Positions 1 through 64,000 of a stretch of DNA of 64,000 bases are shown piece by piece (within the stretch, counting starts at the first letter, position 1; every line of letters starts with the position of its first letter). Under the pieces are notes generated by a model that worked only from the letters and a program-made list of their open reading frames with translations, searched no databases and was not told the origin of the DNA. This DNA comes from Haloferula helveola. Lineage in GTDB: Bacteria > Verrucomicrobiota > Verrucomicrobiia > Verrucomicrobiales > Akkermansiaceae. The stretch covers positions 124,001-188,000 of the forward strand of contig NZ_AP024702.1 of assembly GCF_037076345.1 (NCBI RefSeq). Reading direction: 5' to 3'. The position numbers and the translations under genes were made by a program.

Positions 1-194
1 ACGGCACCGGCGCGATCATCGGCGCGGTCACCGGACTCGTGACGGTGCTCATTCTCCATCTCACCGGCGCTCCTGTGACCGGTCTGCTCTACGCCTTCAT
101 CGGCTTCTCCAGCTGCTTCCTCGTCGGCTGGATCGCCAGCCTCGTGCTTCCCGGCCACGGCGACTCCACGCTTTCCCTTCGAAATCCATCATGA
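1..194 (+). CDS. Sodium:solute symporter family transporter, C-terminal end (partial)
   Basis: This is an open frame entering from the left edge. It is read from base 3 and ends at TGA 192-194, giving about 63 residues. Two hydrophobic stretches are visible, the second containing LLYAFIGFSSCFLVGWIASL. This is the kind of last membrane segment seen in sodium/solute symporters (SSS family). The stop overlaps the start of the sialic-acid lyase gene (ATGA), so the two are almost certainly co-transcribed. From that context I infer a sialic-acid (NanT-type SSS) or N-acetyl-sugar importer in the inner membrane. Only the C-terminus is visible, so family and substrate are tentative. Confidence 0.6.
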   Translation, partial: GTGAIIGAVTGLVTVLILHLTGAPVTGLLYAFIGFSSCFLVGWIASLVLPGHGDSTLSLRNPS

Positions 195-1087
195 AGTTCC
201 AACTTAACGGCCTCGTCGCCGCCACCCACACCCCTTTCCATCCCGACGGATCGCTCGCTTCGGAAGTCGTGCCGGTCCAGGCCGCGCATCTTGCCGAACA
301 GGGCATCCGCAGCGTGTTCATCACCGGTTCGACCGGTGAAGCCCACTCGCTGACCCGCGACGAGCGCCTTGCGATGTTCACCGCGTGGGCCAAGGCCGGT
401 CCCGAGCACGACATCAAGGTCGTCGCGCATGTCGGATCGAACTGCATCGAGGACGCGAAGGCTTTCGCTGCCGCCGCTGCGGATCTCGGACTCGACGCCA
501 TCTCCGCTCTCGCTCCCAGCTACTACAAACCGGCCAGCATCGAGGATCTCGTGGAATGCTGCGGTGCGATCGCCTCGGCCGCCCCATCCCTTCCCTTCTA
601 CTACTACGACATCCCGGTGCTTACCGGTGTCCGGTTCCCGATGTCGGACTTCCTCAAATCGGCAACGGGGCAGATCCCCAATCTGGTCGGAATCAAGTTC
701 ACCAACGACGACCTCGACGAATTTCAGGTCGCCCGTTCGGTCGGTGACTTCGATCTACCCTGGGGCATCGACGAGAAGCTCCTCGACGCGCTCCAGACGG
801 GTGCGACCGGTGCGGTCGGCTCGTCCTACAACTTCGCGGCCCCGCTTTATCGCGATCTGATCGATGCCTACGAGGCCGGCGACATCGACACCGCACGGAA
901 GCTTCAGCAGCAGGCGATCGACCTGATCGATACCCTCGCCGCGATCGGCTACCTTGGCGCCGCCAAGGCGGTGATGGGCTGGCAGGGCGTGCCGGTCGGT
1001 CCGGCACGGCTGCCGATTTCGAATCCGACCCCGGCACAGCTCGACGCCCTACGCGAAAAGCTCCATCCTCCGGTTCTGCAATCGTGA
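191..1087 (+). CDS. nanA: N-acetylneuraminate lyase (DHDPS/NAL aldolase family)
   Basis: A cytoplasmic class I aldolase that splits N-acetylneuraminate into N-acetylmannosamine and pyruvate. The 298-residue length is normal for the DHDPS/NAL family. The carboxylate-binding motif GSTGE is at 46-50, the catalytic Tyr lies in YYYDIP (137-142), and the Schiff-base Lys is K169 in GIKFT. The stretches YYYDIPVLTGV and ATGAVGSSYN look more like animal-type NPL lyases, as I remember them, than like E. coli NanA. The ATG overlaps the stop of the upstream symporter, and the next gene starts inside this stop. The neighbouring epimerase and O-acetylesterase support sialic acid over other DHDPS-family substrates. 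Confidence 0.85.
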   Translation: MKFQLNGLVAATHTPFHPDGSLASEVVPVQAAHLAEQGIRSVFITGSTGEAHSLTRDERLAMFTAWAKAGPEHDIKVVAHVGSNCIEDAKAFAAAAADLGLDAISALAPSYYKPASIEDLVECCGAIASAAPSLPFYYYDIPVLTGVRFPMSDFLKSATGQIPNLVGIKFTNDDLDEFQVARSVGDFDLPWGIDEKLLDALQTGATGAVGSSYNFAAPLYRDLIDAYEAGDIDTARKLQQQAIDLIDTLAAIGYLGAAKAVMGWQGVPVGPARLPISNPTPAQLDALREKLHPPVLQS

Positions 1088-2265
1088 CCGAGGATCTTGG
1101 CGAGTTCTACCTCAGGCAGCTCCGCGACGACTGCCTGCCGTTCTGGTTTCCCCGATCGGTCGATGTGGAACACGGCGGTTTCCTGCACTGCTTTGATCGT
1201 GACGGCTCGCTCGTCGATACCGACAAGTCCGTCTGGGCCCAAGGACGGATGAGCTGGATGCTGCTCGTCCTTTACCTCGAACTGGAACAACGGCCGGAGT
1301 GGCTGGAGTGGGCCGAATCCGGGCTCCGATTCCTCGAAGAAAAGTGCATCGATCCTTCGGACGGCCGCATGTGGTTCCACGTGGCCCGCGACGGCACCCC
1401 GATCCGCAAGCGTCGCTACGCCTACTCCGAGAGCTTCGCGTCGATCGCCTTCGCCGCCCATGCCGCCGCGACCGGCTCCGACCGGTCCGCCTCGAAGGCG
1501 CGGGAACTCTTCGAACGATTCACCGACTGGAATTTCACGCCGGGAAAGATCCCGCCGAAGTTCACCGACGCACGGCCCATGGTCGGGCTCGCTCCTCGGA
1601 TGATCACGCTGGTGACTGCCCAGGAACTCGAACTCCGCCTCGGCAAGTCGGACGCGACGACTGCGTGGATCGACCGCTGCATCGAGGAGATCGAGCGCTA
1701 CTTCGTGAAACCCGACCGGAAAGTCGTGATGGAAGTGGTGGAGCCAGACGGCTCGATCTCGGACCACTTCGACGGCCGGACGCTCAACCCCGGCCACGCC
1801 ATCGAGGGCGCCTGGTTCATTCTCGAGGAAGCGCGGCGACGGAACGATTCACGGCTGACGAAGCTGGGCTGCGACATGCTCGACTGGATGTGGGAGCGGG
1901 GCTGGGATCAGGAGCATGGCGGCATCTACTACTTCCGCGACGTCCACCACCACCCGGTGCAGGAGTACTGGCACCACATGAAATTCTGGTGGCCGCACGA
2001 CGAGACCCTGATCGCGACCCTGATGGCCCACCGTCTCACCGGAGAAGACCGCTACCTCGTCATGCACGAAAAGTGCCGGACGTGGTCCTTCTCCCGCTTC
2101 GCCGATCCGGAGCACGGCGAATGGTTCGGATATCTCCAGCAGGACGGATCACCTTCAAGCACGCTCAAAGGCAACCTGTGGAAATCCTTCTTCCACCACC
2201 CGCGCGCACTCTGGATCTGTCACTGCCTCTCGGCAGCCGCGGAAGAAGAACGCAACGGAAAGTAG
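1084..2265 (+). CDS. N-acylglucosamine 2-epimerase (AGE family)
   Basis: A 393-residue (alpha/alpha)6-barrel protein of the AGE family, expected in the cytoplasm. The GTG start at 1084 overlaps the lyase stop (GTGA), which fixes the start. Typical AGE signatures are present: WAQGRMSWML near the N-terminus, LNPGHAIEGAWFILEE in the middle, and EYWHHMKFWWPHDETLIA further on, containing the conserved His/Trp/Glu residues of the active-site cleft. Placed directly after N-acetylneuraminate lyase, it most likely converts N-acetylmannosamine to N-acetylglucosamine. This is the renin-binding-protein-like solution found in Bacteroidetes and other PVC bacteria that lack NanE/NanK. Other AGE members act on mannose or cellobiose, so the substrate is inferred from context. 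Confidence 0.85.
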   Translation: MTEDLGEFYLRQLRDDCLPFWFPRSVDVEHGGFLHCFDRDGSLVDTDKSVWAQGRMSWMLLVLYLELEQRPEWLEWAESGLRFLEEKCIDPSDGRMWFHVARDGTPIRKRRYAYSESFASIAFAAHAAATGSDRSASKARELFERFTDWNFTPGKIPPKFTDARPMVGLAPRMITLVTAQELELRLGKSDATTAWIDRCIEEIERYFVKPDRKVVMEVVEPDGSISDHFDGRTLNPGHAIEGAWFILEEARRRNDSRLTKLGCDMLDWMWERGWDQEHGGIYYFRDVHHHPVQEYWHHMKFWWPHDETLIATLMAHRLTGEDRYLVMHEKCRTWSFSRFADPEHGEWFGYLQQDGSPSSTLKGNLWKSFFHHPRALWICHCLSAAAEEERNGK

Positions 2266-2300
2266 TTCATCGACCGGCTCGGGCCTCGACGACCCGACCG

Positions 2301-2711
2301 TCAGCGCACCGCCGCATTGACGGCGGCTTCGTGAGCCTTCGCTTCGGCCAAGGATACCATGCCGTCGCCATTGGTGTCCGCCTCGTCGAATGAGACACCC
2401 ATGGTCTCCACGATCGCCGGAGTGTTCTGGGCGTCCGCGAGCGACATCTTGCCACCCGAAGCCTTCGTCATCTCACGGAACTTCGCCTGATCCCCTCCTC
2501 CGGCAGTGAATTCCGCCTCGTCGACGATTCCGTCCCCGTTGGCATCATAGCGCGCGAATGCGTCGGCGATGAAAAGATCGGTCGCGGCCTTGCGCGATAC
2601 CAGACCGTCGCCGTCCGTATCAGCGGCGTTGAATCGGGTCTCCAGCGAAGCCGGCTCAGTAGCGCAACCGGCAAAAAACAACGGAATGAGGCAAGGGAGG
2701 ATCTTTTTCAC
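2301..2711 (-). CDS. EF-hand domain lipoprotein
   Basis: A small exported protein of 136 residues. I place the start at the GTG at 2711 because it gives VKKILPCLIPLFFAGCA, a lipoprotein signal with the lipobox FAGC. The open frame continues upstream without a signal-like N-terminus. Three EF-hand calcium loops are visible: DTDGDGLVS, DANGDGIVDEAE and DTNGDGMVSLAE. It probably sits in the periplasm or outer membrane and binds calcium, but its partner is unknown. It lies on the opposite strand between the epimerase and the O-acetylesterase, so it is not part of that operon. Confidence 0.75.
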   Translation of the reverse strand: MKKILPCLIPLFFAGCATEPASLETRFNAADTDGDGLVSRKAATDLFIADAFARYDANGDGIVDEAEFTAGGGDQAKFREMTKASGGKMSLADAQNTPAIVETMGVSFDEADTNGDGMVSLAEAKAHEAAVNAAVR

Positions 2712-2870
2712 GGAACGATGACTATATCTCCGGTGCCATGCTGTCGACCCAGTTCTGTCGCCGGGATCACGATCGGGCGGACTCGCCTCGAACACCTGCC
2801 CGATCCGTCCCCCGGCACGAAACAGAACCGCCCGAACGCCGTATTCATTCCGATTACCGGCCGGACACTC

Positions 2871-4322
2871 ATGACCCATCCCTACATCCTCACCGTCACT
2901 TCCGCCCTCGCCAGCGTCTGCATGGCAGTCAGCCCGTCTCGAGCTGAACCAGCACCGACCTTGGAACCCGTCATGCCCCTGCCTTTCCAGGACAACGCGG
3001 TCCTGCAGCAGAACATGGAACTGCCCGTCTGGGGTCAGTCACTGCCCGGCGCCGAGGTCATGGTCAGTTTTGACGGCCAGTCGAAGACCGTCACGGCGGA
3101 TGCCGAGGGAAAATGGCGTGCGTTGCTGGATCCCATGACTGCGGTTCCACTCAAGTCGGTCAACGATGCGCCCGCGGGCAAAATCCTCACCGTCGTCTGC
3201 GAGAAGGATGGCAAGCAAGCCCGCAAGGAGATCCGCAACCTTCTCGTCGGAGATGTGTGGCTGTGCGCCGGCCAATCCAACATGGCCGGTCGCATGAAGA
3301 CCGGCACCTCCCGCCACCATCCCGAGGACTCGATCCAGAAGGCAGACTATCCCGCGCTCCGACTGCTGGGTGGAGAAGGCTGGCTGGTTTGCTCGCCGGA
3401 GACCGCCCCCGCCTTCAACAAGGTGGCCTTCTTCTTCGCCCGCCGCCTTCAACAGGACGCCCTTGTTCCGGTCGGCCTGATGGTCACGGCGGTAGGCGGC
3501 TCGAAAATCGAAAGCTGGCTGAACCAACCACCCCACCCGGTGGGCAAACATTACCAAGAGCTCCTGGAACCTTTGGTCGGCTACGGGATCCGCGGCGCCA
3601 TTTGGTACCAAGGGGAAAGCAACGAGAAGGGCGGCCGGGACTACCACCCGAAGCTCAAGTCGCTGATCGAAGGCTGGCGGAAGTCATGGGGACAAGGTTC
3701 CTTCCCGGTCCACTTCGTCCAGCTTCCCGGCATTCGGGAGTCGGGCTCCGACAACCCCGCTGGCGGAGACGGCAGGGCCGAAATCCGGCAGGCCTACGTC
3801 GACACCTTGGCCGTGGAGGATACCGGCATGGCGGTCACCATCGACGTCGGCACCAAAGGTGAGCACCCACCCAACAAATACGACACCGGCGTTCGGTTGG
3901 CCCGCTCGGTCCTCAACAAGGTGTATGGCCTCGAGAGCATCAGCGCCTGCCCGCTCTACAAAAGCCACGAAGTCGAGGGCAACACGATCCGTGTTTCGTT
4001 CTCCAAGAACGCCGACAACGGCCTGATGATCGCGAAGAAAGCGGAAGCCCTGCCGGACGGATTCCTCCCGCCCGTTCCGACCCCCGACGCCAAGCTGCAG
4101 TGGTTGTCGATTCGCGACGCCAGCGGCCAATGGCATTGGGCCGACGGCAAGATCGAAGGCTCCGAGCTGGTCGTCTCGGCGGACGGCGTGGAAAAGCCCG
4201 ACGCGGTGCGCTACGCCTACACCACCCAGCCTCTCGGCCACCTCCTCTACAACATCGACGGCATGCCCGTAGGCCCCTTCACGACCTGTGGCTACGATGA
4301 TGCGGTCGAGCCGCCCCGTTGA
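2871..4322 (+). CDS. Secreted sialate O-acetylesterase (SASA family)
   Basis: The enzyme should remove O-acetyl groups from sialic acids (or from acetylated glycans) outside the cytoplasm. The start at 2871 gives MTHPYILTVTSALASVCMAV followed by a cleavable signal region. The frame extends upstream to 2718, but that extension has no signal-like character. The catalytic-serine block CAGQSNMAGRM and the second SASA block GAIWYQGESN are both present, as is VTAVGGSKIESW. The length of 483 residues fits the family. Its position near the lyase and epimerase genes suggests it trims O-acetylated sialic acids before uptake. Some SASA proteins are acetylxylan esterases, so the substrate depends on context. 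Confidence 0.85.
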   Translation: MTHPYILTVTSALASVCMAVSPSRAEPAPTLEPVMPLPFQDNAVLQQNMELPVWGQSLPGAEVMVSFDGQSKTVTADAEGKWRALLDPMTAVPLKSVNDAPAGKILTVVCEKDGKQARKEIRNLLVGDVWLCAGQSNMAGRMKTGTSRHHPEDSIQKADYPALRLLGGEGWLVCSPETAPAFNKVAFFFARRLQQDALVPVGLMVTAVGGSKIESWLNQPPHPVGKHYQELLEPLVGYGIRGAIWYQGESNEKGGRDYHPKLKSLIEGWRKSWGQGSFPVHFVQLPGIRESGSDNPAGGDGRAEIRQAYVDTLAVEDTGMAVTIDVGTKGEHPPNKYDTGVRLARSVLNKVYGLESISACPLYKSHEVEGNTIRVSFSKNADNGLMIAKKAEALPDGFLPPVPTPDAKLQWLSIRDASGQWHWADGKIEGSELVVSADGVEKPDAVRYAYTTQPLGHLLYNIDGMPVGPFTTCGYDDAVEPPR

Positions 4323-4531
4323 TTGGCAAGCCCGAGCTTCCCGCGCTGTACAGCTTCCTCCTCGTCCGATCGGGCGGCGGGAGTCCGTGTGTTTTGCAGT
4401 GAATCGAACGAAGTGCTCGGGGCGTCAACCGAACAGGCCGGGAGTCCACATGAGCCCCCCGAAATAGTTCGTCCGATTTGGTTCTTCGACGGCTGTAAAC
4501 ACGGAGTCGGCCTTCCTGCCGAAGAATCTCC

Positions 4532-6586
4532 ATGAGAATCGCCTCCATTCCTCTCCTCACGATCGCACCATTCGGCTACTGCCACGAGTCCCACGACCAT
4601 GCACTACCGGTTCCCACACCCGGACCTCACGCCAGCCCGGAAAAGCGCGATGTTCATGAGATCAAGGCCCGCGCGCTGCGGTTGCCGGCCGGGCTTCCCC
4701 AAAGCTTCACCACGGCGATCGACATCGGGAACGAATCCCTCCTGCTGAATCTGGCGAAAAGCCAGGTTCTCGGACCCAACTCAAGATGCCTCGTGGATGA
4801 TGGTTCGGGGAATTTGAAGGAAATCGAGCTGCAGGAAGACGGCAGCTATCTCGGCCACGTGATCGGGCACCCTGAATTTGCCGTCAGCGCCGTCCTCACG
4901 GAAATGGGAATGCTGGCAACGGTCGTCCGCCCCGGGAGAGAACCCATTCTCGTCGAACCTGCGCCGGGTGGTGGAGGCGTCCACCTGATCTGCGAGGGCA
5001 GTAGCGGTGATCACGAAGCGACATCGCAGCCTGCTGCGATTCTGCCCCCTGAAATTGAGGCTTCGACTGGGCCCATCACCACCGTCCTCGCTCCGGTGGC
5101 TGGTGCTGCGGCACCCAAATCGACCGCAACGCTGCCACCAACCCGGGTGATGGATGTGCTCGAATTCGAGATCGGAGCCGAGATCAGCTCGAAGGCATTT
5201 CTCGCCGACTCCGCTTACAAGGGCAAGATGGAGATGGCCCAGGCGTCTGCGCAATCTCTGGTCGGAAATCTGGATGCGCGGTTTCTCCACTCCGCGGGCA
5301 TCAAACACCGGCTTGGCACGGTGATCATCCGTACGGACTCAAAAACCGATCCGCTACGGGACCGTATCCACAAGGGAGACGTCGGCGGGCTGAATGCTTT
5401 CCGCGACTATTGGAACAAGAACCCGGACAAAGTCGGCAAGACCCATGACCTCGCCGTTTACCACGTCTACTACCCGCCCTCCGGAATCGCCTACGTCAAT
5501 ACCGTCGGCGGCGGCAACCGCTACGCACTTTCATGTGGACGGGGCGCAACGAGTTGGGCCAATGGCACGATCGTCCACGAGTTCGGACATTCGTGGAACC
5601 TCCAGCACAACAACAAGTCGGGCTTCTTCTACGAAGCGAGGCCGAGGAGCAATGACGGCGCCGGGAAGCCCGGAGGAAACGACTACCACGTGAGCATCAT
5701 GCATGGCGGCGGCAACCACAACATCGGGCGACTCGCCACCGAGGAAGCCGATTGCGTGTTCCGCGCGAGACAGGCCAGACGACGCTTCGGCGATCCCGTC
5801 AAGGACCCGGGTCCGATCCGCCCCTTCGGCTATCGCGATCTGGCGACCACCGAGACGGGGAAGCCGGTGACACTCGACGTCATCGCCAACGACTACGACT
5901 GCAACAACGACGTGCTCGATGTGCAACTGCTCGACACGGTCAGCTTCAAAGGCGGCTCCATCGCGCTTTCCACCGGCACAGGGCCGGGCCGCAGGAATGA
6001 AGTCGTCTACACTCCCCCGGAGGCATTCACCGGGCGAGACTTCTTCCACTACAGCGTGGTTGATGCCACCGGCAGGAAGGACTGGGGTGCGGTCTACGTC
6101 ACCGTCGAGGGCCCTTCCGTCGTCGATCTTTCTCGAAACTCTTACCATTACGACCTCGGACCCTCGGGATCCCCGGTGCAGAACGATTGGATCGCGATCA
6201 CTCCGAAGACCCGCGGCGACATCGAATGGATCTTCGGAAACGGCAGCCCTCCGGATGCCCGTGAACGGGGACGCAAGAACGGCGTCAACGACATCAACCG
6301 TGACTTCGTTTTCGGCCCGGACACCACGATTCTCCGGCACAAGCTCACCAACGGACGCTGGAAGATCACTCTCAACATGGGTGATCTCGACGACCCCCAC
6401 GACGCCATGCAGGTCCGGGCGGAAGGAACGCTTCTGGGTGATCGCGTCTCAGCAGGAGCAGGGAAGTTTCCCTATGTCACCGGCACCGTCGAAGTGAGGG
6501 ACGGCACGCTTGATCTCGAGTTCTCCGATCAAGGCGGAAAGGACCCGAACTGGGTCGTGACGCGACTTTCGATCGAGAAGGAATAG
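4532..6586 (+). CDS. Secreted zincin-type metalloprotease with cadherin-like domain
   Basis: A 684-residue exported protein. The N-terminus (MRIASIPLLTIAPFGYC) looks like a short signal sequence. A zinc-binding motif HEFGHSWNLQH is at 349-359, followed by a possible Met-turn at SIMHGGG (Met390), which fits a metzincin-like (reprolysin/adamalysin-type) peptidase. The usual Gly of HExxHxxGxxH is Asn here. Around 437-535 lies an Ig/cadherin-like segment (VTLDVIANDYDCNND ... FFHYSVVDATG) as in bacterial tandem adhesin domains. The C-terminal ~140 residues resemble no domain I can name. It is probably a surface or extracellular protease; the substrate is unknown. It stands alone between intergenic gaps. 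Confidence 0.7.
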   Translation: MRIASIPLLTIAPFGYCHESHDHALPVPTPGPHASPEKRDVHEIKARALRLPAGLPQSFTTAIDIGNESLLLNLAKSQVLGPNSRCLVDDGSGNLKEIELQEDGSYLGHVIGHPEFAVSAVLTEMGMLATVVRPGREPILVEPAPGGGGVHLICEGSSGDHEATSQPAAILPPEIEASTGPITTVLAPVAGAAAPKSTATLPPTRVMDVLEFEIGAEISSKAFLADSAYKGKMEMAQASAQSLVGNLDARFLHSAGIKHRLGTVIIRTDSKTDPLRDRIHKGDVGGLNAFRDYWNKNPDKVGKTHDLAVYHVYYPPSGIAYVNTVGGGNRYALSCGRGATSWANGTIVHEFGHSWNLQHNNKSGFFYEARPRSNDGAGKPGGNDYHVSIMHGGGNHNIGRLATEEADCVFRARQARRRFGDPVKDPGPIRPFGYRDLATTETGKPVTLDVIANDYDCNNDVLDVQLLDTVSFKGGSIALSTGTGPGRRNEVVYTPPEAFTGRDFFHYSVVDATGRKDWGAVYVTVEGPSVVDLSRNSYHYDLGPSGSPVQNDWIAITPKTRGDIEWIFGNGSPPDARERGRKNGVNDINRDFVFGPDTTILRHKLTNGRWKITLNMGDLDDPHDAMQVRAEGTLLGDRVSAGAGKFPYVTGTVEVRDGTLDLEFSDQGGKDPNWVVTRLSIEKE

Positions 6587-6690
6587 AAGACTCCGGCGAG
6601 CTAGGACTCTGGAGCAGACCAGTCCGTCAAGGCGCCACGGTCGCGGCAACGCGGGATCTGAAAATCGACCGCAAAGGATCCGTCTCTTGA

Positions 6691-6762
6691 AATGGTGCGC
6701 GGACTTCAGTCCGCCCCGGAACCCCGGCCGAGCGAAATGCGGACTGAAGTCCGCGCACCATT
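6691..6762. repeat. REP-like palindrome, 24-bp arms
   Basis: The left arm at 6691-6714 (starting aatggtgcgcggacttcag) and the right arm at 6739-6762 are perfect reverse complements over 24 bp, separated by a 24-bp spacer. Each arm contains a nested short palindrome, ggact-tc-agtcc. This size and arrangement suit a REP/BIME-type element mobilised by REP-associated tyrosine transposases. No transposase is encoded nearby. It could also serve as a bidirectional terminator for the convergent neighbours, although no T-run flanks it. Confidence 0.75.
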
Positions 6763-6857
6763 CCCCCGCTCTACGCCCGCGAGCGCGCAGCGTTCCACCG
6801 TCCACACGCCTGCCTGTCCTCCTTTGCTCGCAGCAAAGGCGGCCTCTCTCCATCACC

Positions 6858-6905
6858 CACTTGAAAATTGGGAATGCCTTGTTGGATATTGGATATTCCC
6901 CCCGA
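6858..6905. repeat. AT-rich intergenic repeat (ggatattggatatt type)
   Basis: A stretch noticeably richer in A+T than its surroundings, with a tandem 'ttggatattggatatt' core preceded by 'ttgaaaattgggaatgcc'. I recognise this wording as similar to a dispersed intergenic sequence seen in other verrucomicrobial genomes, where it often produces spurious small protein predictions. Only one copy is visible here, so calling it a repeat rests on memory. Confidence 0.35.
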
Positions 6906-6935
6906 CCGCCCCTGCCTTCCGAATTCTGACCCCGG

Positions 6936-6979
6936 GTAAAAACGAAACTCCCCGGACCGAGTGAACGGCCCGGGGAGTT
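6936..6979 (-). terminator. Rho-independent terminator of the TSP3/LamG gene
   Basis: Read on the minus strand, downstream of the stop at 7021, the sequence forms a 10-bp GC-rich stem (aactccccgg ... ccggggagtt at 6946-6955 and 6970-6979) followed by a T-run (tcgttttta). This is a standard intrinsic terminator for the large minus-strand gene. Confidence 0.8.
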
Positions 6980-7020
6980 GTGCACTGCAGACCTCCATCT
7001 GCAAATGGTTCGGGCGACCG

Positions 7021-10000
7021 TTACTCCTCGGCAATCGCGTAGAACTGCTTCGGTCCGCTCAGGAGCGCATCGGTGATGACCGCCGAAGTTGTGGCTCCCG
7101 CATTTGGAATGCCGGATCCTCCCGGCACGGTCGGCCAGGTGGTCACCGCGGTCGAAAGGTCAGCGCTCGACACAACCTTGTAGGTCGCGGCACCTCCCGA
7201 CGAATCCCACGTGATCGTGATGTCGTTCGGGTTCGGAACGCCGGCTTCGATGCTGATCACCTTGAGCGGTCCTTCCACGATCAGGTCGGTCACCGGAATC
7301 CCGGCAAGGCCGGCATAGTAGATGTCCTTGATGTCATCGTCGCTGATGACGCTCTTGAACACCGCCATGTCATCCATCGCGCCGGTGAAGCGGCGGCTGT
7401 CCGTCAGACGGTCGCGACCGAGATACCAAGTCTGGGGACCGGCGTTGAAGGCCAGCGCGATGTTGTCAGCCTCGGTCTTGGTGACGACCAATTCGCCGTC
7501 GAGGTACGTCTTGGCCGTTGCAGCCACACCATCCGAAGTCCAGGACATCGCGATGTGGTGCCACTCGTTCTGAGTCGCGCCGGGCATATCGAGGCCCTGG
7601 CTGCCACCGCCGTTGCTGGCGATACGCATATCGAACTGGCGGCTGCCCTCGACGTTCAGACCCCAGTTCTCGCTACCACCGGCCGCACCGGTCGTGTAGA
7701 TGCCCTTGTAGCCCGACTCTCCCGGAGCTTCCGCTACCCAGGCCGAGATGGTGAACGATGTCGTCCCGTTCGGCAGCGGGCTAACACTCGTCATCACATC
7801 AGCGGTCAGGACGATCGCGCCGTCAATCAGGCCCGGCGCCCATGCGACACCGCCGGCAACCTGCGTGAAGTCCTGCGCGCCGTCACCCGTCGCGCTGTCG
7901 GCGGCGGTGATGCCCGAGGTTTCGTCGAAGGTGTAGTAGGCGCAGAGCGCACCGGCAATGGTCGGAGGAATCACACTTCCGGCATCGGTCGGATCGGTTC
8001 CGTCGAGGATTTCCTGGCCGTCCGAAACACCGTCATTGTCGGAATCGGGATCGGTCGGATCCGTGATGAAGCCGTCCGCGCCGAGTTCGATCTCCTCACC
8101 GTCGAGGATCCCGTCGCCGTCGGTGTCGTCGTTGAAAGGATCGGTGAGAAGAATGAACTCTTCCCGGGCATCCTCAATCCCGTCACCGTCGTCGTCCCCA
8201 TTGATGCTGCCGTAGAGATCGATCTCCCATTGGTCGCAGATCTCGTCACCGTCGGAGTCGGGATTCTGCAGTGCCAGCGGTGCGTTGGGGAACGCAGTCG
8301 GCATCGGCTGACCCGCGAGACCGTTGGTGTAAACGCTGTTGATCACGGAACCGGGAAGGTTCGTCTTGAACACGGCGAAGTCGTCGAGCGCGCCGTTGAA
8401 CTGACGGTTGCTCAAAGCCGGATCGTCACCCATGAAGAACTTTCCTGCCCGGGTGATCTCCGTCACCAGTGGATTGGCGGAACCAACCTCTTCGCCGTTC
8501 AGATAGGTCCTGCCGGTCGTGCCATCGTATGTCATGGCGACGTGATACCACTCCGCGGTTGAAGCGAGTTCGCCCACTCCGCCCGGCGGATCGATTGCAT
8601 TGCCCGAGTAACGGCCTTCGACATGGGTGGCGTCGAGCGCGAGTCCGTAGTTCTGGTTGGTTCCCGCCGAGCCGTTCTGGACATCGTCCACGTCACGACT
8701 GAAGAAGATACCGCGGTAGCCGGTGCTGTTGCGCCTAACCCAGCCCATGATCGTGAACTTCGGAGTAGCGCTCACCAGTCCCGGAATCTCATCAATCTCG
8801 AAGTAAGCGAGGTTCGAGTTGTCGGTTTCGGCATAGCCGCAGATCCCTCCACCGCTTCCGTAGGTGCCACCAAGAGCCCACGTGAGCCCGTTGCCGCCAC
8901 CGTCGGCGAAGACAGCATCGTCGACACCTGCGGTCACGATCGCATTGGGATCGGTGATGCCCGTGGCCCTGTCCAGCGGCCAGTAGCCGATGCAGTGCTG
9001 GAAGAAGTCCGGGAAGCTCGCGGCATCGCTCGGATCGAATCCGGTCGCGATCTCGGCACCATCGAAGGTCAGGTCACCGTCGGTGTCACCGTTGTTCGGG
9101 TCGGTGGATTCACCCGGAGGCGAGCCCAGCACTCCCCCGCTCCACGGGTTGGCATCGCCGGTGATCTCGTCGAGGTCATCAATGTCATCGCTGTCGGTGT
9201 CGGCCGCATTCGGGTTGGTCGGATCACCTGCCGGATCGCTTCCCGAATTGTAGGGATCGCGGAGCGCTCCGCTCAACCAAGGGTTCTCCACACCGGTCAC
9301 TTCCTCGCCATCGAGGAGACCGTCGTTGTCGCTGTCGTCATCATTCGGATCAGTAGCCTCACCACCGAACGGGTTCAGCGAACCGTTGACTTCCTCACCA
9401 TCGGTCAGGTTGTCGAAGTCGGTGTCAGGATCACGGGGATCGGTCAGATAGGTAACGATCTCGTCCTCATTGGTCAGACCGTCCGAGTCCGGATCGCCAA
9501 GCGCACCCTGGGGACCGTCACCGGCACCACCGCTGGTTTCGCCCACGCTGCCATCGACGTTCGGATCGAGGAGATTGTCGATCTCCTGCGGGTCCGTGAG
9601 GCCATCACCATCGCTGTCCGCGCTGTTCGGGTCGGTCGGATCACCCGGCGCGCCGGTCTCAAGTCCCGCGGTCCACACGTTGAACGTGCCGTCGATTTCC
9701 TGATCGTCGAACAAACCGTCATCATCGCTGTCGTTGTCGTTCGGATCGGTCGGATCATTGAAGAACGCCACGTTGAGCGAGCCGCTGGTTTCCTCACCAT
9801 CAGTCAGGAAGTCGTCGTCACTGTCGGAATCCTGCGGGTCGGTCGGACCGTAGCCCGCCAGTCCGTTCATCTCGTCGATGTTCGAAACATTGTCGCCATC
9901 CGGGTCACCTGCCGCGCCGTTGTCACCGGTCGCGTCGTTCGGATCGAGTCCGTTGTCGATCTCGTACTTGTCGTCCATTCCGTCGTTGTCCGTGTCGGCC

Positions 10001-10980
10001 TTGTTCGGATCGGAGAAGAACGCAGAGCCCTTGCCGGTATCGATCTCGTCGCCGTCGGAAATGCCGTCACCATCGGTGTCGTAAAGCGCCGGATCGGTGC
10101 CGGTGTCGGACGGGCTGACGTAAGTGCCGGTATTGGTCTCGTCCGTGTCCTGGATACCATCGTAATCAGCGTCGCCAGGGAACGGGTCGAACGTCAGCGC
10201 GAGTTCGGCGCCGTTGCCATCGCCCTGAAGGGAGTCGAAGAAGAGCTGGTTGGTTCCGCCCGACTCGACCGCAATGCCTGCATTCTGAGTGCCGTCAGCC
10301 AACCACTGGGGCAGGATGGATTGCAAGGTTACCGCATCAAGAGTGATTGAAAGCGTGTCGGAAACACCAGTTGCGAAGTTAACGGTACCGCTGCCGAGAG
10401 AAGCGCCGGTATCCGTTCCGAATTGGAACAAGGAAGGGGATGGCAGGGCGCCGGCCGGAGTCGATCCACCGCCCTGGCTGAACCACTGGGTGCCGTCGGT
10501 TCCTCCGAGCGCCGCCGGAGCGGCCAGATAGAGATACGATACGGAGCCCGCTTCTGCTGAGTAGCCTGCAGAGCCTCCGGTCTTCGTTCCTTCCACCCAT
10601 CCCGCATTGCCCGCCACCAGCGGAAACGCGTCAAAGGTCTGACTGAGGGTTCCGTTGTTCCCGTCGCGCGCCGCCCGCTCGAAAAGGGTAAGCGTCGCCG
10701 AGTTGAGGGTCGCGCCCTCGGTGATCGGACCGATCAGTGAACTGACGTCGAATCGAAACAGTCCATGGCGAGGATTGTTGGTGGATCCGTTCCCACCGAG
10801 GATCACTTCGCTTCTTGCTCCGAAGTTGTCCTCACAGTCTCGGGTGTCCCCTAAGCTAGGTGCTCCGGAGTTCGAGAGCATGATCGTGTCGGCGATCGCC
10901 TCAAGCGTTTGGCCGGTGGCCGGGGGAATGGCGACCAGCAAGGTCGTGGCGCCAAGAATGAGTTTTTGTTTTGGATGCAT
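7021..10980 (-). CDS. Large secreted protein with DNRLRE-like, TSP3 array and two LamG domains
   Basis: A 1319-residue exported protein of unknown function. The signal peptide is about 1-24 (MHPKQKLILGATTLLVAIPP). Residues ~27-265 resemble a DNRLRE/CBM96-type beta-sandwich (HGLFRFDVSSL). Residues ~267-660 hold 12 thrombospondin type 3-like calcium loops of the form DTDGDGISDGDE. A first LamG/concanavalin-like domain is at ~662-895, four more TSP3 loops at ~903-1005, a second LamG at ~1010-1230, and a C-terminal fibronectin-like tail at ~1236-1319. The architecture suggests a calcium-stiffened surface protein that binds glycan or matrix. The gene is monocistronic, with its own terminator. No catalytic motif is seen. 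Confidence 0.8.
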   Translation of the reverse strand: MHPKQKLILGATTLLVAIPPATGQTLEAIADTIMLSNSGAPSLGDTRDCEDNFGARSEVILGGNGSTNNPRHGLFRFDVSSLIGPITEGATLNSATLTLFERAARDGNNGTLSQTFDAFPLVAGNAGWVEGTKTGGSAGYSAEAGSVSYLYLAAPAALGGTDGTQWFSQGGGSTPAGALPSPSLFQFGTDTGASLGSGTVNFATGVSDTLSITLDAVTLQSILPQWLADGTQNAGIAVESGGTNQLFFDSLQGDGNGAELALTFDPFPGDADYDGIQDTDETNTGTYVSPSDTGTDPALYDTDGDGISDGDEIDTGKGSAFFSDPNKADTDNDGMDDKYEIDNGLDPNDATGDNGAAGDPDGDNVSNIDEMNGLAGYGPTDPQDSDSDDDFLTDGEETSGSLNVAFFNDPTDPNDNDSDDDGLFDDQEIDGTFNVWTAGLETGAPGDPTDPNSADSDGDGLTDPQEIDNLLDPNVDGSVGETSGGAGDGPQGALGDPDSDGLTNEDEIVTYLTDPRDPDTDFDNLTDGEEVNGSLNPFGGEATDPNDDDSDNDGLLDGEEVTGVENPWLSGALRDPYNSGSDPAGDPTNPNAADTDSDDIDDLDEITGDANPWSGGVLGSPPGESTDPNNGDTDGDLTFDGAEIATGFDPSDAASFPDFFQHCIGYWPLDRATGITDPNAIVTAGVDDAVFADGGGNGLTWALGGTYGSGGGICGYAETDNSNLAYFEIDEIPGLVSATPKFTIMGWVRRNSTGYRGIFFSRDVDDVQNGSAGTNQNYGLALDATHVEGRYSGNAIDPPGGVGELASTAEWYHVAMTYDGTTGRTYLNGEEVGSANPLVTEITRAGKFFMGDDPALSNRQFNGALDDFAVFKTNLPGSVINSVYTNGLAGQPMPTAFPNAPLALQNPDSDGDEICDQWEIDLYGSINGDDDGDGIEDAREEFILLTDPFNDDTDGDGILDGEEIELGADGFITDPTDPDSDNDGVSDGQEILDGTDPTDAGSVIPPTIAGALCAYYTFDETSGITAADSATGDGAQDFTQVAGGVAWAPGLIDGAIVLTADVMTSVSPLPNGTTSFTISAWVAEAPGESGYKGIYTTGAAGGSENWGLNVEGSRQFDMRIASNGGGSQGLDMPGATQNEWHHIAMSWTSDGVAATAKTYLDGELVVTKTEADNIALAFNAGPQTWYLGRDRLTDSRRFTGAMDDMAVFKSVISDDDIKDIYYAGLAGIPVTDLIVEGPLKVISIEAGVPNPNDITITWDSSGGAATYKVVSSADLSTAVTTWPTVPGGSGIPNAGATTSAVITDALLSGPKQFYAIAEE

Positions 10981-11335
10981 GGATATTGCGGATTTTGTGG
11001 GGTTTTCGTGGCCATCGGATCCGCCCCGATCGGAATCTTCGGCGGTTCACCCGGCGGTGATGGGATTTGTGCCCATCCCCCACGTCTGATGCCCGGGACG
11101 GCCGCAGCCACTGCTGCTGGACCGGGAGGCAAAAATACGAGGGGAACGGACGTTCTTGGTAATGTCTCTACTGCCCCCACTGCTGCACATTGCCCCACTC
11201 AATTTGAAAATTGTATGACATGTGTCTCCGGGAAACCCGGATCCCAAGAGGGCTCATCGCCCGGAACGCCCAAGGCAAAAGGGTTTCTTCCGGTCGAGTC
11301 GGTGATACCGGGTCGGTCGAATCTCGGACGCTCCC
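10981..11335. other. Intergenic gap, no gene seen
   Basis: 355 bp upstream of the TSP3/LamG gene and downstream of the trypsin-like gene, so it should hold the promoter of the former. A small palindrome caatttgaaaattg (11200-11213) sits in an AT-rich patch, but I cannot identify -35/-10 boxes with any confidence. Confidence 0.4.
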
Positions 11336-12061
11336 CTATTTCGTGAGCTTCCGGATCCACCCCTCGACCGGGGAAATTCGCGTATAATTTCCCCAGTCGC
11401 CGGTTCCCGGATTCCGGGAATTGGTGACGGTCGAGGCGATTCCCGCCAGCCGCCACTTGCCCTCCACCTCTACGAACAAGGGTGATCCGCTATCCATCCG
11501 GGCCGGCAGGACCTCGGGCGTCTCACCCTCTCCTTCCTTGCTGAGTCGGATCGAAAGCTTTCCTTTCCTGTAGGCCTCGACGCGATTGAAGCCACCTACA
11601 AACCCCTTGGCTCCGCCAATCGATCCCGCTTCCCCGGAAAATCCGAATCCACCGAGCCAGGCGCGCTTCCCGGTGCGGTCCTCGACGGTATCGAGTTCGA
11701 GTTCGGCGGCCCCGTCGACCTTCTTGTCCAGTTCCAGCAAAGCCAGATCCCCTGCAGCGGGAAAATGGACGGCCTTGACCCGGTAGACCGCGTCCGAGAT
11801 GGCCGGAAAACTGACCGCCAGCATCTCCGGCTTCCACTCGTCCGTACCGTGGCGGCTGGTGAGCGCCCATCGCCCCCCGAGCGCCACGCAACTTCCACCG
11901 AGCACGCGAAGCGGCGAATAGAGGAGTTTCCCCGCGTTCTTCATCTCGCCCTCCTGGACCTTCTGCGGCTCCGCTCCCTTCTGCCAAACGATCGCCCCGG
12001 CAGGACCGGCCGCTGTCAGAAGGCCCAGAAGAGCGATAGCTGCGAGGGTCGGGCGGTTCAT
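11336..12061 (-). CDS. Secreted trypsin-like serine protease
   Basis: A 241-residue exported peptidase of the trypsin (S1) fold. The chosen ATG at 12061 gives the signal peptide MNRPTLAAIALLGLLTAAGP; the frame runs further upstream only as an overlap with the next gene. Catalytic residues can be read as His71 (ALTSRHG), Asp105 (GDLALLEL) and Ser191 (MDSGSPLF), the last with Met in place of the usual Gly before the Asp. It lies 13 bp downstream of the beta-helix gene and is the last gene of the sigma/FecR operon. Its role could be cleavage of an extracytoplasmic signalling partner or simple nutrient proteolysis. Confidence 0.8.
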   Translation of the reverse strand: MNRPTLAAIALLGLLTAAGPAGAIVWQKGAEPQKVQEGEMKNAGKLLYSPLRVLGGSCVALGGRWALTSRHGTDEWKPEMLAVSFPAISDAVYRVKAVHFPAAGDLALLELDKKVDGAAELELDTVEDRTGKRAWLGGFGFSGEAGSIGGAKGFVGGFNRVEAYRKGKLSIRLSKEGEGETPEVLPARMDSGSPLFVEVEGKWRLAGIASTVTNSRNPGTGDWGNYTRISPVEGWIRKLTK

Positions 12062-12074
12062 GGGATGGCAGGGA

Positions 12075-14408
12075 TCAGTCGAGTTCCGTATGCGGGCGGC
12101 GGGAGTCCGGCACCCCGTGAAGCATTCCGCCCATGTCCCGGAGAAGCAGACCGGTGTTGAAGTAGATCTCGCCATTGATACGGCGTGGATCGTACTTCGC
12201 CTTGGGATCAAAGCTGCGCTTCCCGTCGAACCGGGAGCGTACCGCGCGGCGATAACCATCCTTCTCCGGCAAACGGGCCCGGTAGATATCCTGATACAGC
12301 CCGATCTTCGCAAACGGAATCGCGGGCATCGCAGGAGGCGGCGCTCCGCGACGCACCCGGAAATCCAGCGCATCGGGGTCGGCGAATACCGACATCCTGA
12401 TGTCCACATTGTCCGTGCTCCGGATGAAAGGGACCTGACCGATGTCCTTCACCCCGTTCTCTCCTCCACCGACCCGGTGCTCGATGTTCCGCCAGTTGCC
12501 CGAGAACCGGTTTCCCTTGTACTCGCACTCGATCGGATAGAAGCGCATCCGCTCCTGGTTCATGATTTTCCGGAACGTCGGATAGCGGCTTCTCCACGGC
12601 TCCCGGTTCCACCCCTCTTTACCGACCACCTGTTCCGTCCGCCAGATCTGGTCGTCCTTGTCGCCGCGCTTCAGCTCGCCCGACTCGTATTTCGCGATTC
12701 TCGCGTAGGCTTTCTCGGCGCTGGCCTCGGTGTTGTAAATCCCGATATAGCCCTCAAGAAACAGGTTATCCCTCACCGCATGCCCCGCACCGCCGTTGAT
12801 GAGGACGGCCCGATGCGCGGCCTTGTAGAACACATTCCCTTCGATCGTCTCGCCCTGGTCACCATCATCCGGATAGATCCCACCCCGCGGGTGCGCCTGC
12901 GGGAGGCACATCAGATGATGGAGGAAATTGTGTCGCAGCACATTGCCCCAGCTCCACCTCGAAGCCCCGCTGTAGATCGCTCCGCCATCCCCTTCCTCGA
13001 AGCCGATATTGAAGAGTTCGTTGCGTTCGATGCGATGATCGCAGTCGCCGAACACCAGCACCTGTCCGGGGAAATTGTGGAGCAGGTTGTTCCGGAAAAT
13101 CTGGCCGACGCCCCGGATCTGCACCCGACCGTAGAAGTCGGACGCGGACACCTGGGTGAAGTGGCAGTTGACGGCGAAGTTGCCGGCCGGCCTCAGCGTC
13201 CTGACATCACCACCCGTCAGGGTCAGATGGTGCCTCAGGTCGTAAAGATCGCATGACCGCAAGCCGCAGTCGTTCCCTCCCTCGATGACCACACCCGGAC
13301 GCGTCGAGTTCCTCACCGTGCATCCGGCAAGCACCACGTGACTTGAATTCGAAACCGACACCACGGCCTTACCGGTGCTCACCCCTTCCGCTACCAGGCC
13401 CTCGAAAGCCAGATGCGAGGCACCATCGACTTCAAGAAGCCCGGGGCCACCCCAGATGCTCAGAGTCCCGTTCCGTTCCTGACCGGGAAACGGAATGAAG
13501 AACAGGCGGGAGTCGGCACGATCGAAGTAGAACTCGCCAGGCGCATCCAACTCGCACAGGAGGTTGGTCACCTTGAGCCGACGGGGAATCTTTTCGTTGT
13601 TCTTGATCCCGTAACGGCTCGAGTCGGCCAGACGGAGCACACCATCTTTGATCGAAGCCAGCGGGTGACTCTGCAAATACCAATCGTTGGCGAGATACCC
13701 GGTAACAGTCGCCAGCTTCGCGGTCTCATACTCCCGCTCCCAAGCCGCGGTGTCCTTGTCGCGAAGCGTAAAGCTTCCGCCGACAGGCTTGTCGATCGAC
13801 CACGACGGCCGGGGCCCTAGGGTTCTTCCTTCCGCATAGACCGCTCCCGGATTCACGATTCGATCGATGTGCCCGAAGCCGACATTAGGGTAGCCAGCCA
13901 GAGATAGGGTCCGGCCGTCGATGCTGCAACGGACCGACGGATTCGCCAGAGCATCGCGGGCGTCCTTGTCGTCAATCTTCAGCGACAGAACCTGACCGCG
14001 GACGGACTCGGCCAATCGCTCAAGGCCGTCCGACTCCGAAACCGGGAGTGCCTTCGACAGGCCGACCGCCAGACCGGAGTCAAAGACCGGCACCTCTCCC
14101 TCAACGGCCCGGAACCGAATCGGGGCATCGGCATTCCCCGAGAACTCCTTTCCGAAACGCACGGTCTCCGTCACCGGGTAGCGTCCTCCATGAATCCAAA
14201 CCGTCACCGGCTCCGACCCGGGCTTCGCGGCCAGCACCCTCTCGGCCGCGACGGCGAGGCTCCGCACCGGCGAGTCCGCCAAACCATCCGCATCGTCCCG
14301 ACCATCGGCGGCGAGATGGATCTCCGCAGCGCTCGCCGCGCTCCACAGCGAGCATGCAACCCAACAGGCTGACCCGAATCGGGACCTCCGATGAAATTCG
14401 CTACGCAC
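12075..14408 (-). CDS. Secreted right-handed parallel beta-helix protein
   Basis: A 777-residue exported protein starting at a GTG (14408), with signal region GSACWVACSLWSAASAAEIH. The N-terminus has the 'AADGRDDADGLADSPVRSL ... GGRYPVTETVRFG' opening of pectate-lyase-like beta-helix glycosidases. Repeated short strands fill the middle (HLAFEGLVAEGVSTG, HVVLAGCTVRNSTRPGVVIE). This architecture is shared with GH141-like and related polysaccharide-active proteins. It is a clear paralogue of the plus-strand gene at 30244 (shared NDWY, PRR-L--VN-L-ELD-PGE-YFD). The next gene upstream in the operon encodes a FecR regulator. Substrate unknown. Confidence 0.75.
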   Translation of the reverse strand: MRSEFHRRSRFGSACWVACSLWSAASAAEIHLAADGRDDADGLADSPVRSLAVAAERVLAAKPGSEPVTVWIHGGRYPVTETVRFGKEFSGNADAPIRFRAVEGEVPVFDSGLAVGLSKALPVSESDGLERLAESVRGQVLSLKIDDKDARDALANPSVRCSIDGRTLSLAGYPNVGFGHIDRIVNPGAVYAEGRTLGPRPSWSIDKPVGGSFTLRDKDTAAWEREYETAKLATVTGYLANDWYLQSHPLASIKDGVLRLADSSRYGIKNNEKIPRRLKVTNLLCELDAPGEFYFDRADSRLFFIPFPGQERNGTLSIWGGPGLLEVDGASHLAFEGLVAEGVSTGKAVVSVSNSSHVVLAGCTVRNSTRPGVVIEGGNDCGLRSCDLYDLRHHLTLTGGDVRTLRPAGNFAVNCHFTQVSASDFYGRVQIRGVGQIFRNNLLHNFPGQVLVFGDCDHRIERNELFNIGFEEGDGGAIYSGASRWSWGNVLRHNFLHHLMCLPQAHPRGGIYPDDGDQGETIEGNVFYKAAHRAVLINGGAGHAVRDNLFLEGYIGIYNTEASAEKAYARIAKYESGELKRGDKDDQIWRTEQVVGKEGWNREPWRSRYPTFRKIMNQERMRFYPIECEYKGNRFSGNWRNIEHRVGGGENGVKDIGQVPFIRSTDNVDIRMSVFADPDALDFRVRRGAPPPAMPAIPFAKIGLYQDIYRARLPEKDGYRRAVRSRFDGKRSFDPKAKYDPRRINGEIYFNTGLLLRDMGGMLHGVPDSRRPHTELD

Positions 14409-14442
14409 GGAACTGTGACAGGTAAACGGAGCAGCAACTCGA

Positions 14443-16113
14443 TCAACGATCGGAGTCTTGCTCGCGCGCCTCTGTTGCCATCTTCTTCGAGCGCTTGAAG
14501 AAGGCCCTAGCCTCCGGTGTCACAGGCTTGAGACGGTCCGCCAGTTGAAGGAGGGATGGAACACCGCGGCGGGTCATCTCCACAACTTCCTCTTCGGTCA
14601 GCGCGCGATCCCAGATAGCGAACTCATCCATCTTTCCACGGAATCCGCGCAGCGGATACGGGTCAGCCGCCTCCTGAACCCAATCGCCAAGCTGAGACAA
14701 GCCGGGAGTAATCAGGGACTCCGCCGGAAGCTTGTTCACTTGGGCGAGTTGGCCGTCGACGTAGTAGCGGGTTCGCCCTTCGCTCTTCGACAGCACTGCC
14801 GCCACGTGAACCCAGCGACCGAAACGGATCGGGCGCTCAAGCAAGGCGCCGCGTTCGTCAATCGCGTGCACCGCAAGGATCGGGTCCTGTGTCCGTAGAA
14901 TCTGCCAGTGCAGATCACCCGGCGCCCACCCGTTGCTGACGAAAATCGCGTTCACCGCGTAGTCGAGACGGTCGACATAGATCCACGCGGACATCGAAAT
15001 CTCATCAAACTCTCCGGCCACCTCCAGTTGCACGGCATCCCCGACCCGGTCGAACAGCAGCGCCTGCTTCTCCGACCAACGGCCCGAAACCCAACGGGCT
15101 CCACGGATAAGACCATCACTGACCCGGCTCGCGCCTTCCTTTCCGGCAACGACGTTGCGCAGCACGTTCGGCTTCTCCGGATCCGGCTCGAACGGGAAAT
15201 AACCGATCAGACCGTCTGGCAAAGTAAGCGGCGGCTGGTTCACCACCCAGCCCTCGTAGCCCACGTCCTCCGGCGTCGGGAAACTGATCTCAGGCACGGT
15301 CCGGCCGATCTTCACATCCGTACCCTGCTGGCGCAGCGACTCGCCCTCGAAGACCGAGGACACCTCGCCCTCTTCGCCGACACGCCGCACATCGACCTGG
15401 CCGGTGAAGACATACATCTCGCTCTCACCTTCGCCGACCGAAAGACCGAACTCGGTTCCGAGGTCCTCGAAAAGCATTTCGGGTGAAGCGATCGTGAATC
15501 CCTGCCCGCTTTCGGGCACGATCGCCCGCACCACGCCGCGTTGGAGACGCATGTCCAGAGGGTTCACCAGTTGGAAGTTCGCCGGTCCGCGCATGACGAC
15601 GTCCACTCCGTTCGTCAGCCGGAAGTGCACGATCCCCTTCGCCAGTTCATAGTCACCCGCGACAAGACCGAAGGGAGATTCGTCGGACATACCACGGAAT
15701 TCGGCCCCGCTCTGGTTGACCATCACGCCGAGCGCCTCCTCATGGTCACCGGCCGGTGCCGGCTCGATCAGAACGACCGGCTCGGGCTCCGGCCCGAGAA
15801 TATGAAGCATCGAAAAGACCAGCGCCACCGCGGCCGCGACCGCCCATCCGCCCCAGCTCATCCACGGAATCACTTTCCGCTCGCGCGTCCGATCCTCGTC
15901 TGACGGCGCCAGACTTCCCTCGCACCAGCTGTGGAGGGCGGCGTGCAGGTTCATGTAGCGGCGGTAAAAGGTGCGGATCTCCCGCCCCTGCCACAGCAAC
16001 TCCTCCAGGCGCGCGACATCCGCTTCGTCGGCCTGCCGGTTGCACCAGCGCTCGATCAACTCGGTCAGCTCTCCACGGTCGCCGGGCTCGGCGTTCTGCC
16101 GGGTGGGATTCAT
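14443..16113 (-). CDS. FecR-type anti-sigma factor fused to a LamG domain
   Basis: A 556-residue inner-membrane protein. The ATG at 16113 overlaps the sigma-factor stop (ATGA), which sets the start. Residues 1-80 are cytoplasmic with the anti-sigma pattern found in planctomycete/verrucomicrobial FecR proteins (FYRRYMNLHAALHSW). A single membrane segment lies at about 87-105 (WGGWAVAAAVALVFSMLHIL). A FecR domain follows at ~130-260 (FQLVNPLDMRLQRGVVRAIV ... VFTGQVDV), then a LamG/concanavalin domain at ~340-520 (ISMSAWIYVDRLDYAVNA). It should hold the ECF sigma factor inactive until the periplasmic part senses a signal. The LamG part may be the glycan sensor. Confidence 0.85.
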   Translation of the reverse strand: MNPTRQNAEPGDRGELTELIERWCNRQADEADVARLEELLWQGREIRTFYRRYMNLHAALHSWCEGSLAPSDEDRTRERKVIPWMSWGGWAVAAAVALVFSMLHILGPEPEPVVLIEPAPAGDHEEALGVMVNQSGAEFRGMSDESPFGLVAGDYELAKGIVHFRLTNGVDVVMRGPANFQLVNPLDMRLQRGVVRAIVPESGQGFTIASPEMLFEDLGTEFGLSVGEGESEMYVFTGQVDVRRVGEEGEVSSVFEGESLRQQGTDVKIGRTVPEISFPTPEDVGYEGWVVNQPPLTLPDGLIGYFPFEPDPEKPNVLRNVVAGKEGASRVSDGLIRGARWVSGRWSEKQALLFDRVGDAVQLEVAGEFDEISMSAWIYVDRLDYAVNAIFVSNGWAPGDLHWQILRTQDPILAVHAIDERGALLERPIRFGRWVHVAAVLSKSEGRTRYYVDGQLAQVNKLPAESLITPGLSQLGDWVQEAADPYPLRGFRGKMDEFAIWDRALTEEEVVEMTRRGVPSLLQLADRLKPVTPEARAFFKRSKKMATEAREQDSDR

Positions 16114-16673
16114 ACGGTCTTCAGTTGGGACTCGACGCATGTCAGCAGTTTGGCACGCATCCGGTTCAATCGTTTGTAGAGCGAAGTGGCGGTCCGCCCC
16201 GTGGCCTCCGCCAGCTCGTTGATCTTCATATCCTTCGAGTAGATCGTGATCAGGGTTTCCCGATCCGATTCCGGAAGCTTCTTCAGGCAGCGGTCGAGCG
16301 CGGTCCGCTCCCTTTCGAGCACGTCCTCGTCGTCCTCGTACTCCTCTCCGAGCAGCTCCAGCATCTTCTCGCTGAAGCACAGACGGTCGCGCGCCTTCTT
16401 GCGGCGGTAGAGCAGCACCTCGTAGCGGGCCACCACATAGGCCCAGCGGATGAACTCGGTGCCCGGCTCGTACTGGTCGAACTTCTTCCACAGTACGATC
16501 GACACCTCCTGCATGATCTCGTCGACGTCCTGCTGGCTCGGAACCATGCCGAAAACGAAGGACCGGAGCCGACGCTCGCTCGAGGTGAAAAGGGGTACGA
16601 ACAACGCCTCACGCCGCCCGGCGGCGTCCGACGGCAGGTCTTCGATTTTCGGGATCTCGGGCTGATTCTCCAT
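16110..16673 (-). CDS. ECF sigma-70 factor, Rhodopirellula/Verrucomicrobium family
   Basis: A 187-residue RNA polymerase sigma factor with region 2 at ~25-95 (FTSSERRLRSFVFGMVPSQQ, VDEIMQEVSIVLWKKF) and region 4 at ~130-180 (CLKKLPESDRETLITIYSKD, ELAEATGRTATSLYKRLNRM). This matches the lineage-specific group that pairs with FecR-like anti-sigma factors. It is the first gene of a four-gene minus-strand operon (sigma, FecR-LamG, beta-helix protein, trypsin-like protease) and is divergent from the GH97 gene. The sigma factor may control both directions; no promoter motif could be identified. Confidence 0.9.
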   Translation of the reverse strand: MENQPEIPKIEDLPSDAAGRREALFVPLFTSSERRLRSFVFGMVPSQQDVDEIMQEVSIVLWKKFDQYEPGTEFIRWAYVVARYEVLLYRRKKARDRLCFSEKMLELLGEEYEDDEDVLERERTALDRCLKKLPESDRETLITIYSKDMKINELAEATGRTATSLYKRLNRMRAKLLTCVESQLKTV

Positions 16674-16899
16674 TCGCTGTCTTTTTCACTACCGAAGCAC
16701 AGGGAATCTCCCCGGCGAATCCTCGATTTCTCCCGGTTTTTTCCGGATTCCTTGCCAATCCGCCGGAAATCCCCCGGAAAAACAGGGAACGATTCCCATG
16801 CGGGACGTCCAAACTTCGTGGCGGCGGCAGTAGATCGGGGCTGTCGGCATCCGTGCCAAACCGTGCCATATGACCGAACGACCCAAGCCCTGATCCACA

Positions 16900-18897
16900 A
16901 TGCCTTTCCTCTTCCGACCTTCCGGTTCCGCCATCCTGCCTGCCGCAATCGCCCTCCATCTGGGTCTCGGCGAAACCCCTGCCCTTGGCGAAACCCTCCG
17001 TTCCCCGGACGGCCGCCTGCACCTCGACCTCGAACTCAAGGATGGCCTCCTCTGTTACTCGCTCGACCGCGACGACACGCCTCTCACCAACCTGAGCAAG
17101 GCAGGAATCCGATGGCACGACGCGGCACCCCGATGGTCGGACCTCCAGATCGAAACCTCCACCCATGACTCCCGCTGGAAGCCGGTCTGGGGCAAACGGG
17201 AGGAAGTCCGGGATCACTACTCCGAGGCGCGGGCCACCGTGACCCTGCCTGACGACACCGCGACCCCCCTGACCGTAGTGTTCCGGCTCTACGACGAAGG
17301 ACTCGCCTTCCGCTATGAACTGGCCGACGCCGGCGGCGAGTCACGCTCCGTCCGATTGCTTGAGGATCTCGCCGAGTTTCATTTCGCCAAGGACGGAACG
17401 TGCTGGTCCTACAACGGCGAAAACCCGAACAAGGGTCCGGAACCGCTGGGCGCGGCCAGCGGAACCCGCCGACTCCCGCTGACCGCCCGTCTTGACGAGA
17501 AGACCTATGTTTCGATCGCCGAAGCCGACCTCGACAACTTCGGCTGGTTGGAACTCAAGGCAGCCGGTGGTTCAGCATCATTCACCAGCAGCATCGAAAC
17601 CACCCCTATCGAACTCCCCTTCCGTTCCCCGTGGCGAGTCCTCGTCATCGGTGACACCCCGGGCTGCCTCGTCGACGCCGACCTGTTGGAAAACCTCAAT
17701 CCGCCCTGCGCGATCGATGACCCTTCGTGGATCCGACCCGGAGTCACTTTCTGGGACTGGCGGACCTGGGGATACGAGGCGCCGGACGGCTTCAGCTACG
17801 GCCTCGACATGGCTTCTTGGAAACGCTTCATCGACTACGCTTCGGAGACCGGCGTTCCTCACCTGTTGCTCGACGCGAACTGGTACGGGCCCGAGTTCGA
17901 TCCGGCCTCTGACCCGACCGTCAGCCGCGACCATCTCGTCAAGCAGCTCCCGTCGGGCGAAGTCGTCCGCGAACCCGCGCCCGAAGATTGGAAGGAACCG
18001 ATCGATGTGCCCGCCCTGATCACCTACGCCAAGGAGCGCGGGGTCGGCATTTTTCTCTACATCAACGACAAGGCCCGGATCCGCTACGACTTCGAAAAGA
18101 CACTCGCGACCTACCGTGAATGGGGCGCCGCCGGGATCAAATACGGCTTCATGAAGGCGAACAGCCGCAGGCAAAAGGTCACCAAGACCCGCGAGATCAT
18201 CGAACTCTGCGCGAAATACCGGCTGATGTGCAATTTCCACGACGGTCCCATGCCGCCCGGCGGGCTCCACCGCACCTGGCCGAACTGCATGACCGTCGAG
18301 TTCTGCCACGCTCAGGCCGACGCCAAGAAGTCGTTCTCTCCCACGACCTTCAACACCTCGGTCTTCGTCAACATGATCAGCGGCCCGATCGACATGAACA
18401 ACGGCATGTTCGGACTGGCCGACGCGCACAAGGCACGTCCGCGGGTGTTCCAGCCAATCCCGTCGACCATCGTCGGCGAGTGCGCGCGCACCCTGATCGC
18501 GTTCAGCGGACAGGCGATCGTCCTCGATGCTCCCGAGTCCTTCGCGGCCCACCCGGAGCTCTTCTCATTCCTCACCGCGCAGAAGCAGCCATGGCGCGAG
18601 AGCGAGACCCTCGACGGTGCGATCGGCGAATTCATCGTCATGCGGAGGACCGCGAGTGACGGCACCATCCTGCTCGGTGCCACCACCAACGAAAAAGGCC
18701 GAACCGTTGAGGTTCCCCTCTCCTTCCTCGAATCCGGGACCTACTCGGCGACCATCTTCGAAGACAAGCCTGACACCCACTTCGAAACCCGGAAGGAATC
18801 GTACCGAAGCCGCAAGGCGGAGGTCCGGGCGGATGACACGCTCACGCTTACCCTCGCACCGGGAGGCGGAGCCTGCGTCCGCTTCACCAAACAATGA
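16900..18897 (+). CDS. Glycoside hydrolase family 97 enzyme
   Basis: A 665-residue exported glycosidase that should act on alpha-glucosides or alpha-galactosides in the periplasm. Signal region about 1-30. The N-terminal sandwich (TLRSPDGRLHLDLELKDGLL, YDEGLAFRYEL) and the (beta/alpha)8 barrel (DANWYG, YAKERGVGIFLYIN, GIKYGFM at 412-418, MCNFHDG, RTWPNCMTVE with Glu467) follow the GH97 pattern. In retaining GH97 enzymes, as I recall, the nucleophile Asp lies at the position held here by Gly416 in GIKYGFM, which would favour the inverting (alpha-glucosidase-like) group. The gene is divergent from the sigma-factor operon, and its stop overlaps the next start. Confidence 0.85.
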   Translation: MPFLFRPSGSAILPAAIALHLGLGETPALGETLRSPDGRLHLDLELKDGLLCYSLDRDDTPLTNLSKAGIRWHDAAPRWSDLQIETSTHDSRWKPVWGKREEVRDHYSEARATVTLPDDTATPLTVVFRLYDEGLAFRYELADAGGESRSVRLLEDLAEFHFAKDGTCWSYNGENPNKGPEPLGAASGTRRLPLTARLDEKTYVSIAEADLDNFGWLELKAAGGSASFTSSIETTPIELPFRSPWRVLVIGDTPGCLVDADLLENLNPPCAIDDPSWIRPGVTFWDWRTWGYEAPDGFSYGLDMASWKRFIDYASETGVPHLLLDANWYGPEFDPASDPTVSRDHLVKQLPSGEVVREPAPEDWKEPIDVPALITYAKERGVGIFLYINDKARIRYDFEKTLATYREWGAAGIKYGFMKANSRRQKVTKTREIIELCAKYRLMCNFHDGPMPPGGLHRTWPNCMTVEFCHAQADAKKSFSPTTFNTSVFVNMISGPIDMNNGMFGLADAHKARPRVFQPIPSTIVGECARTLIAFSGQAIVLDAPESFAAHPELFSFLTAQKQPWRESETLDGAIGEFIVMRRTASDGTILLGATTNEKGRTVEVPLSFLESGTYSATIFEDKPDTHFETRKESYRSRKAEVRADDTLTLTLAPGGGACVRFTKQ

Positions 18898-21800
18898 TCC
18901 CTGCCGCTCAAAAGCCCATCCGACGCAGCAGCGCCAGGCCGCTCGCGGTTCTCGCCTCGCTGCTTGCCCTCATCGCGCCCGCCGTGGCCGGCGGACCGGT
19001 GCCGGTCGGGGCATTCCTCAACGGTGCCTTTCCCGAGGAACCGCCAGGCTCGGCGACGGGATTCACGACGGTCAACGCGTTCCCGAACCTTCGCTTCATC
19101 GGACCGCTGTGGATCACCACCTACCCCGGTCCCGGAAGCGACCCCGACCCGGCGGTGAAGGACCTCGTGGTCGTCGGCAAGGCCGGACACGTCTGGCGGT
19201 TTCCGAACCGCCCCGACGTGCTCCCGTCCGAGGTGAAGCTGATGCTGAACCTTTCGAAGTATGGCGACGGCGTCTACCTCCCTGGCGAGGTCCTGCCGGA
19301 CGCCAACTTCGAACCCGCCGTGATCACCGGGAAAGTCCCTTCCGTTCCGAGCGCGCCCGACATCGCCTTCTACAACCTCACCTTCCACCCGAACTTCGGA
19401 CAGGCGGGAATGACCGGTGAGGACCACGTCTACGCCTGCTACGTCCACCTTCCCGACCTGCCCGGTGCCGACAACGAGAAATACACCTACGTCCGGGTCT
19501 CGAGGTTCACGGTGATCGAGGATCCCGTGGACGGTCCGGTGATGGATCCCGCGTCGGAGCTGGTGCTGATCGACCAGCACGACCAGGACCGGAACCACTC
19601 GGGAGGGGCGATGTTTTTCGGCGACGACGGCTTCCTCTACATCTCCACCGGCGACGGCGGCTTCGCCTACTCGAATTCACCTTCGGAACGGATGTCGCAA
19701 CGCCTCGACACCGCGCTCATGGGCGGAATTCTGCGGATCGACGTCGACATGACCGGTGGAGCGGTGAGCCACCCGATCCGCCGCCATCCGGACGACTCGG
19801 GATTCAACAAGGGAGGCCTCGAGCCCCCGTCGCCGCCCGAAACCCCGGTCACCTGGCCGCCGAGCTTCAGCGGAAACTACTACATTCCCAGTGACAACCC
19901 GTGGGTCGATCCATCACCCGGCAGCGGAATCCTCGAGGAGTTCTGGTCGATCGGCCTGCGCAGCCCGCACACCATGCACTTCGACCGCGTGACCGGCCGG
20001 GTCTGGGTCGGGGATGTCGGCGGCAGCGACGAGGAAATCCACCTCGTCGACAAGGGCGACAATTCCGGATGGGATTACACCAACGGTGGCGGGCAGGCAC
20101 AGCCCAACCCGCTCACGGGCACCAACGATCCGGCAATCCTGACCGTCACCGAGTACCGGGCGATCATCGGCGGCTACATCTATCGCGACGCCGAGTTTCC
20201 CAACCTCGAGGGCAAGCTCCTCTTCGGCGACCACGTCACGGGGAAGGTGGAGACCCTTAGCTACACGGAGGGCCAGCCGCCGGTCCGGGAATTTCTCTGC
20301 GATTTTCCCCGGACCGGATTCAAAGAGGGGCTCGGCAACTTTTGCCGGGGACCGAACGGCGAGGTCTTCATGACCGACCTCGGCGGATTCAACGATACCA
20401 CCGACATCGAGGACAACGACGGCACGATCCAGAAACTCGCCGCAGTGGGCACGACATCCGACGCCCCGCCCCTGCTGTCGCAGACTCACGCTTTCCTCGA
20501 CCTCCCCACGCTCACGACGAATCCCGCTTTCCTGCCATACGGAGTCCTGTCGCCTTTGTGGTCCGACGCCGCCGTCAAGGACCGCTGGATCGCGCTGCCG
20601 AACGATGGCGGCCACGATACGCCGGCAGAGCGAATCGAGTTCAGCGAGAGCGGCAACTGGGAGTTCCCGGCGGGCACGGTGCTGATGAAGCACTTCGAAC
20701 TGCCGGTCGATGACACCAACCCGGACACGACCGTCAGGCTCGAGACGCGATTCATCGTCTGCACCGAAGGCGGCGGCAAGTACGGCCTGACCTACCGCTG
20801 GCTTCCGGACCAGAGCGATGCCGTGCTTCTGACGAACTCGGAGACCGGCGACTACACGATCTCCGAAGCCGGTGGCGGAAGCCGCCTGCAGACCTGGGTG
20901 TTCCCCGGACGCAGCGACTGCCTCCAGTGCCACAATGCCAGCTCGGGCCAGGCCCTCGGCGTGCGCACCCACCAGCTCAATGGCTTCATCCCGCATCCTG
21001 ATACCGGACTGCTAGCCAATCAGCTGCTGACGTGGAGCGAACGCGGGATGCTCGACGTCACGCTGAATGCCGAACAGGTGGCGAATTTCATCCAGTCGCG
21101 GCCGATCGACGAACCCGAAGCACCCGCCGAACACCGGGTCCGTTCCTACCTCGATGCGAACTGCTCGCATTGCCACCAACCGGGTGCTCCCGGAGGCAAC
21201 TTCGATGCCCGACTCGCGACACCGCTCCTGCGGCAGAACGTCATCAATGCCAAGCCCGATCGCTTTCAGGACCTTGCGCCCGACGGCCGCTACGTCAAAC
21301 CGATGGATGTCGCGAACTCGATCTTCCACTACCGGATGAACCATGCCCTTCCGGACAACGCCGCGATGCCGCCGCTGGCGAAAAACGTGGTCGATGACGA
21401 GGCGGTGCAATTGCTGGCGGACTGGATCACCAACGATCTCAGCCCCGCGGACTTTCCCGCACTGCCGACCCACGTCCGCCCGGTCATCAGCGCCCAGAGC
21501 GACACCAGCGGCGATTTCTTCGTCACGATCGTCTTCGACGAGGAGGTGAACGGGTTCGAAGCCGCCGACCTCGACGTCACCAATGGAACGGTCCTCCGGC
21601 TTGAGGGCAGCTCCTATTACTACGCCGCAAAGATCCGCCCGACGGCTGACCCGGTGAGCGTGCGACTTCCTGCCAATCGCGTTACCAGCGGCACCTCCGG
21701 CAATCCCAACAGCTCGTCCGTGCTACTGAATATCCCGTACGTGGATGACCAGCCTCCCGAGCCCGGCTGGGTCGGACTCCCGCCTGACGGCCGGTTCTCC

Positions 21801-23939
21801 GGAACCCTTGCCCTCGGTGTCGGATTCGGCGAGGCGGTCACCGGCCTTGAGACCTCGGACTTTGTCGTCACCAACGCGACCGTCACCAACCTGCGCGAAT
21901 TGGCGGGTGTTTACTACGTGGACCTCATCCCGAGCGGCCTCGGTCCTGTGCAGATCGAACTGCTCGCAAGCTCCGTGAGCGATGGCCAGGCACTCACGAA
22001 TCCGTCCCTCACCGCCGATCTGCTGGCGGTAGAACCGGACGCGGATGGCGACGGCCTCTCGGACGCCGACGAAGCACTCTTTGGAGGTGATCCCGGCAAC
22101 CCGGACACCGATGGTGACGGGCTATCCGACGGCGATGAGGTCCATCGTTTCGGCAGCAACCCGTCGCTGACTGACTCGGACGGTGACGGTTTCTCGGACT
22201 CAGCCGAGGTCTACATCGGCAGCGACCCCGCACTCGGCACGATCACTCCTCCCTACAATCCCCCGCCCGGTCTGGTTTCCTACTACAACTTCGACGAAGG
22301 CACGGGCAACAACGCGACCGACACCGCTCCGCTCGGAGCGCCGGAAACCGCGAGCCGGGTGCAAGGCACGGTGCTGTGGGATACGGCCGCTCCGCTGATC
22401 GGAAACGCATCGCTGGACCTGAACGGCAGCACCAGCCTTCAGGCGAACACGCCGCTGACCGTTGCCACCCGTCAGTTCTCGATCAGCGTGTGGGTGAAGT
22501 CGGACTCCTTCAACGCACCACGTGAGGGCATTTTCAACCATCGCGACGCCTCCAATCAGAACTTCTGGGGCATCGCGATCAATCCGGAGATCCCCGGCGG
22601 CAGCGACTTCCGCATCAATGGAAGCAACGGCGGCGTCTCGGTGCCCGCCAGCACCTTCGTAACCGGCAAGTGGCAGCACGTGGTCGCTACCTGGGACGGC
22701 GACACACGGGAAGCGCACACCTACGTCGACGGCAAGCTCCTCGCGTCGGCGACCGGGGTCTACGACATCTTCACCGCCTTCGACCGACCGTGGCAGATCG
22801 GTGACGATCCATGCTGCAGCGGACGCGAAATGAACGGCCGGCTCGATGACCTCGCCGTCTTCGAACGGGTCCTCTCGGGCGAAGAGATCCATCAGATCCA
22901 ACAGGGCGGACTGCGCGGACTGCCGGTCACCCAGTCGATCCGTTCCCTGCCATTCGTGCTGACGATCAACTCACCGCTTCCGGTCGCCGCATCACCACCG
23001 TCGCCTCCGGCTGAACTGGTCTCCTACTACAGCTTCGACGAAGGCAGCGGGAACAACGCCGCGGACACCGCCCTTCTCGGCAGCCCAGAAACGGCGACCC
23101 GGGTCCAGGGATCCGTCGGCTGGAATACCACAACCCCGCTGATCGGCGCGGCCTCGCTCGATCTCGACGGGTTCACCAGCCTCGAAGCAGTGACGCCCTT
23201 CACCGCCGGGGACGAAGCATTCTCGATTAGCGTGTGGGTCCGCTCGGGCAGCTTCAGCACGAGCAAGGAAGGCATCATCAACCATCGTGACGACAGCAAC
23301 GGCAACGTTTGGGGCATCTCGGTGGCACCCAACTACCCGGGCGGCAGCGACTACCGCATCGCGACCGACAATGGCGGCGTCAGCGTGCCCCCTAACACCT
23401 TCGTGACCGGCACCTGGCAGCACGTCGTCATCACCTGGAACGGACTTGCAGGAACCGCCCAAGCGTATGTCGACGGAGTCTTGCTCTCCACCGCCACCGG
23501 ACTCTCGGAAGTCTTCACCGCCTTCGACAACCCGTGGCAGATCGGAGACGACCCCTGCTGCAATGGCCGGGAAATGGACGGGCAACTCGATGACCTTGCC
23601 CTGTTCCGGGGAATCCTCAGCCCTGTCCAGATCCGCGACATCCACCTCGGCGGCCTCGCGGGCAACCCGGTGCCGACTTCCTTCCAGCCGACACCCGATC
23701 CGACACCGACGGCGGAGATGACACCCGACGGACGGACGGTCCTCCGCTGGTACTCGACCCCCGGCGCGACCTATTCGGTCCTCACCAGCACCGACCTCGC
23801 GCTGCCGACCGATCAGTGGACCGTGCTCTACCGACAGGTCGCCACCCAAAGTTACTCATCCAGCTACACCGTTCCCTTTTCTCCCGTCGCGGACCTGTTC
23901 CATCGCCGGTTCTTCGTCATCCGGTTGGAAGAGGATTGA
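18894..23939 (+). CDS. Giant secreted fusion: sorbosone-dehydrogenase-like propeller, diheme cytochrome, TSP3, two LamG
   Basis: A 1681-residue exported protein; the ATG overlaps the GH97 stop. Residues ~1-530 form a PQQ-type glucose/sorbosone dehydrogenase-like beta-propeller (DDGFLYISTGDGG, LRSPHTMHFDRVTGRVWVGD). Residues ~535-870 match the cytochrome-containing part seen in such fusions, with heme motifs CLQCH (676-680) and CSHCH (757-761). Ig-like segments follow (~870-1045, VVFDEEVNG-type wording), then TSP3 calcium loops (~1047-1115), two LamG domains (~1125-1345 and ~1375-1595) and a short C-terminal tail. It probably oxidises sugars at the cell surface and passes electrons to the hemes. 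The substrate and PQQ dependence are not proven. Confidence 0.8.
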   Translation: MIPAAQKPIRRSSARPLAVLASLLALIAPAVAGGPVPVGAFLNGAFPEEPPGSATGFTTVNAFPNLRFIGPLWITTYPGPGSDPDPAVKDLVVVGKAGHVWRFPNRPDVLPSEVKLMLNLSKYGDGVYLPGEVLPDANFEPAVITGKVPSVPSAPDIAFYNLTFHPNFGQAGMTGEDHVYACYVHLPDLPGADNEKYTYVRVSRFTVIEDPVDGPVMDPASELVLIDQHDQDRNHSGGAMFFGDDGFLYISTGDGGFAYSNSPSERMSQRLDTALMGGILRIDVDMTGGAVSHPIRRHPDDSGFNKGGLEPPSPPETPVTWPPSFSGNYYIPSDNPWVDPSPGSGILEEFWSIGLRSPHTMHFDRVTGRVWVGDVGGSDEEIHLVDKGDNSGWDYTNGGGQAQPNPLTGTNDPAILTVTEYRAIIGGYIYRDAEFPNLEGKLLFGDHVTGKVETLSYTEGQPPVREFLCDFPRTGFKEGLGNFCRGPNGEVFMTDLGGFNDTTDIEDNDGTIQKLAAVGTTSDAPPLLSQTHAFLDLPTLTTNPAFLPYGVLSPLWSDAAVKDRWIALPNDGGHDTPAERIEFSESGNWEFPAGTVLMKHFELPVDDTNPDTTVRLETRFIVCTEGGGKYGLTYRWLPDQSDAVLLTNSETGDYTISEAGGGSRLQTWVFPGRSDCLQCHNASSGQALGVRTHQLNGFIPHPDTGLLANQLLTWSERGMLDVTLNAEQVANFIQSRPIDEPEAPAEHRVRSYLDANCSHCHQPGAPGGNFDARLATPLLRQNVINAKPDRFQDLAPDGRYVKPMDVANSIFHYRMNHALPDNAAMPPLAKNVVDDEAVQLLADWITNDLSPADFPALPTHVRPVISAQSDTSGDFFVTIVFDEEVNGFEAADLDVTNGTVLRLEGSSYYYAAKIRPTADPVSVRLPANRVTSGTSGNPNSSSVLLNIPYVDDQPPEPGWVGLPPDGRFSGTLALGVGFGEAVTGLETSDFVVTNATVTNLRELAGVYYVDLIPSGLGPVQIELLASSVSDGQALTNPSLTADLLAVEPDADGDGLSDADEALFGGDPGNPDTDGDGLSDGDEVHRFGSNPSLTDSDGDGFSDSAEVYIGSDPALGTITPPYNPPPGLVSYYNFDEGTGNNATDTAPLGAPETASRVQGTVLWDTAAPLIGNASLDLNGSTSLQANTPLTVATRQFSISVWVKSDSFNAPREGIFNHRDASNQNFWGIAINPEIPGGSDFRINGSNGGVSVPASTFVTGKWQHVVATWDGDTREAHTYVDGKLLASATGVYDIFTAFDRPWQIGDDPCCSGREMNGRLDDLAVFERVLSGEEIHQIQQGGLRGLPVTQSIRSLPFVLTINSPLPVAASPPSPPAELVSYYSFDEGSGNNAADTALLGSPETATRVQGSVGWNTTTPLIGAASLDLDGFTSLEAVTPFTAGDEAFSISVWVRSGSFSTSKEGIINHRDDSNGNVWGISVAPNYPGGSDYRIATDNGGVSVPPNTFVTGTWQHVVITWNGLAGTAQAYVDGVLLSTATGLSEVFTAFDNPWQIGDDPCCNGREMDGQLDDLALFRGILSPVQIRDIHLGGLAGNPVPTSFQPTPDPTPTAEMTPDGRTVLRWYSTPGATYSVLTSTDLALPTDQWTVLYRQVATQSYSSSYTVPFSPVADLFHRRFFVIRLEED

Positions 23940-23983
23940 ACGGAGGCACCCGGAAAGTGGAGTAGTCGTTCCACTCCCCCAAC

Positions 23984-25423
23984 ATGCATCCCCACCGCCC
24001 ACATCAGGTCCTGCCGTTTCTCACCTTTCTTCTCGTTATTTCGTTCCGGCTCCTCGCTGCCGAAGAGAAGCCGAACATCATCGTCATCATCACCGATGAC
24101 CAAGGTTGGGCCGACATCGGCTACAATAACCCCGGGAGGGCCTACACTCCCCATCTCGACCGTTTGGCGGCCAACGGGGTAACGCTGACCCGCCACTACG
24201 TCATGCCGCAGTGCACCCCGACGCGGGTGGCGGCAATGACCGGCCGCTATCCCGGAAGGTTCGGCACCGTCCCCCTCGAAGCATCCAACGAGCCGGCGTT
24301 CCCCCATGGCACGCCCACGCTTGCCAGCATGCTGAAGGAAGCCGGCTACACGACCCACCTGAGCGGGAAATGGCATCTCGGTTCATCACCCGATCACGGC
24401 CCGAACCACTTCGGTTTCGACAGCAGCTACGGCTCGCTCGCCGGCGCGGTGGGCATGTATGACCACCGGTACAGCACGAAGTCTCCCTATTCGGTCACCT
24501 GGCACCGGGACCACGCCATCATTCCCGGCTACGAGAACGGCACCCATGCGACGGATCTCGTGGCGGCCGATGCGACCCACTTCATTCGCCGCGAGCACGA
24601 ACGCCCGTTCTTCCTCTATCTCGCCTTCCATGCGCCCCACACGCCGCTCGACGAACGCGGTCCCTTTGTCGACACGCCGACGCAGCTCGACCCCGACAAC
24701 CCGAAGCGGTGGCTGAATGAGAACAAGATCAAGTGGTTCAACGACCCGAAAGGCGTGATCCAGCGCGAGCCCGATCCCGAGAAGCGCCTGTTGCTCGCAG
24801 CCGTGCACCATGTCGATCATGCCGTCGGCGAGGTGGTAACCGCACTGCGGGAGACCGGACACTTCGACAACACCCTGATCCTCTTTTCCTCCGACAACGG
24901 GCCTCAAGGCAGCTGGGGCGGCAACGCCTACCCGAGCGACCTCAAGCTCACGGATTTCAACCAGCCGATTCCCATGAAAGGCCGCAAGCTCGATGTCTGG
25001 GAGGGCGGCATCCATGTCCCCGGATTCATGCATTGGCCCGCCCGACTGAAGCCGCGTCGCGAAGAAACGCCCGTCCACATCGTCGACTGGTTTCCGACGC
25101 TCGCCACCATCACCGGAGGAGTCCCACCGGAAAGGCCGGACGGCCGGGACCTCTCCTCGCTTTTGCTGGATCGGGAGCGGTTACCGGAGAGGGACTTCTA
25201 CTGGACCTGGCATCCCACGATCAACCGTCGCGCGCTCAGCGACGGTGAATGGAAGATCGTCCGCTACGGCCACGGAGAACCGAAACAGCCATCGGACTGG
25301 AAATTGTTCCGGCTTTCGGACGATCCCAAGGAACAGAACGACCTCGCGAAAAAGCACCCGGACGAGTTGAAACGCCTCCACGACCGCTACCTCTCCCAGC
25401 GGGCGCTCGACGGCGGCCGATGA
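23984..25423 (+). CDS. Type I sulfatase
   Basis: A 479-residue exported sulfatase; signal region about 1-26, ending before EEKPNIIVIITDDQGWADIG. Metal-binding Asp residues lie in TDDQ (38-39). The formylglycine signature is CTPTR with Cys77, so maturation by an anaerobic or aerobic sulfatase-maturing enzyme is expected. Further family motifs are GKWHLG, LILFSSDNGPQGSWGGN and GRKLDVWEGGIHVPG. It should remove sulfate esters from algal or host glycans. It lies 44 bp after the giant fusion gene in the same direction and faces the sugar isomerase gene. The S1 subfamily cannot be assigned by eye. Confidence 0.9.
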   Translation: MHPHRPHQVLPFLTFLLVISFRLLAAEEKPNIIVIITDDQGWADIGYNNPGRAYTPHLDRLAANGVTLTRHYVMPQCTPTRVAAMTGRYPGRFGTVPLEASNEPAFPHGTPTLASMLKEAGYTTHLSGKWHLGSSPDHGPNHFGFDSSYGSLAGAVGMYDHRYSTKSPYSVTWHRDHAIIPGYENGTHATDLVAADATHFIRREHERPFFLYLAFHAPHTPLDERGPFVDTPTQLDPDNPKRWLNENKIKWFNDPKGVIQREPDPEKRLLLAAVHHVDHAVGEVVTALRETGHFDNTLILFSSDNGPQGSWGGNAYPSDLKLTDFNQPIPMKGRKLDVWEGGIHVPGFMHWPARLKPRREETPVHIVDWFPTLATITGGVPPERPDGRDLSSLLLDRERLPERDFYWTWHPTINRRALSDGEWKIVRYGHGEPKQPSDWKLFRLSDDPKEQNDLAKKHPDELKRLHDRYLSQRALDGGR

Positions 25424-25436
25424 GACGCCGAGAGCT

Positions 25437-26363
25437 TCAAAGCTCGCGCAGGCGATTGAGCAGCTTCGGGACCTCGACGTAGGGGTCTTCCTTCTCCTCG
25501 TATTCGAGAACCACGTATCCACGGTAACCTCCGTCGCGGAGGATCTTGCCGAACTTGGCGAAGTCGGTCTCGCGCCTACCACCGTGCCGCATGAAAGCCT
25601 TAACCTGCACATTGAGCGCGTAGGGCACACAGGCCTCGATCTCGGGATAAGGGTCATCGACCCGGAAGTTCGCGGTATCCAGATTCACTCCGAGCCACGG
25701 ACTCTTGACCGCCTTTACCACTCGCAGGAGGCGTTCCGCGGTGCTGCTCAGTTCGTCGTGATTCTCGACTCCGAGCATCACGCCGCGGCTCGCTCCATAG
25801 TCGGCCGCCTCTTCCAAGGCTTCGCAGACATTCCGCTCCGCCTCATCGAGGCTCATCCCTTTCGGCTGCACGCCAGCGAAGACACGGATATGGGGAGCCC
25901 CCATCACCATCGCACGGTCGATCCACTGCTTGGTGTAGGCCATCTGCTCGTCCCGCTCGGGAGTGCCTTTGGCGAAGGTGAAATTGTTCCCGATCGAAGT
26001 ACCGGAAACTTCCACGGCCATCTGATGTCCAAGCAAACGGCAATCCGCCAGCTCCCGGTCGGGCACGTCGTCGTCGAAAACGTAGCTCGTCAGTTCGGCA
26101 TCGCAGCCATTCTCCGCGCAGAGGCGGATGAACTTCGGGAAGTCCATCGCCATCTCCTCCGGCACCTTCGCATTTGGCTTCCCGCGAACCGCCGGGAAAT
26201 ACTTGAGGAACGAGTAAGCCGCCAGACTCAAGCGGAGCCGGCTGCCACCTGGTCGCACATAGGGGTCGGTGGCGGCGGCAACCCGGCCAGGTGAACCGAG
26301 AAACACACCCGCTCCGAGTGCGGCGGTCTGGAGAAAGGATCGACGGTTGGAGATCGGCTTCAT
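25437..26363 (-). CDS. Sugar phosphate isomerase/epimerase family protein (Tat-exported TIM barrel)
   Basis: A 308-residue protein with a twin-arginine signal (NRRSFLQTAALGAGVFLG) followed by an AP-endonuclease-2/xylose-isomerase-like TIM barrel. Visible landmarks are LSLAAYSFLKYFPA, GVMLGVENHDELS, WLGVNLDTANF and YRGYVVLEYEEKEDPYVEVP, which carry the metal-binding Glu/Asp/His set of the family. Such exported members are common in PVC genomes and act on unknown sugars. The gene is last in a minus-strand operon, 18 bp after the DUF1501 gene. Function beyond family level is unknown. Confidence 0.8.
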   Translation of the reverse strand: MKPISNRRSFLQTAALGAGVFLGSPGRVAAATDPYVRPGGSRLRLSLAAYSFLKYFPAVRGKPNAKVPEEMAMDFPKFIRLCAENGCDAELTSYVFDDDVPDRELADCRLLGHQMAVEVSGTSIGNNFTFAKGTPERDEQMAYTKQWIDRAMVMGAPHIRVFAGVQPKGMSLDEAERNVCEALEEAADYGASRGVMLGVENHDELSSTAERLLRVVKAVKSPWLGVNLDTANFRVDDPYPEIEACVPYALNVQVKAFMRHGGRRETDFAKFGKILRDGGYRGYVVLEYEEKEDPYVEVPKLLNRLREL

Positions 26364-26381
26364 GGGTCTTGCCTCACTGGA

Positions 26382-27866
26382 TCAGGCAAAGAGATCGTGC
26401 ATTACCTTCGGGTGGTTGGCCGGCCCGATCAACCGCTGGTTCAGCCCCTGATAGGGAAAGCTGAAGCGGTGCGGCTCGATCCCCAGGGCCTGCATCAGGG
26501 TGGCCTGGAAATCCCGGACCGTCACCGGATTCTCAACGACCCGGTAGCCGAGCTCGTCGGTCGTTCCGTAGCTCAGTCCGGGCTTCACTCCTCCACCGGC
26601 CATCCACACCGTGAAGCAGTCCGGGTGATGATCGCGACCCAGGAACTTCGAGCCGTTGCGAGCCTCGTTCATAGGGGTGCGACCAAATTCCCCACCCCAC
26701 ACGACAAGGGTATCCTCTAGCATGCCGCGCCGCTTCAGATCCGTGAGCAGCGCGGAAATCGGCCGATCGATCTCACGACACTTCGCCGGCAGCCCTGCCT
26801 CCATGTCGTTCTCCGCCGAAGTTCCGTGCATGTCCCAGCCCCAATCAAAGAGCTGGATGAAGCGCACGCCCTGCTCGGCCAGCCGACGCGCGAGCAGGCA
26901 GTTGTTCGCGAACGATGCCTCGCCCGGCTTGGCGCCGTATTCCTCCAGCACCGCCTGCGGTTCCTTCGAGATATCCATCACGCCCGGCACCGCCGTTTGC
27001 ATGCGGAAGGCCAGCTCATACTGCGAGATCCGGGTCTCGGTTTCGGGATCGCGGAACTGTTCAAGCTCCATGCGGTTGAGTTGGTTCAGCGCATCGAGAC
27101 TGCGGCGGCGGATGCTCCGCGACATGCCGTCGGGATTGCTCACATAAAGGATCGGATCCCCTTTCGCCCGGCACTGGACGCCTTGGTAGATCGAAGGAAG
27201 GAACGAGCTCCCCCACAGCGACTTGCCGCCCGACGGCATCTTCCCGCCGGAAACCATGACCATGTAGCCTGGCAGATCCGAGTTCGGCGAACCGAGGCCG
27301 TAAGTCACCCAAGCTCCCATCGACGCGCCACCGAACTGCTGGTTGCCGGTGTGCAGCAGGAGTTGTGCGGGCGCGTGATTGAACTGGTCGGTCGTCATCG
27401 ACTTGATGAAGCACAGGTCGTCGGCATGCTTCGCCAGCTCCGGCAGCGTATCTCCGATCCAGGCACCGGAGTGGCCGTGCTGCCGGAGTTCGTGCACCGA
27501 GCCCAAGAGCTTCGGCGTCCCCTTGATGAAGGCGAAGGTCTTGCCCTCGAGCAGTTCCTGCGGGCACTCCTTCATGTGAAACTCCTTGAGTTTCGGCTTG
27601 TGATCGAACAGCTCGTGCTGCGGCGGCGAGCCCGCCATGTGCATGTAGATCACCCGCTTCGCCTTGGGTGCGACCATCGAAGCGCGGGGCGACATCGGGT
27701 CGGACCCGATCTGCGGGAAACCGGACGCGCCTGACGCGACGCCACCCGAGAGCTGGGCCAATGCAAGACCGCCGAGACCGGCATTGCAGCGGCGCAGGAA
27801 ATGGCGGCGGGTGATCGTCTGTGCCTGGCGGAGCCGAAGCTCGTCTTGAAGTGGAATTCGGGCCAT
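26382..27866 (-). CDS. DUF1501 family protein
   Basis: A 494-residue protein with a twin-arginine signal (ITRRHFLRRCNAGLGGLALA). The DUF1501 fold is related to the alkaline phosphatase/sulfatase superfamily and is found almost only in PVC bacteria and a few others. Typical stretches are AKRVIYMHMAGSPPQHELFD, FIKSMTTDQFNHAPAQ, EQGVRFIQLFDWGWDMHGT, LVVWGGEFGRTPMNE and GRDHHPDCFTVWMAGGG. It starts 4 bp after the PSCyt/DUF1549/DUF1553 gene, the usual partner. The pair is thought to act in complex glycan use, but no reaction is established. Confidence 0.9.
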   Translation of the reverse strand: MARIPLQDELRLRQAQTITRRHFLRRCNAGLGGLALAQLSGGVASGASGFPQIGSDPMSPRASMVAPKAKRVIYMHMAGSPPQHELFDHKPKLKEFHMKECPQELLEGKTFAFIKGTPKLLGSVHELRQHGHSGAWIGDTLPELAKHADDLCFIKSMTTDQFNHAPAQLLLHTGNQQFGGASMGAWVTYGLGSPNSDLPGYMVMVSGGKMPSGGKSLWGSSFLPSIYQGVQCRAKGDPILYVSNPDGMSRSIRRRSLDALNQLNRMELEQFRDPETETRISQYELAFRMQTAVPGVMDISKEPQAVLEEYGAKPGEASFANNCLLARRLAEQGVRFIQLFDWGWDMHGTSAENDMEAGLPAKCREIDRPISALLTDLKRRGMLEDTLVVWGGEFGRTPMNEARNGSKFLGRDHHPDCFTVWMAGGGVKPGLSYGTTDELGYRVVENPVTVRDFQATLMQALGIEPHRFSFPYQGLNQRLIGPANHPKVMHDLFA

Positions 27867-27870
27867 GGGG

Positions 27871-30072
27871 TCAGGACTTGGTCAGGAATCCGTCGAGGTT
27901 GAGCATCACGTTCGCGACCACTGCGAAGGCCGCCACGGTGGCATCATCGGGCGGTGGCGCGATTCCATCGCGACCGAACGCGCCTGCCATCTTCTTCGCT
28001 GTTTCCGGAGACGCGCGGTATTCCGCGAGCGTGTCGTCGAGCAGACCCGCAAAGGTCTCGATTTGCTCGCGGCTGGCATCGCGAAGCATGACCCGGCGGT
28101 AGCCGTAAGCGATGCGCGAGGCATCATCGTCGCCGTTCCGGAGCATCTCGACCGCCAAGGCCTGCGCGGCCTCGATGAAGGCTGGATCGTTGAGGGTCAT
28201 GAACGACTGCAGCGGCGTATTGGTCCGGAAACGACGCAGGCTCGTGACCTCACGGGTCGCAGTGTCGAAGGTGTCGAACAAGGGATGCGGCTGGGTCCGT
28301 CGCATGTAGGTGTAAATCGCCCGCCGGTAGCGATCGCCACCCGCGCTTTCCTTCCAAACGACCGGCGCGGTGAAGGCCGCGACAAACTCCTTGATCGGGT
28401 TCGGCGGGTAAACCGGCGGCCCGTGGAGCTTCCGATCGAGGAGTCCCGACACGGCCAGCGCCTGATCGCGCACCATCTCGGCGCTGAGGCGGAAGCGCGA
28501 TCCCCGCGAAAGGAACTGGTTGCGAGGATCTTTCTCGAGCCGCTCCGAATCGGCCACCGATGACTGCCGGTAGGTCGAAGACAGGACAATCGTCTTCAGC
28601 AACGCCTTCTGGTCCCAACCGCTGTCCCGGAATCGAAGGGCGAGCCAGTCGAGCAGCTCCGGATGGCTCGGCAGCGTGCCCTGAATGCCGAAATCCTCCT
28701 CGGTCTCGACGATTCCGAGACCGAACAGGCGCCCCCAGAAGCGGTTGACGGTGACACGCGCCGTCAGCGGGTTGTCATCGGCCATCAGCCACTTCGCAAC
28801 ACCGAGCCGGTTCCGCGGCAGATCCTCCGGAAACGGGTTGAACGCCTCCGGGACACCCGCCGTGACCCGGTCGCCCAGCTGCATGAAGTTGCCGCGAATG
28901 TTGATGTGCGTCTCGCGACGCTTGCTCTCCGGAAGCGCGACCATCACGGGCACTTTCCGGGTCTTTCCGTCCTGAGCCTTCCACTGCATGTGCGGGGAAT
29001 CGTCCTGCGCGTCCCGGTCGGCAGTCTGGTTGAAGAAATCGAGGAAGGCGTAGTACTCGGTGTGGCTGATCGGATCGTACTTGTGCGTGTGGCACTCGGC
29101 GCAGCGCATCGTCACGCCCATCCAGGCATTGAAGGTGACACCGGCACGGTCCTTGACGGCAATCGTCCGGAATTCCTCGTCATTGGTTCCGCCTTCGGTA
29201 TTCGACGGCGTGTTGCGATGGAAAGCGGTCGCCAGGATCTGGGACTCGGTCGCATCGGGAAGCAGGTCACCGGCGAGCTGCTCGATGGTGAATCGGTCGA
29301 ACGGCAGGTTCCGGTTGTAGGCATCGATCACCCAGTCCCGCCACGGCCAGATGTCACGATGCCCGTCGACCGCGTAGCCGATCGTATCGGCGTAGCGCGC
29401 GACATCGAGCCACACGGCCGCCCAGCGTTCGCCGTAGGCGGGCGATGCCAGAAGTTCGTCGACAATCTGCTCGAAGTTCCGGTCGCTCGGATCCGTCGCA
29501 AAACGGTCGACCATTTCCGCCGAAGGCGGCAGCCCGGTGAGATCGAGCGCGACCCGGCGCACGAGAATTCGCGGATCGGCATCCGCAGAGAGCTGGAGGC
29601 CGAGGGTCCGCAAGCGCGTCGCAACGAAGGCATCAATCGGGCTGCGGACACGACCCGCATCCTCGACCTCCGGAACCTCCGGCATGACCGGAGGGACGAA
29701 AGCCCAGTGGGTCTCATACTCCGCGCCTTCCTGGATCCACTTGCGCAGGATCCCGATCTGCTTGTCGTTCAGGGAATGGCCATGGTCGGCCGGTGGCATC
29801 CTGAACTCCGGATCGTCACTGGTGATCCGTTTCATCACCTCGCTCGAATCCGGATCGCCCGGAACAATGCCCGCCGCGCCGTCACGAAGCTCGGTTGCGC
29901 CCTCGAAGGTATCGACGCGGAAATCCCCGCCCCTTTCCTCCTCGTCCGGGCCGTGGCAGCCGATGCAGTTGGCCGAAAGGATCGGCCGCACGTCGTAATT
30001 GAAGCTAATCCCGGACCCGGCAAAGGCCGGGCCCGCCGCGAACAGGAGAACGGGCAGACAGCGGAAAATCAT
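27871..30072 (-). CDS. PSCyt1/DUF1549/DUF1553 cytochrome-domain protein
   Basis: A 733-residue exported protein. I use the ATG at 30072 because it gives MIFRCLPVLLFAAGPAFAGS, a clear signal peptide; the frame extends upstream without one. A heme motif CIGCH lies at 36-40 within the planctomycete cytochrome C1 domain (FNYDVRPILSANCIGCHGPD). DUF1549 (PSCyt2) follows at roughly 145-360 (RVALDLTGLPPSAEMVDRF, ERWAAVWLDVARYADTIGYA) and DUF1553 (PSD1) at roughly 450-710 (NPLTARVTVNRFWGRLFG, FLSRGSRFRLSAEMVRDQAL). It is the first gene of the operon with DUF1501 and the sugar isomerase. Confidence 0.9.
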   Translation of the reverse strand: MIFRCLPVLLFAAGPAFAGSGISFNYDVRPILSANCIGCHGPDEEERGGDFRVDTFEGATELRDGAAGIVPGDPDSSEVMKRITSDDPEFRMPPADHGHSLNDKQIGILRKWIQEGAEYETHWAFVPPVMPEVPEVEDAGRVRSPIDAFVATRLRTLGLQLSADADPRILVRRVALDLTGLPPSAEMVDRFATDPSDRNFEQIVDELLASPAYGERWAAVWLDVARYADTIGYAVDGHRDIWPWRDWVIDAYNRNLPFDRFTIEQLAGDLLPDATESQILATAFHRNTPSNTEGGTNDEEFRTIAVKDRAGVTFNAWMGVTMRCAECHTHKYDPISHTEYYAFLDFFNQTADRDAQDDSPHMQWKAQDGKTRKVPVMVALPESKRRETHINIRGNFMQLGDRVTAGVPEAFNPFPEDLPRNRLGVAKWLMADDNPLTARVTVNRFWGRLFGLGIVETEEDFGIQGTLPSHPELLDWLALRFRDSGWDQKALLKTIVLSSTYRQSSVADSERLEKDPRNQFLSRGSRFRLSAEMVRDQALAVSGLLDRKLHGPPVYPPNPIKEFVAAFTAPVVWKESAGGDRYRRAIYTYMRRTQPHPLFDTFDTATREVTSLRRFRTNTPLQSFMTLNDPAFIEAAQALAVEMLRNGDDDASRIAYGYRRVMLRDASREQIETFAGLLDDTLAEYRASPETAKKMAGAFGRDGIAPPPDDATVAAFAVVANVMLNLDGFLTKS

Positions 30073-30243
30073 GGGCTGTGGAGGATACTGCCGCCGGGCC
30101 CGGAATTGATCGGCAGGCGGGCGGGAAGGAATGGGGTCGGAAGGTGGCCGCCCGATACTTCGCGAAGCTCGACATTCCTGCACAAAGCGCGGCTCCAACC
30201 GGTCATCAAACGGTGGATCGGCAGTAATCCGGAGCGTGCCGCC

Positions 30244-32637
30244 ATGCAAACCCGTGTAGGCGCGATTCCATCCATGTTTGTTGCCCGTATCCACTTCTCC
30301 ATTGCCCTGATTGGTTCCCTGCTCCCTTCGACCTCATTGGCACAACGGCTCGAGGATGCCGATTACGCCAAGCCGGGCTACAGTTCCCGTTTCGTTCGCG
30401 GTTCGATGACCCCGCTGGTCGCGCCGGGCAAAGTGATTCACGTGTCGGCGGAAAGCGGGAAGGACAGCAATCCCGGCACGGCTGACGCGCCCTTGAGAAG
30501 TCTCGACGCGGCGCGTGACGCGGTCCGACTTCACCACGGCAAGCTTCCTTCAGGCGGGATCGAAGTCCGTATCGGCCCCGGGATCTATCGGCTTTCGAAG
30601 TCACTTACCTTTGGACCGGAGGATTCGGGAACAAGAGAGGCGCCGATCGTCTGGCGTGGAGCCGATCGCTCCAAGGTGATCTTGAGCGGCGGCACCCTGC
30701 TCGATTCAACAGATTTCCAAAAGGCGGACTCAGCCGAACTCGACCCGCAACTCCACCCTGATGCACGGGGAAAACTTTGGTCGATCGTGGTGACCGGCAA
30801 AGCCGGCGACGATCTTCGCTCCACGGATGGAAAGAGCCGTTTCATCTCGATGGACGGCCACATGCTCGGCGTCGCCCGCTGGCCGAACACCGGCTACCAC
30901 CACATCGGCGAGATCCTCGACCCCGGACCGGCGACCCGTCACCTCCCGCCCGGCAAGAAACCGCCGGAGTACAGCCGCGAGAATCCAACCGGAGGTCGCT
31001 TCCGGTTCCGGGAGACTCTCTCAACCGCGGTGAACGATGAATTCCTCCGGACCGGCCGCATGTGGGTCGAGGGCTATCCGCACAACGATTGGTATTTCCA
31101 GCGCGAACCGGTGGGACGAATCGAGGATGGCACCGTCCAGCTGCTCCGCCATACCCGCTACTGCGTTGAAGACCACATCAAGTCGATGCCCCGCCGCGTC
31201 CGGTTGGTGAACGTTCTCGCCGAACTCGACCAACCCGGAGAATGGTACTTCGACGAGAAGGGCGGACGCTTGATCGTCTGGCCGACACCCGGCTTTGACC
31301 CCTCGAAGTCCCGCGTCACGATTCCAGAAGGCCCACCGCTTGTGGCACTTCGGAATACGAGCCATCTCACACTCAGAGACCTCACCTTCGAAAATACCGG
31401 GGATGTCGCCATCACGATTGACGGAGGCCATCAGAATCTCATCGCGGCTTCGACGATCCGCAACGGTCTCGGCCGGGGAGTCCGCATCGAAGGCGGCACC
31501 CGGAACGGAATCACCGGATGCGACTTTCACGACCTGTTCAGCGCGTTCTCGATCCGCGGCGGCGATTTCAAGTCCCTCGAGCGCTGCTATCACTTCGCCA
31601 CCAACAACCGGATCCATGATTGCCGGCTCCGGGGCTACGGCGTGGTCGGACTGGACGGCGTCGGCCTCCGTTTCGCGCACAACCTGCTGCACGACATGAA
31701 CGGCGCGGTCTCGTTCAAGACGGCGGACCTCCTGATGGAGTACAACGAGTTCTTCAACATCGGTTACGAGATGGGCGACTTCAACGTGGCCTACACCGGA
31801 GCCCAGTGGCACACGATGGGCAACGTGCTGCGCTACAACTTTGTCCACCACTTGCTCGAACCCGGGGGCCACCCGGTCTGTCCGTTCCGCAACGACGATG
31901 GCGGCGCCGGACTGAAGATCTTCGGAAATGTCTTCTACCGGGCCGGCCGCTGCGCCGCCCAGTTCCACGGACCGGCGAACACGCTGCAGAACAACATCTC
32001 ACTGGAAGCACCGGTGTTCTGGTGGACCCTCAAGCGGCCGATCACCGAGGCCGGTGTCAGCCGGGAGTGGGACGACCTCGCACGCTTCGGCCGCGACCTG
32101 CCGAAAGGCGACAAAGGAGACTTCCTCCATAACCTCGAAAGCCGGATCGGCGAGGACGCATGGAACCGCAGCCCGTGGCAGGACCAGTACCCCGAACTAC
32201 GGCGATTCATCCGCTCGAATCCTTTCGCGCAGACGCTGTGCTGCGTCGAACGCAACTACGCCTCCGGCTGCCGCGAACCGTTCCACATCCACGGCGGCGA
32301 CGGAACGGTCCGCGGCATGGAAGACAAACGGACAGGCACCTTCGCCGACCTTCCGAAGGAAGGGGTGTTCGAACTCCCCCACCCGATCACGCTCGATGCC
32401 TTCCGCGATATTGAAGCACTCGACTTCAGGTTCGCCGCGGGCTTCTCGCCCATGGAAGGTTTCGCGCCGATACCCTTCGACAGGATCGGCCTCCGCAAGG
32501 ACTCATTCCGGACCAGCGTTCCTGACCGAACGACGTATCGCTCGGCCACCTACGAGAAATTCGAGAAAGACCGTGGCGGGAGATATCAACCCGAGAAGGT
32601 CAACGCCCGTTACCCGACGCCCTCCTATCTCAGGTGA
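30244..32637 (+). CDS. Secreted right-handed parallel beta-helix protein (GH141-like)
   Basis: A 797-residue exported protein. The ATG at 30244 has a ggag element 9 bp upstream, one of the few Shine-Dalgarno-like sites here. An alternative ATG at 30274 would begin the signal peptide more tightly (MFVARIHFSIALIGSLLPST). The opening VIHVSAESGKDSNPGTADAP and GIEVRIGPGIYRLSKSLTFG is typical of GH141-like beta-helix enzymes, and helix rungs follow (LTLRDLTFENTGDVAITIDG). It is paralogous to the minus-strand gene at 12075, but here it stands alone, divergent from the PSCyt operon. It is probably a glycosidase acting on a sulfated or methylated plant or algal glycan; the substrate is unknown. Confidence 0.75.
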   Translation: MQTRVGAIPSMFVARIHFSIALIGSLLPSTSLAQRLEDADYAKPGYSSRFVRGSMTPLVAPGKVIHVSAESGKDSNPGTADAPLRSLDAARDAVRLHHGKLPSGGIEVRIGPGIYRLSKSLTFGPEDSGTREAPIVWRGADRSKVILSGGTLLDSTDFQKADSAELDPQLHPDARGKLWSIVVTGKAGDDLRSTDGKSRFISMDGHMLGVARWPNTGYHHIGEILDPGPATRHLPPGKKPPEYSRENPTGGRFRFRETLSTAVNDEFLRTGRMWVEGYPHNDWYFQREPVGRIEDGTVQLLRHTRYCVEDHIKSMPRRVRLVNVLAELDQPGEWYFDEKGGRLIVWPTPGFDPSKSRVTIPEGPPLVALRNTSHLTLRDLTFENTGDVAITIDGGHQNLIAASTIRNGLGRGVRIEGGTRNGITGCDFHDLFSAFSIRGGDFKSLERCYHFATNNRIHDCRLRGYGVVGLDGVGLRFAHNLLHDMNGAVSFKTADLLMEYNEFFNIGYEMGDFNVAYTGAQWHTMGNVLRYNFVHHLLEPGGHPVCPFRNDDGGAGLKIFGNVFYRAGRCAAQFHGPANTLQNNISLEAPVFWWTLKRPITEAGVSREWDDLARFGRDLPKGDKGDFLHNLESRIGEDAWNRSPWQDQYPELRRFIRSNPFAQTLCCVERNYASGCREPFHIHGGDGTVRGMEDKRTGTFADLPKEGVFELPHPITLDAFRDIEALDFRFAAGFSPMEGFAPIPFDRIGLRKDSFRTSVPDRTTYRSATYEKFEKDRGGRYQPEKVNARYPTPSYLR

Positions 32638-32646
32638 CGGCCGGCC

Positions 32647-33342
32647 TCAGCGACCATCGTTCTTCTCCTCCTGCTGCTGATAGATCGCCACAGGAGTCAG
32701 CTTCGGACGCTTGTCGCCCGCCTTGCCGTGGCAGAAGAGCAGGTGTCGCGCGCCCTCGTCCTTGAAATAGAGACTGCTGCTGAACTCGACCGGCTTGCCT
32801 TCGGATCCCTCGTAAAAGACCGACTGGACCACCTTGTCCTCCTTCGGCGGAGGGATGCTCGCGGACTTGCCCGGGCGAACGAAGACCGGTCGGGATTTCT
32901 CACCACATTGGACCGCGACGGGAACCGACAGCAGGTTGTAGACGAACTGCCCGCCCGGCTCGAGGCGCAGCTCCTTCAGATCAAGCAGCACCGGCTTCAC
33001 CTTTCCTTCCTCCTCGATCAGAAGCACGAGAAGATCGCTGCGGTTCCCTGCCGGAACACTCAGTGAAAACACGGGCTCCTCGCCACCCTCTTCGAAGAAA
33101 TCAAGAAACTCGCCCTCGCGCAGTTTCGCCTTCACCGGATTGCTCACATGGGCCCGGAAAACCTCCACCGCATCACCTCCCGGCGTGTTCGAGTAGCGGT
33201 GTTCGGCGGCCTCTCCTGTCCCGAACGAGGTGATCCTGTAGGTGGCGGATGGCGATTCCTGCGCGGTCAGCCAGCCCATCGCGAGCAAAGCTCCCAGCGG
33301 AACAGCGGAGAGCGTTCGAATGATGCGGTCGGGAAGAGTCAT
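32647..33342 (-). CDS. Hypothetical secreted protein next to Verru_Chthon A-like gene
   Basis: A 231-residue protein with a signal peptide (MTLPDRIIRTLSAVPLGALL, cleavage near AQES); the start at 33342 was chosen for this reason. The rest is a beta-rich sequence without a recognised domain, with segments such as EPVFSLSVPAGNRSDLLVLL and VPVAVQCGEKSRPVFVRPGK. It lies 42 bp downstream of the pilin-like giant protein and is convergent with the beta-helix gene 9 bp away. It is probably periplasmic and co-expressed with the upstream protein. Function unknown. Confidence 0.65.
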   Translation of the reverse strand: MTLPDRIIRTLSAVPLGALLAMGWLTAQESPSATYRITSFGTGEAAEHRYSNTPGGDAVEVFRAHVSNPVKAKLREGEFLDFFEEGGEEPVFSLSVPAGNRSDLLVLLIEEEGKVKPVLLDLKELRLEPGGQFVYNLLSVPVAVQCGEKSRPVFVRPGKSASIPPPKEDKVVQSVFYEGSEGKPVEFSSSLYFKDEGARHLLFCHGKAGDKRPKLTPVAIYQQQEEKNDGR

Positions 33343-33384
33343 GATCGTAAGAGTTGCGGAAGCTTGGTCGTGCGAAACTCTCAC

Positions 33385-36300
33385 TTACACTTCCGACGGC
33401 GTGAGCCAGCGGAAGGCGACGATTTCCAGACGACGACCGAAGGACTGGCTGACATCCGTCAGGTCCACGAACTCCCCGGCCGGATCGTCACCCGGGTCGA
33501 CCCAGTCGGCGACCCGTTGCACGGTCGCCTCGCACCACGCTTGGGCGGAACCGTCAGACGACTCGCCGTAAGCGCGAACCGTAAAGGTATCCGAGCGCAC
33601 CTGAACGAGTGGCCCGATCGACTGGAGCAGATCGCCTTGCATCACATACTCCGGGCTGCCGGCGTGGCGCGAAAGCAAGGCCGCGGATTCGTTGGCATAG
33701 TCGGTCCCGAAGATCTCCGACGAGCGGATCGTGTCGCTTGCCAGATCCGCATTGACGGATGAGCGGTCGAGCGCGGCCTGCAACGCGCCCCGCAGCGAGA
33801 GATCACCGCCACCGGGTTCGAGGCGTCGGTTGACGAACTCGCCGATCGAACGGAACGGGCCGCGTTCCTTCACTTCCTCGACCATCTTTTCGGCAAGATC
33901 ATCGAGGTCCTCCTCGGAAACGACCCGGTAACCGAGCCACTTCTCGCCGGACGACTCCCCGACTTCGAACGACTCGCCATTCGCAAGCGTGCAGCGGCTG
34001 ATCACGTACTCCTCGAGATCCGACTTCTCGACCTCGGTCCTGAGCCGGCCGCGTGAATCGAAGGCCACCTGGTTCTTCCGCAGATTGCTGGCGAGGAAAG
34101 CCTTCCAGGCCTGCTTCGAAACGGAGTTCACGTTGAAGCCGCCATCCACTGTGATGTAGGCGGCGGCCCTGCGGTAGCCACCGGCCTTCAGCACATCGCT
34201 GGACACCTCGTCCGCAGTCCTGCCACCGAGACTCGGCCGGTGCCGGGAATTCGGGAGCGTTTCACCGTCGCCAAAGAATCCGTCCACGACGTCATCGAGA
34301 CGCCGACGCTGCCCCCCGGCCCTCGCATAGAAGTCGCCGGTGTATTCGGTCAGGCCGGAGAAGAAGAAGTCATCCCACAGCAGGGAGTTCGCGACGTAGC
34401 TCCGGTCGAGATGTCGCGTCGGCTTGAAGTGCTCGGATGGCGGGCCCGTTCCGTTGACCGTCACATACCACTTCTTGCCGTCGAGATCCGCTTCCTGATT
34501 GGACCGGCTATCGGCGTTGTCGACCCGGTTGTCCAACCACACGAGCCACCCTTCCGAGGTGATCTGGTCACTCGGCAGGTGGGGGCTGGCGAACGAATTG
34601 GCGATGGCGTAGTTCTGCATACCGAGGCCCGACCACCGCGTGGCATCGATCGGAACCTGCGGCACATGCTGCAACTGGGCGATCGACTGCAGTGGCACCA
34701 GCGGCATTTCCATGGCCACAGCCTTGTGCTGGCCGCCCGGATAGTAGCTGTTGCCCATGAACGGCCGCACCTCTCCGTCGATCGAGTCCAACTGAAGCTC
34801 GTTCCACGCGGCACCCGCCGACTGGACCGGCGCGTAGTGCATCGTGTAGGGATTCGAGTGGGCGGCGGTTACCACGTTGCCCGCTCCGGAAACCTGCACA
34901 CCCGGCGTTCCTTGGCCCGAGCAACCCGCGTAGCCGTGGGCAGGAATGTTGTGCAGCCACGTGACGTTCGGGTTCCGCTGGTCGTCGTCCGCCTCGGTCG
35001 ACTTCAGCCGCAGATCGACCACCATGAACGGCTGGCGCCGGCCACCGACAAGGTCCGCGACATTGAAGAAGGCGTTGATCGGCTGATTGAGCCTCACCGG
35101 ATTCTCATCGTCATTGCGCCAGCCGACTTTCCCCGACCACTTGGACGCCTGGGACGCCTTCGCGCGGTCGCCGCCCCAGTTGATCCACCACAACGCCGGA
35201 TAGCGCCAACCGTTGCCGCCGCCGAAGGATCGGCTGATCATCCGGACGTCGAATGAGGAATAGGTGCCGTAGTAAATGAGGCCGTTGAAGTCTTCCCGGG
35301 GGCCGGCGGCACGGGAACCCTGGGGGGTGAAGATGTTGGTCGAAAGACGGATCTGGTCAGTGCGGTTGGCGAAGAAGCCGTAAAGCAGCTTGTCGCCCGG
35401 GAAGTTCCCGTCACCCGGATTGAAGGTGTTCGGCATCACGCCGTTTTTGACGACACCCGCCCCGAAGTCCCCTCCCAGCGGAGAGGCGTCGAACGAGACG
35501 TCGCGCAGGCTCCGGACCACACTGCCTCTCGCGTACGACTGGGCCTGGTCACGGTGGACTTCCTTCGAGCCGAAGAACATCTTCACCTCACCCGGTGCCA
35601 GGGTGAACGAGTTGTCCACGGTCATTCCGGTAACGTGCCATTGGCCACCTTCGGTCGAGTAGTTGTGGTTGATCCACTGATAGTCGAGACTCTTGCCGCC
35701 GATGGTCACGGTGTTCTCGATCGACATCCCCATGCTCCCGATTGAGAAACCCGGGCACTCCATCGGGAGGTTGTAGGGATTCCACAAGGCGGCCACCGGA
35801 TAGGCGTGGAAGGTGACCATGTACTTGTTGAGCTCCGGATCATAGGTCCGTGTCTTCGGGGAGATCTGGTTCAGTTTGTCGGCCGACACCCGACCCCGGC
35901 TGGCGTCCTCCACTCCAAGCGAGAGCACGAAGGCGAAACGCAGGATCACCGGACTGACCCGCGTCCGCTGGTAGTTCCAGCTCGGATAAGGCGCACGGAA
36001 ACGGCTCGGCGGATTGTAGTCGTCGACCGCCCTGAGGGTATCACCCATCGTTCCGGTAAGCAGCCCGTCCCTGTCCGAACGGCGGAACTTGTGAAGCGCG
36101 TAGTGCTGGCGAAGCTGCTTCCAATCACCGGTGTCGAATTCGTTGTGGGGACTCAATGCGGTTTCGCCGTACGGCCCGACCGGAGCATCACCACTCTTGA
36201 TGCTCCCTTCCCAACTGCCCTCTTCGGGATCCCCCTCGAAGAAAAGACTCAGATCCTTCCTGAGACCACCCTGGGTCACGTTGACGAGGAGGGACGAGGC

Positions 36301-37164
36301 GTCGGAGGTCAGATCATGGTAGTGCGACGCGAGAACGTCGGCGGGAATCAGGCCTCCATCACGGGTCGGGAGCAGAGCGGCCTCTTCAATACTCACCACC
36401 TTGTCGGTATCGGTGGTGTTCGCCTCAACCGAAAGTTCCGAGAGAGCCTCAAGCCCGTACGGCCCGGGCGTGGCCGCCGAAGCCAGCGCCTCCGCACGGG
36501 TCGGCTCACGATCCCGGATCGACTCGTCGCGCACGCGCACCGAGGCCTTCGTCGCATTCTCCCCGACCCACCACGCGAGCCGCCCGCGCTGATCGGCCTG
36601 CTTTCCCTCCACCGCGATTCCACCGGCAACGACCTCGTCCTCCGGATTGTCACCGACCGTCCCGTCATCGATGATCCTGACCGGATCCTGGATGTTTGCC
36701 GCCGCGGCGAAGTTCTCGCCGCGGGTCGCTTCCCAGTTGCTGTTCGAAACCAGCCAACGGTCGAACGAGGCGGAGCTCTCGTAACCGGGTGTCCGGCCGA
36801 GACCGTCGGAGGCATTCGAATCGCGCGGATTTCCCCGGGCTTCCCAAGCCCCCGTGTAGTGCGGCGGTTGCGCACCATTGCCGGCAAGAATGCCGGCCGG
36901 CGCGGTGATCTTCTGGTCGGGACCGGCGGCACGCTGAAGCTCACCAATGGCCATCACGAGCGCCATCCGCGCATTCGAGCGGGCTTCCGCCTGGGCACCG
37001 AGGGCGCGACTGCCTCTGAGCGAGACGGTGGAGAGACTGAGCAATCCGACGGCAAGCAGCGACAGCAGCACCATCAGGCTGACGGTGATCACCAGCGCGA
37101 ATCCCGCAGGAGAGCTTTTGGCCGGACGACCATGCGGCCGACGGACGGTTTCCGATCGATTCAT
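33385..37164 (-). CDS. Verru_Chthon cassette protein A-like, prepilin-type protein
   Basis: A 1259-residue protein. The ATG at 37164 places a PilX/prepilin-like N-terminus: a short basic leader, then SPAGFALVITVSLMVLLSLL and LLSLSTVSLRGSRALGAQAE. The whole N-terminal block (ARMALVMAIGELQRAAGPDQ) matches what I know of Verru_Chthon cassette protein A, an abundant verrucomicrobial family of about this length. It is expected in the inner membrane/periplasm as part of a pseudopilus or secretion-like assembly. Cassette partners B, C and D are not next to it; only a small secreted protein follows. No catalytic motif is seen. Confidence 0.75.
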   Translation of the reverse strand: MNRSETVRRPHGRPAKSSPAGFALVITVSLMVLLSLLAVGLLSLSTVSLRGSRALGAQAEARSNARMALVMAIGELQRAAGPDQKITAPAGILAGNGAQPPHYTGAWEARGNPRDSNASDGLGRTPGYESSASFDRWLVSNSNWEATRGENFAAAANIQDPVRIIDDGTVGDNPEDEVVAGGIAVEGKQADQRGRLAWWVGENATKASVRVRDESIRDREPTRAEALASAATPGPYGLEALSELSVEANTTDTDKVVSIEEAALLPTRDGGLIPADVLASHYHDLTSDASSLLVNVTQGGLRKDLSLFFEGDPEEGSWEGSIKSGDAPVGPYGETALSPHNEFDTGDWKQLRQHYALHKFRRSDRDGLLTGTMGDTLRAVDDYNPPSRFRAPYPSWNYQRTRVSPVILRFAFVLSLGVEDASRGRVSADKLNQISPKTRTYDPELNKYMVTFHAYPVAALWNPYNLPMECPGFSIGSMGMSIENTVTIGGKSLDYQWINHNYSTEGGQWHVTGMTVDNSFTLAPGEVKMFFGSKEVHRDQAQSYARGSVVRSLRDVSFDASPLGGDFGAGVVKNGVMPNTFNPGDGNFPGDKLLYGFFANRTDQIRLSTNIFTPQGSRAAGPREDFNGLIYYGTYSSFDVRMISRSFGGGNGWRYPALWWINWGGDRAKASQASKWSGKVGWRNDDENPVRLNQPINAFFNVADLVGGRRQPFMVVDLRLKSTEADDDQRNPNVTWLHNIPAHGYAGCSGQGTPGVQVSGAGNVVTAAHSNPYTMHYAPVQSAGAAWNELQLDSIDGEVRPFMGNSYYPGGQHKAVAMEMPLVPLQSIAQLQHVPQVPIDATRWSGLGMQNYAIANSFASPHLPSDQITSEGWLVWLDNRVDNADSRSNQEADLDGKKWYVTVNGTGPPSEHFKPTRHLDRSYVANSLLWDDFFFSGLTEYTGDFYARAGGQRRRLDDVVDGFFGDGETLPNSRHRPSLGGRTADEVSSDVLKAGGYRRAAAYITVDGGFNVNSVSKQAWKAFLASNLRKNQVAFDSRGRLRTEVEKSDLEEYVISRCTLANGESFEVGESSGEKWLGYRVVSEEDLDDLAEKMVEEVKERGPFRSIGEFVNRRLEPGGGDLSLRGALQAALDRSSVNADLASDTIRSSEIFGTDYANESAALLSRHAGSPEYVMQGDLLQSIGPLVQVRSDTFTVRAYGESSDGSAQAWCEATVQRVADWVDPGDDPAGEFVDLTDVSQSFGRRLEIVAFRWLTPSEV

Positions 37165-37710
37165 AAACGGGCAGTGGGTTTTCAGGGGACGGGCAGCCCC
37201 TTTGGCAAAAGGCGCAAAATACATTGCAGTTACATCACTGCTGCCCGGGTCGGGATTTGACCGGATGTTCGCCAACTTTTTTTGTCAGCCCGGACGGATG
37301 AGCGGACCCACTTGCTCAGGAAACCCTTCTTTCGAACGTCGACTGCAACGGCCCGCCGAATTCGCGTCCAGATTCGCGATCCAGCGGCAGTACGGGATGA
37401 GACTTTCCTTACCGACGCGGTCGACCCGCGTTATCGATCAACCCCTACTACCACTAGAAGCTCCGTAGCATTAGGGCGAACTACGGAATCGGCGCATCTC
37501 CATCGGAGCCGTGCCGCGTTGAAGAGTCCGGTCGCGTTTCGACCGACCGAGGGGCCGGCCAGGTTTTGGGTTTCCTGGCCGGCCCCAACCCATCGCGGCG
37601 ACCGCAAACCTGAGTCGGTCCGGCAAAGGTCAATTCCGCGGATACCGGCAGTAGGAGCGCCTACGGCGACGCTTCCCTCTTCCGAAGTCCGTGACCGAAC
37701 GCCAGAACCC
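37165..37710. other. Intergenic gap between divergent genes, hairpins only
   Basis: 546 bp with no gene I can support. It should contain the promoters for the Verru_Chthon A-like gene (minus) and the cytochrome c gene (plus). A strong 13-bp hairpin (37551-37586) and a short one, gtagg-agcg-cctac (37651-37664), are present. The frame of the cytochrome gene stays open across most of it, but without signal or domain features. Confidence 0.5.
37551..37586. repeat. Perfect 13-bp inverted repeat
   Basis: The arms ggggccggccagg (37551-37563) and cctggccggcccc (37574-37586) pair perfectly around a 10-base loop (ttttgggttt). No T-run follows on either strand, so a terminator role is doubtful. It could be a repeat-type element or an mRNA structure upstream of the cytochrome gene. 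Confidence 0.6.
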
Positions 37711-39279
37711 ATGACCCGCGTCCTGCCCCTGCTACTCGTCCCGATTCTGCCCTCCGCGGCGGCAGAGCCGTCCGGCAAGGAACTCTACACCACCTATTGC
37801 TCCGCATGCCACGGAGCTGACGGCAAGGGAGCGGCCGGGCAGCCCTTTCCCCCGCTGGCCCGAAGCAACTGGGTCCAAGGCGACGGAGCACGGATGACCG
37901 CGGTGATCCTCCATGGACTCGAGGGGCCGATCCCGGTCTCGGGCAAACCATACAACCTGCTGATGCCACCCCAAGGTGCCGTGCTCAACGATGCGCAGAT
38001 CGCTTCGATCTCAACGTTCGTCCGCTCGAACTGGGGCAACCGCGAGAAAGCGGTCAACGAAGCATTCGTCGCCTCGATCCGCGCGGAGACGTCGTCTCGC
38101 AGCAAACCGTGGCGGGCCTCCGAGATCCTCGGGCGCTATCCCCTTCCCTTTACGGACAAGGCACACCGCTGGAGTGCCCGCAACGTGGTTGCGAAAGTAT
38201 TCGAGGGACGCTGGAAAACCCTCCCCGACTTCGCCGAACTCGATCCGGTCTCGGAGGAAAAGGAACCGGGGCTGATCAGCCTGCGCCACGCCGGCGGAAG
38301 GAGCGAAGACTTCGCCGTCGTTTGGGAAGGAGAATTCGAGTCTCCCGACGAGTTCGACAACCTCTTCTGGCTGTCATCGGTCGGCGAGGCCCGGTTGACG
38401 GTCAACGGTCGCGAGGCCGCCCATCTCAAAGGCCAAGCCGATGACTTTCGGACGACCGTTGTCCGGCTCAAGGTGAACAAGGGCATGAACCGGTTCCGCC
38501 TTGAGTACGCCCAGCATGAACCCGGAGGAGGCATCGCTCTCTCGCGCGCCGGAGGCGGCCTTGGCGGCGAACATGCGTTTACCGATGTGACACGCGGCTC
38601 AGGTGCCCAGGAGTATCCGGACATCCTGTTGTCTCCGGAGAACGGCAAGGCCGCCCTCTATCGCAATACCATCAAAGGTGTCAGCCCGCGCGCGATCGGA
38701 ATCGGTCTGGCAGGTGGAGTAAATTACGCGTTCAGCGCGTCCACGGCCGCACTCGAACGGGTCTGGACCGGCAAGTTCATGAATGCGGGCCGCCACTGGA
38801 CGATGCGCGGCGCCGGTGAGGAACCGCCGGCCGGTGAGAACATCGTCACCCTGTTCAATGGCCCGTCCGTCACACTGCTCGCCAACCCGGACGACGCGTG
38901 GCCTGCAGCGTTTCTGGACGGCTCTTTCCGATTCGTCGGCTACGACCTCGACGATTCGAACCGGCCGACGTTCCGCTACGAGGCGTTCGGCTATGGATTC
39001 GTCGACCAAACAATCCAGAGCCCGACAGCTCCGGCGCTTGAGCGTCGAATCGAAGTCACCCCACCGGCGGACAAGTCCGATCCCCCACCTTGGCTGCGGC
39101 TCGCCACCGGTACGACGGCGACGGAAGCACCCAACCGTTTCACCCTCGGGGACGGACTTGAGATCCGGATCGATGGCCCTGTGCCTCCGGCACTCCATGG
39201 CGGCACACTGATGTTTCCGCTGAAGCTGCCAGCAGAGACCTCCCGCTTCACGATTGAATACCGCTGGATCCAGCCATGA
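37711..39279 (+). CDS. Secreted cytochrome c protein with C-terminal beta-sandwich region
   Basis: A 522-residue exported protein. The ATG at 37711 gives the signal MTRVLPLLLVPILPSAAAEP, followed at once by a class I cytochrome c with heme motif CSACH (30-34) and probable axial Met85 (LLMPPQG). The C-terminal 350 residues include a PA14-like segment (FDNLFWLSSVGEARLTVNGR, KVNKGMNRFRLEYAQHEPGG) and an unclassified remainder. Its stop overlaps the start of the propeller-ThuA gene (ATGA), so it is probably the electron acceptor for that putative dehydrogenase. Confidence 0.8.
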   Translation: MTRVLPLLLVPILPSAAAEPSGKELYTTYCSACHGADGKGAAGQPFPPLARSNWVQGDGARMTAVILHGLEGPIPVSGKPYNLLMPPQGAVLNDAQIASISTFVRSNWGNREKAVNEAFVASIRAETSSRSKPWRASEILGRYPLPFTDKAHRWSARNVVAKVFEGRWKTLPDFAELDPVSEEKEPGLISLRHAGGRSEDFAVVWEGEFESPDEFDNLFWLSSVGEARLTVNGREAAHLKGQADDFRTTVVRLKVNKGMNRFRLEYAQHEPGGGIALSRAGGGLGGEHAFTDVTRGSGAQEYPDILLSPENGKAALYRNTIKGVSPRAIGIGLAGGVNYAFSASTAALERVWTGKFMNAGRHWTMRGAGEEPPAGENIVTLFNGPSVTLLANPDDAWPAAFLDGSFRFVGYDLDDSNRPTFRYEAFGYGFVDQTIQSPTAPALERRIEVTPPADKSDPPPWLRLATGTTATEAPNRFTLGDGLEIRIDGPVPPALHGGTLMFPLKLPAETSRFTIEYRWIQP

Positions 39280-41654
39280 CCCTCCCCGCCATTTCGAAAC
39301 TCATCTTCCTCGCAGCGGCAGCGCTGATTGTCCCGCTTCCGGCAGCCGAGGAGTTCTACACCCGGGAGTCGATTCCGCTACCCGGCGACAGCGTGCCGGA
39401 GGTCGGCAGCATCGCACTGCTTCCCGACCAACGTCTCGCCATTTCCACAAGGCGTGGCGAGATCTGGATTGCCGAAGGTGCCTTTGCCGATGACCTGTCG
39501 AAAGTCCGATGGACCCGCTTCGCCTACGGACTGGAAAGCTCCTTCGGGATGTTCTGGAAGGATGGATGGCTGTATGTCACCCAGCGCACGGATCTGAGCC
39601 GCCTCCAGGATCGCGACGGTGACGGCGAGGCGGACCGCTTCGAAGTCATCAGCCAGGACTGGGGATTCGACGGAGACTACCACCAGTTCGCCTTCGGCTC
39701 CAATCCCGATCACGACGGCAACGTCTGGGTTGCGCTCTGCGAGCTCGGAGGAAAATCCAAGTGGCGCGGTTGGGCCGTCATGGTGAAACCCGACGGAACC
39801 ACACTCCCGATGGCTTCGGGCTTGCGATCCCCGGGAGGGCTCGGATTCAACGCCAAGGGCGACGCATTCTGCACCGACAATCAGGGAACATGGAACGGCT
39901 CGTCCTCCCTGCGGCACCTGAAACCGGGATCCTTTCAAGGCATGCCGAGCAGTCTCCATCACTACGACCGGATCCCCGGCCTCGATGCACCCCCGACCCC
40001 GGTCAATGAAAGCCGGATCACTGACGAGTTGAAGCGCAGTCCGACACTGGTTCCCCCTGCCGTCATCCTGCCGCACGGCAGGATGGGTGCATCACCGACC
40101 GCGATCGTCCTCGACGACAGCGGCGGAAAGTTCGGACCCTTCGCCGACTCGCTGTTCATCGGCGAACAGAGCCACTCCCAGATCCAGCGGGTTTTCACCG
40201 AGCAGGTCGACGGGGTTTACCAAGGAGCCGCGTGGCACTTTCTGAAGGACTTCCAGTGCGGAATCGTGCCGGGCAAAATGGCAGCCGACGGGACCATGTT
40301 CGTGGGTGGGACCAATCGCGGTTGGGGCTCGCGCGGCACCCGCGGCTTCAGTCTCGAACGGATCCGATGGACAGGTCGGACTCCCTTTGAGGCGACCCGA
40401 ATGAAGGCCCTCCACAATGGCTTCGAGTTGAAATTCACCGAGGCTCTCGACCCGGAAACCGCGACCGACCTGTCGAGCTACAAGATGGAATCGTGGACCT
40501 ACATCTACCAGTCTAGCTACGGCAGCCCCGAGGTCGACAAGACCGTCCCGGAAGTCGTCCGGGCCATCGTCTCGGACCACGGCAAGACTCTGACATTGGA
40601 AGTCCGCGGACTGGTTCAAGGGCACGTGCATCTGCTCGATTGCGCCGGGCTTCGTTCTGCCGAAGGTCGCAGCCTCTGGCACCCCGCCGCCTACTACACG
40701 CTCAACCGCATTCCGGAGCCGCCCGCTCCCAGCGTGATGAGCCCGCCCCGGCCTCCGAACAACTGGCCAAAACTCCCGTGGCCGGAGAAACGCGAACTCC
40801 TGACCGGCATCTTTGCGCCGACCCCGGCGGACAAGCAGCGGATCGAGGAAGCGGTACCGCGAAAGGCAACCGTCACGACGGACGAACCCGCCGAGGCCCT
40901 CCTCTTCTGGCGCTGTCAGTATCCCCACGTCAGCATCGCCACGGGCAACCATGCCCTCGAACGGATGGCGGACTCTACCGGTGCCTACCGTGTCACGCTC
41001 AGCGACGACCCGGCCGACTTCACTCCGGAGAACCTCTCCAAATTCGACGTTGTCATTTTCAACAATACCACCAGTTACGACGTCACGCTCGGCGAGCAAG
41101 GTCGGGCAGCATTGCTCGACTACCTCAAGCGCGGCGGAGGAGTCGTCGGCATCCACGCCGCGTCGGACAGCTGCCGCGAATGGAAGGAAGGAATCGGCGT
41201 CATGGGCGGCGTGTTCAAGTGTCACCCTTGGTCACCGAAGGGAACGTGGGCGTTCAAACTCGACGAACCCGGACACCCGATCAACAGCGCCTTCGGCGGC
41301 TTGGGCTTCCGGCACCGCGACGAAATCTACTACTACCAGCCTGGTAGTTTCTCGGAATCGCGCTCCAGCACGCTCGTCAGCCTCGACATGCGGGAACCGG
41401 AGAACAGCACATCGCCCGACCTCTATCCGAACGTCCGCCAGTTCGCGACAACCGACGGGCACCACCCGGTCTCGTGGATCCATCAACTCGGCAAGGGCCG
41501 GATCTTCTACACCAACTTCGGCCACAACGCCTCGACCTTCTGGGACGGACGCATCCTCAAACATCTCCTCGACGGCATCCAGTTTGCCGCCGGTGATCTG
41601 GCCGCCGAATCGGCACCCTCGGGAGAGGCCGCAAACGCGACACCGCACCGCTGA
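39276..41654 (+). CDS. Secreted beta-propeller dehydrogenase-like protein fused to ThuA domain
   Basis: A 792-residue exported protein (signal MTLPAISKLIFLAAAALIVP). Residues ~25-370 form a six/seven-bladed propeller like PVC membrane-bound or PQQ-type dehydrogenases (GSIALLPDQRLAISTRRGEI, WLYVTQRTDLSRLQDRDGDG). Residues ~535-775 form a ThuA domain (FDVVIFNNTTSYDVTLGEQG, YLKRGGGVVGIHAASDSCRE, GRIFYTNFGHNASTFWDGRI), which is related to class I glutamine amidotransferases and linked to disaccharide 3-keto metabolism. Together with the overlapping cytochrome gene upstream it suggests periplasmic sugar oxidation. Substrate unknown. Confidence 0.8.
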   Translation: MTLPAISKLIFLAAAALIVPLPAAEEFYTRESIPLPGDSVPEVGSIALLPDQRLAISTRRGEIWIAEGAFADDLSKVRWTRFAYGLESSFGMFWKDGWLYVTQRTDLSRLQDRDGDGEADRFEVISQDWGFDGDYHQFAFGSNPDHDGNVWVALCELGGKSKWRGWAVMVKPDGTTLPMASGLRSPGGLGFNAKGDAFCTDNQGTWNGSSSLRHLKPGSFQGMPSSLHHYDRIPGLDAPPTPVNESRITDELKRSPTLVPPAVILPHGRMGASPTAIVLDDSGGKFGPFADSLFIGEQSHSQIQRVFTEQVDGVYQGAAWHFLKDFQCGIVPGKMAADGTMFVGGTNRGWGSRGTRGFSLERIRWTGRTPFEATRMKALHNGFELKFTEALDPETATDLSSYKMESWTYIYQSSYGSPEVDKTVPEVVRAIVSDHGKTLTLEVRGLVQGHVHLLDCAGLRSAEGRSLWHPAAYYTLNRIPEPPAPSVMSPPRPPNNWPKLPWPEKRELLTGIFAPTPADKQRIEEAVPRKATVTTDEPAEALLFWRCQYPHVSIATGNHALERMADSTGAYRVTLSDDPADFTPENLSKFDVVIFNNTTSYDVTLGEQGRAALLDYLKRGGGVVGIHAASDSCREWKEGIGVMGGVFKCHPWSPKGTWAFKLDEPGHPINSAFGGLGFRHRDEIYYYQPGSFSESRSSTLVSLDMREPENSTSPDLYPNVRQFATTDGHHPVSWIHQLGKGRIFYTNFGHNASTFWDGRILKHLLDGIQFAAGDLAAESAPSGEAANATPHR

Positions 41655-41716
41655 TCCCGATCAGACAGCCGCCACGTTAGCCATCTCCCGATGTCTCTTG
41701 GAGCTAGAGGGCAACA

Positions 41717-41742
41717 AGGGTAGGGAACGACGGTCCTACCCT
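41717..41742. terminator. Hairpin between convergent genes
   Basis: The arms agggtagg and cctaccct form an 8-bp stem in the 96-bp space between convergent stops at 41654 and 41751. The T-runs on either side are poor, so it is at best a weak or factor-dependent terminator. Confidence 0.4.
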
Positions 41743-41750
41743 CGCAGCCA

Positions 41751-43583
41751 TTAGGGATCGATGTTGTGCCGCACGATCACAACCCAGTCCTTTTCCGCTG
41801 AACCCGGTGGCTTGCCCAGCAACTGCGCTCCCGGGCCACTGACGCTTTCAACCGAGCCTTTCTTCAGACCACCTCCGTGCCGCGGATCAAACCAGCGGAC
41901 ATCGAGTCGGTCGTCGGAGTCCGTCAGATCGAGGCTGGGTTCGCTTGATCCGTCGCGAAGGAGAATCAGATACACCTCGCCGCGTTTCGCGAGGCAGTAG
42001 CCGTCCGCTCCAGCAAGCAAACCGTCCTCGTTCGTCATTTCCGTCAATGGCACGTCTATCATGCGGAAGAAGTCTCGGGCGTGCCGGCACTGGTCCCACA
42101 TGCGGTCCCGACTCCGGAAATCCTGACAGGTCAGATCGGAATGCGGGTGCTTGTAGCCGAAGTACCACTCGACTCCCCATCCGCCCGCCAGGAGATTCCC
42201 CCATAGCGCACCCTGCCGCGCATTGTCGTGGTCCGGATCCTCCGCATCGGGCAGCAAGGAATGCTCGGCGTCGCCCGGTTCATCACAGGCCACCATCCAC
42301 TGCTTTCCTTTTCGCGCGCTACTTCGCAAGATATTGAGCGTCGCTTTGTGAACCTGGGAAAAGTCAGGCTTCGATGTCTGAAGCGACGCCCCGCAGTACG
42401 GAGAATTGTCGCCATAAACGTCGTCGAACCATTGCCCGTTGTGGATCACGATCGGATGATCATAGGGATCGATGCGCTGGATGAATCGCCCCATCTCCAG
42501 CCTCTGCCCGGTCGTCTGGGCCAGCTTCCGGTGAGCCGGATTCTTCCACTTCCCGTTTTCCTCACCCATGTTCCAGTTGAGGGCGGGATGATGCGAAAAG
42601 CGGGCCACCAGTTCCCGGTAGTACAGCTTGCGCAACGGTCCCGTATCCCCTTTGTCCAACAAGGTCTCGTTCTCGCTCTCCTGGGTCTTGAAGTGCAGGA
42701 ACATCCCCTTGGCCGTCGCGTGGGCGAAGACCACTTCCCACTGGTCCATTCGCGAGACGTCGATCCGGTCGAGTTCGTCCGGACTCCTGTAAGGGAAGAC
42801 ATTCGCGTCGTCCCCTCCGATATTCATCGTAAGAAAGGAGATCGAGTTCAGCCCCTTGCCAGCAAGGTAGTTGACCGCACCGATCAGCCCCTTGCCCTTC
42901 CCCCCGCTCCAGACCGGATCACCTTGACGCCAATCCCGAACGTGGGGCTGCCACGTCTTGATCAACTTGTCCTTGATTCCGTCGGAGGCGAAATCGCCAT
43001 CGAAATCGGCGTAAGCGAGGAGGTTCTCCGGGGCATCCACGCCGGTTTTCAGGAAGACCCTTCCGTCACCCAAGGTCCGGGGATAACGGTCACCGACGTA
43101 GGCGAGACGTCCAAGCGCCCGCATGTCGGGTGAATGCTTGTCGCTCGCTCCGATCGTCAAACTGCCGGTGTCGCCGTCGAAGTGTCCGCCCGGCATTCCG
43201 GCATCCGGCCCTGCTTCGACCGCGACTCCCGGCCCTTTTCTAAGCGATGCTTTCCAAGTCCACTCGCCGGTGAACGGCGGTGAAAAGTGAACCCGCCACC
43301 GATTGCCCGCCTCCGCGGATGTATTGGCGCTGTCGCCATCCGCGGCGAAGTAGCCGGGGACCCGCATCTCGGTGTTTCCATTCTTGAAGCGAACCTCGAA
43401 GCGATAGTCGGCAAACGGATTGGGTGTCGCGGTCTCGGCCGACTGCGGCCCCTCGAAGGTGAGGGTCACCTTGTGCCACTGCTTGAGTTCTCCGGCGATC
43501 TCCGGCGGTGTGGCGTGTGCGGAAACTCCTGCAACGAGCAGTGCCAGCATACCGGTCCTCTTCCGGCGGGATTGGGATTTCAT
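41751..43583 (-). CDS. DUF5060 glycosidase-like protein with collagenase-type C-terminal domain
   Basis: A 610-residue exported protein. The ATG at 43583 gives KSQSRRKRTGMLALLVAGVS as signal. DUF5060 comes first (KQWHKVTLTFEGP, RFEVRFKNGNTEMRVPGYFA, FSPPFTGEWTWKASL). The centre has TIM-barrel wording (GLIGAVNYLAGKGLNSISFL, HHPALNWNMGEENGKWKN, HDHPIVIHNGQWFDDVYG-like), with Glu residues that could be catalytic. The C-terminal part fits the putative collagen-binding domain of collagenase-like proteins (YCLAKRGEVYLILLRDG). It is the last gene of the sulfatase/DUF1501 operon, so a glycan role is likely; substrate unknown. Confidence 0.75.
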   Translation of the reverse strand: MKSQSRRKRTGMLALLVAGVSAHATPPEIAGELKQWHKVTLTFEGPQSAETATPNPFADYRFEVRFKNGNTEMRVPGYFAADGDSANTSAEAGNRWRVHFSPPFTGEWTWKASLRKGPGVAVEAGPDAGMPGGHFDGDTGSLTIGASDKHSPDMRALGRLAYVGDRYPRTLGDGRVFLKTGVDAPENLLAYADFDGDFASDGIKDKLIKTWQPHVRDWRQGDPVWSGGKGKGLIGAVNYLAGKGLNSISFLTMNIGGDDANVFPYRSPDELDRIDVSRMDQWEVVFAHATAKGMFLHFKTQESENETLLDKGDTGPLRKLYYRELVARFSHHPALNWNMGEENGKWKNPAHRKLAQTTGQRLEMGRFIQRIDPYDHPIVIHNGQWFDDVYGDNSPYCGASLQTSKPDFSQVHKATLNILRSSARKGKQWMVACDEPGDAEHSLLPDAEDPDHDNARQGALWGNLLAGGWGVEWYFGYKHPHSDLTCQDFRSRDRMWDQCRHARDFFRMIDVPLTEMTNEDGLLAGADGYCLAKRGEVYLILLRDGSSEPSLDLTDSDDRLDVRWFDPRHGGGLKKGSVESVSGPGAQLLGKPPGSAEKDWVVIVRHNIDP

Positions 43584-43615
43584 GGAGCGAGATGGATCGG
43601 TCGGGTGGAGTTTGA

Positions 43616-45058
43616 TCACTTGAAGGTCGAAACCTTCCCGGGCCGGTAGCCCGCCTTGGTGGCATCGCCCGGAATCGCTTCGAGGAAGAAAGCATCCCGA
43701 TCCCGGTGGTAGGCCTTGTAAGGCATCAGACGGCACGGGACGTTCCCTTCATTCCATCCCATCCAATCCGTCTTGAGACGGTCCGCCTGCTCCGTTTCCT
43801 CCCGGGCGAGGTTCCGGCTTTCGGAAACATCCTCGGGAAGCCGGTAGAGTTCGGCCTTTCCTTTGCCTTGCGATAGCAGCTTGTCGCCTTTCGAAGAGAG
43901 CACCGCCCAGCGTGGACCGTTTTTCCAGAACAGCATGTCATGCGGAGGCGAATCGGTCTCGCCGGTCAGGTGCGGAACCAGGTCGACGCCTTCGAGTCCT
44001 GACCCGACACCCCTGCCCGTGCCCGCGCAGGCCAGAGCGGTCTTCGCGATGTCGAGGGCGATCACCGGATGTTCGAAGGATGATCCCGCAGGAATCCTCG
44101 CCGGCCAACTGGCGATGAACGGCACGTGGATGCCTCCGTCGTAGACGTCACCCTTGCCACCCCGGAACGGCTTGTTCGATGATCCGTTCCCCTTCGATGG
44201 CGAGTCGGGACCTGCCTGAGGACCACCGTTGTCGCTCAGGAAGAAGATGAGCGTGTTATCGCGGTGGCCGGCATCCTCGAGGGCCGAAACCACCTTCCCG
44301 ATCCCGGCATCCATCACATCCACCATCGCGGCATAGATGCGCCGGTTCCGGTCTTCGATGTGTGCATACTTCCCGATCGCCTCCTTCGGCGCCTGCAGAG
44401 GCGCGTGGGGTGCGTTGTAGGCCAGATAGAGGAAGAAAGGCCGGTCGCCGGAGTCCCTGACGAACCCTGCCGCGTCTTCGCTCAGCGCAGTGGTCAGGTA
44501 GCCATCGAAGGCGGCTGGCATTCCGTTGCGCTCGAGCGCCTGGAGATAGCCCTCGGCCACCGGTTTCCGGAGATCGATGCTGATGTAGTCATGTCCACCG
44601 CCGAGAAATCCGTAGAAGTAGTCGAATCCGCGGTGGTTCGGATGAAACGCGGGTGCCGAGCCCAGATGCCACTTCCCGATCACGCCGGTGCGGTAGCCGG
44701 CATCCTGAAGGTGCTTGGGGAAAAGCACCTCGGCAGGGTCGATTCCCATGTAGGGGTTGGACGCATCGTAGGCCGGGTTCGTCTCGAAGCCGAAGCGATG
44801 CTGGTAGCGGCCCGACAGCAGCCCGGCCCGACTCGGTCCGCAAAATGGATGGGTGACGTAACCCTGGCGGAACACCACACCCGATGCAGCAAGCGCATCG
44901 AGATGCGGAGTCTTGATGTCGGTGGCCCCGGTGAAACCGGCATCCGCATAGCCCATGTCGTCGGCCATGATGACGATGATGTTCGGTCGGTCGTCCTTCG
45001 CGAGCACCGGAAGGGTAGCGCTACAGAGGAACAGAGCGAGGCAGAGGATGGGTTTCAT
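43616..45058 (-). CDS. Type I sulfatase (arylsulfatase-like)
   Basis: A 480-residue exported sulfatase with signal MKPILCLALFLCSATLPVLA. The metal-site Asp pair is in MADDMGYADAG, and the formylglycine signature is CGPSR with Cys73. GKWHLGSAPAFHPNHRGFD and IFFLSDNGGPQAGPDSPSKG are further family motifs. It probably removes sulfate esters from algal polysaccharide in the periplasm. It lies between another sulfatase gene 22 bp upstream and the DUF5060 gene 32 bp downstream. Confidence 0.9.
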   Translation of the reverse strand: MKPILCLALFLCSATLPVLAKDDRPNIIVIMADDMGYADAGFTGATDIKTPHLDALAASGVVFRQGYVTHPFCGPSRAGLLSGRYQHRFGFETNPAYDASNPYMGIDPAEVLFPKHLQDAGYRTGVIGKWHLGSAPAFHPNHRGFDYFYGFLGGGHDYISIDLRKPVAEGYLQALERNGMPAAFDGYLTTALSEDAAGFVRDSGDRPFFLYLAYNAPHAPLQAPKEAIGKYAHIEDRNRRIYAAMVDVMDAGIGKVVSALEDAGHRDNTLIFFLSDNGGPQAGPDSPSKGNGSSNKPFRGGKGDVYDGGIHVPFIASWPARIPAGSSFEHPVIALDIAKTALACAGTGRGVGSGLEGVDLVPHLTGETDSPPHDMLFWKNGPRWAVLSSKGDKLLSQGKGKAELYRLPEDVSESRNLAREETEQADRLKTDWMGWNEGNVPCRLMPYKAYHRDRDAFFLEAIPGDATKAGYRPGKVSTFK

Positions 45059-45080
45059 GGGTATCTTGATCGGACGGACT

Positions 45081-46739
45081 CTACCGCTTTCGCTTCTCGG
45101 CCGCCTTCTTCAGCTCGGCTTCGCGAAGCTTGAGAAATTCGTGCGAGATCTCGACGGCCTCGGCCCGGTTGGCCTCGCTGTCGCCCCAGAACTCCCGCAG
45201 CACAGCCTCCGTTTCAGGGTAATGCGAGCCATCGTCTCCCACCCTTTTCCGAAGGGCCGCCAGCCTTGTCTTCAACTCGCTGGCAACCGCGGCGTAGGCA
45301 GGATCGCCATAGCGGTTCACCGTTTCCTCCGGATCCTTGGCCAGATCATAAAGCTCCCATCCCGGTGGCGTCCGATAGCCACCCTTGTAGTCGGCCCCGT
45401 AGTAGAAGATCAGCTTGTGGGTCTTGGTCCGGATTCCGACCTGGCCGGGATTGTCGTGGTGGGCCATGTGCATCCAGTACCGGTAGTACGCCTCCTGCTT
45501 CCAACCGGCCGGTTCCTCGCCCGTTTCACAGATTTCTTTGAACGACTTTCCCTGCATCGACCCGGGCGTTCCGATCCCTGCGAACGCAAGCATGGTTGGT
45601 CCGAAATCCACATTCTCCACGATCGCGTCGCTGACCGTCCCCGCCCTGATTGACTTGGGATATCGGACCAGGAACGGCATTCGCTGGGTCTCGTCAAACA
45701 TCCACCGTTTGTCCTGGTAGTCATGCTCTCCAAGCATGAATCCCTGGTCGCCGGTATAGAGAATCACCGTATTGTCCATCTGTCCGCTCTCCTCGAGATA
45801 GGCGAAGAGTCGAGCAAGATTGTCGTCGATACCCCGGACGCATCGCAGGTATTTCCGGAGGTAGGCGTTGTAGGCCAGACGCTTGTTCTCCCGCTCGCTG
45901 TGATCGGCAGGATCGTAGTTCTCCGGGAACTCGTCCGGATACAATCGGGAAAGGTCGAGGACGTAGTTTCGTCGGGGGTTGCGCAGGCCGATCGAAGTGC
46001 CGATGTGCGGGATGAGCTCATCATCGGCACCCCGGGTCGCGATCGACCCGAATCCCTCGGGATGCGAATCCCATAGCGTATCCGGAGCGGGAATGTCCGT
46101 GTCGGAGAGATAGCTCTTATACCGAGGGGCGTTCTCGAAATAGTCGTGCGGCGCCTTGTAGTGGTGCATCAGGAAGAAGGGCCGATCCTTGTGCTTCCTG
46201 CTCTTCAGCCACGCCAGCGTGCGGTCGGTGATGATGTCGGTCGAGTGGCCTTCGGCGGACTCGACATTGCCAGGCCATGGCTTCTCACCCCGCACCCGGA
46301 ACTCGGGATTGAAGTAGCTGCCCTGTCCCGGGAGCACGCAGTAGTAGTCAAAGGCAGCCGGCTCGGCCTTCAGGTGCCACTTGCCGATCATGGCGGTCTC
46401 GTAGCCGGCCTTCCCCATTTCGATCGCGAGCGTTTGCCTCGACGGCTCGATCCGCCCACCCAGATCGAACACGCCATTCGTGTGGTTGTACTGCCCGGTA
46501 ATGATGCAGGCTCTCGATGGCGTGCAGATGGCGTTGGTGCAGCAGGCGTTTTCAAACATGATCCCCTCCTTCGCCAACCGGTCAATCGTCGGAGTCGGCG
46601 CGATTTCCGCCAACCGGGATCCATATGCGCTGATCGCCTGCCGGGTGTGGTCGTCCGACATGATGAACAGGACGTTCGGACGTTCGTCCGCAAACGCGGG
46701 CACCAGCAACAGAATCAGGAGTCGTGGGATACGGGTCAT
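45081..46739 (-). CDS. Type I sulfatase
   Basis: A 552-residue exported sulfatase. The ATG at 46739 gives the signal MTRIPRLLILLLVPAFADER. The Asp pair is in MSDDHTRQAISAYG, and the formylglycine signature is CTPSR with Cys72. GKWHLKAEPAAFDYYCVLPG and VILYTGDQGFMLGEHDYQDK are typical of the longer sulfatases close to N-sulfoglucosamine or choline-type groups, but the substrate cannot be read from sequence. It is co-directional with the neighbouring sulfatase and sits 65 bp after the DUF1501 gene. Confidence 0.9.
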   Translation of the reverse strand: MTRIPRLLILLLVPAFADERPNVLFIMSDDHTRQAISAYGSRLAEIAPTPTIDRLAKEGIMFENACCTNAICTPSRACIITGQYNHTNGVFDLGGRIEPSRQTLAIEMGKAGYETAMIGKWHLKAEPAAFDYYCVLPGQGSYFNPEFRVRGEKPWPGNVESAEGHSTDIITDRTLAWLKSRKHKDRPFFLMHHYKAPHDYFENAPRYKSYLSDTDIPAPDTLWDSHPEGFGSIATRGADDELIPHIGTSIGLRNPRRNYVLDLSRLYPDEFPENYDPADHSERENKRLAYNAYLRKYLRCVRGIDDNLARLFAYLEESGQMDNTVILYTGDQGFMLGEHDYQDKRWMFDETQRMPFLVRYPKSIRAGTVSDAIVENVDFGPTMLAFAGIGTPGSMQGKSFKEICETGEEPAGWKQEAYYRYWMHMAHHDNPGQVGIRTKTHKLIFYYGADYKGGYRTPPGWELYDLAKDPEETVNRYGDPAYAAVASELKTRLAALRKRVGDDGSHYPETEAVLREFWGDSEANRAEAVEISHEFLKLREAELKKAAEKRKR

Positions 46740-46804
46740 GAAAGTCGGACGGGGAATGTGTGGACGAGGGTGCTCCATGCAGAAATCCCCCGGAGGTTGC
46801 CCAT

Positions 46805-48253
46805 TCAGGCGAGGAGCCCCTTCACCAGCTTGCCATGCACATCGGTCAGTCGGAAATGCCGCCCTTGGTATTTGAAGGTCAGGCGTTCGTGATCGATCCC
46901 CAGCAGATGGAGAATGGTCGCGTGCAGGTCATGCACGTGCACTCCATCCTTCACGATATTGTAGCTGTAGTCATCGGTCTCGCCATGGGTAAGGCCGCCT
47001 TTTACTCCACCGCCCGCCATCCACATCGTGAAGCAGCGCGGGTGATGGTCGCGACCGAATCCGTTCGGAGTCAGTTTGCCCTGGCAGTAGTTGGTCCGCC
47101 CGAACTCCCCACCCCAGATGACGAGCGTATCTTCCAGCATCCCCCGGGACTTGAGGTCCTTGATCAGAGCGGCCGACGGCTGGTCGGTAAGCCGGCACTG
47201 GTTCCGGATCGCACCGGGCAGAGAGGCATGGGCGTCCCAATCCTTGTGATAGAGCTGGATGAAGCGGACGCCACGTTCGGCAAGACGCCGGGCGAGCAGG
47301 CAGTTGTGGGCATACGTTCCGGGTGTCGTCACATCGTCGCCATACATCTCGAGAGTCGCCTTCGACTCGGTATGAATGTCGGTCACCTCCGGAACCGAAG
47401 CCTGCATCCGGAACGCCATCTCGTATTGGGCGATCTGGGTCTCCAGATACGGATCCGCCGTCTTCTCGAGCTGGAGCTGGTGGAGGCGGTTAATGTGCTC
47501 GATCACCGCCCGGCGGTTGGCCCGGCTTACCCCTTCGGGACTGTTGAGATAGAGCACCGCGTCCTTGTTCGGCGCGAACCGGACTCCGTCATGTTTCCCG
47601 GGCAGGAATCCGCTGCCCCAATAGCGGGACGTCAGCGGCTGGCCGCCAGCGCCATGCGTCGTCAGGACCACGAAATCCGGCAGATTGCTGTTCATCGTGC
47701 CCAGACCATAAGAAAGCCACGAACCGATCGACGGTCTTCCGGGAAACTGGGATCCCGTCTGCATCATTGTCACCCCGGGACCATGGTTGATGGCCTCGGT
47801 GTACATCGACTTGATGAAGCAGAGGTCGTCGACCACCCCTGCCGTGTGCGGCAGCAGTTCCGAAACCGTGGCTCCGCTGTCACCGTGTCGTGCGAACTTG
47901 AAGGGCGATCCGACCAACGGGAAACTCGCCTGATTCGTCGACATCCCGGTCAGCCGCTGTCCCATACGGACCGATGCCGGAAGCTCCTGACCGTGCTCCT
48001 TCTCAAGCCGCGGCTTGTGATCGAAGAGGTCCATCTGCGACGGCCCGCCTGACTGGAACAGATAGATGACCCGCTTCACCTTCGCAGGAAAGTGCAGTCC
48101 CTCGAGAGCGCCACCATCGAGACCCGCCGCCTCGGCGCGGCCCATCATGTGGGCCAATGCGATCCCGCCGAGGCCGACTCCGGTGGAGTTCAGGAAGTCC
48201 CGTCTGCTCAATCCGACAGGGCTGGCGTGTCCGGTGCAAAGGGGTGTCTTCAT
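46805..48253 (-). CDS. DUF1501 family protein
   Basis: A 482-residue protein with a twin-arginine signal (LSRRDFLNSTGVGLGGIALA). The ATG at 48253 overlaps the stop of the PSCyt gene (ATGA), which fixes the start. The family landmarks match those of the paralogue at 26382: KRVIYLFQSGGPSQMDLFDH, RRLAERGVRFIQLYHKDWDA, LVIWGGEFGRTNYCQGK and GRDHHPRCFTMWMAGGG. It should be exported folded and act with the cytochrome-domain partner. The reaction is not established. Confidence 0.9.
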   Translation of the reverse strand: MKTPLCTGHASPVGLSRRDFLNSTGVGLGGIALAHMMGRAEAAGLDGGALEGLHFPAKVKRVIYLFQSGGPSQMDLFDHKPRLEKEHGQELPASVRMGQRLTGMSTNQASFPLVGSPFKFARHGDSGATVSELLPHTAGVVDDLCFIKSMYTEAINHGPGVTMMQTGSQFPGRPSIGSWLSYGLGTMNSNLPDFVVLTTHGAGGQPLTSRYWGSGFLPGKHDGVRFAPNKDAVLYLNSPEGVSRANRRAVIEHINRLHQLQLEKTADPYLETQIAQYEMAFRMQASVPEVTDIHTESKATLEMYGDDVTTPGTYAHNCLLARRLAERGVRFIQLYHKDWDAHASLPGAIRNQCRLTDQPSAALIKDLKSRGMLEDTLVIWGGEFGRTNYCQGKLTPNGFGRDHHPRCFTMWMAGGGVKGGLTHGETDDYSYNIVKDGVHVHDLHATILHLLGIDHERLTFKYQGRHFRLTDVHGKLVKGLLA

Positions 48254-51200
48254 CGTTCGATCAGGGACTCGTCGAGGTTCATGATGGCGTTGACGACCAA
48301 GGTGGCCGCCGCCAAGCGGGGAAGCGGAATGTTCTCCTCCCGGGGTGCTGCGCCGACCTGCAGCAGCTTCAGCGCGGCGTCGGAATCGGAGGCATAGCTC
48401 TCCAGTTGGAGCTTGAAGAGATCGAGCAGGACCTTGCCCTCTTCCTCGGTGGGGGGACGACTCGTCAAGCGCCTGAAAGCCTCGGCAACGAGCCCTCGCC
48501 CATCTTCTCCGTGGCGTTTGCAAAGATCGGCCGCGAGGACGCGCGAAGCTTCGAGAAACTGGGGATCATTCAGCAGGATGAGGGATTGGAGAGGTGACGT
48601 AGTGACCTCCCGCTTGACCGTGCAGACGTCCCGCTTGGGTGCGCCGAAGGTGGTCAGCACTGGGGCCGCGGCATTGCGTTTCCACCAGGTATAGACGCTC
48701 CGGCGGTAGAGCCCGTCGCCCTTGTCCGGCTTCACCGGCTTGAAGGACACCTCGACCTGATAGGGCTTGGCCGTCGGTCCGCCCCACTTGTCCACGAGGA
48801 GCCCGCTGACCGCGAGAGCATTGTCGCGGATCATCTCCGCCGCAAGACGGGTCGTGTGGCTCCGGGCAAGATAGAGATTCTCGGGATCCTTGTGTCGCAT
48901 CTCCGGAGTTGCCTCGGTGCTCTGGCGATAGGTGGCGGAGAGCACCATCATCCGCAGCAACCGCTTCACGTTCCATCCGTGGTCCATGAAGTCCCGGCTC
49001 AGCCAGTCCAGCAGCTCTGGATGGGTCGGAGGCGTCCCTTGCACTCCGAAATCCTCCGAAGTTGCCACCAGGCCCCGGCCGAAAACGAGCTGCCAGTAGC
49101 GGTTGACCGTAACCCGACTCGTCAGCGGGTTGCCCGGGTCGGTCAGCCAACCGGCGAAACCCAGACGGTTCTTCGGCAGATCCGGGGCCATCGGCGGAAG
49201 AAATCCGGGAGTATCGGGGCTGACTTCCTCTCCGTGACTGTCGTAAGCGCCGCGTTCGAGGATATAGGCCTTCCGTGGCGTTTCCATTTCCCGCATTACC
49301 GAGATCGCAGGAATGGAGTCCATCACCTTGTTCCACCCTGCCCGCTCCTCTTGAAGCGCCTGTCGGGCCGTCCGGCTCGACGGATGAACGGCGAGCAGGA
49401 AATGCTCCCTTAGGCGGCTCCGCTCCCCTTCATCGAGTTCGTCCGGTGCCTTGGCGAGCAGCTCCGACAGAGTCCCCACGACGCAGGCTTCGGCGATCTC
49501 CAGCGAACTGGCTTCCCGACTCCAGAAGCGGAAGCCGTCGACCAGGCCGTTCCGCAAGCCGGAGTCCCTGAAGCGTTCCCCGAGAACCAAACCCAGCTTG
49601 TCGCCGTTCCCGACCCGGGTGAACTGGTTGATGCTCCGCGTCAGGCCGTCCCGAACGACCACGGTCTCGGCCTCGCTGCCATTGACGAAAATCCTGAGAC
49701 CGGAAGCCTTACTGGATCCATCGTAGGTCACGCCGAGATGGACCCACTTGCCCGCCTCCACCGGCTCGCGCGTCTGCACCCTCACGGCGTCACCCGGCCA
49801 GAAGTGGGCAAGCGAAGCCGTCGGCTTGCCATCGCTCAGAAGGAACTCATAGCCCATGCACGCCGAGTCGTCGGCACCCTTGCCACGGCTCAGGATATTG
49901 GCTCGCGGCGCAATCTCCGACGGCTTGATCCAGACCGCGGCCGACCACGGCTGATCCCGGTCGTAGGCTCCGACATCATGCACCTCAACCGAATCGTCAC
50001 CGGTAACCAAGATCGCGCGACCGCTCCGTCCATTCTCGACAATCCGGTTGAGCAGCTTCGTCGTTCCGGAATGCTCGGGATTGGCGTCGTTCACAAGCCG
50101 TCCTTGCCTTCCGTCGATCTTTTCTACGGACTCGAAGTCGAGTGCGACCTCAAGGCCTCCGGACTCGCCGCCTCTCTCCGGATCCGACAGCCATGCGACG
50201 AAGTCCGCCTCGGCAGCCCCGGCGATCTGCCGCAACTCGCTTTCCGCAGCCTCGACCGCCGCCTTCCCGGCGGCGAGGGCCGCCTTGTCTTCCGGAGTTG
50301 CCAATGGCATCGCGGGCGTCGGAGCAGCCTCGCTGAAATAGGCGATCAGTCCGGACTCATCGACATTCGCGAAGAACGATCCGAGCGAATAGAAATCCCG
50401 CATCGTCAACGGGTCATACTTGTGATCGTGACACCGCGTGCAATTCATCGTGAGCCCGAGGAATGCGGTGCCCACGGTTTCGACCCGATCCGCGACATAC
50501 TCGCAGCGGTATTCCTCAAGAACGCTTCCCCCTTCCATGCAATGCCCGTGCAGCCGACTGAAGGTGGTCGCGAGGCGTTGTTGGTCAGTCGCCCCGGGAA
50601 TCAGATCGCCGGCAACCTGCTCGGTGATGAAGCGACCGTATGGCATGTTGTCGCGGAAAGCCCGGAGCACCCAGTCCCGCCACGGCCAGACGCGCCGCTC
50701 ATGATCCCTCTGGTAGCCGTAGGAGTCCGAATACCGCGCCACGTCCAACCACTCGGCCGTCATCCTCTCGGCATAGGCATCCGTCGCCAGAAGCCTGTCG
50801 GCAACCTTCTCGTAAGCATCCTCCGAAGTGTCGGACTCGAAGGCGTCGATCTCCTCCAGTGTCGGAGGCAGCCCCGTAAGATCGAAGCTCACCCGGCGCA
50901 ACCACTTCGCCCGGGGTGACTCCGGTGCGGGCTTCATCCCACTGTCCGAATGGCCGCGCGCGACGAACCGGTCGATCTCGTTGAGCGCCCAACCGCCTCC
51001 GGCCGAGGGCACCTGGACGGTCTCGGGCACGGGCACGAATGACCAGTGCTTCTCGTACTTCGCACCCTGCAGAATCCAACGGTCGATCAGATCCTTCTCG
51101 GCGTCACTCAACGTCAGGTTCGAGTCGGGAGGCGGCATCATCTCATCCTCATCTTCCGATCGGATCAGATGGTGCAGCTCGCTCTTTTGGAGATTTCCCG

Positions 51201-51417
51201 GAACGATTCCGAAATACCCGCCGAGGTCCTCATGGGCATGCTCTTCGGTATCCAGCCTGAAGTCGGACTTCTGGTTCTTCGCATCCGGCCCGTGACACTT
51301 GAAGCAGCGATCCGACAGGAGCGGCTTGATCACGTTTTGGAAGGATACACGCTCCTCCGCAAAAACCGCGCCTGCAAGCAGGACGGATCCGAGGACGATG
51401 GAGGATCTCAGGTTCAT
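48250..51417 (-). CDS. PSCyt1/DUF1549/LamG/DUF1553 cytochrome-domain protein
   Basis: A 1055-residue exported protein; the ATG at 51417 gives the signal MNLRSSIVLGSVLLAGAVFA. The heme motif is CFKCH (38-42). PSCyt1 is followed by DUF1549 (RVSFDLTGLPPTLEEIDAFE, AEWLDVARYSDSYGYQRDHE), then a LamG/concanavalin domain at about 425-645 (WSAAVWIKPSEIAPRANILS, LVDGFRFWSREASSLEIAEA), then DUF1553 (NPLTSRVTVNRYWQLVFGRG). The paralogue at 27871 lacks the LamG part, which explains the length difference. It is the first gene of a five-gene minus-strand operon with DUF1501, two sulfatases and the DUF5060 protein. Confidence 0.9.
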   Translation of the reverse strand: MNLRSSIVLGSVLLAGAVFAEERVSFQNVIKPLLSDRCFKCHGPDAKNQKSDFRLDTEEHAHEDLGGYFGIVPGNLQKSELHHLIRSEDEDEMMPPPDSNLTLSDAEKDLIDRWILQGAKYEKHWSFVPVPETVQVPSAGGGWALNEIDRFVARGHSDSGMKPAPESPRAKWLRRVSFDLTGLPPTLEEIDAFESDTSEDAYEKVADRLLATDAYAERMTAEWLDVARYSDSYGYQRDHERRVWPWRDWVLRAFRDNMPYGRFITEQVAGDLIPGATDQQRLATTFSRLHGHCMEGGSVLEEYRCEYVADRVETVGTAFLGLTMNCTRCHDHKYDPLTMRDFYSLGSFFANVDESGLIAYFSEAAPTPAMPLATPEDKAALAAGKAAVEAAESELRQIAGAAEADFVAWLSDPERGGESGGLEVALDFESVEKIDGRQGRLVNDANPEHSGTTKLLNRIVENGRSGRAILVTGDDSVEVHDVGAYDRDQPWSAAVWIKPSEIAPRANILSRGKGADDSACMGYEFLLSDGKPTASLAHFWPGDAVRVQTREPVEAGKWVHLGVTYDGSSKASGLRIFVNGSEAETVVVRDGLTRSINQFTRVGNGDKLGLVLGERFRDSGLRNGLVDGFRFWSREASSLEIAEACVVGTLSELLAKAPDELDEGERSRLREHFLLAVHPSSRTARQALQEERAGWNKVMDSIPAISVMREMETPRKAYILERGAYDSHGEEVSPDTPGFLPPMAPDLPKNRLGFAGWLTDPGNPLTSRVTVNRYWQLVFGRGLVATSEDFGVQGTPPTHPELLDWLSRDFMDHGWNVKRLLRMMVLSATYRQSTEATPEMRHKDPENLYLARSHTTRLAAEMIRDNALAVSGLLVDKWGGPTAKPYQVEVSFKPVKPDKGDGLYRRSVYTWWKRNAAAPVLTTFGAPKRDVCTVKREVTTSPLQSLILLNDPQFLEASRVLAADLCKRHGEDGRGLVAEAFRRLTSRPPTEEEGKVLLDLFKLQLESYASDSDAALKLLQVGAAPREENIPLPRLAAATLVVNAIMNLDESLIER

Positions 51418-51508
51418 CTGGAAAAGATACGCTGGCTCTCGTCTCACCTTTTGGACAACTGGAGATACAATTTGTGTATATTTTGACGGTCTTCGAGCCA
51501 GACGCGGA

Positions 51509-52252
51509 TCAGCGGAAGCGCCGGCGATACTGGGCTGGTGTGATTCCGAAGCTCCGACGAAACTTCCGTGTAAGATGACTCTGGTCGTAGAAGCCGCACT
51601 CGATGGCGATCTGGGTGATCGCCTTCTTCGTGGCCACCAATGCCCTGCGCACGTGTTGCAGCCGGACCGTCAGCAGGAACTCGGTCGGCGACATGTGCAG
51701 GATGGCACGGAATCGCACGTTGAACTGGGTGGACGACAGCCCGACCTTGGCCGCCATCGAAGACATGTTTACCGGCTCTCGGAAGTGTTCCTCGATGTGC
51801 CGGATGACCGGCACCATCTCTTGGAAGTGGCTGAGCTCGGCCTCGGGCGTATCGATTCGGTACATGACGCCGGCAATACCCTCGATCCGGTCGTCGTCTC
51901 CGATGAGCGGGATCTTGGTCGAGACGTACCATCGTGCGGGCCCCTTCACCTGGGGCACCAGCCAAACCTCACTCGGGGTCCGCTGCCGGGTCTCCATCGC
52001 CCGCCGGTCCTCGGCATGATAGGCCTCGGCGAGCGCAGGTGGCTGGAAGTCGTGGTCCGTCTTTCCGACCAGATCCCCCATCTCCTTCAGTCCGAAGACC
52101 TCACGCAACACCGACTCACTGACTCCGATATAGCGGTGATCCCGGTCCTTGGCATAGAAGTAGGCGTTCGGCAGGAAGTCGAACAACTCGAACACCCTCG
52201 CCGCCATCGGATACCTGCAGGCGAAGTCGGTTTCTGCGATCGAGGCGTTCAT
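51509..52252 (-). CDS. PAS domain-containing AraC family transcriptional regulator
   Basis: A 247-residue cytoplasmic regulator. A PAS domain occupies ~15-135 (LPNAYFYAKDRDHRYIGVSE, GKTDHDFQPPALAEAYHAED, GIAGVMYRIDTPEAELSHF), and a double helix-turn-helix of AraC type is at ~145-245 (MAAKVGLSSTQFNVRFRAIL, QIAIECGFYDQSHLTRKFRR, FGITPAQYRRRF). It is the last gene of the proposed anhydrogalactose cluster, 35 bp after aldose 1-epimerase. It may sense a small molecule or redox state through PAS, and could regulate this cluster or the adjacent sulfatase/PSCyt operon starting 91 bp downstream. Confidence 0.85.
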   Translation of the reverse strand: MNASIAETDFACRYPMAARVFELFDFLPNAYFYAKDRDHRYIGVSESVLREVFGLKEMGDLVGKTDHDFQPPALAEAYHAEDRRAMETRQRTPSEVWLVPQVKGPARWYVSTKIPLIGDDDRIEGIAGVMYRIDTPEAELSHFQEMVPVIRHIEEHFREPVNMSSMAAKVGLSSTQFNVRFRAILHMSPTEFLLTVRLQHVRRALVATKKAITQIAIECGFYDQSHLTRKFRRSFGITPAQYRRRFR

Positions 52253-52287
52253 TGAAAATCGGCAAAGGACGAGGGTCCCTGATGCGG

Positions 52288-53337
52288 CTACACGGTTCCG
52301 AATCGAAACACGGTGCGGGATCGAAAGGCGTCGCCCGGCCGCAGCACGCTGTCCGGAGCATCCGCAAGGTTCGGGCCGTTCGGGTAGCGGGATGTTTCAC
52401 AGCAGAAGCCCCGGAACTGACCGTATCGCATGCCTTCATTCCGGCGCAGCTCATCGGAGGTATAGAAACCGGTGTAGAAAAGCATCCCGGGCTCGGACGT
52501 CAGGACCTCCATCCGCCTTGCGCTCGAGGCATCGACGAACTCGGCGACCTTGCCGAACTCGCCCGCCTTCTTCCGAAAGACATAGTAATGCTCGAACCCC
52601 TTCGATTCCTCTGCGAACACCTCGCCAATCGGCTTCGGACGGCTGTAGTCCCAGACACTGCCCGAAACCTCGAACTCGTCACCGACGGGAACGTTCGACC
52701 CATCGGGGACAAGGAAACGGTCGGCATCGATCATCGCCTCGTGATCAAGGATCCGGTCGGCGAAGCCGTTCAGATTGAAGTAGGCGTGATGGGTCATCGA
52801 AAGCGGCGTCGCACGGTCGGTGACCGCACCATACTCGATCGAGAGTTCGTTCTCCTCGGTCACGGTGAACGTCACCGACATCTCCAGGTTGCCCGGGTAG
52901 CCGTTGTCGCCGTCCGGGCTCGTGATGGTCAGACGCAAACCGACCTTTCCCGGTTCCTCGAAGGTTTCGGCTTCCCACACGCGCTTGTCGATCGAGTCGA
53001 TCCCGCCGTGAAGGTGGTTCTCCCCATCGTTGGCCGGGACCTCATGACGAACGCCGTCAACCCCGAATGCGGCATCCTTGATGCGACCGGCATAGCGGCC
53101 GACGACGCAACCGAAGTAGGGTGAGTTGGAGCGATACGCCTCGCTGAAGTACTCCCCGAGCGAATCGAAGCCGCAAGTGATCTCGCCCGGTCGCCCGTCG
53201 CGGTCCGCCACCCGCAGCGAGGTCAGGATACCGCCATAGTTCGTGATCCGGGCGACAAGTCCGTTTCCACTTGAAAGGGTGAAGAGATCCACCTCGCGCC
53301 CGCCTACCTCGCCGAACGGCTGCCGTTCAACTTTCAT
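52288..53337 (-). CDS. galM: Aldose 1-epimerase (mutarotase)
   Basis: A 349-residue enzyme that interconverts alpha and beta anomers of aldoses. The ATG at 53337 overlaps the permease stop (ATGA); the long upstream extension is just the overlapping frame. Motifs are ITNYGGILTSLRV, NSPYFGCVVGRYAGRI, NDGENHLHGG, TPLSMTHHAYFNLNG and MLFYTGFYTSDE, containing the conserved His pair and the catalytic Glu region. There is no signal peptide, so it is cytoplasmic. Beside GH117 and the anhydrogalactose genes it probably acts on galactose or a related aldose released from the oligosaccharide. Confidence 0.9.
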   Translation of the reverse strand: MKVERQPFGEVGGREVDLFTLSSGNGLVARITNYGGILTSLRVADRDGRPGEITCGFDSLGEYFSEAYRSNSPYFGCVVGRYAGRIKDAAFGVDGVRHEVPANDGENHLHGGIDSIDKRVWEAETFEEPGKVGLRLTITSPDGDNGYPGNLEMSVTFTVTEENELSIEYGAVTDRATPLSMTHHAYFNLNGFADRILDHEAMIDADRFLVPDGSNVPVGDEFEVSGSVWDYSRPKPIGEVFAEESKGFEHYYVFRKKAGEFGKVAEFVDASSARRMEVLTSEPGMLFYTGFYTSDELRRNEGMRYGQFRGFCCETSRYPNGPNLADAPDSVLRPGDAFRSRTVFRFGTV

Positions 53338-54395
53338 GGCGCTTCCTCCGCTACGACCACGGGCTCGCCACCTTCGGGGGCTCCGGCGGCCATCTTGTTG
53401 CCATACGAGATGATCAGGATACCGATCACCATGCAGCCCAGTCCGGCGTAGAGAAAACGTCTCGCCCGCCCCGATGCCTTGGCCCACTCACCGACCACGA
53501 TCCCGCTGACGATGGCCGTCACGACACATGCCGTGTTGAAGATCGCATAGCCGACGGTGTTCCCGACACTCCCCAGCTTGAACGCGGCGAAGGCGAACAC
53601 GGCTGAAGCGGCATAGTGGAAGAACGCCATGATGAAGATCAAAGAGAGATTCCGTAGGAAACTCGGCGTCCCGAACGACGGCCAAGCCTTCTTGCTGGTC
53701 AGCTGCCACGCGAAGTAGCCGGCCATGATGACCCCTCCGCTGAGAAAAATCGGCAGCATCACCGCAAGCGCCGTGACCCACTCCGGATTACCCTGTGCCT
53801 GGCTGGCCGCATGCAGAGGAGGCCGCCCTACCGCATTGGCGAAACTGAAGCCGGTCGCCAGCAAGCCCCCGGACACCGCGATCATGATTCCAGCCGACAT
53901 CGAACCCTTGCCGTCGTCAGCACCCTTTGGTGAATCGTTCTCCCTCGCCATGCCGGCCTTGCCGTTGGCGACAATCCCGACCAGCACGAAAAGCAAGCCG
54001 ACCAGAATCGCCGCGAACGCGCCCTGCGGCGGGAGTCCGTCGACAAAGAACGGCAGCAGGGAACCGACCAGGATCACCGTGCCGATGAAGATCGAGAACC
54101 CGAGCGACATCCCGATGTGATGGATCGCTTTTCCCCACATCATCACTCCGATTCCCCAAAGCACGCTTGTCGCTACCATCTTCGGCAATACCGCCTTCAC
54201 TTCCGGTGCGGCGTAAATCTCCCCCGCTCCTTTCATGATCAGAAGGGTTGCCACCAACGGCACGACGAACATCGTGAGCATGAAGAACAGACCCCAGGTG
54301 TTCTCTTCCTTGAAGTCCTTCGTGAATTTCCCGGGCAAGGCGTACAGCCCGAGCATGAGTCCGGCGACGAGCGCCCAAGTTATGCCTTCGATCAT
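53334..54395 (-). CDS. RhaT-like sugar/proton symporter
   Basis: A 353-residue, strongly hydrophobic protein with about ten membrane segments. The sequence matches the L-rhamnose/H+ symporter family: GITWALVAGLMLGLYALPGK, NTWGLFFMLTMFVVPLVATL, VLWGIGVMMWGKAIHHIGMS and SIFIGTVILVGSLLPFFVDG. It lies between the KduD-like dehydrogenase and galM genes. In this cluster I infer uptake of 3,6-anhydro-L-galactose or a related deoxy/anhydro sugar rather than rhamnose, since no rhamnose isomerase, kinase or aldolase is present. Confidence 0.85.
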   Translation of the reverse strand: MIEGITWALVAGLMLGLYALPGKFTKDFKEENTWGLFFMLTMFVVPLVATLLIMKGAGEIYAAPEVKAVLPKMVATSVLWGIGVMMWGKAIHHIGMSLGFSIFIGTVILVGSLLPFFVDGLPPQGAFAAILVGLLFVLVGIVANGKAGMARENDSPKGADDGKGSMSAGIMIAVSGGLLATGFSFANAVGRPPLHAASQAQGNPEWVTALAVMLPIFLSGGVIMAGYFAWQLTSKKAWPSFGTPSFLRNLSLIFIMAFFHYAASAVFAFAAFKLGSVGNTVGYAIFNTACVVTAIVSGIVVGEWAKASGRARRFLYAGLGCMVIGILIISYGNKMAAGAPEGGEPVVVAEEAP

Positions 54396-54442
54396 GGATT
54401 TTGGTGGGTTCGGTTGATTCGGGTTTTGGAAAATTGGCGGGC

Positions 54443-55213
54443 TCAGCGGCCCATCCAGCCGCCATCGACGAGGAGCGTGGCCCCGTGCACGTAGGCGGAG
54501 GCAGCGGAGGCGAGGAATACCGCGGCCCCCTTGAAGTCAGAGGGTTCGCCCCAGCGACCGGCCGGGATGCGTGACAGGATCTGCCCGCTTCGCACCGGAT
54601 CGTCGCGCAGCGCCTCGGTGTTGTCGGTGGCGATGTATCCGGGTGCGATGGCATTGACGTTGACCCCCTTCGCAGCCCACTCGTTGGCCAGCGCCATCGT
54701 GAGCTGGCCGATGCCGCCCTTCGATGCGGCGTAGCCAGGCACGGTGATGCCACCTTGGAAGGTAAGCAGGGAGGCCGTGAAGATGATCTTGCCGGAACCG
54801 CGGGCCACCATATCTTTGCCAAGTTCGCGACTGAGCACGAACTGCGCGTTCAGGTTCACCTCCATCACCTGGTCCCAATACTCGTCCGGATGTTCCGCAG
54901 CGGGTTTCCTCAGGATCGTGCCGGCGTTGTTCACGAGCACGTCGATTGCCGGAACGTCCGACTTGAGATCGGCAATGAACCGGTAGAGTTCCGCCCGGTC
55001 GGAAAAATCGCACCGATACCCGCGGAACGAACGGCCTGTCGCCGTGACGCATCGCTCGACCTCGCTACCGGCCTCTTCAAGCGAAGCAGAGACGCCGATG
55101 ATATCCGCTCCAGCTTCGGCCAGACCTTCCGCAATCGCCTTTCCGATTCCACGTTTGCAGCCGGTTACCAGGGCTGTTTTGCCTTCGAGCGAGAACTGGT
55201 CGAGAATGCTCAT
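54443..55213 (-). CDS. KduD-like short-chain dehydrogenase
   Basis: A 256-residue NAD(P)-dependent oxidoreductase. The nucleotide-binding motif TGCKRGIG is at 17-24, NNAG at 95-98, and the catalytic Ser148 and Tyr161-xxx-Lys165. The C-terminal part (ATDNTEALRDDPVRSGQILS, RIPAGRWGEPSDFKGAAVFL, VDGGWMGR) closely follows KduD, the 2-deoxy-D-gluconate/5-keto-4-deoxyuronate reductase. In the known AHG route a KduD-like enzyme reduces 2,5-diketo-3-deoxy-L-galactonate to 2-keto-3-deoxy-D-gluconate. The neighbouring zinc alcohol dehydrogenase would supply that substrate, so I infer this role here. Confidence 0.88.
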   Translation of the reverse strand: MSILDQFSLEGKTALVTGCKRGIGKAIAEGLAEAGADIIGVSASLEEAGSEVERCVTATGRSFRGYRCDFSDRAELYRFIADLKSDVPAIDVLVNNAGTILRKPAAEHPDEYWDQVMEVNLNAQFVLSRELGKDMVARGSGKIIFTASLLTFQGGITVPGYAASKGGIGQLTMALANEWAAKGVNVNAIAPGYIATDNTEALRDDPVRSGQILSRIPAGRWGEPSDFKGAAVFLASAASAYVHGATLLVDGGWMGR

Positions 55214-55244
55214 GGGTTGGAGAACAGAGGTGCCCGGGCGCCGT

Positions 55245-56258
55245 TCAACTGCACCGAATCAGGGTTTTGATTCCGTCGGGGTTCGCATCGATCGCTGCAA
55301 AGGCATCACCGACTTCGTCGAGCGGGCGGACATCGGTGATCAAACGATCGATCATCAGCCGCCCGGCAGCCGCCAACGCGATGGCCTCGTCGAAGTCCCT
55401 TTCCTCGTAAAGCCGGGCACCGATCAACCGGAGTTCGGACCAGAAGAAACGGAACAGGTTCACAGGCTTCGGCTGGGGGTGGATCGCAACCATCACGATG
55501 CGACCCCGCACCGCCGCAAGTTCGGTCATCACTTCGACTCCCGGCGCCGACCCGGAAACTTCGAAGACGCAGTCCGCCATCCCGCCCGACGTCAGCTCGG
55601 TGACGCACTCCACCACGTTCCCGGAAATAGGGTTCACCGCATCGAAGCCGAGGGAACGCACAAGTTCGATCCGTTGCTCGTTCGGTTCGGAAACAATGAC
55701 CCTGGCGCCCTTCTCGCGTGCGACCAGGGCAATCAGCAATCCGATCGGGCCGCCGCCGATCACCACGCAGGTCTCACCGCGGGACACTTCGCCAAGACGC
55801 ACATCATGACATGCGACCGCCGCCGGCTCGATCAGGGCGCCGTGCTCGAGCGAAAGCGATTCAGGCAGCCGGTGCAACGTGTAGGCCGGAACGGTCCACG
55901 ACGACTGCATGCCGCCGGGCAGATCGATTCCGATGAACTTCAGGTTCTTCCCGACGTGGGAATGCCCCCGGTCGAAACCGACCGGATCGCCAAACTTCAG
56001 CGGGCGCACCGCCACCCTGTCGCCGACCGACCAACCGCCCACCCCATCGCCAAGGGCCGCCACCGTCGCGGACACCTCGTGCCCGAGAATCTGCGGTTTC
56101 GCCACGCGAGCATCCATGTGGCCGTGATAGATGTGCATGTCGGTTCCACACACGCCACAGAAGCCCACATCGAGCCTGACTTCTCCGGGCCCGGGCGGCA
56201 GCGATTCGCCCGCACCTGCCTCAACCACCCGGTCTCCTCGATAAAACGCGGCCTTCAT
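55245..56258 (-). CDS. Zinc-dependent alcohol dehydrogenase, candidate 2-keto-3-deoxy-L-galactonate 5-dehydrogenase
   Basis: A 337-residue medium-chain dehydrogenase starting at the ATG at 56258. The catalytic zinc ligands can be read as Cys37 (GVCGTDMH) and His60-Glu61 (GHE). The NAD-binding glycine motif is VVIGGGPIG (to ~173). The lobe that normally carries four structural-zinc cysteines (~85-115) has none. The gene starts 4 bp after the enolase-superfamily gene and is followed by the KduD-like reductase. By analogy to the AHG and L-galactonate routes it should oxidise C5 of 2-keto-3-deoxy-L-galactonate. Other sugar alcohol or acid substrates remain possible. Confidence 0.85.
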   Translation of the reverse strand: MKAAFYRGDRVVEAGAGESLPPGPGEVRLDVGFCGVCGTDMHIYHGHMDARVAKPQILGHEVSATVAALGDGVGGWSVGDRVAVRPLKFGDPVGFDRGHSHVGKNLKFIGIDLPGGMQSSWTVPAYTLHRLPESLSLEHGALIEPAAVACHDVRLGEVSRGETCVVIGGGPIGLLIALVAREKGARVIVSEPNEQRIELVRSLGFDAVNPISGNVVECVTELTSGGMADCVFEVSGSAPGVEVMTELAAVRGRIVMVAIHPQPKPVNLFRFFWSELRLIGARLYEERDFDEAIALAAAGRLMIDRLITDVRPLDEVGDAFAAIDANPDGIKTLIRCS

Positions 56259-56262
56259 ACGA

Positions 56263-57402
56263 TCAGCGTGTCGTTTCGAACGGAGCCAGCCTGTCCCAAT
56301 CGAACTCAACTCCGGTACCGGGTTCGTCCGGGGCGACGGCGAGATGGTTTTCCATCCTCAACGGACGGGTCGTATACTCGTCGATCGGAAAGCTGTGGAC
56401 CTCCAACCATCCGCCGTGAGCTTGTGAAGCGACCAGCGACACGTGCAGTTCCTGCATGCCGTGCGAACACACCGGGATACCCGCGTCCGCCGATAGCCTG
56501 GCGACCTGCAACCAACCGGTGATCCCCCCGCAGTTCGATGCGTCCGGCTGGATGAAGGAGAGCTTGGCCCGACGGAACGCATGGCCGAACTCATGGATGG
56601 TGTGGAGATTCTCCCCCATCGCGAGCGGTACTCCTGTCTCATCCGCAATCCTTCCGAAGCCGAGATAGTCGTCGGGCAGAGTCGGCTCCTCGAACCACAG
56701 GATACCGAACTCACCGAAGCGCCTCGCGGCGTCGATCGCCCGCTCCACGCTCATCGAATAGTTCGCATCAACCATGAACGCGACATCGGGCCCGATGGCG
56801 TCGCGCACCGCACTCACGCGGCGCAGATCCTCGTCAAGCGTGGGTCTGCCAACTTTGATCTTCACCCCGTTGAAACCCTCGTCGACGTAGCCGCAAGCGC
56901 TCTCGACGAGCTTGTCGAGCGGATACAGGAGGTCGATACCCCCACGATAAGCCTTGCAGGTGCGCCCGGCACCTCCGGCAAGTTCCCACAGCGGTTTCTC
57001 GAGCCGTTTGCCCCGGAGATCCCAAAGAGCGATGTCGATCGCGGAGATGGCAAAGGACGAGATCCCGCCACGCCCGACGTAGTGGATGCGCCACTCCATC
57101 GCCTCATGGATCTCTTCGACCTTGCTCGCGTCCACCCCGATCAGGGACGGCGCGAGATCCGACTCGACCATCGCCTTGATCGCCCGCCCCCCGAGCCCAC
57201 CGGTGTAGGTGTAGCCGGTTCCCTCGGTGCCGTCGGCAAGACGCACCGTCACGGTGACCAGTTCGAAATGGCTGTGGTCCGGATGCCTCGCGTCCTTGAG
57301 CACCTCGCGCAGTGGCACGGTGAAATGCCGGGCCTCGATCGAGATGACGGTCGACGTCCCGACCGCTGCCCCCGCTTCAATGGATTCCGATTCGATCAAC
57401 AT
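56263..57402 (-). CDS. Enolase-superfamily enzyme, probable 3,6-anhydro-L-galactonate cycloisomerase
   Basis: A 379-residue cytoplasmic protein of the mandelate racemase/muconate lactonizing group. Metal and acid-base residues are readable: Lys181/Lys183 (KIK), Asp212 (VDAN), Glu238-239 (WFEEP), Glu264 (GENLHTIHE), Asp287 (QPDASN) and His314 (SHGMQELH). The stretches [23 protein letters not shown] and [12 protein letters not shown] agree closely with the Vibrio EJY3 3,6-anhydro-L-galactonate cycloisomerase as I remember it. That enzyme opens the anhydro ring to give 2-keto-3-deoxy-L-galactonate. The gene follows the aldehyde dehydrogenase with a 1-bp gap. The identity needs an alignment to confirm. 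Confidence 0.85.
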
Positions 57403-57403
57403 C

Positions 57404-58879
57404 CTAGTCTCCGAAGTTCACGTAGAAGGTTTTCTTCTCGAGATAGTTCTCGAGGCCGTATTTGCCGTCCTCACCGCCGGTTCCGCTGAGCTTGTGCCCG
57501 TTGTGGAAGCCCTGGCGCTGTTCACCCATCGCGCGGTTGACATAGATCTCGCCGAATTCCAGTTCGAGCACCGCCCGCTGGATCTTGCGCATGTCCCGGG
57601 TGAAGAGGAATGCGGAGAGCCCGTAGTCGCTGTCGTTGGCAAGCCGGATCGCCTCCTCGAAGCTTCCGATCCTCATGATCGGGCTCACCACACCGAAGAC
57701 CTCCTCGCGCATCACCTCCATTTCGTTGGTGGCACCCGTCAGGATCGTCGGCTCATACCAGTAGCCCTTCCCGTATGCCGGACCTTCCGGGCGTTTGCCC
57801 CCGAGGGCCAGCGTGCAGCCCTGCTCGATCGCTCTCGAAACCATGGCCTCCATCCGCTCCAGTTCATGGCGGTTGACCTTCGGACCGAGGTCCGTTTCGG
57901 GGTCCATCGGATCGCCAAGCTTCAGCTTCGCGCTGGCATCGACGAACTTGCGGACGAACTCGTCGTGAACCGCGTCGTGAATGTAGAACCGCTCGCTGCA
58001 GGTGCAGACCTGGCCGCAGTTCAGGTAGCGCGACACCATCGCCGCTTCCACCGCTTTGTCCACATCGCCATCCTCAAGCAGGATGAAGGGTGCCTTGCCT
58101 CCGAGTTCGAGGCGCACCGCCGTCAGGTTGTCGGCGCACATCCCGAAAATCCGCTGACCGGTCGCGGTGCTTCCGGTCATGGTGACCAACCGGGTGATCG
58201 GATTCGTCACCAGTTCGGTGCCCATGGTCGAGCCCCCGCCCGTCACCAGATTGAGCACACCGGCCGGCAGGCCCGCTTCGAGCGCCAGCTGCCCCAATGC
58301 CATGACCGCTGCCGGAGTTTCACTCGGCGGCTTGATCACCATGACGTTTCCGGCCGTCAGAGCCGGTCCCAGCTTCCGGCAAGCCAGCGCAAGCGGGAAA
58401 TTCCACGCGGCGATGCCCACGCATACGCCATAGGGCACCTTGTGGATCCAGATGTGTTCGTCGGGATTGTCGGATGGAAGAATGTCCCCTTCAAGGCGCC
58501 GGGCTCCATGGGCGGCAAACTCGATGAAGTCGGCCGATACGTCGACTTCGCCCAACGCGAGTTCGTAGGTCTTGCCTTGCTCGGCAGTGAGCATTCCCGC
58601 CAGCCGTTCGCGATTTTCCCGAATCTTGCCTGCGAAGCTCACCAGCAAGCGACCACGCTCCACCGCCGGCATTGCAGCCCACTCCGAACGAGCGGCCTCG
58701 GCCGCCTGCAGCGCGAGCCGGGCGTCCTCCGCACCCCCTTGCGGGACCCGGTAGACAGTCTCCTCATTGGTCGGATTCTCGACGTCGATCCATCCTCCAT
58801 CGAAGGACTTTCGGAACTCGCCGCCGATCAACATCAGCAGTTCCGCTACAGGTGCCTTTCCCGACGATTCGTCACTCAT
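57404..58879 (-). CDS. AldA-like aldehyde dehydrogenase, probable 3,6-anhydro-L-galactose dehydrogenase
   Basis: A 491-residue NAD(P)-dependent aldehyde dehydrogenase. The catalytic Cys292 lies in NCGQVCTC and the general base Glu258 in RLELGGKAP; the NAD site is [10 protein letters not shown]. The overall sequence follows E. coli AldA (lactaldehyde/glycolaldehyde dehydrogenase), for example [20 protein letters not shown] and [10 protein letters not shown] at the C-terminus. AHG dehydrogenases belong to this neighbourhood of the family. It stands between a GntR regulator and the cycloisomerase gene, so oxidation of AHG to anhydrogalactonate is the best guess. Lactaldehyde oxidation is the alternative. 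Confidence 0.88.
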
Positions 58880-58900
58880 CCAGTTCTACTAGGTTCTTCG

Positions 58901-59530
58901 TTATTGAATGTTCTGTTCCAACGCCGCGATCGCCCGGGACAGATCCCGGTCACGCACCGCTTCGAAAATCGCATAGTGCTCGGCATGGATCTGCTCCATT
59001 TCCAGCAAGCGGGAGTAGTGGAGGATCATGCGCGTGACAATCGGCCGCCACACATCAAGCAGGTCGGGTTCCCCCGCGCACTCGAGCAGGCACTCGTGGA
59101 ACGCCAGATCCAGCTCGCCGATGCGCGACATGTCGCCTTCCCTGCAGACTTCTCCCAACTCGTCCACGATCGTCTCGAGCCTCTTCAGATCCGCCTCGTC
59201 GAGACGCCGGATCGAACGCCTCAAGGCCCGGATCTCGATCTCCCGGCGCACTTTCACAACCAATGGCTGCATCCACTCGGCCGGTGCATCGCTAACCCGT
59301 GACCCACAGTTCGGCTCCGACACCACGAGCCCGTGCTGACCCAGTTGCATCAGCACGTCGCGGATCGGTCCCCGACTCACCCCGAAGCGCTCCGCGAGCT
59401 CCTGCTCACGCAGCTTCGATCCCCGCGGCAACGCTCCCGACAGGATGTCCGCACGCAAACGACCCGCGATCTGCTCCCGAATCGTCCGAATCGGGGCCAC
59501 GCGGCCGTTCTGCGGAGGAATCTTGCTCAT
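58901..59530 (-). CDS. GntR/FadR family transcriptional regulator (copy 1)
   Basis: A 209-residue regulator. The ATG at 59530 was chosen because the winged helix begins shortly after it (IRTIREQIAGRLRADILSG, LAERFGVSRGPIRDVLMQLG). An FCD ligand-binding domain occupies ~85-205 with metal-site residues in DLAFHECLLE and EHYAIFEAV. It is about 60 percent identical by eye to the second regulator at 60940, with nearly the same recognition helix. Inverted repeats 6-30 bp upstream of the start suggest autoregulation together with the dehydrogenase and cycloisomerase genes downstream. The probable ligand is an anhydrogalactose-pathway acid. Confidence 0.88.
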   Translation of the reverse strand: MSKIPPQNGRVAPIRTIREQIAGRLRADILSGALPRGSKLREQELAERFGVSRGPIRDVLMQLGQHGLVVSEPNCGSRVSDAPAEWMQPLVVKVRREIEIRALRRSIRRLDEADLKRLETIVDELGEVCREGDMSRIGELDLAFHECLLECAGEPDLLDVWRPIVTRMILHYSRLLEMEQIHAEHYAIFEAVRDRDLSRAIAALEQNIQ

Positions 59531-59535
59531 GTTGA

Positions 59536-59559
59536 TTGCAGATTGTCGACAAACGACAA
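59536..59559. promoter_or_regulatory. Overlapping GntR-type operators before regulator copy 1
   Basis: The 17-mer ttgcagattgtcgacaa (59536-59552) agrees at 15 of 17 bases with the reverse complement of the perfect site at 61737. A second, overlapping 17-mer ttgtcgacaaacgacaa (59543-59559) agrees at 14 of 17 with that site. They lie just before the ATG at 59530, between the GH117 stop and this gene, where a bound FadR-type repressor would block transcription of the pathway genes. Confidence 0.7.
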
Positions 59560-59616
59560 AGCCGTCAACTTCTGATTGTGGTACCTGCGCAATTTCCGCG
59601 AAAAGCGCGTTTGGAA

Positions 59617-60813
59617 TCACTCGGCCTTGCCGTCAGCCCCTTTCGCGACATGCCGAACCACCCGTCGCGAACGGAAGCCGCGGATGTATTGGTAGTCGCC
59701 GGTCCGATACTGGTGGGTCAGCCCCCATCGCAGCGCCTCGGTCGGCTCCTCGTCCGGGTCCAGCGCACGATTCACCCCGATCGCATGGGGGGCGCTCTTG
59801 ATCACCGACATGATCTCGAAATTGACCCCATCCGGCGCCCACTGGATCGTGTTCTTCTCCGGGCCGTCGGTGGTGATCAATGAGGCGATGCCATCCTTGT
59901 AGGGCCAAACACACACCTCATGGCCACTATTGCTGACCGGGTTGTAGGGTGACTTCTTGTAGGGGCCCTTCGGGTCGTCGGCGATCGCGACACCGTGCCG
60001 GATTTGCCGTCCGCCGAAGGTGATCTCTTCCCCCATTTGCTCTCCTTTGTAGTAGAGATAGAACCTTCCGCGATACGGCAGGATGCAGGGATCATGGACC
60101 TTGTGGCTGTCGAAGTCGCCCTTCTTCTCGACCAGGAAGCGGTTCTGCTCGGTCCCCTTCCACACACCGTTGTCCGCGGGACTGAGAATGGGCTCGTCGC
60201 TCTTCGTCCACGGCCCGCGCGGCGAATCGGACCAAGCGAGTCCGATCTGGTTCTTGACCCTGACGTTGTACGGCGACTTCACGGTCTGGTAGCAAAGGTA
60301 GTAGGTCCCCTCCCACTCCATGATCTCCACGGTAAAGACGGATCGGTCGTCGTAGGCCCCCGGCTCTCCACGGGGAACCGCCAGTCCCTCCTCTTTCCAA
60401 GTGATGCCGTCGTCCGAAGTCGCGTACCAGATATCGCATCGGTCCCACGGGAACACCTTGTCCTTCTCGATATCGCCACCGAATCCCTGGGTCGGCCCGG
60501 TGCTGCGCGTGTACCAGCAGTAGTACTTGCCGTCGTGTCGGATGATCGCGCTCGGGTCCCGCCGGACAACACCTTCCTCATAGGCGAAGTCACCCTTCAG
60601 ATCGAAAACGGTGAACTCGATGAACCACTCGCTGCCTAGGTCCGGCCACTGCAGGGCCCTCTTCGAGGCCGCGCTCAACTTGTCGGCGTTGGTGATACCG
60701 AGGCGGTCCATTTGCTCCGCGGAGACCGGAGTATCCGGCTGTTCATCCGCGAAAGCCGCCGTGGCCACCACGGCTGACACGAGTATGACGACGATCGGAA
60801 GATTCGATTTCAT
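59617..60813 (-). CDS. Glycoside hydrolase family 117 (alpha-1,3-anhydro-L-galactosidase family)
   Basis: A 398-residue exported enzyme; the ATG at 60813 gives the signal [20 protein letters not shown]. The five-bladed propeller sequence is typical of GH117: [40 protein letters not shown] and [20 protein letters not shown]. The active-site acids Asp86 (RDPSA), Asp241 (VHDPC) and Glu299 (SGHEVC) keep the spacing of Asp97/Asp252/Glu310 in Zobellia AhgA. It should release 3,6-anhydro-L-galactose from the non-reducing end of neoagaro-oligosaccharides in the periplasm. With the same offset, the His302 position is Asn291, so substrate choice may differ from AhgA. Confidence 0.85.
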
Positions 60814-60939
60814 GGGCTTGTGGGTTCGAACGGCCGCGGCTCCGAGCACGACCGGCCAAACAGCCATGTCGGATGCGACAGGATCTCTGCAACCGATTGG
60901 TCAGCGGAGCAAGCCCACTCCGAACTCCATTCCGGAGAT

Positions 60940-61551
60940 TCAGCGAATGTTCTGCTTCAACGCGCGGACCGCCCGTTGGATATCCTTCGCTCTCACCGCC
61001 TCAAGGATCTCGACGTGCTCCTCGTGAATCTCCTCCCGCTCCACCAACCGGGTGTATTGCAGGATCATGCGGGTCACGATGGGGAGCCAGATCGCGATGA
61101 GATCAGGCTCGTCGGCACAGGACAGCAACGCCTCGTGGAACGAAATGTCGAGGTCGGCAACCGCCGCCATGTCTCCGTCGGCACATGCCTTGCCGATGCC
61201 CTCGACCAGTTCCTCAAGGCGGGCGATGTCGTTGTCGCCAATCTGCTTGATGGATTTCCGGAGCGCGAAAATCTCGATATCGAGCCGGATCTTCACAATC
61301 AGCGGCTGCATCCACTCCGCAGCCCGCTCGCTGACCGTCGCTCCGCAGTTCGGCTCTGAAACCGCCAACCCCTGCTGGGTCAGTTGCATGATCACGTCGC
61401 GGATCGGGGCCCGGCTCACTCCGAACCTTTCCGCCAGCGCCTGCTCACGGAGCTTGGTTCCGCGGGGAAGCCGGCCGGACAGGATGTCGGCACGCAACAT
61501 CCCGACAATTTGGTCACGAATCGTCCGAACCGGGGTAATCTTCTCCTTCAT
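60940..61551 (-). CDS. GntR/FadR family transcriptional regulator (copy 2)
   Basis: A 203-residue regulator with winged helix (TIRDQIVGMLRADILSGRLP, LAERFGVSRAPIRDVIMQL) and FCD domain (LDISFHEALLSCADEPDLIA, EEHVEILEAVRAKDIQRAVR). It is a close paralogue of the regulator at 58901 and has an almost unchanged recognition helix, so both should bind the same operator. It is the most upstream gene of the minus-strand cluster, 126 bp before GH117. It is divergent from the secreted three-module protein, with two operator copies in the shared intergenic region. Probably a sugar-acid-responsive repressor. Confidence 0.88.
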   Translation of the reverse strand: MKEKITPVRTIRDQIVGMLRADILSGRLPRGTKLREQALAERFGVSRAPIRDVIMQLTQQGLAVSEPNCGATVSERAAEWMQPLIVKIRLDIEIFALRKSIKQIGDNDIARLEELVEGIGKACADGDMAAVADLDISFHEALLSCADEPDLIAIWLPIVTRMILQYTRLVEREEIHEEHVEILEAVRAKDIQRAVRALKQNIR

Positions 61552-61567
61552 GATGCAGGGTCACCGC

Positions 61568-61640
61568 GGGCCGCCTTTGACCGGAACAGCGAGATCAACC
61601 GGCACGGGAACCTACAGCACAAGCAGCCTGTAGGCGGCCC
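61568..61640 (-). other. Nested inverted repeats in the leader of regulator copy 2
   Basis: Outer arms gggccgcc (61568-61575) and ggcggccc (61633-61640) enclose inner arms cctaca (61611-61616) and tgtagg (61629-61634). The inner and outer right arms overlap by two bases, so the two stems compete. It may be an mRNA leader structure or chance in GC-rich DNA. Confidence 0.3.
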
Positions 61641-61736
61641 AATGCAGCGTCAACCGCGATCTCCCGAGGTTCGGGTGGCGCTGCGGCACGCTCCACCAAA
61701 TGGCGATCCACCCCTGCAATATCATGGGTGACTTTT

Positions 61737-61753
61737 TTGTAGACAATCTACAA
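61737..61753. promoter_or_regulatory. GntR/FadR-type operator, perfect inverted repeat
   Basis: ttgtaga-caa-tctacaa is a perfect 7-bp inverted repeat around a 3-bp centre. It lies 118 bp upstream of the ATG at 61871 and 186 bp upstream of the divergent regulator at 61551. Near matches precede regulator copy 1 (59536-59559), which marks it as the probable binding site of these paired regulators. Confidence 0.75.
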
Positions 61754-61773
61754 CAAGTGAACCAACGTGGCTT

Positions 61774-61790
61774 TTGTATTCAATCTACAA
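61774..61790. promoter_or_regulatory. GntR/FadR-type operator, second copy
   Basis: ttgtatt-caa-tctacaa keeps the centre and right half of the site at 61737 exactly and matches 5 of 7 bases in the left half. Centre-to-centre distance is 37 bp (about 3.5 helical turns). It is 80 bp upstream of the ATG at 61871. Confidence 0.7.
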
Positions 61791-61870
61791 ATCGGAACCG
61801 ATTGGTTGGACACCACCCGAAACCCTCTCCCGAAGCCCTCCGTCCAACCGGCTCCGGAACACCAAAATCC

Positions 61871-64000
61871 ATGAAGAACCCCAACCCATCCTGCCTGCTC
61901 GCAGGCCTTTGCCTTCTGGGTGCGCTGCCTCTGCAGGCCCAGACCACCATCACCATCGACAATCTCCGCGTGATCCCCACCGGAGGTTTGGTACAAGGAT
62001 CCCCGTCCGAGGGAACGCTCGTCGCCAACGGAGCCTTCCCCGGAGAATTCAATCAGGGAACCCCGACCGACGCGCCGATCCGGATCGACGGGCTTGATCT
62101 CGACGGAGTCGGAGGCAACGACGACTACATCGACTTCACACTCCGGTTCGAGGCCACCCGCGACAGCAACCCTCAGGTCAACTGGACCGGTGCGGGCCAA
62201 GGGGTGACCGGCGACCTGAGCCCCGGCAACCTCGAGGAACTGACCATCACGGTGGTCGATATCGTCGCCAAACCCGGACTGGCCGGCTTCGCCAACTTTG
62301 ACGGTTTTACCGCAGCTTCCCTCTACCTCGGCGGGAGCGGAATCATCACGGACGGTGAGGCCGACATCAACGGCACCCCCGTCGCGGACACTTTCGACGC
62401 GACCGGTGGATTCACGTTCAACGTGACCGAACTCGCCCTTCCCGGCACTCCGGCCACGGTGGTCATCGACAACGTGGTGGCGAGCGACGGCGACTTCCGC
62501 TTCCGCCAATGCGACATTTCGATCACCTATGATCCGAACGCCCTTCCACCGCCCGTGACCGTGACTTCGGTCGGCACGAACCTGCGAAACGACAACGTCT
62601 ACCCGACAGTCGGTGGACCGCTGCAGGGCGGCGCGAGCATCGGTGACATCATTCCGAATCCCGACGCGACCTACCCTCCGGCCGGCAGCCCGGCTACGGA
62701 CTTCCCGCTCCGCTGGACCGGACTCGATCTCGATAGCGACGGCCTCGCGGATGACTATTTCAACTTCTCCATCCGCTTCACCAACGCCTCCGGCATCGGT
62801 GAGAACATCGCGACCAGCAACCAGGGGGTCGGCGTCAAGGGAGGTGCCGGGGGCGAACTTGCCAACGACAACCTGAATGACGGAGACGAGATTCTGGTCG
62901 AGGTCGTTGACATCCAGGTGAGCCCCGGCCTTGTCGGGAGCGTGATTTTCGACGGCTTCAGCGCCGCAGGCCTCGGGGCCGGCGTCGGAGCGAGCGGCGG
63001 CGCGGTTTCGATCGGCTGCGATATCAATGGACAACCGGTGTTCATCGATCTCCCGGACAACCTCGCCTACCAATACGCCACCGACAAGGCGACGTTCGCC
63101 TCGCTCATCTCCACAGTCCTGTTCGACAACGTTAATGAAACTGCCGACCTCAAGAACCCTACCGGCCGGGTCCGCGAACTGGACATGCAGTTCACCTACG
63201 ACGCGTCGGTCGCGCCGCCGCCGGTATCGTTGACCACGAATGATCTCAACCTCAGGAATGACGCGGCATTCACCTATCCGGACGTCGCCCCGCCCGGACC
63301 GGGCAAGGGCGGTTCGAACCTCGGCAACATCGTGGCTCAGCCCGGCTTCGACGCTACCGCGGTGGTCGCCGCACCGACCATCGACCTGCTTTGCCGCTGG
63401 CAGGACCTGGACCTCGACAACAGCGGATCGGCCGATGACTACATCGACTTCACGGTCCGCTTCAGCTCCGGCACGGCGGACAATGTGAGCTTCGGCGGCG
63501 AGGGAATCGGCATTTCCGGGAACGGCTCGGCGGGAATCGATCCCGGCGAGGTGCTGACCGCGGAGATCGTCAATATCCAGCTCAGCCCGGGCACCCTCGG
63601 CAGCGTGACCTTCGGTGGCTTCTCAGAGGCCGGCTTCTTCGCCAGCGGCAGCGCGGGCGCCGGCAACCCCACGTCCGGTGACGCGACCTGCGACATCAAT
63701 GGCAATACCGTGATGATCAACCTCAACGGCACCGGCTATACGAATCAGACCGTGAGAGCAGCCTTCGGGAGCCCGACTTCAACGGTGGTGTTCGACAACG
63801 CCACCTACACCGCAGGCACGATCACCCCGGTCGGAAGGGCACGGGACTTCGACTTCGCGTTCACCTACAGCCAGTCGGGCGCCCCCCTGCCGGACGGCAA
63901 CCTCCGGATCAGCAGCGTCACCTTCAATTCGGGCGACCTGACGATCACCACGGTGGATGTCGTCGACGGCGCGACCTATCATCTCGAGCACTCACCCGAT
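61871..64000 (+). CDS. Secreted protein of three tandem ~215-residue modules, unknown function (runs off window)
   Basis: An open frame from the ATG at 61871 to the right edge, at least 710 residues, starting with a signal peptide (MKNPNPSCLLAGLCLLGALP, then LQAQ). Three modules repeat at about 25-215, 220-440 and 450-670. Each contains a W/I-x-GLDLD--G--DDYI-FT-RF line, a G-G-G--L-PG/DE line, then V-DI---PGL-GSV-F-GFS-AG and a D-NG line. After the third module comes GNLRISSVTFNSGDLTITTV and a GATYHLEHS line, like the C-terminal tails of other verrucomicrobial secreted proteins. I do not recognise the module. Two GntR-type operators upstream suggest it is co-regulated with the anhydrogalactose genes. 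Confidence 0.75.
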   Translation, partial: MKNPNPSCLLAGLCLLGALPLQAQTTITIDNLRVIPTGGLVQGSPSEGTLVANGAFPGEFNQGTPTDAPIRIDGLDLDGVGGNDDYIDFTLRFEATRDSNPQVNWTGAGQGVTGDLSPGNLEELTITVVDIVAKPGLAGFANFDGFTAASLYLGGSGIITDGEADINGTPVADTFDATGGFTFNVTELALPGTPATVVIDNVVASDGDFRFRQCDISITYDPNALPPPVTVTSVGTNLRNDNVYPTVGGPLQGGASIGDIIPNPDATYPPAGSPATDFPLRWTGLDLDSDGLADDYFNFSIRFTNASGIGENIATSNQGVGVKGGAGGELANDNLNDGDEILVEVVDIQVSPGLVGSVIFDGFSAAGLGAGVGASGGAVSIGCDINGQPVFIDLPDNLAYQYATDKATFASLISTVLFDNVNETADLKNPTGRVRELDMQFTYDASVAPPPVSLTTNDLNLRNDAAFTYPDVAPPGPGKGGSNLGNIVAQPGFDATAVVAAPTIDLLCRWQDLDLDNSGSADDYIDFTVRFSSGTADNVSFGGEGIGISGNGSAGIDPGEVLTAEIVNIQLSPGTLGSVTFGGFSEAGFFASGSAGAGNPTSGDATCDINGNTVMINLNGTGYTNQTVRAAFGSPTSTVVFDNATYTAGTITPVGRARDFDFAFTYSQSGAPLPDGNLRISSVTFNSGDLTITTVDVVDGATYHLEHSPD

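Follow-up and report, generated by a model that had tools for sequence, protein, structure and literature searches.

The window analysed here, a stretch of 64,000 nt from Haloferula helveola (NZ_AP024702.1, assembly GCF_037076345.1, positions 124,001-188,000 of the forward strand), very probably carries, within a porphyran/agar locus, an operon under GntR control for the release, uptake and degradation of 3,6-anhydro-L-galactose (AHG), an unusual sugar of red-algal agar. The pathway itself is published and known from other bacteria. The reading as AHG catabolism, put forward in a preliminary description, is supported in its main line by the GH117 enzyme, by the clade of the cycloisomerase and by the fit to the published route. 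New here are the position of the cluster at the end of a larger galactan locus and the palindromes found at five promoter regions. Coordinates refer to the window, and those preceded by C1 to the contig.

Organisation of the gene cluster

All eight open reading frames described as a co-directional run at 52288-60813 were present. They lie on the minus strand, separated by short gaps, and read GH117, GntR regulator (GntR1), aldehyde dehydrogenase, MR/MLE enzyme, zinc alcohol dehydrogenase (ADH), short-chain dehydrogenase (SDR), RhaT-like permease and GalM. The intergenic distances along the run are -4, 21, 1, 4, 31, 47 and -4 bases, with starts as read here at 60813 for GH117, 56258 for the ADH and 53337 for GalM, and with GntR1 at its ORF start, 59620. 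The start of GntR1 is more likely 59530 (58901..59530, minus strand), since the alignment with its paralogue GntR2 begins near there; this start would leave 86 bases between GH117 and GntR1. The last gene of the run, a GalM-like aldose 1-epimerase (52288..53337, minus strand), matched Pfam Aldose_epim at 1e-67.

The genes inside these limits stand, and the limits themselves proved slightly narrow, as further regulators and palindromes adjoin the run. GntR2 (60940..61551, minus strand), an FCD-type GntR regulator (Pfam GntR 2.4e-16, FCD 3.9e-20) like GntR1, lies 126 bases before GH117 and is likely the first gene of the operon. Two neighbours are of uncertain membership: a PAS/AraC-type regulator (51509..52252, minus strand), 35 bases behind GalM, and a divergent plus-strand gene (61871..64000, start as read here) with a signal-peptide-like N-terminus and no Pfam match, which continues beyond the window to C1:188129 and has its operator region in common with GntR2. 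Counts of sigma-70-like sites (one, shuffle mean 2.0) and terminator-like sites (10, shuffle mean 7.9) were uninformative.

GH117 and the cycloisomerase

The GH117 protein (59617..60813, minus strand), which has a hydrophobic, signal-peptide-like N-terminus, matched the solved 3,6-anhydro-alpha-L-galactosidase 3p2n (E 2e-207) with 252 of 306 compared residues identical (82%). Its residues D86, D241 and E299 align with D97, D252 and E310 of 3p2n, which we take to be the catalytic Asp/Asp/Glu, and the close match together with this triad confirmed its identity as a 3p2n-type enzyme. Position 302 of 3p2n, considered as a catalytic residue, is Asn; it was taken to belong to the numbering of another GH117 and was left unused.

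The enolase-superfamily protein (56263..57402, minus strand) aligned with the Vibrio EJY3 cycloisomerase (5xd7, E 6e-167) over 359 positions, 232 of them identical (65%), compared with 45% identity to 2ovl and 28-41% to 11 paralogues; the nearest solved named dehydratase, 2pp0, was found at 1e-52. In the tree it grouped with the Vibrio EJY3 enzyme (VejACI), as had been anticipated, and outside the 11 paralogues rather than within another dehydratase clade. The support of this clade was 89-91, unstarred, in a quick tree in which long branches meet and whose outgroup consists of the 11 unnamed MR/MLE paralogues, characterised dehydratases being absent from it; when the outgroup paralogues were scanned with named dehydratase models, none passed (0/10). 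Residues K181/K183, D212, E238, E264, D287 and H314 are invariant across 10 aligned rows, in line with 5xd7, and are presumably the KxK motif, the metal ligands and the general-acid His. The His replaced by Asn in 5xd9 is a His in the window protein. Clade and residues thus support its assignment as a 3,6-anhydro-L-galactonate cycloisomerase (ACI) type. Inside its clade the window ACI shares a polytomy with Pseudomonadota rows; the aldehyde dehydrogenase and the ADH, by contrast, group with PVC rows.

Dehydrogenases, reductase and permease

The AldA-like aldehyde dehydrogenase (57404..58879, minus strand; 6j75 E 4e-178) is the proposed AHG dehydrogenase (AHGD). It falls in a clade of six rows with a starred support of 99, formed by the window protein and five PVC homologues, all beside an ACI, and is 56% identical to the Zobellia russellii enzyme. 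The protein exceeds the threshold of NF007497, a model for aldehyde dehydrogenases of the AldA type, as well (521 against 500 bits). Its proposed substrate is AHG rather than lactaldehyde.

The zinc ADH (55245..56258, minus strand) matched only generic dehydrogenases among solved structures, and is proposed as an L-KDGal (2-keto-3-deoxy-L-galactonate) 5-dehydrogenase on the basis of linkage, tree and phyletic coupling. With at most the best five candidates per genome scored, it was found in 11/11 ACI-positive and 26/376 ACI-negative sampled genomes of the phylum (Fisher p 1.4e-12). The window ADH belongs to a group with a starred support of 100 that holds 20 of the 66 rows, 17 from ACI loci (window included) and three from ACI-positive genomes; two other ACI-positive genomes have ADHs, L028 and L140, that cluster with ACI-negative rows. 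An ADH confined to AHG catabolism can be dismissed, since ACI-negative genomes also hold it.

The KduD-like SDR (54443..55213, minus strand; 4z9y E 7e-74), the proposed reductase of a 2,5-diketo-3-deoxy intermediate to KDG, scored just under the cut-off of the KduD equivalog TIGR01832 (326.4 vs 338.85 bits); the SDRs of five Pontiella-type loci and of Pelagicoccus L052 resemble it only remotely (170-179 bits). It is linkage that gives ADH and SDR their putative roles, and the pair fits the P. atlantica-type dehydrogenase/reductase route as given in the available part of PMC5943477.

The RhaT-like DMT permease (53334..54395, minus strand; Pfam RhaT 1e-18) has 9 hydrophobic segments and is the proposed AHG importer. 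Against the equivalogs of the L-rhamnose/H+ symporter RhaT it reached 283 bits at best, under the cut-off of 369.

Recurrence of the cluster in other genomes

We sampled the neighbourhoods of 90 ACI loci (88 distinct, two places being present twice) up to about 10 kb on either side. With thresholds set in this analysis, an ADH was found in 52 loci, an AHGD in 49, an SDR in 41, a RhaT-like protein in 34, a GH117 in 33 and a GalM in 32. All six partners accompany the ACI in 18/90 loci, which indicates that the gene grouping is not due to chance, and none of them in 29/90. The 18 full loci are titled Bacteroidota in 17 cases and Rubripirellula in one, and the cluster type is therefore already known; much of the gene set is also found in Opitutales. 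In the sampled genomes of the same genus and family no other cycloisomerase was detected at E up to 1e-60, and other genomes of the same class do carry it.

The partially available text of PMC5943477 reports AHGD, cycloisomerase, KDGal 5-dehydrogenase, diketo reductase and KDG kinase for P. atlantica T6c and Paraglaciecola hydrolytica S66, with pathway steps and synteny as in the window cluster. These bacteria are of another phylum, and the window differs by its FCD-GntR regulators and its unlinked kinase and aldolase. Bacteroidota such as Zobellia (L078-L080), Flammeovirga (L063) and Echinicola (L038) have the same six partners around the cycloisomerase, but in another gene order, with an AHGD of another clade and with no GntR homologue in their loci.

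The closest AHGD (68-74% identity) and ADH (up to 72%) come from PVC clusters, namely those of Rubripirellula obstinata (L094), Opitutales (L109), Opitutaceae (L083), Pelagicoccus mobilis (L052, with the distant SDR) and a Verrucomicrobia MAG (L101), L083 and L109 being short contigs. A GntR homologue above 100 bits occurs, among the 90 loci, in L052, L094 and L101 only. These clusters differ from the window in gene order and in having one GntR instead of two, and all six partners are present in L094 only.

The wider galactan locus and unlinked genes

The cluster forms the end of a locus for red-algal galactans that extends past the window and includes two more GH117, a porphyranase-B-like GH16, sulfatases and a GH2. 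As described before, the window is devoid of endo-agarases; an endo-enzyme lies 14 kb to its right and is porphyranase-like, not a classical agarase. This GH16 was missed by a PF00722 search and found by direct scanning. Other GH16 genes are located at C1:574453 and C1:1539955. Searches of the same genome with Agarase_CBM and BPA_C, for GH50/GH86, gave no matches, and 14 controls were likewise silent, which makes this negative result uninformative.

Of the final enzymes expected elsewhere in the genome, a KDPG aldolase was found above cut-off, and for KDG kinase a candidate only (C1:1342992-1344089), scoring far below all KDG-kinase cut-offs. Both genes are on the chromosome, unlinked to the cluster. 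Protein families for all six members of the P. atlantica-type pathway (AHGD, ACI, 5-dehydrogenase, reductase, KDG kinase and KDPG aldolase) are present, the kinase only as a candidate and ADH and SDR only as placed by linkage.

Putative operators of the GntR regulators

A perfect palindrome, TTGTAGA-N3-TCTACAA (61737..61753), stands 186 bases ahead of GntR2 and is likely to be a GntR operator. A second copy with 2 mismatches (61774..61790) is 223 bases ahead of GntR2 and some 80 bases ahead of the divergent gene. Two overlapping operator-like sites with 2 and 3 mismatches (59536..59559) stand just before the likely GntR1 start. Such 17-bp palindromes are present at five promoter regions of the wider galactan locus; further candidate GntR target sites lie at C1:197013 and C1:206319. 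Sites with at most 2 mismatches are not more numerous genome-wide than in a reversed control (14 vs 19); their clustering is above it, 6/14 falling within C1:183536-214768. An FCD-type GntR gene and palindromes common to the putative target promoters are thus both present, and GntR control of the operon, with its effector, is predicted from them. We consider it an even bet that the FCD-GntR pair rules a porphyran/agar regulon through the 17-bp palindrome in response to a pathway intermediate, L-KDGal or anhydrogalactonate for example, with the RhaT-like permease as a dedicated AHG importer.

Discussion

Families, clades, recurring neighbourhood, ADH coupling, palindromes and the aldolase suggest the following course, in which substrates, transport, location, kinase and regulation are predicted. 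A secreted or periplasmic GH117 would release AHG from neoagaro-oligosaccharides, and the RhaT-like permease would take it up. AHGD would oxidise it to anhydrogalactonate, which the cycloisomerase would open to L-KDGal. The Zn-ADH would oxidise L-KDGal at C5 and the KduD-like SDR re-reduce it in the opposite configuration, giving KDG, which the unlinked KDG kinase and KDPG aldolase would convert to pyruvate and glyceraldehyde-3-phosphate. GalM may serve the galactose half or sugar anomers. The operon is part of the larger porphyran/agar locus, in which promoter regions have the 17-bp palindrome in common.

The later steps could take another form, in which the first two hold, L-KDGal goes straight to an aldolase or to a KDGal kinase/aldolase for cleavage, and ADH and SDR act on another substrate, e.g. 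L-galactose- or uronate-derived keto acids. According to the available parts of PMC5943477 and PMC11219438, L-KDGal of Vibrio EJY3 is believed to join central metabolism after two steps and E. coli is able to use L-KDGal; moreover, ADH/SDR pairs occur in ACI-negative genomes, at least once among uronate-type genes, as in L129 with GH88 and heparinase-like genes. We regard this variant as unlikely, given that every sampled ACI-positive genome of the phylum holds the ADH, that the window ADH group comes from ACI loci or ACI-positive genomes only, and that the order ADH-SDR-AHGD-ACI is conserved in L109, L083, L101 and the Rubripirellula locus L094.

Still less credit can be given to the D-enantiomer of AHG, from carrageenan, as the substrate. 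The Zobellia galactanivorans dauABCD genes (PMC5698469, as far as available) perform the same oxidation and cycloisomerisation on D-AHG and include a DMT sugar symporter, but they differ in enantiomer, in their kinase/aldolase route and in a distant cycloisomerase. The window enzyme matches the L-type Vibrio protein at 65% and the D-enzyme DauB (5olc) only at 7e-44, the GH117 of the cluster is an agar-side enzyme, and the cluster has no kinase or aldolase genes, unlike dau. A cluster for L-rhamnose, L-fucose or L-galactose, suggested by the family names RhaT and AldA-type, is highly improbable in view of the permease score under the RhaT cut-off, the similar permeases near the cycloisomerase in the sampled loci, and an MR/MLE enzyme of AHGA type.

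For the preferred reading, degradation of AHG through KDG, the cluster seems to be part of a larger red-algal cell-wall gene set under one common regulatory switch. Neither an L-AHG importer nor a GntR regulator is described in the literature returned, in part, by a limited search, and for these two parts the analysis supplies a well-defined candidate regulon and a putative transporter. It also places the AHG route in a genus and family in whose other sampled members no cycloisomerase was detected at E up to 1e-60.

Gene cluster and cycloisomerase

ORF reading and family model scans of the minus-strand genes at window positions 52288-60813, on the single 5.68 Mb contig (C1) of the Haloferula helveola genome, of which the window covers C1:124001-188000, bore out the eight co-directional genes in the families named by the preliminary description, and the tight spacing as well, most junctions overlapping or almost touching (start sites by our own reading). 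Downstream of the cluster and in the same direction, window 43616-51447 codes for two sulfatases, a DUF1501 protein and a PSCyt1/PSCyt2/PSD1 protein. Elsewhere in the window, a GlcNAc 2-epimerase family gene lies directly behind an ORF resembling by eye a NanA/DapA-family lyase/aldolase (191-2265), and a GH97 glycosidase stands beside a 1681-aa Laminin_G/GSDH protein (16900-23939).

The protein at 56263, proposed as the 3,6-anhydro-L-galactonate cycloisomerase (ACI) and to be compared with that of Vibrio EJY3, had as best solved match the 3,6-anhydro-alpha-L-galactonate cycloisomerase 5xd7 (E 5.8e-167, 65% identity). After 5xd7 and its mutant came 2ovl (5e-93, 45% identity) and the talarate/galactarate dehydratase 2pp0 (1e-52), and identity to 11 paralogues was 28-41%. 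In a tree of 102 rows, the window protein fell within a 90-row group made of itself, 5xd7 and 88 loci, with 2ovl and the 11 paralogues outside; the tree was built quickly, support was unstarred at 89-91 and long branches were flagged, and the loci in it rest on the best 80 of at least 571 relatives together with those of a phylum search. The protein thus groups with 5xd7 and not with another dehydratase clade, as judged against unnamed paralogues, since none of the 10 outgroup paralogues scanned reached an NCBIfam cut-off. In the genome itself, the MR_MLE_C cut-off was passed by two proteins, the window ACI (197 bits) and one at C1:1377716 (55 bits). The structure 2ovl is probably the Streptomyces enzyme SCO3480, because the primer-encoded N-terminus in the accessible part of PMC9706016 fits the 2ovl numbering; the same part reports 3,6-anhydro-L-galactonate cycloisomerase activity for SCO3480.

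Proposed release, import and oxidation of the sugar

The window GH117 matched 3p2n with an E value of 2e-207 (252/306 residues identical over the compared stretch) and keeps D97, D252 and E310, which we take to be the 3p2n residue numbers. Its N-terminus is hydrophobic, and inspection of the N-termini of the proposed 3,6-anhydro-L-galactose (AHG) dehydrogenase AHGD, ACI, the Zn alcohol dehydrogenase ADH, the KduD-like SDR and the epimerase-like GalM revealed no hydrophobic stretch, so that AHG should be released outside the cytoplasm and an importer, for which the RhaT-like permease is proposed, would be needed.

The nearest solved structure of AHGD was 6j75, an entry titled aldehyde dehydrogenase A and presumably a Vibrio AHG dehydrogenase; AHGD also passed the cut-off of NF007497 (AldA-type). 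Together with five PVC homologues, all beside a cycloisomerase, it formed one clade (starred support 99). In the tree, PVC bacteria had two types of AHGD. Those of Pontiella and others (loci L024, L026-L029, L033, L037) clustered with Bacteroidota sequences, and the window AHGD belongs to a second, PVC type (L052, L083, L094, L101, L109); this split suggests separate gains.

ADH/SDR pair and proposed last catabolic steps

ADH and SDR, the proposed L-KDGal 5-dehydrogenase and reductase to KDG, have the weakest family evidence of the cluster, and their linkage was therefore tested. Among 387 genomes of the phylum (E up to 1e-60, at most five candidates scored per genome), ACI was found in 11 and ADH in 37, the latter in 11/11 genomes with ACI versus 26/376 without. 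An ADH tree of 66 rows was built from 51 ADHs of ACI loci (at least 300 bits), 11 from as many of the 26 ACI-less genomes with ADH, and 4 unlinked ones from genomes with ACI. The window ADH stood in a 20-row group (starred support 100) of 17 rows from ACI loci, its own included, and 3 from genomes with ACI, all 11 rows from ACI-less genomes being placed outside. Counter to this linkage, however, the ADHs of L028 and L140, both from genomes with ACI, grouped with the ACI-less rows. A KduD-like SDR of at least 400 bits adjoined ADH in 12 of 15 fetched ADH regions and lay one to two genes off in the other three; in L052 and five Pontiella-type loci, the SDR was only distantly similar. In L129, which is without ACI, the ADH/SDR pair occurs alongside GH88, heparinase-II/III-like and RraA-like genes, and L130-L134 resemble L129 by eye; ADH and SDR may therefore serve more generally as a module inverting C5 of 3-deoxy-2-keto acids. 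A Zn-ADH and a KduD-like SDR occur together in all 11 regions from ACI-less genomes (L129-L139), and a GH115 lies in that of L136.

The genome search for the last steps, placed outside the window by the preliminary description, succeeded for the KDPG aldolase (C1:4927978-4928601), which exceeds the TIGR01182 cut-off, but for the KDG kinase only gave a candidate below all KDG-kinase cut-offs. Three PfkB proteins passed the Pfam cut-off, and the one nearest to the KDG/KDGal kinase models (C1:1342992-1344089) remained far under their cut-offs (281 versus 700 and 153 versus 440). In genome G314 (L135), a few genes separate the homologue of this kinase candidate from an ADH/SDR pair and from an ORF that resembles an aldolase by eye.

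Gene neighbourhood of the cycloisomerase across bacteria

Partners were counted anywhere in the fetched stretches, by our own bit thresholds, at 90 ACI loci, 10 from the phylum search and 80 named ones (the best 80 of at least 571 relatives), two places being counted twice. ADH was found at 52 loci, AHGD at 49, SDR at 41, RhaT at 34, GH117 at 33 (its threshold of 180 bits admits other GH117 clades) and GalM at 32; all six were present at 18 of these loci. The cycloisomerase is not always accompanied by this gene set, since 29 of the 90 loci, in this sample holding the best 80 of at least 571 relatives, had no partner (for example L030-L032, L035, L036, L040, L047 and L058); 17 of the 29 are by our reading titled Alphaproteobacteria, and several are short contigs.

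Galactan locus and predicted regulon

A GH16, one of the families that the preliminary description proposed to search for in the rest of the genome, was found to the right of the window with three sulfatases (C1:197073-203263), and it matches porphyranase B 3juu (8e-65). This locus also holds GH117-2 (C1:195773-196990; match to 4u6d, 7e-174), GH117-3 (C1:205012-206271) and a GH2 (C1:211437-213896). Given these genes, porphyran or mixed agar would be a more likely natural substrate than pure agarose. The locus further codes for a 948-aa protein (C1:191803-194649; L021:7803-10649) with TSP3 repeats, besides which Pfam and solved-structure searches gave nothing.

A perfect palindrome lies upstream of GntR2 (60940-61551), which with its paralogue GntR1 makes up the two FCD-type GntR regulators. 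With up to three mismatches it has 5 matches in the window versus 0.44 expected, a number reached in 0/100 shuffles. Genome-wide, up to two mismatches gave 14 sites, below the 19 of the reversed control, and 6 of the 14 fall in C1:183536-214768 (binomial 8e-11, or 6e-9 without the seed site, for a region picked after the fact). A matrix was built from these six sites, whose own scores are thus circular; over the 100 kb of C1:124001-224000 it gave seven sites of at least 20.6 bits, the next reaching only 13.5, and 16 sites of at least 9 bits versus 5-11 across 10 shuffles. Of the seven predicted sites, two fall in the interval that separates GntR2 from a divergent plus-strand gene, two overlapping ones upstream of GntR1, one between GH117-2 (23 bases) and a divergent sulfatase (44 bases), one 48 bases upstream of GH117-3, and one about 100 bases upstream of a pilin-like gene (start by our reading) preceding GH2. 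The plus-strand gene, from window 61871 to C1:188129, has a signal-peptide-like start, has the palindromes in common with GntR2 and was without match in a Pfam scan. Judged from sequence, the seven GntR-type palindromes in C1:183536-214768 (L021, L022) would mark a putative red-algal galactan regulon reaching about 27 kb past the window.

A GntR homologue above 100 bits was found only in L052, L094 and L101 of the 90 loci (including the best 80 of at least 571 relatives). Like sites lie about 95 bases upstream of ADH in L052 (17.7 bits) and about 115 bases upstream in L101 (16.5 bits), against a background of 14 sites of this grade in 1.46 Mb. L094 offers no more than a weak site beside its GntR and GH117 (12.3 bits, 128 such in 1.46 Mb).

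In the accessible parts of the papers cited, the L-AHG pathway and its synteny are described for P. atlantica and P. hydrolytica (PMC5943477), the fate of L-KDGal is treated (PMC11219438), and the D-AHG route includes a DMT symporter with a log2 fold change of 7.0 on D-AHG (PMC5698469). Those parts also cover a Kiritimatiellota isolate growing on agar (PMC10880615), Kiritimatiellales MAGs with red-algal enzymes (PMC11077953) and GH117 counts of PVC genomes (PMC4807772); PMC7700177 and PMC6388578 contributed nothing further. A literature search combining AHG, cycloisomerase and Verrucomicrobi found no paper, and the accessible parts of PMC5698469 and PMC3124978 mention no protein that imports L-AHG and no GntR-type regulator acting on the L-AHG genes. 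The initial observation was correct and its reading essentially right, for a pathway that was already known; the testable additions to it are the putative regulon and the proposed importer.
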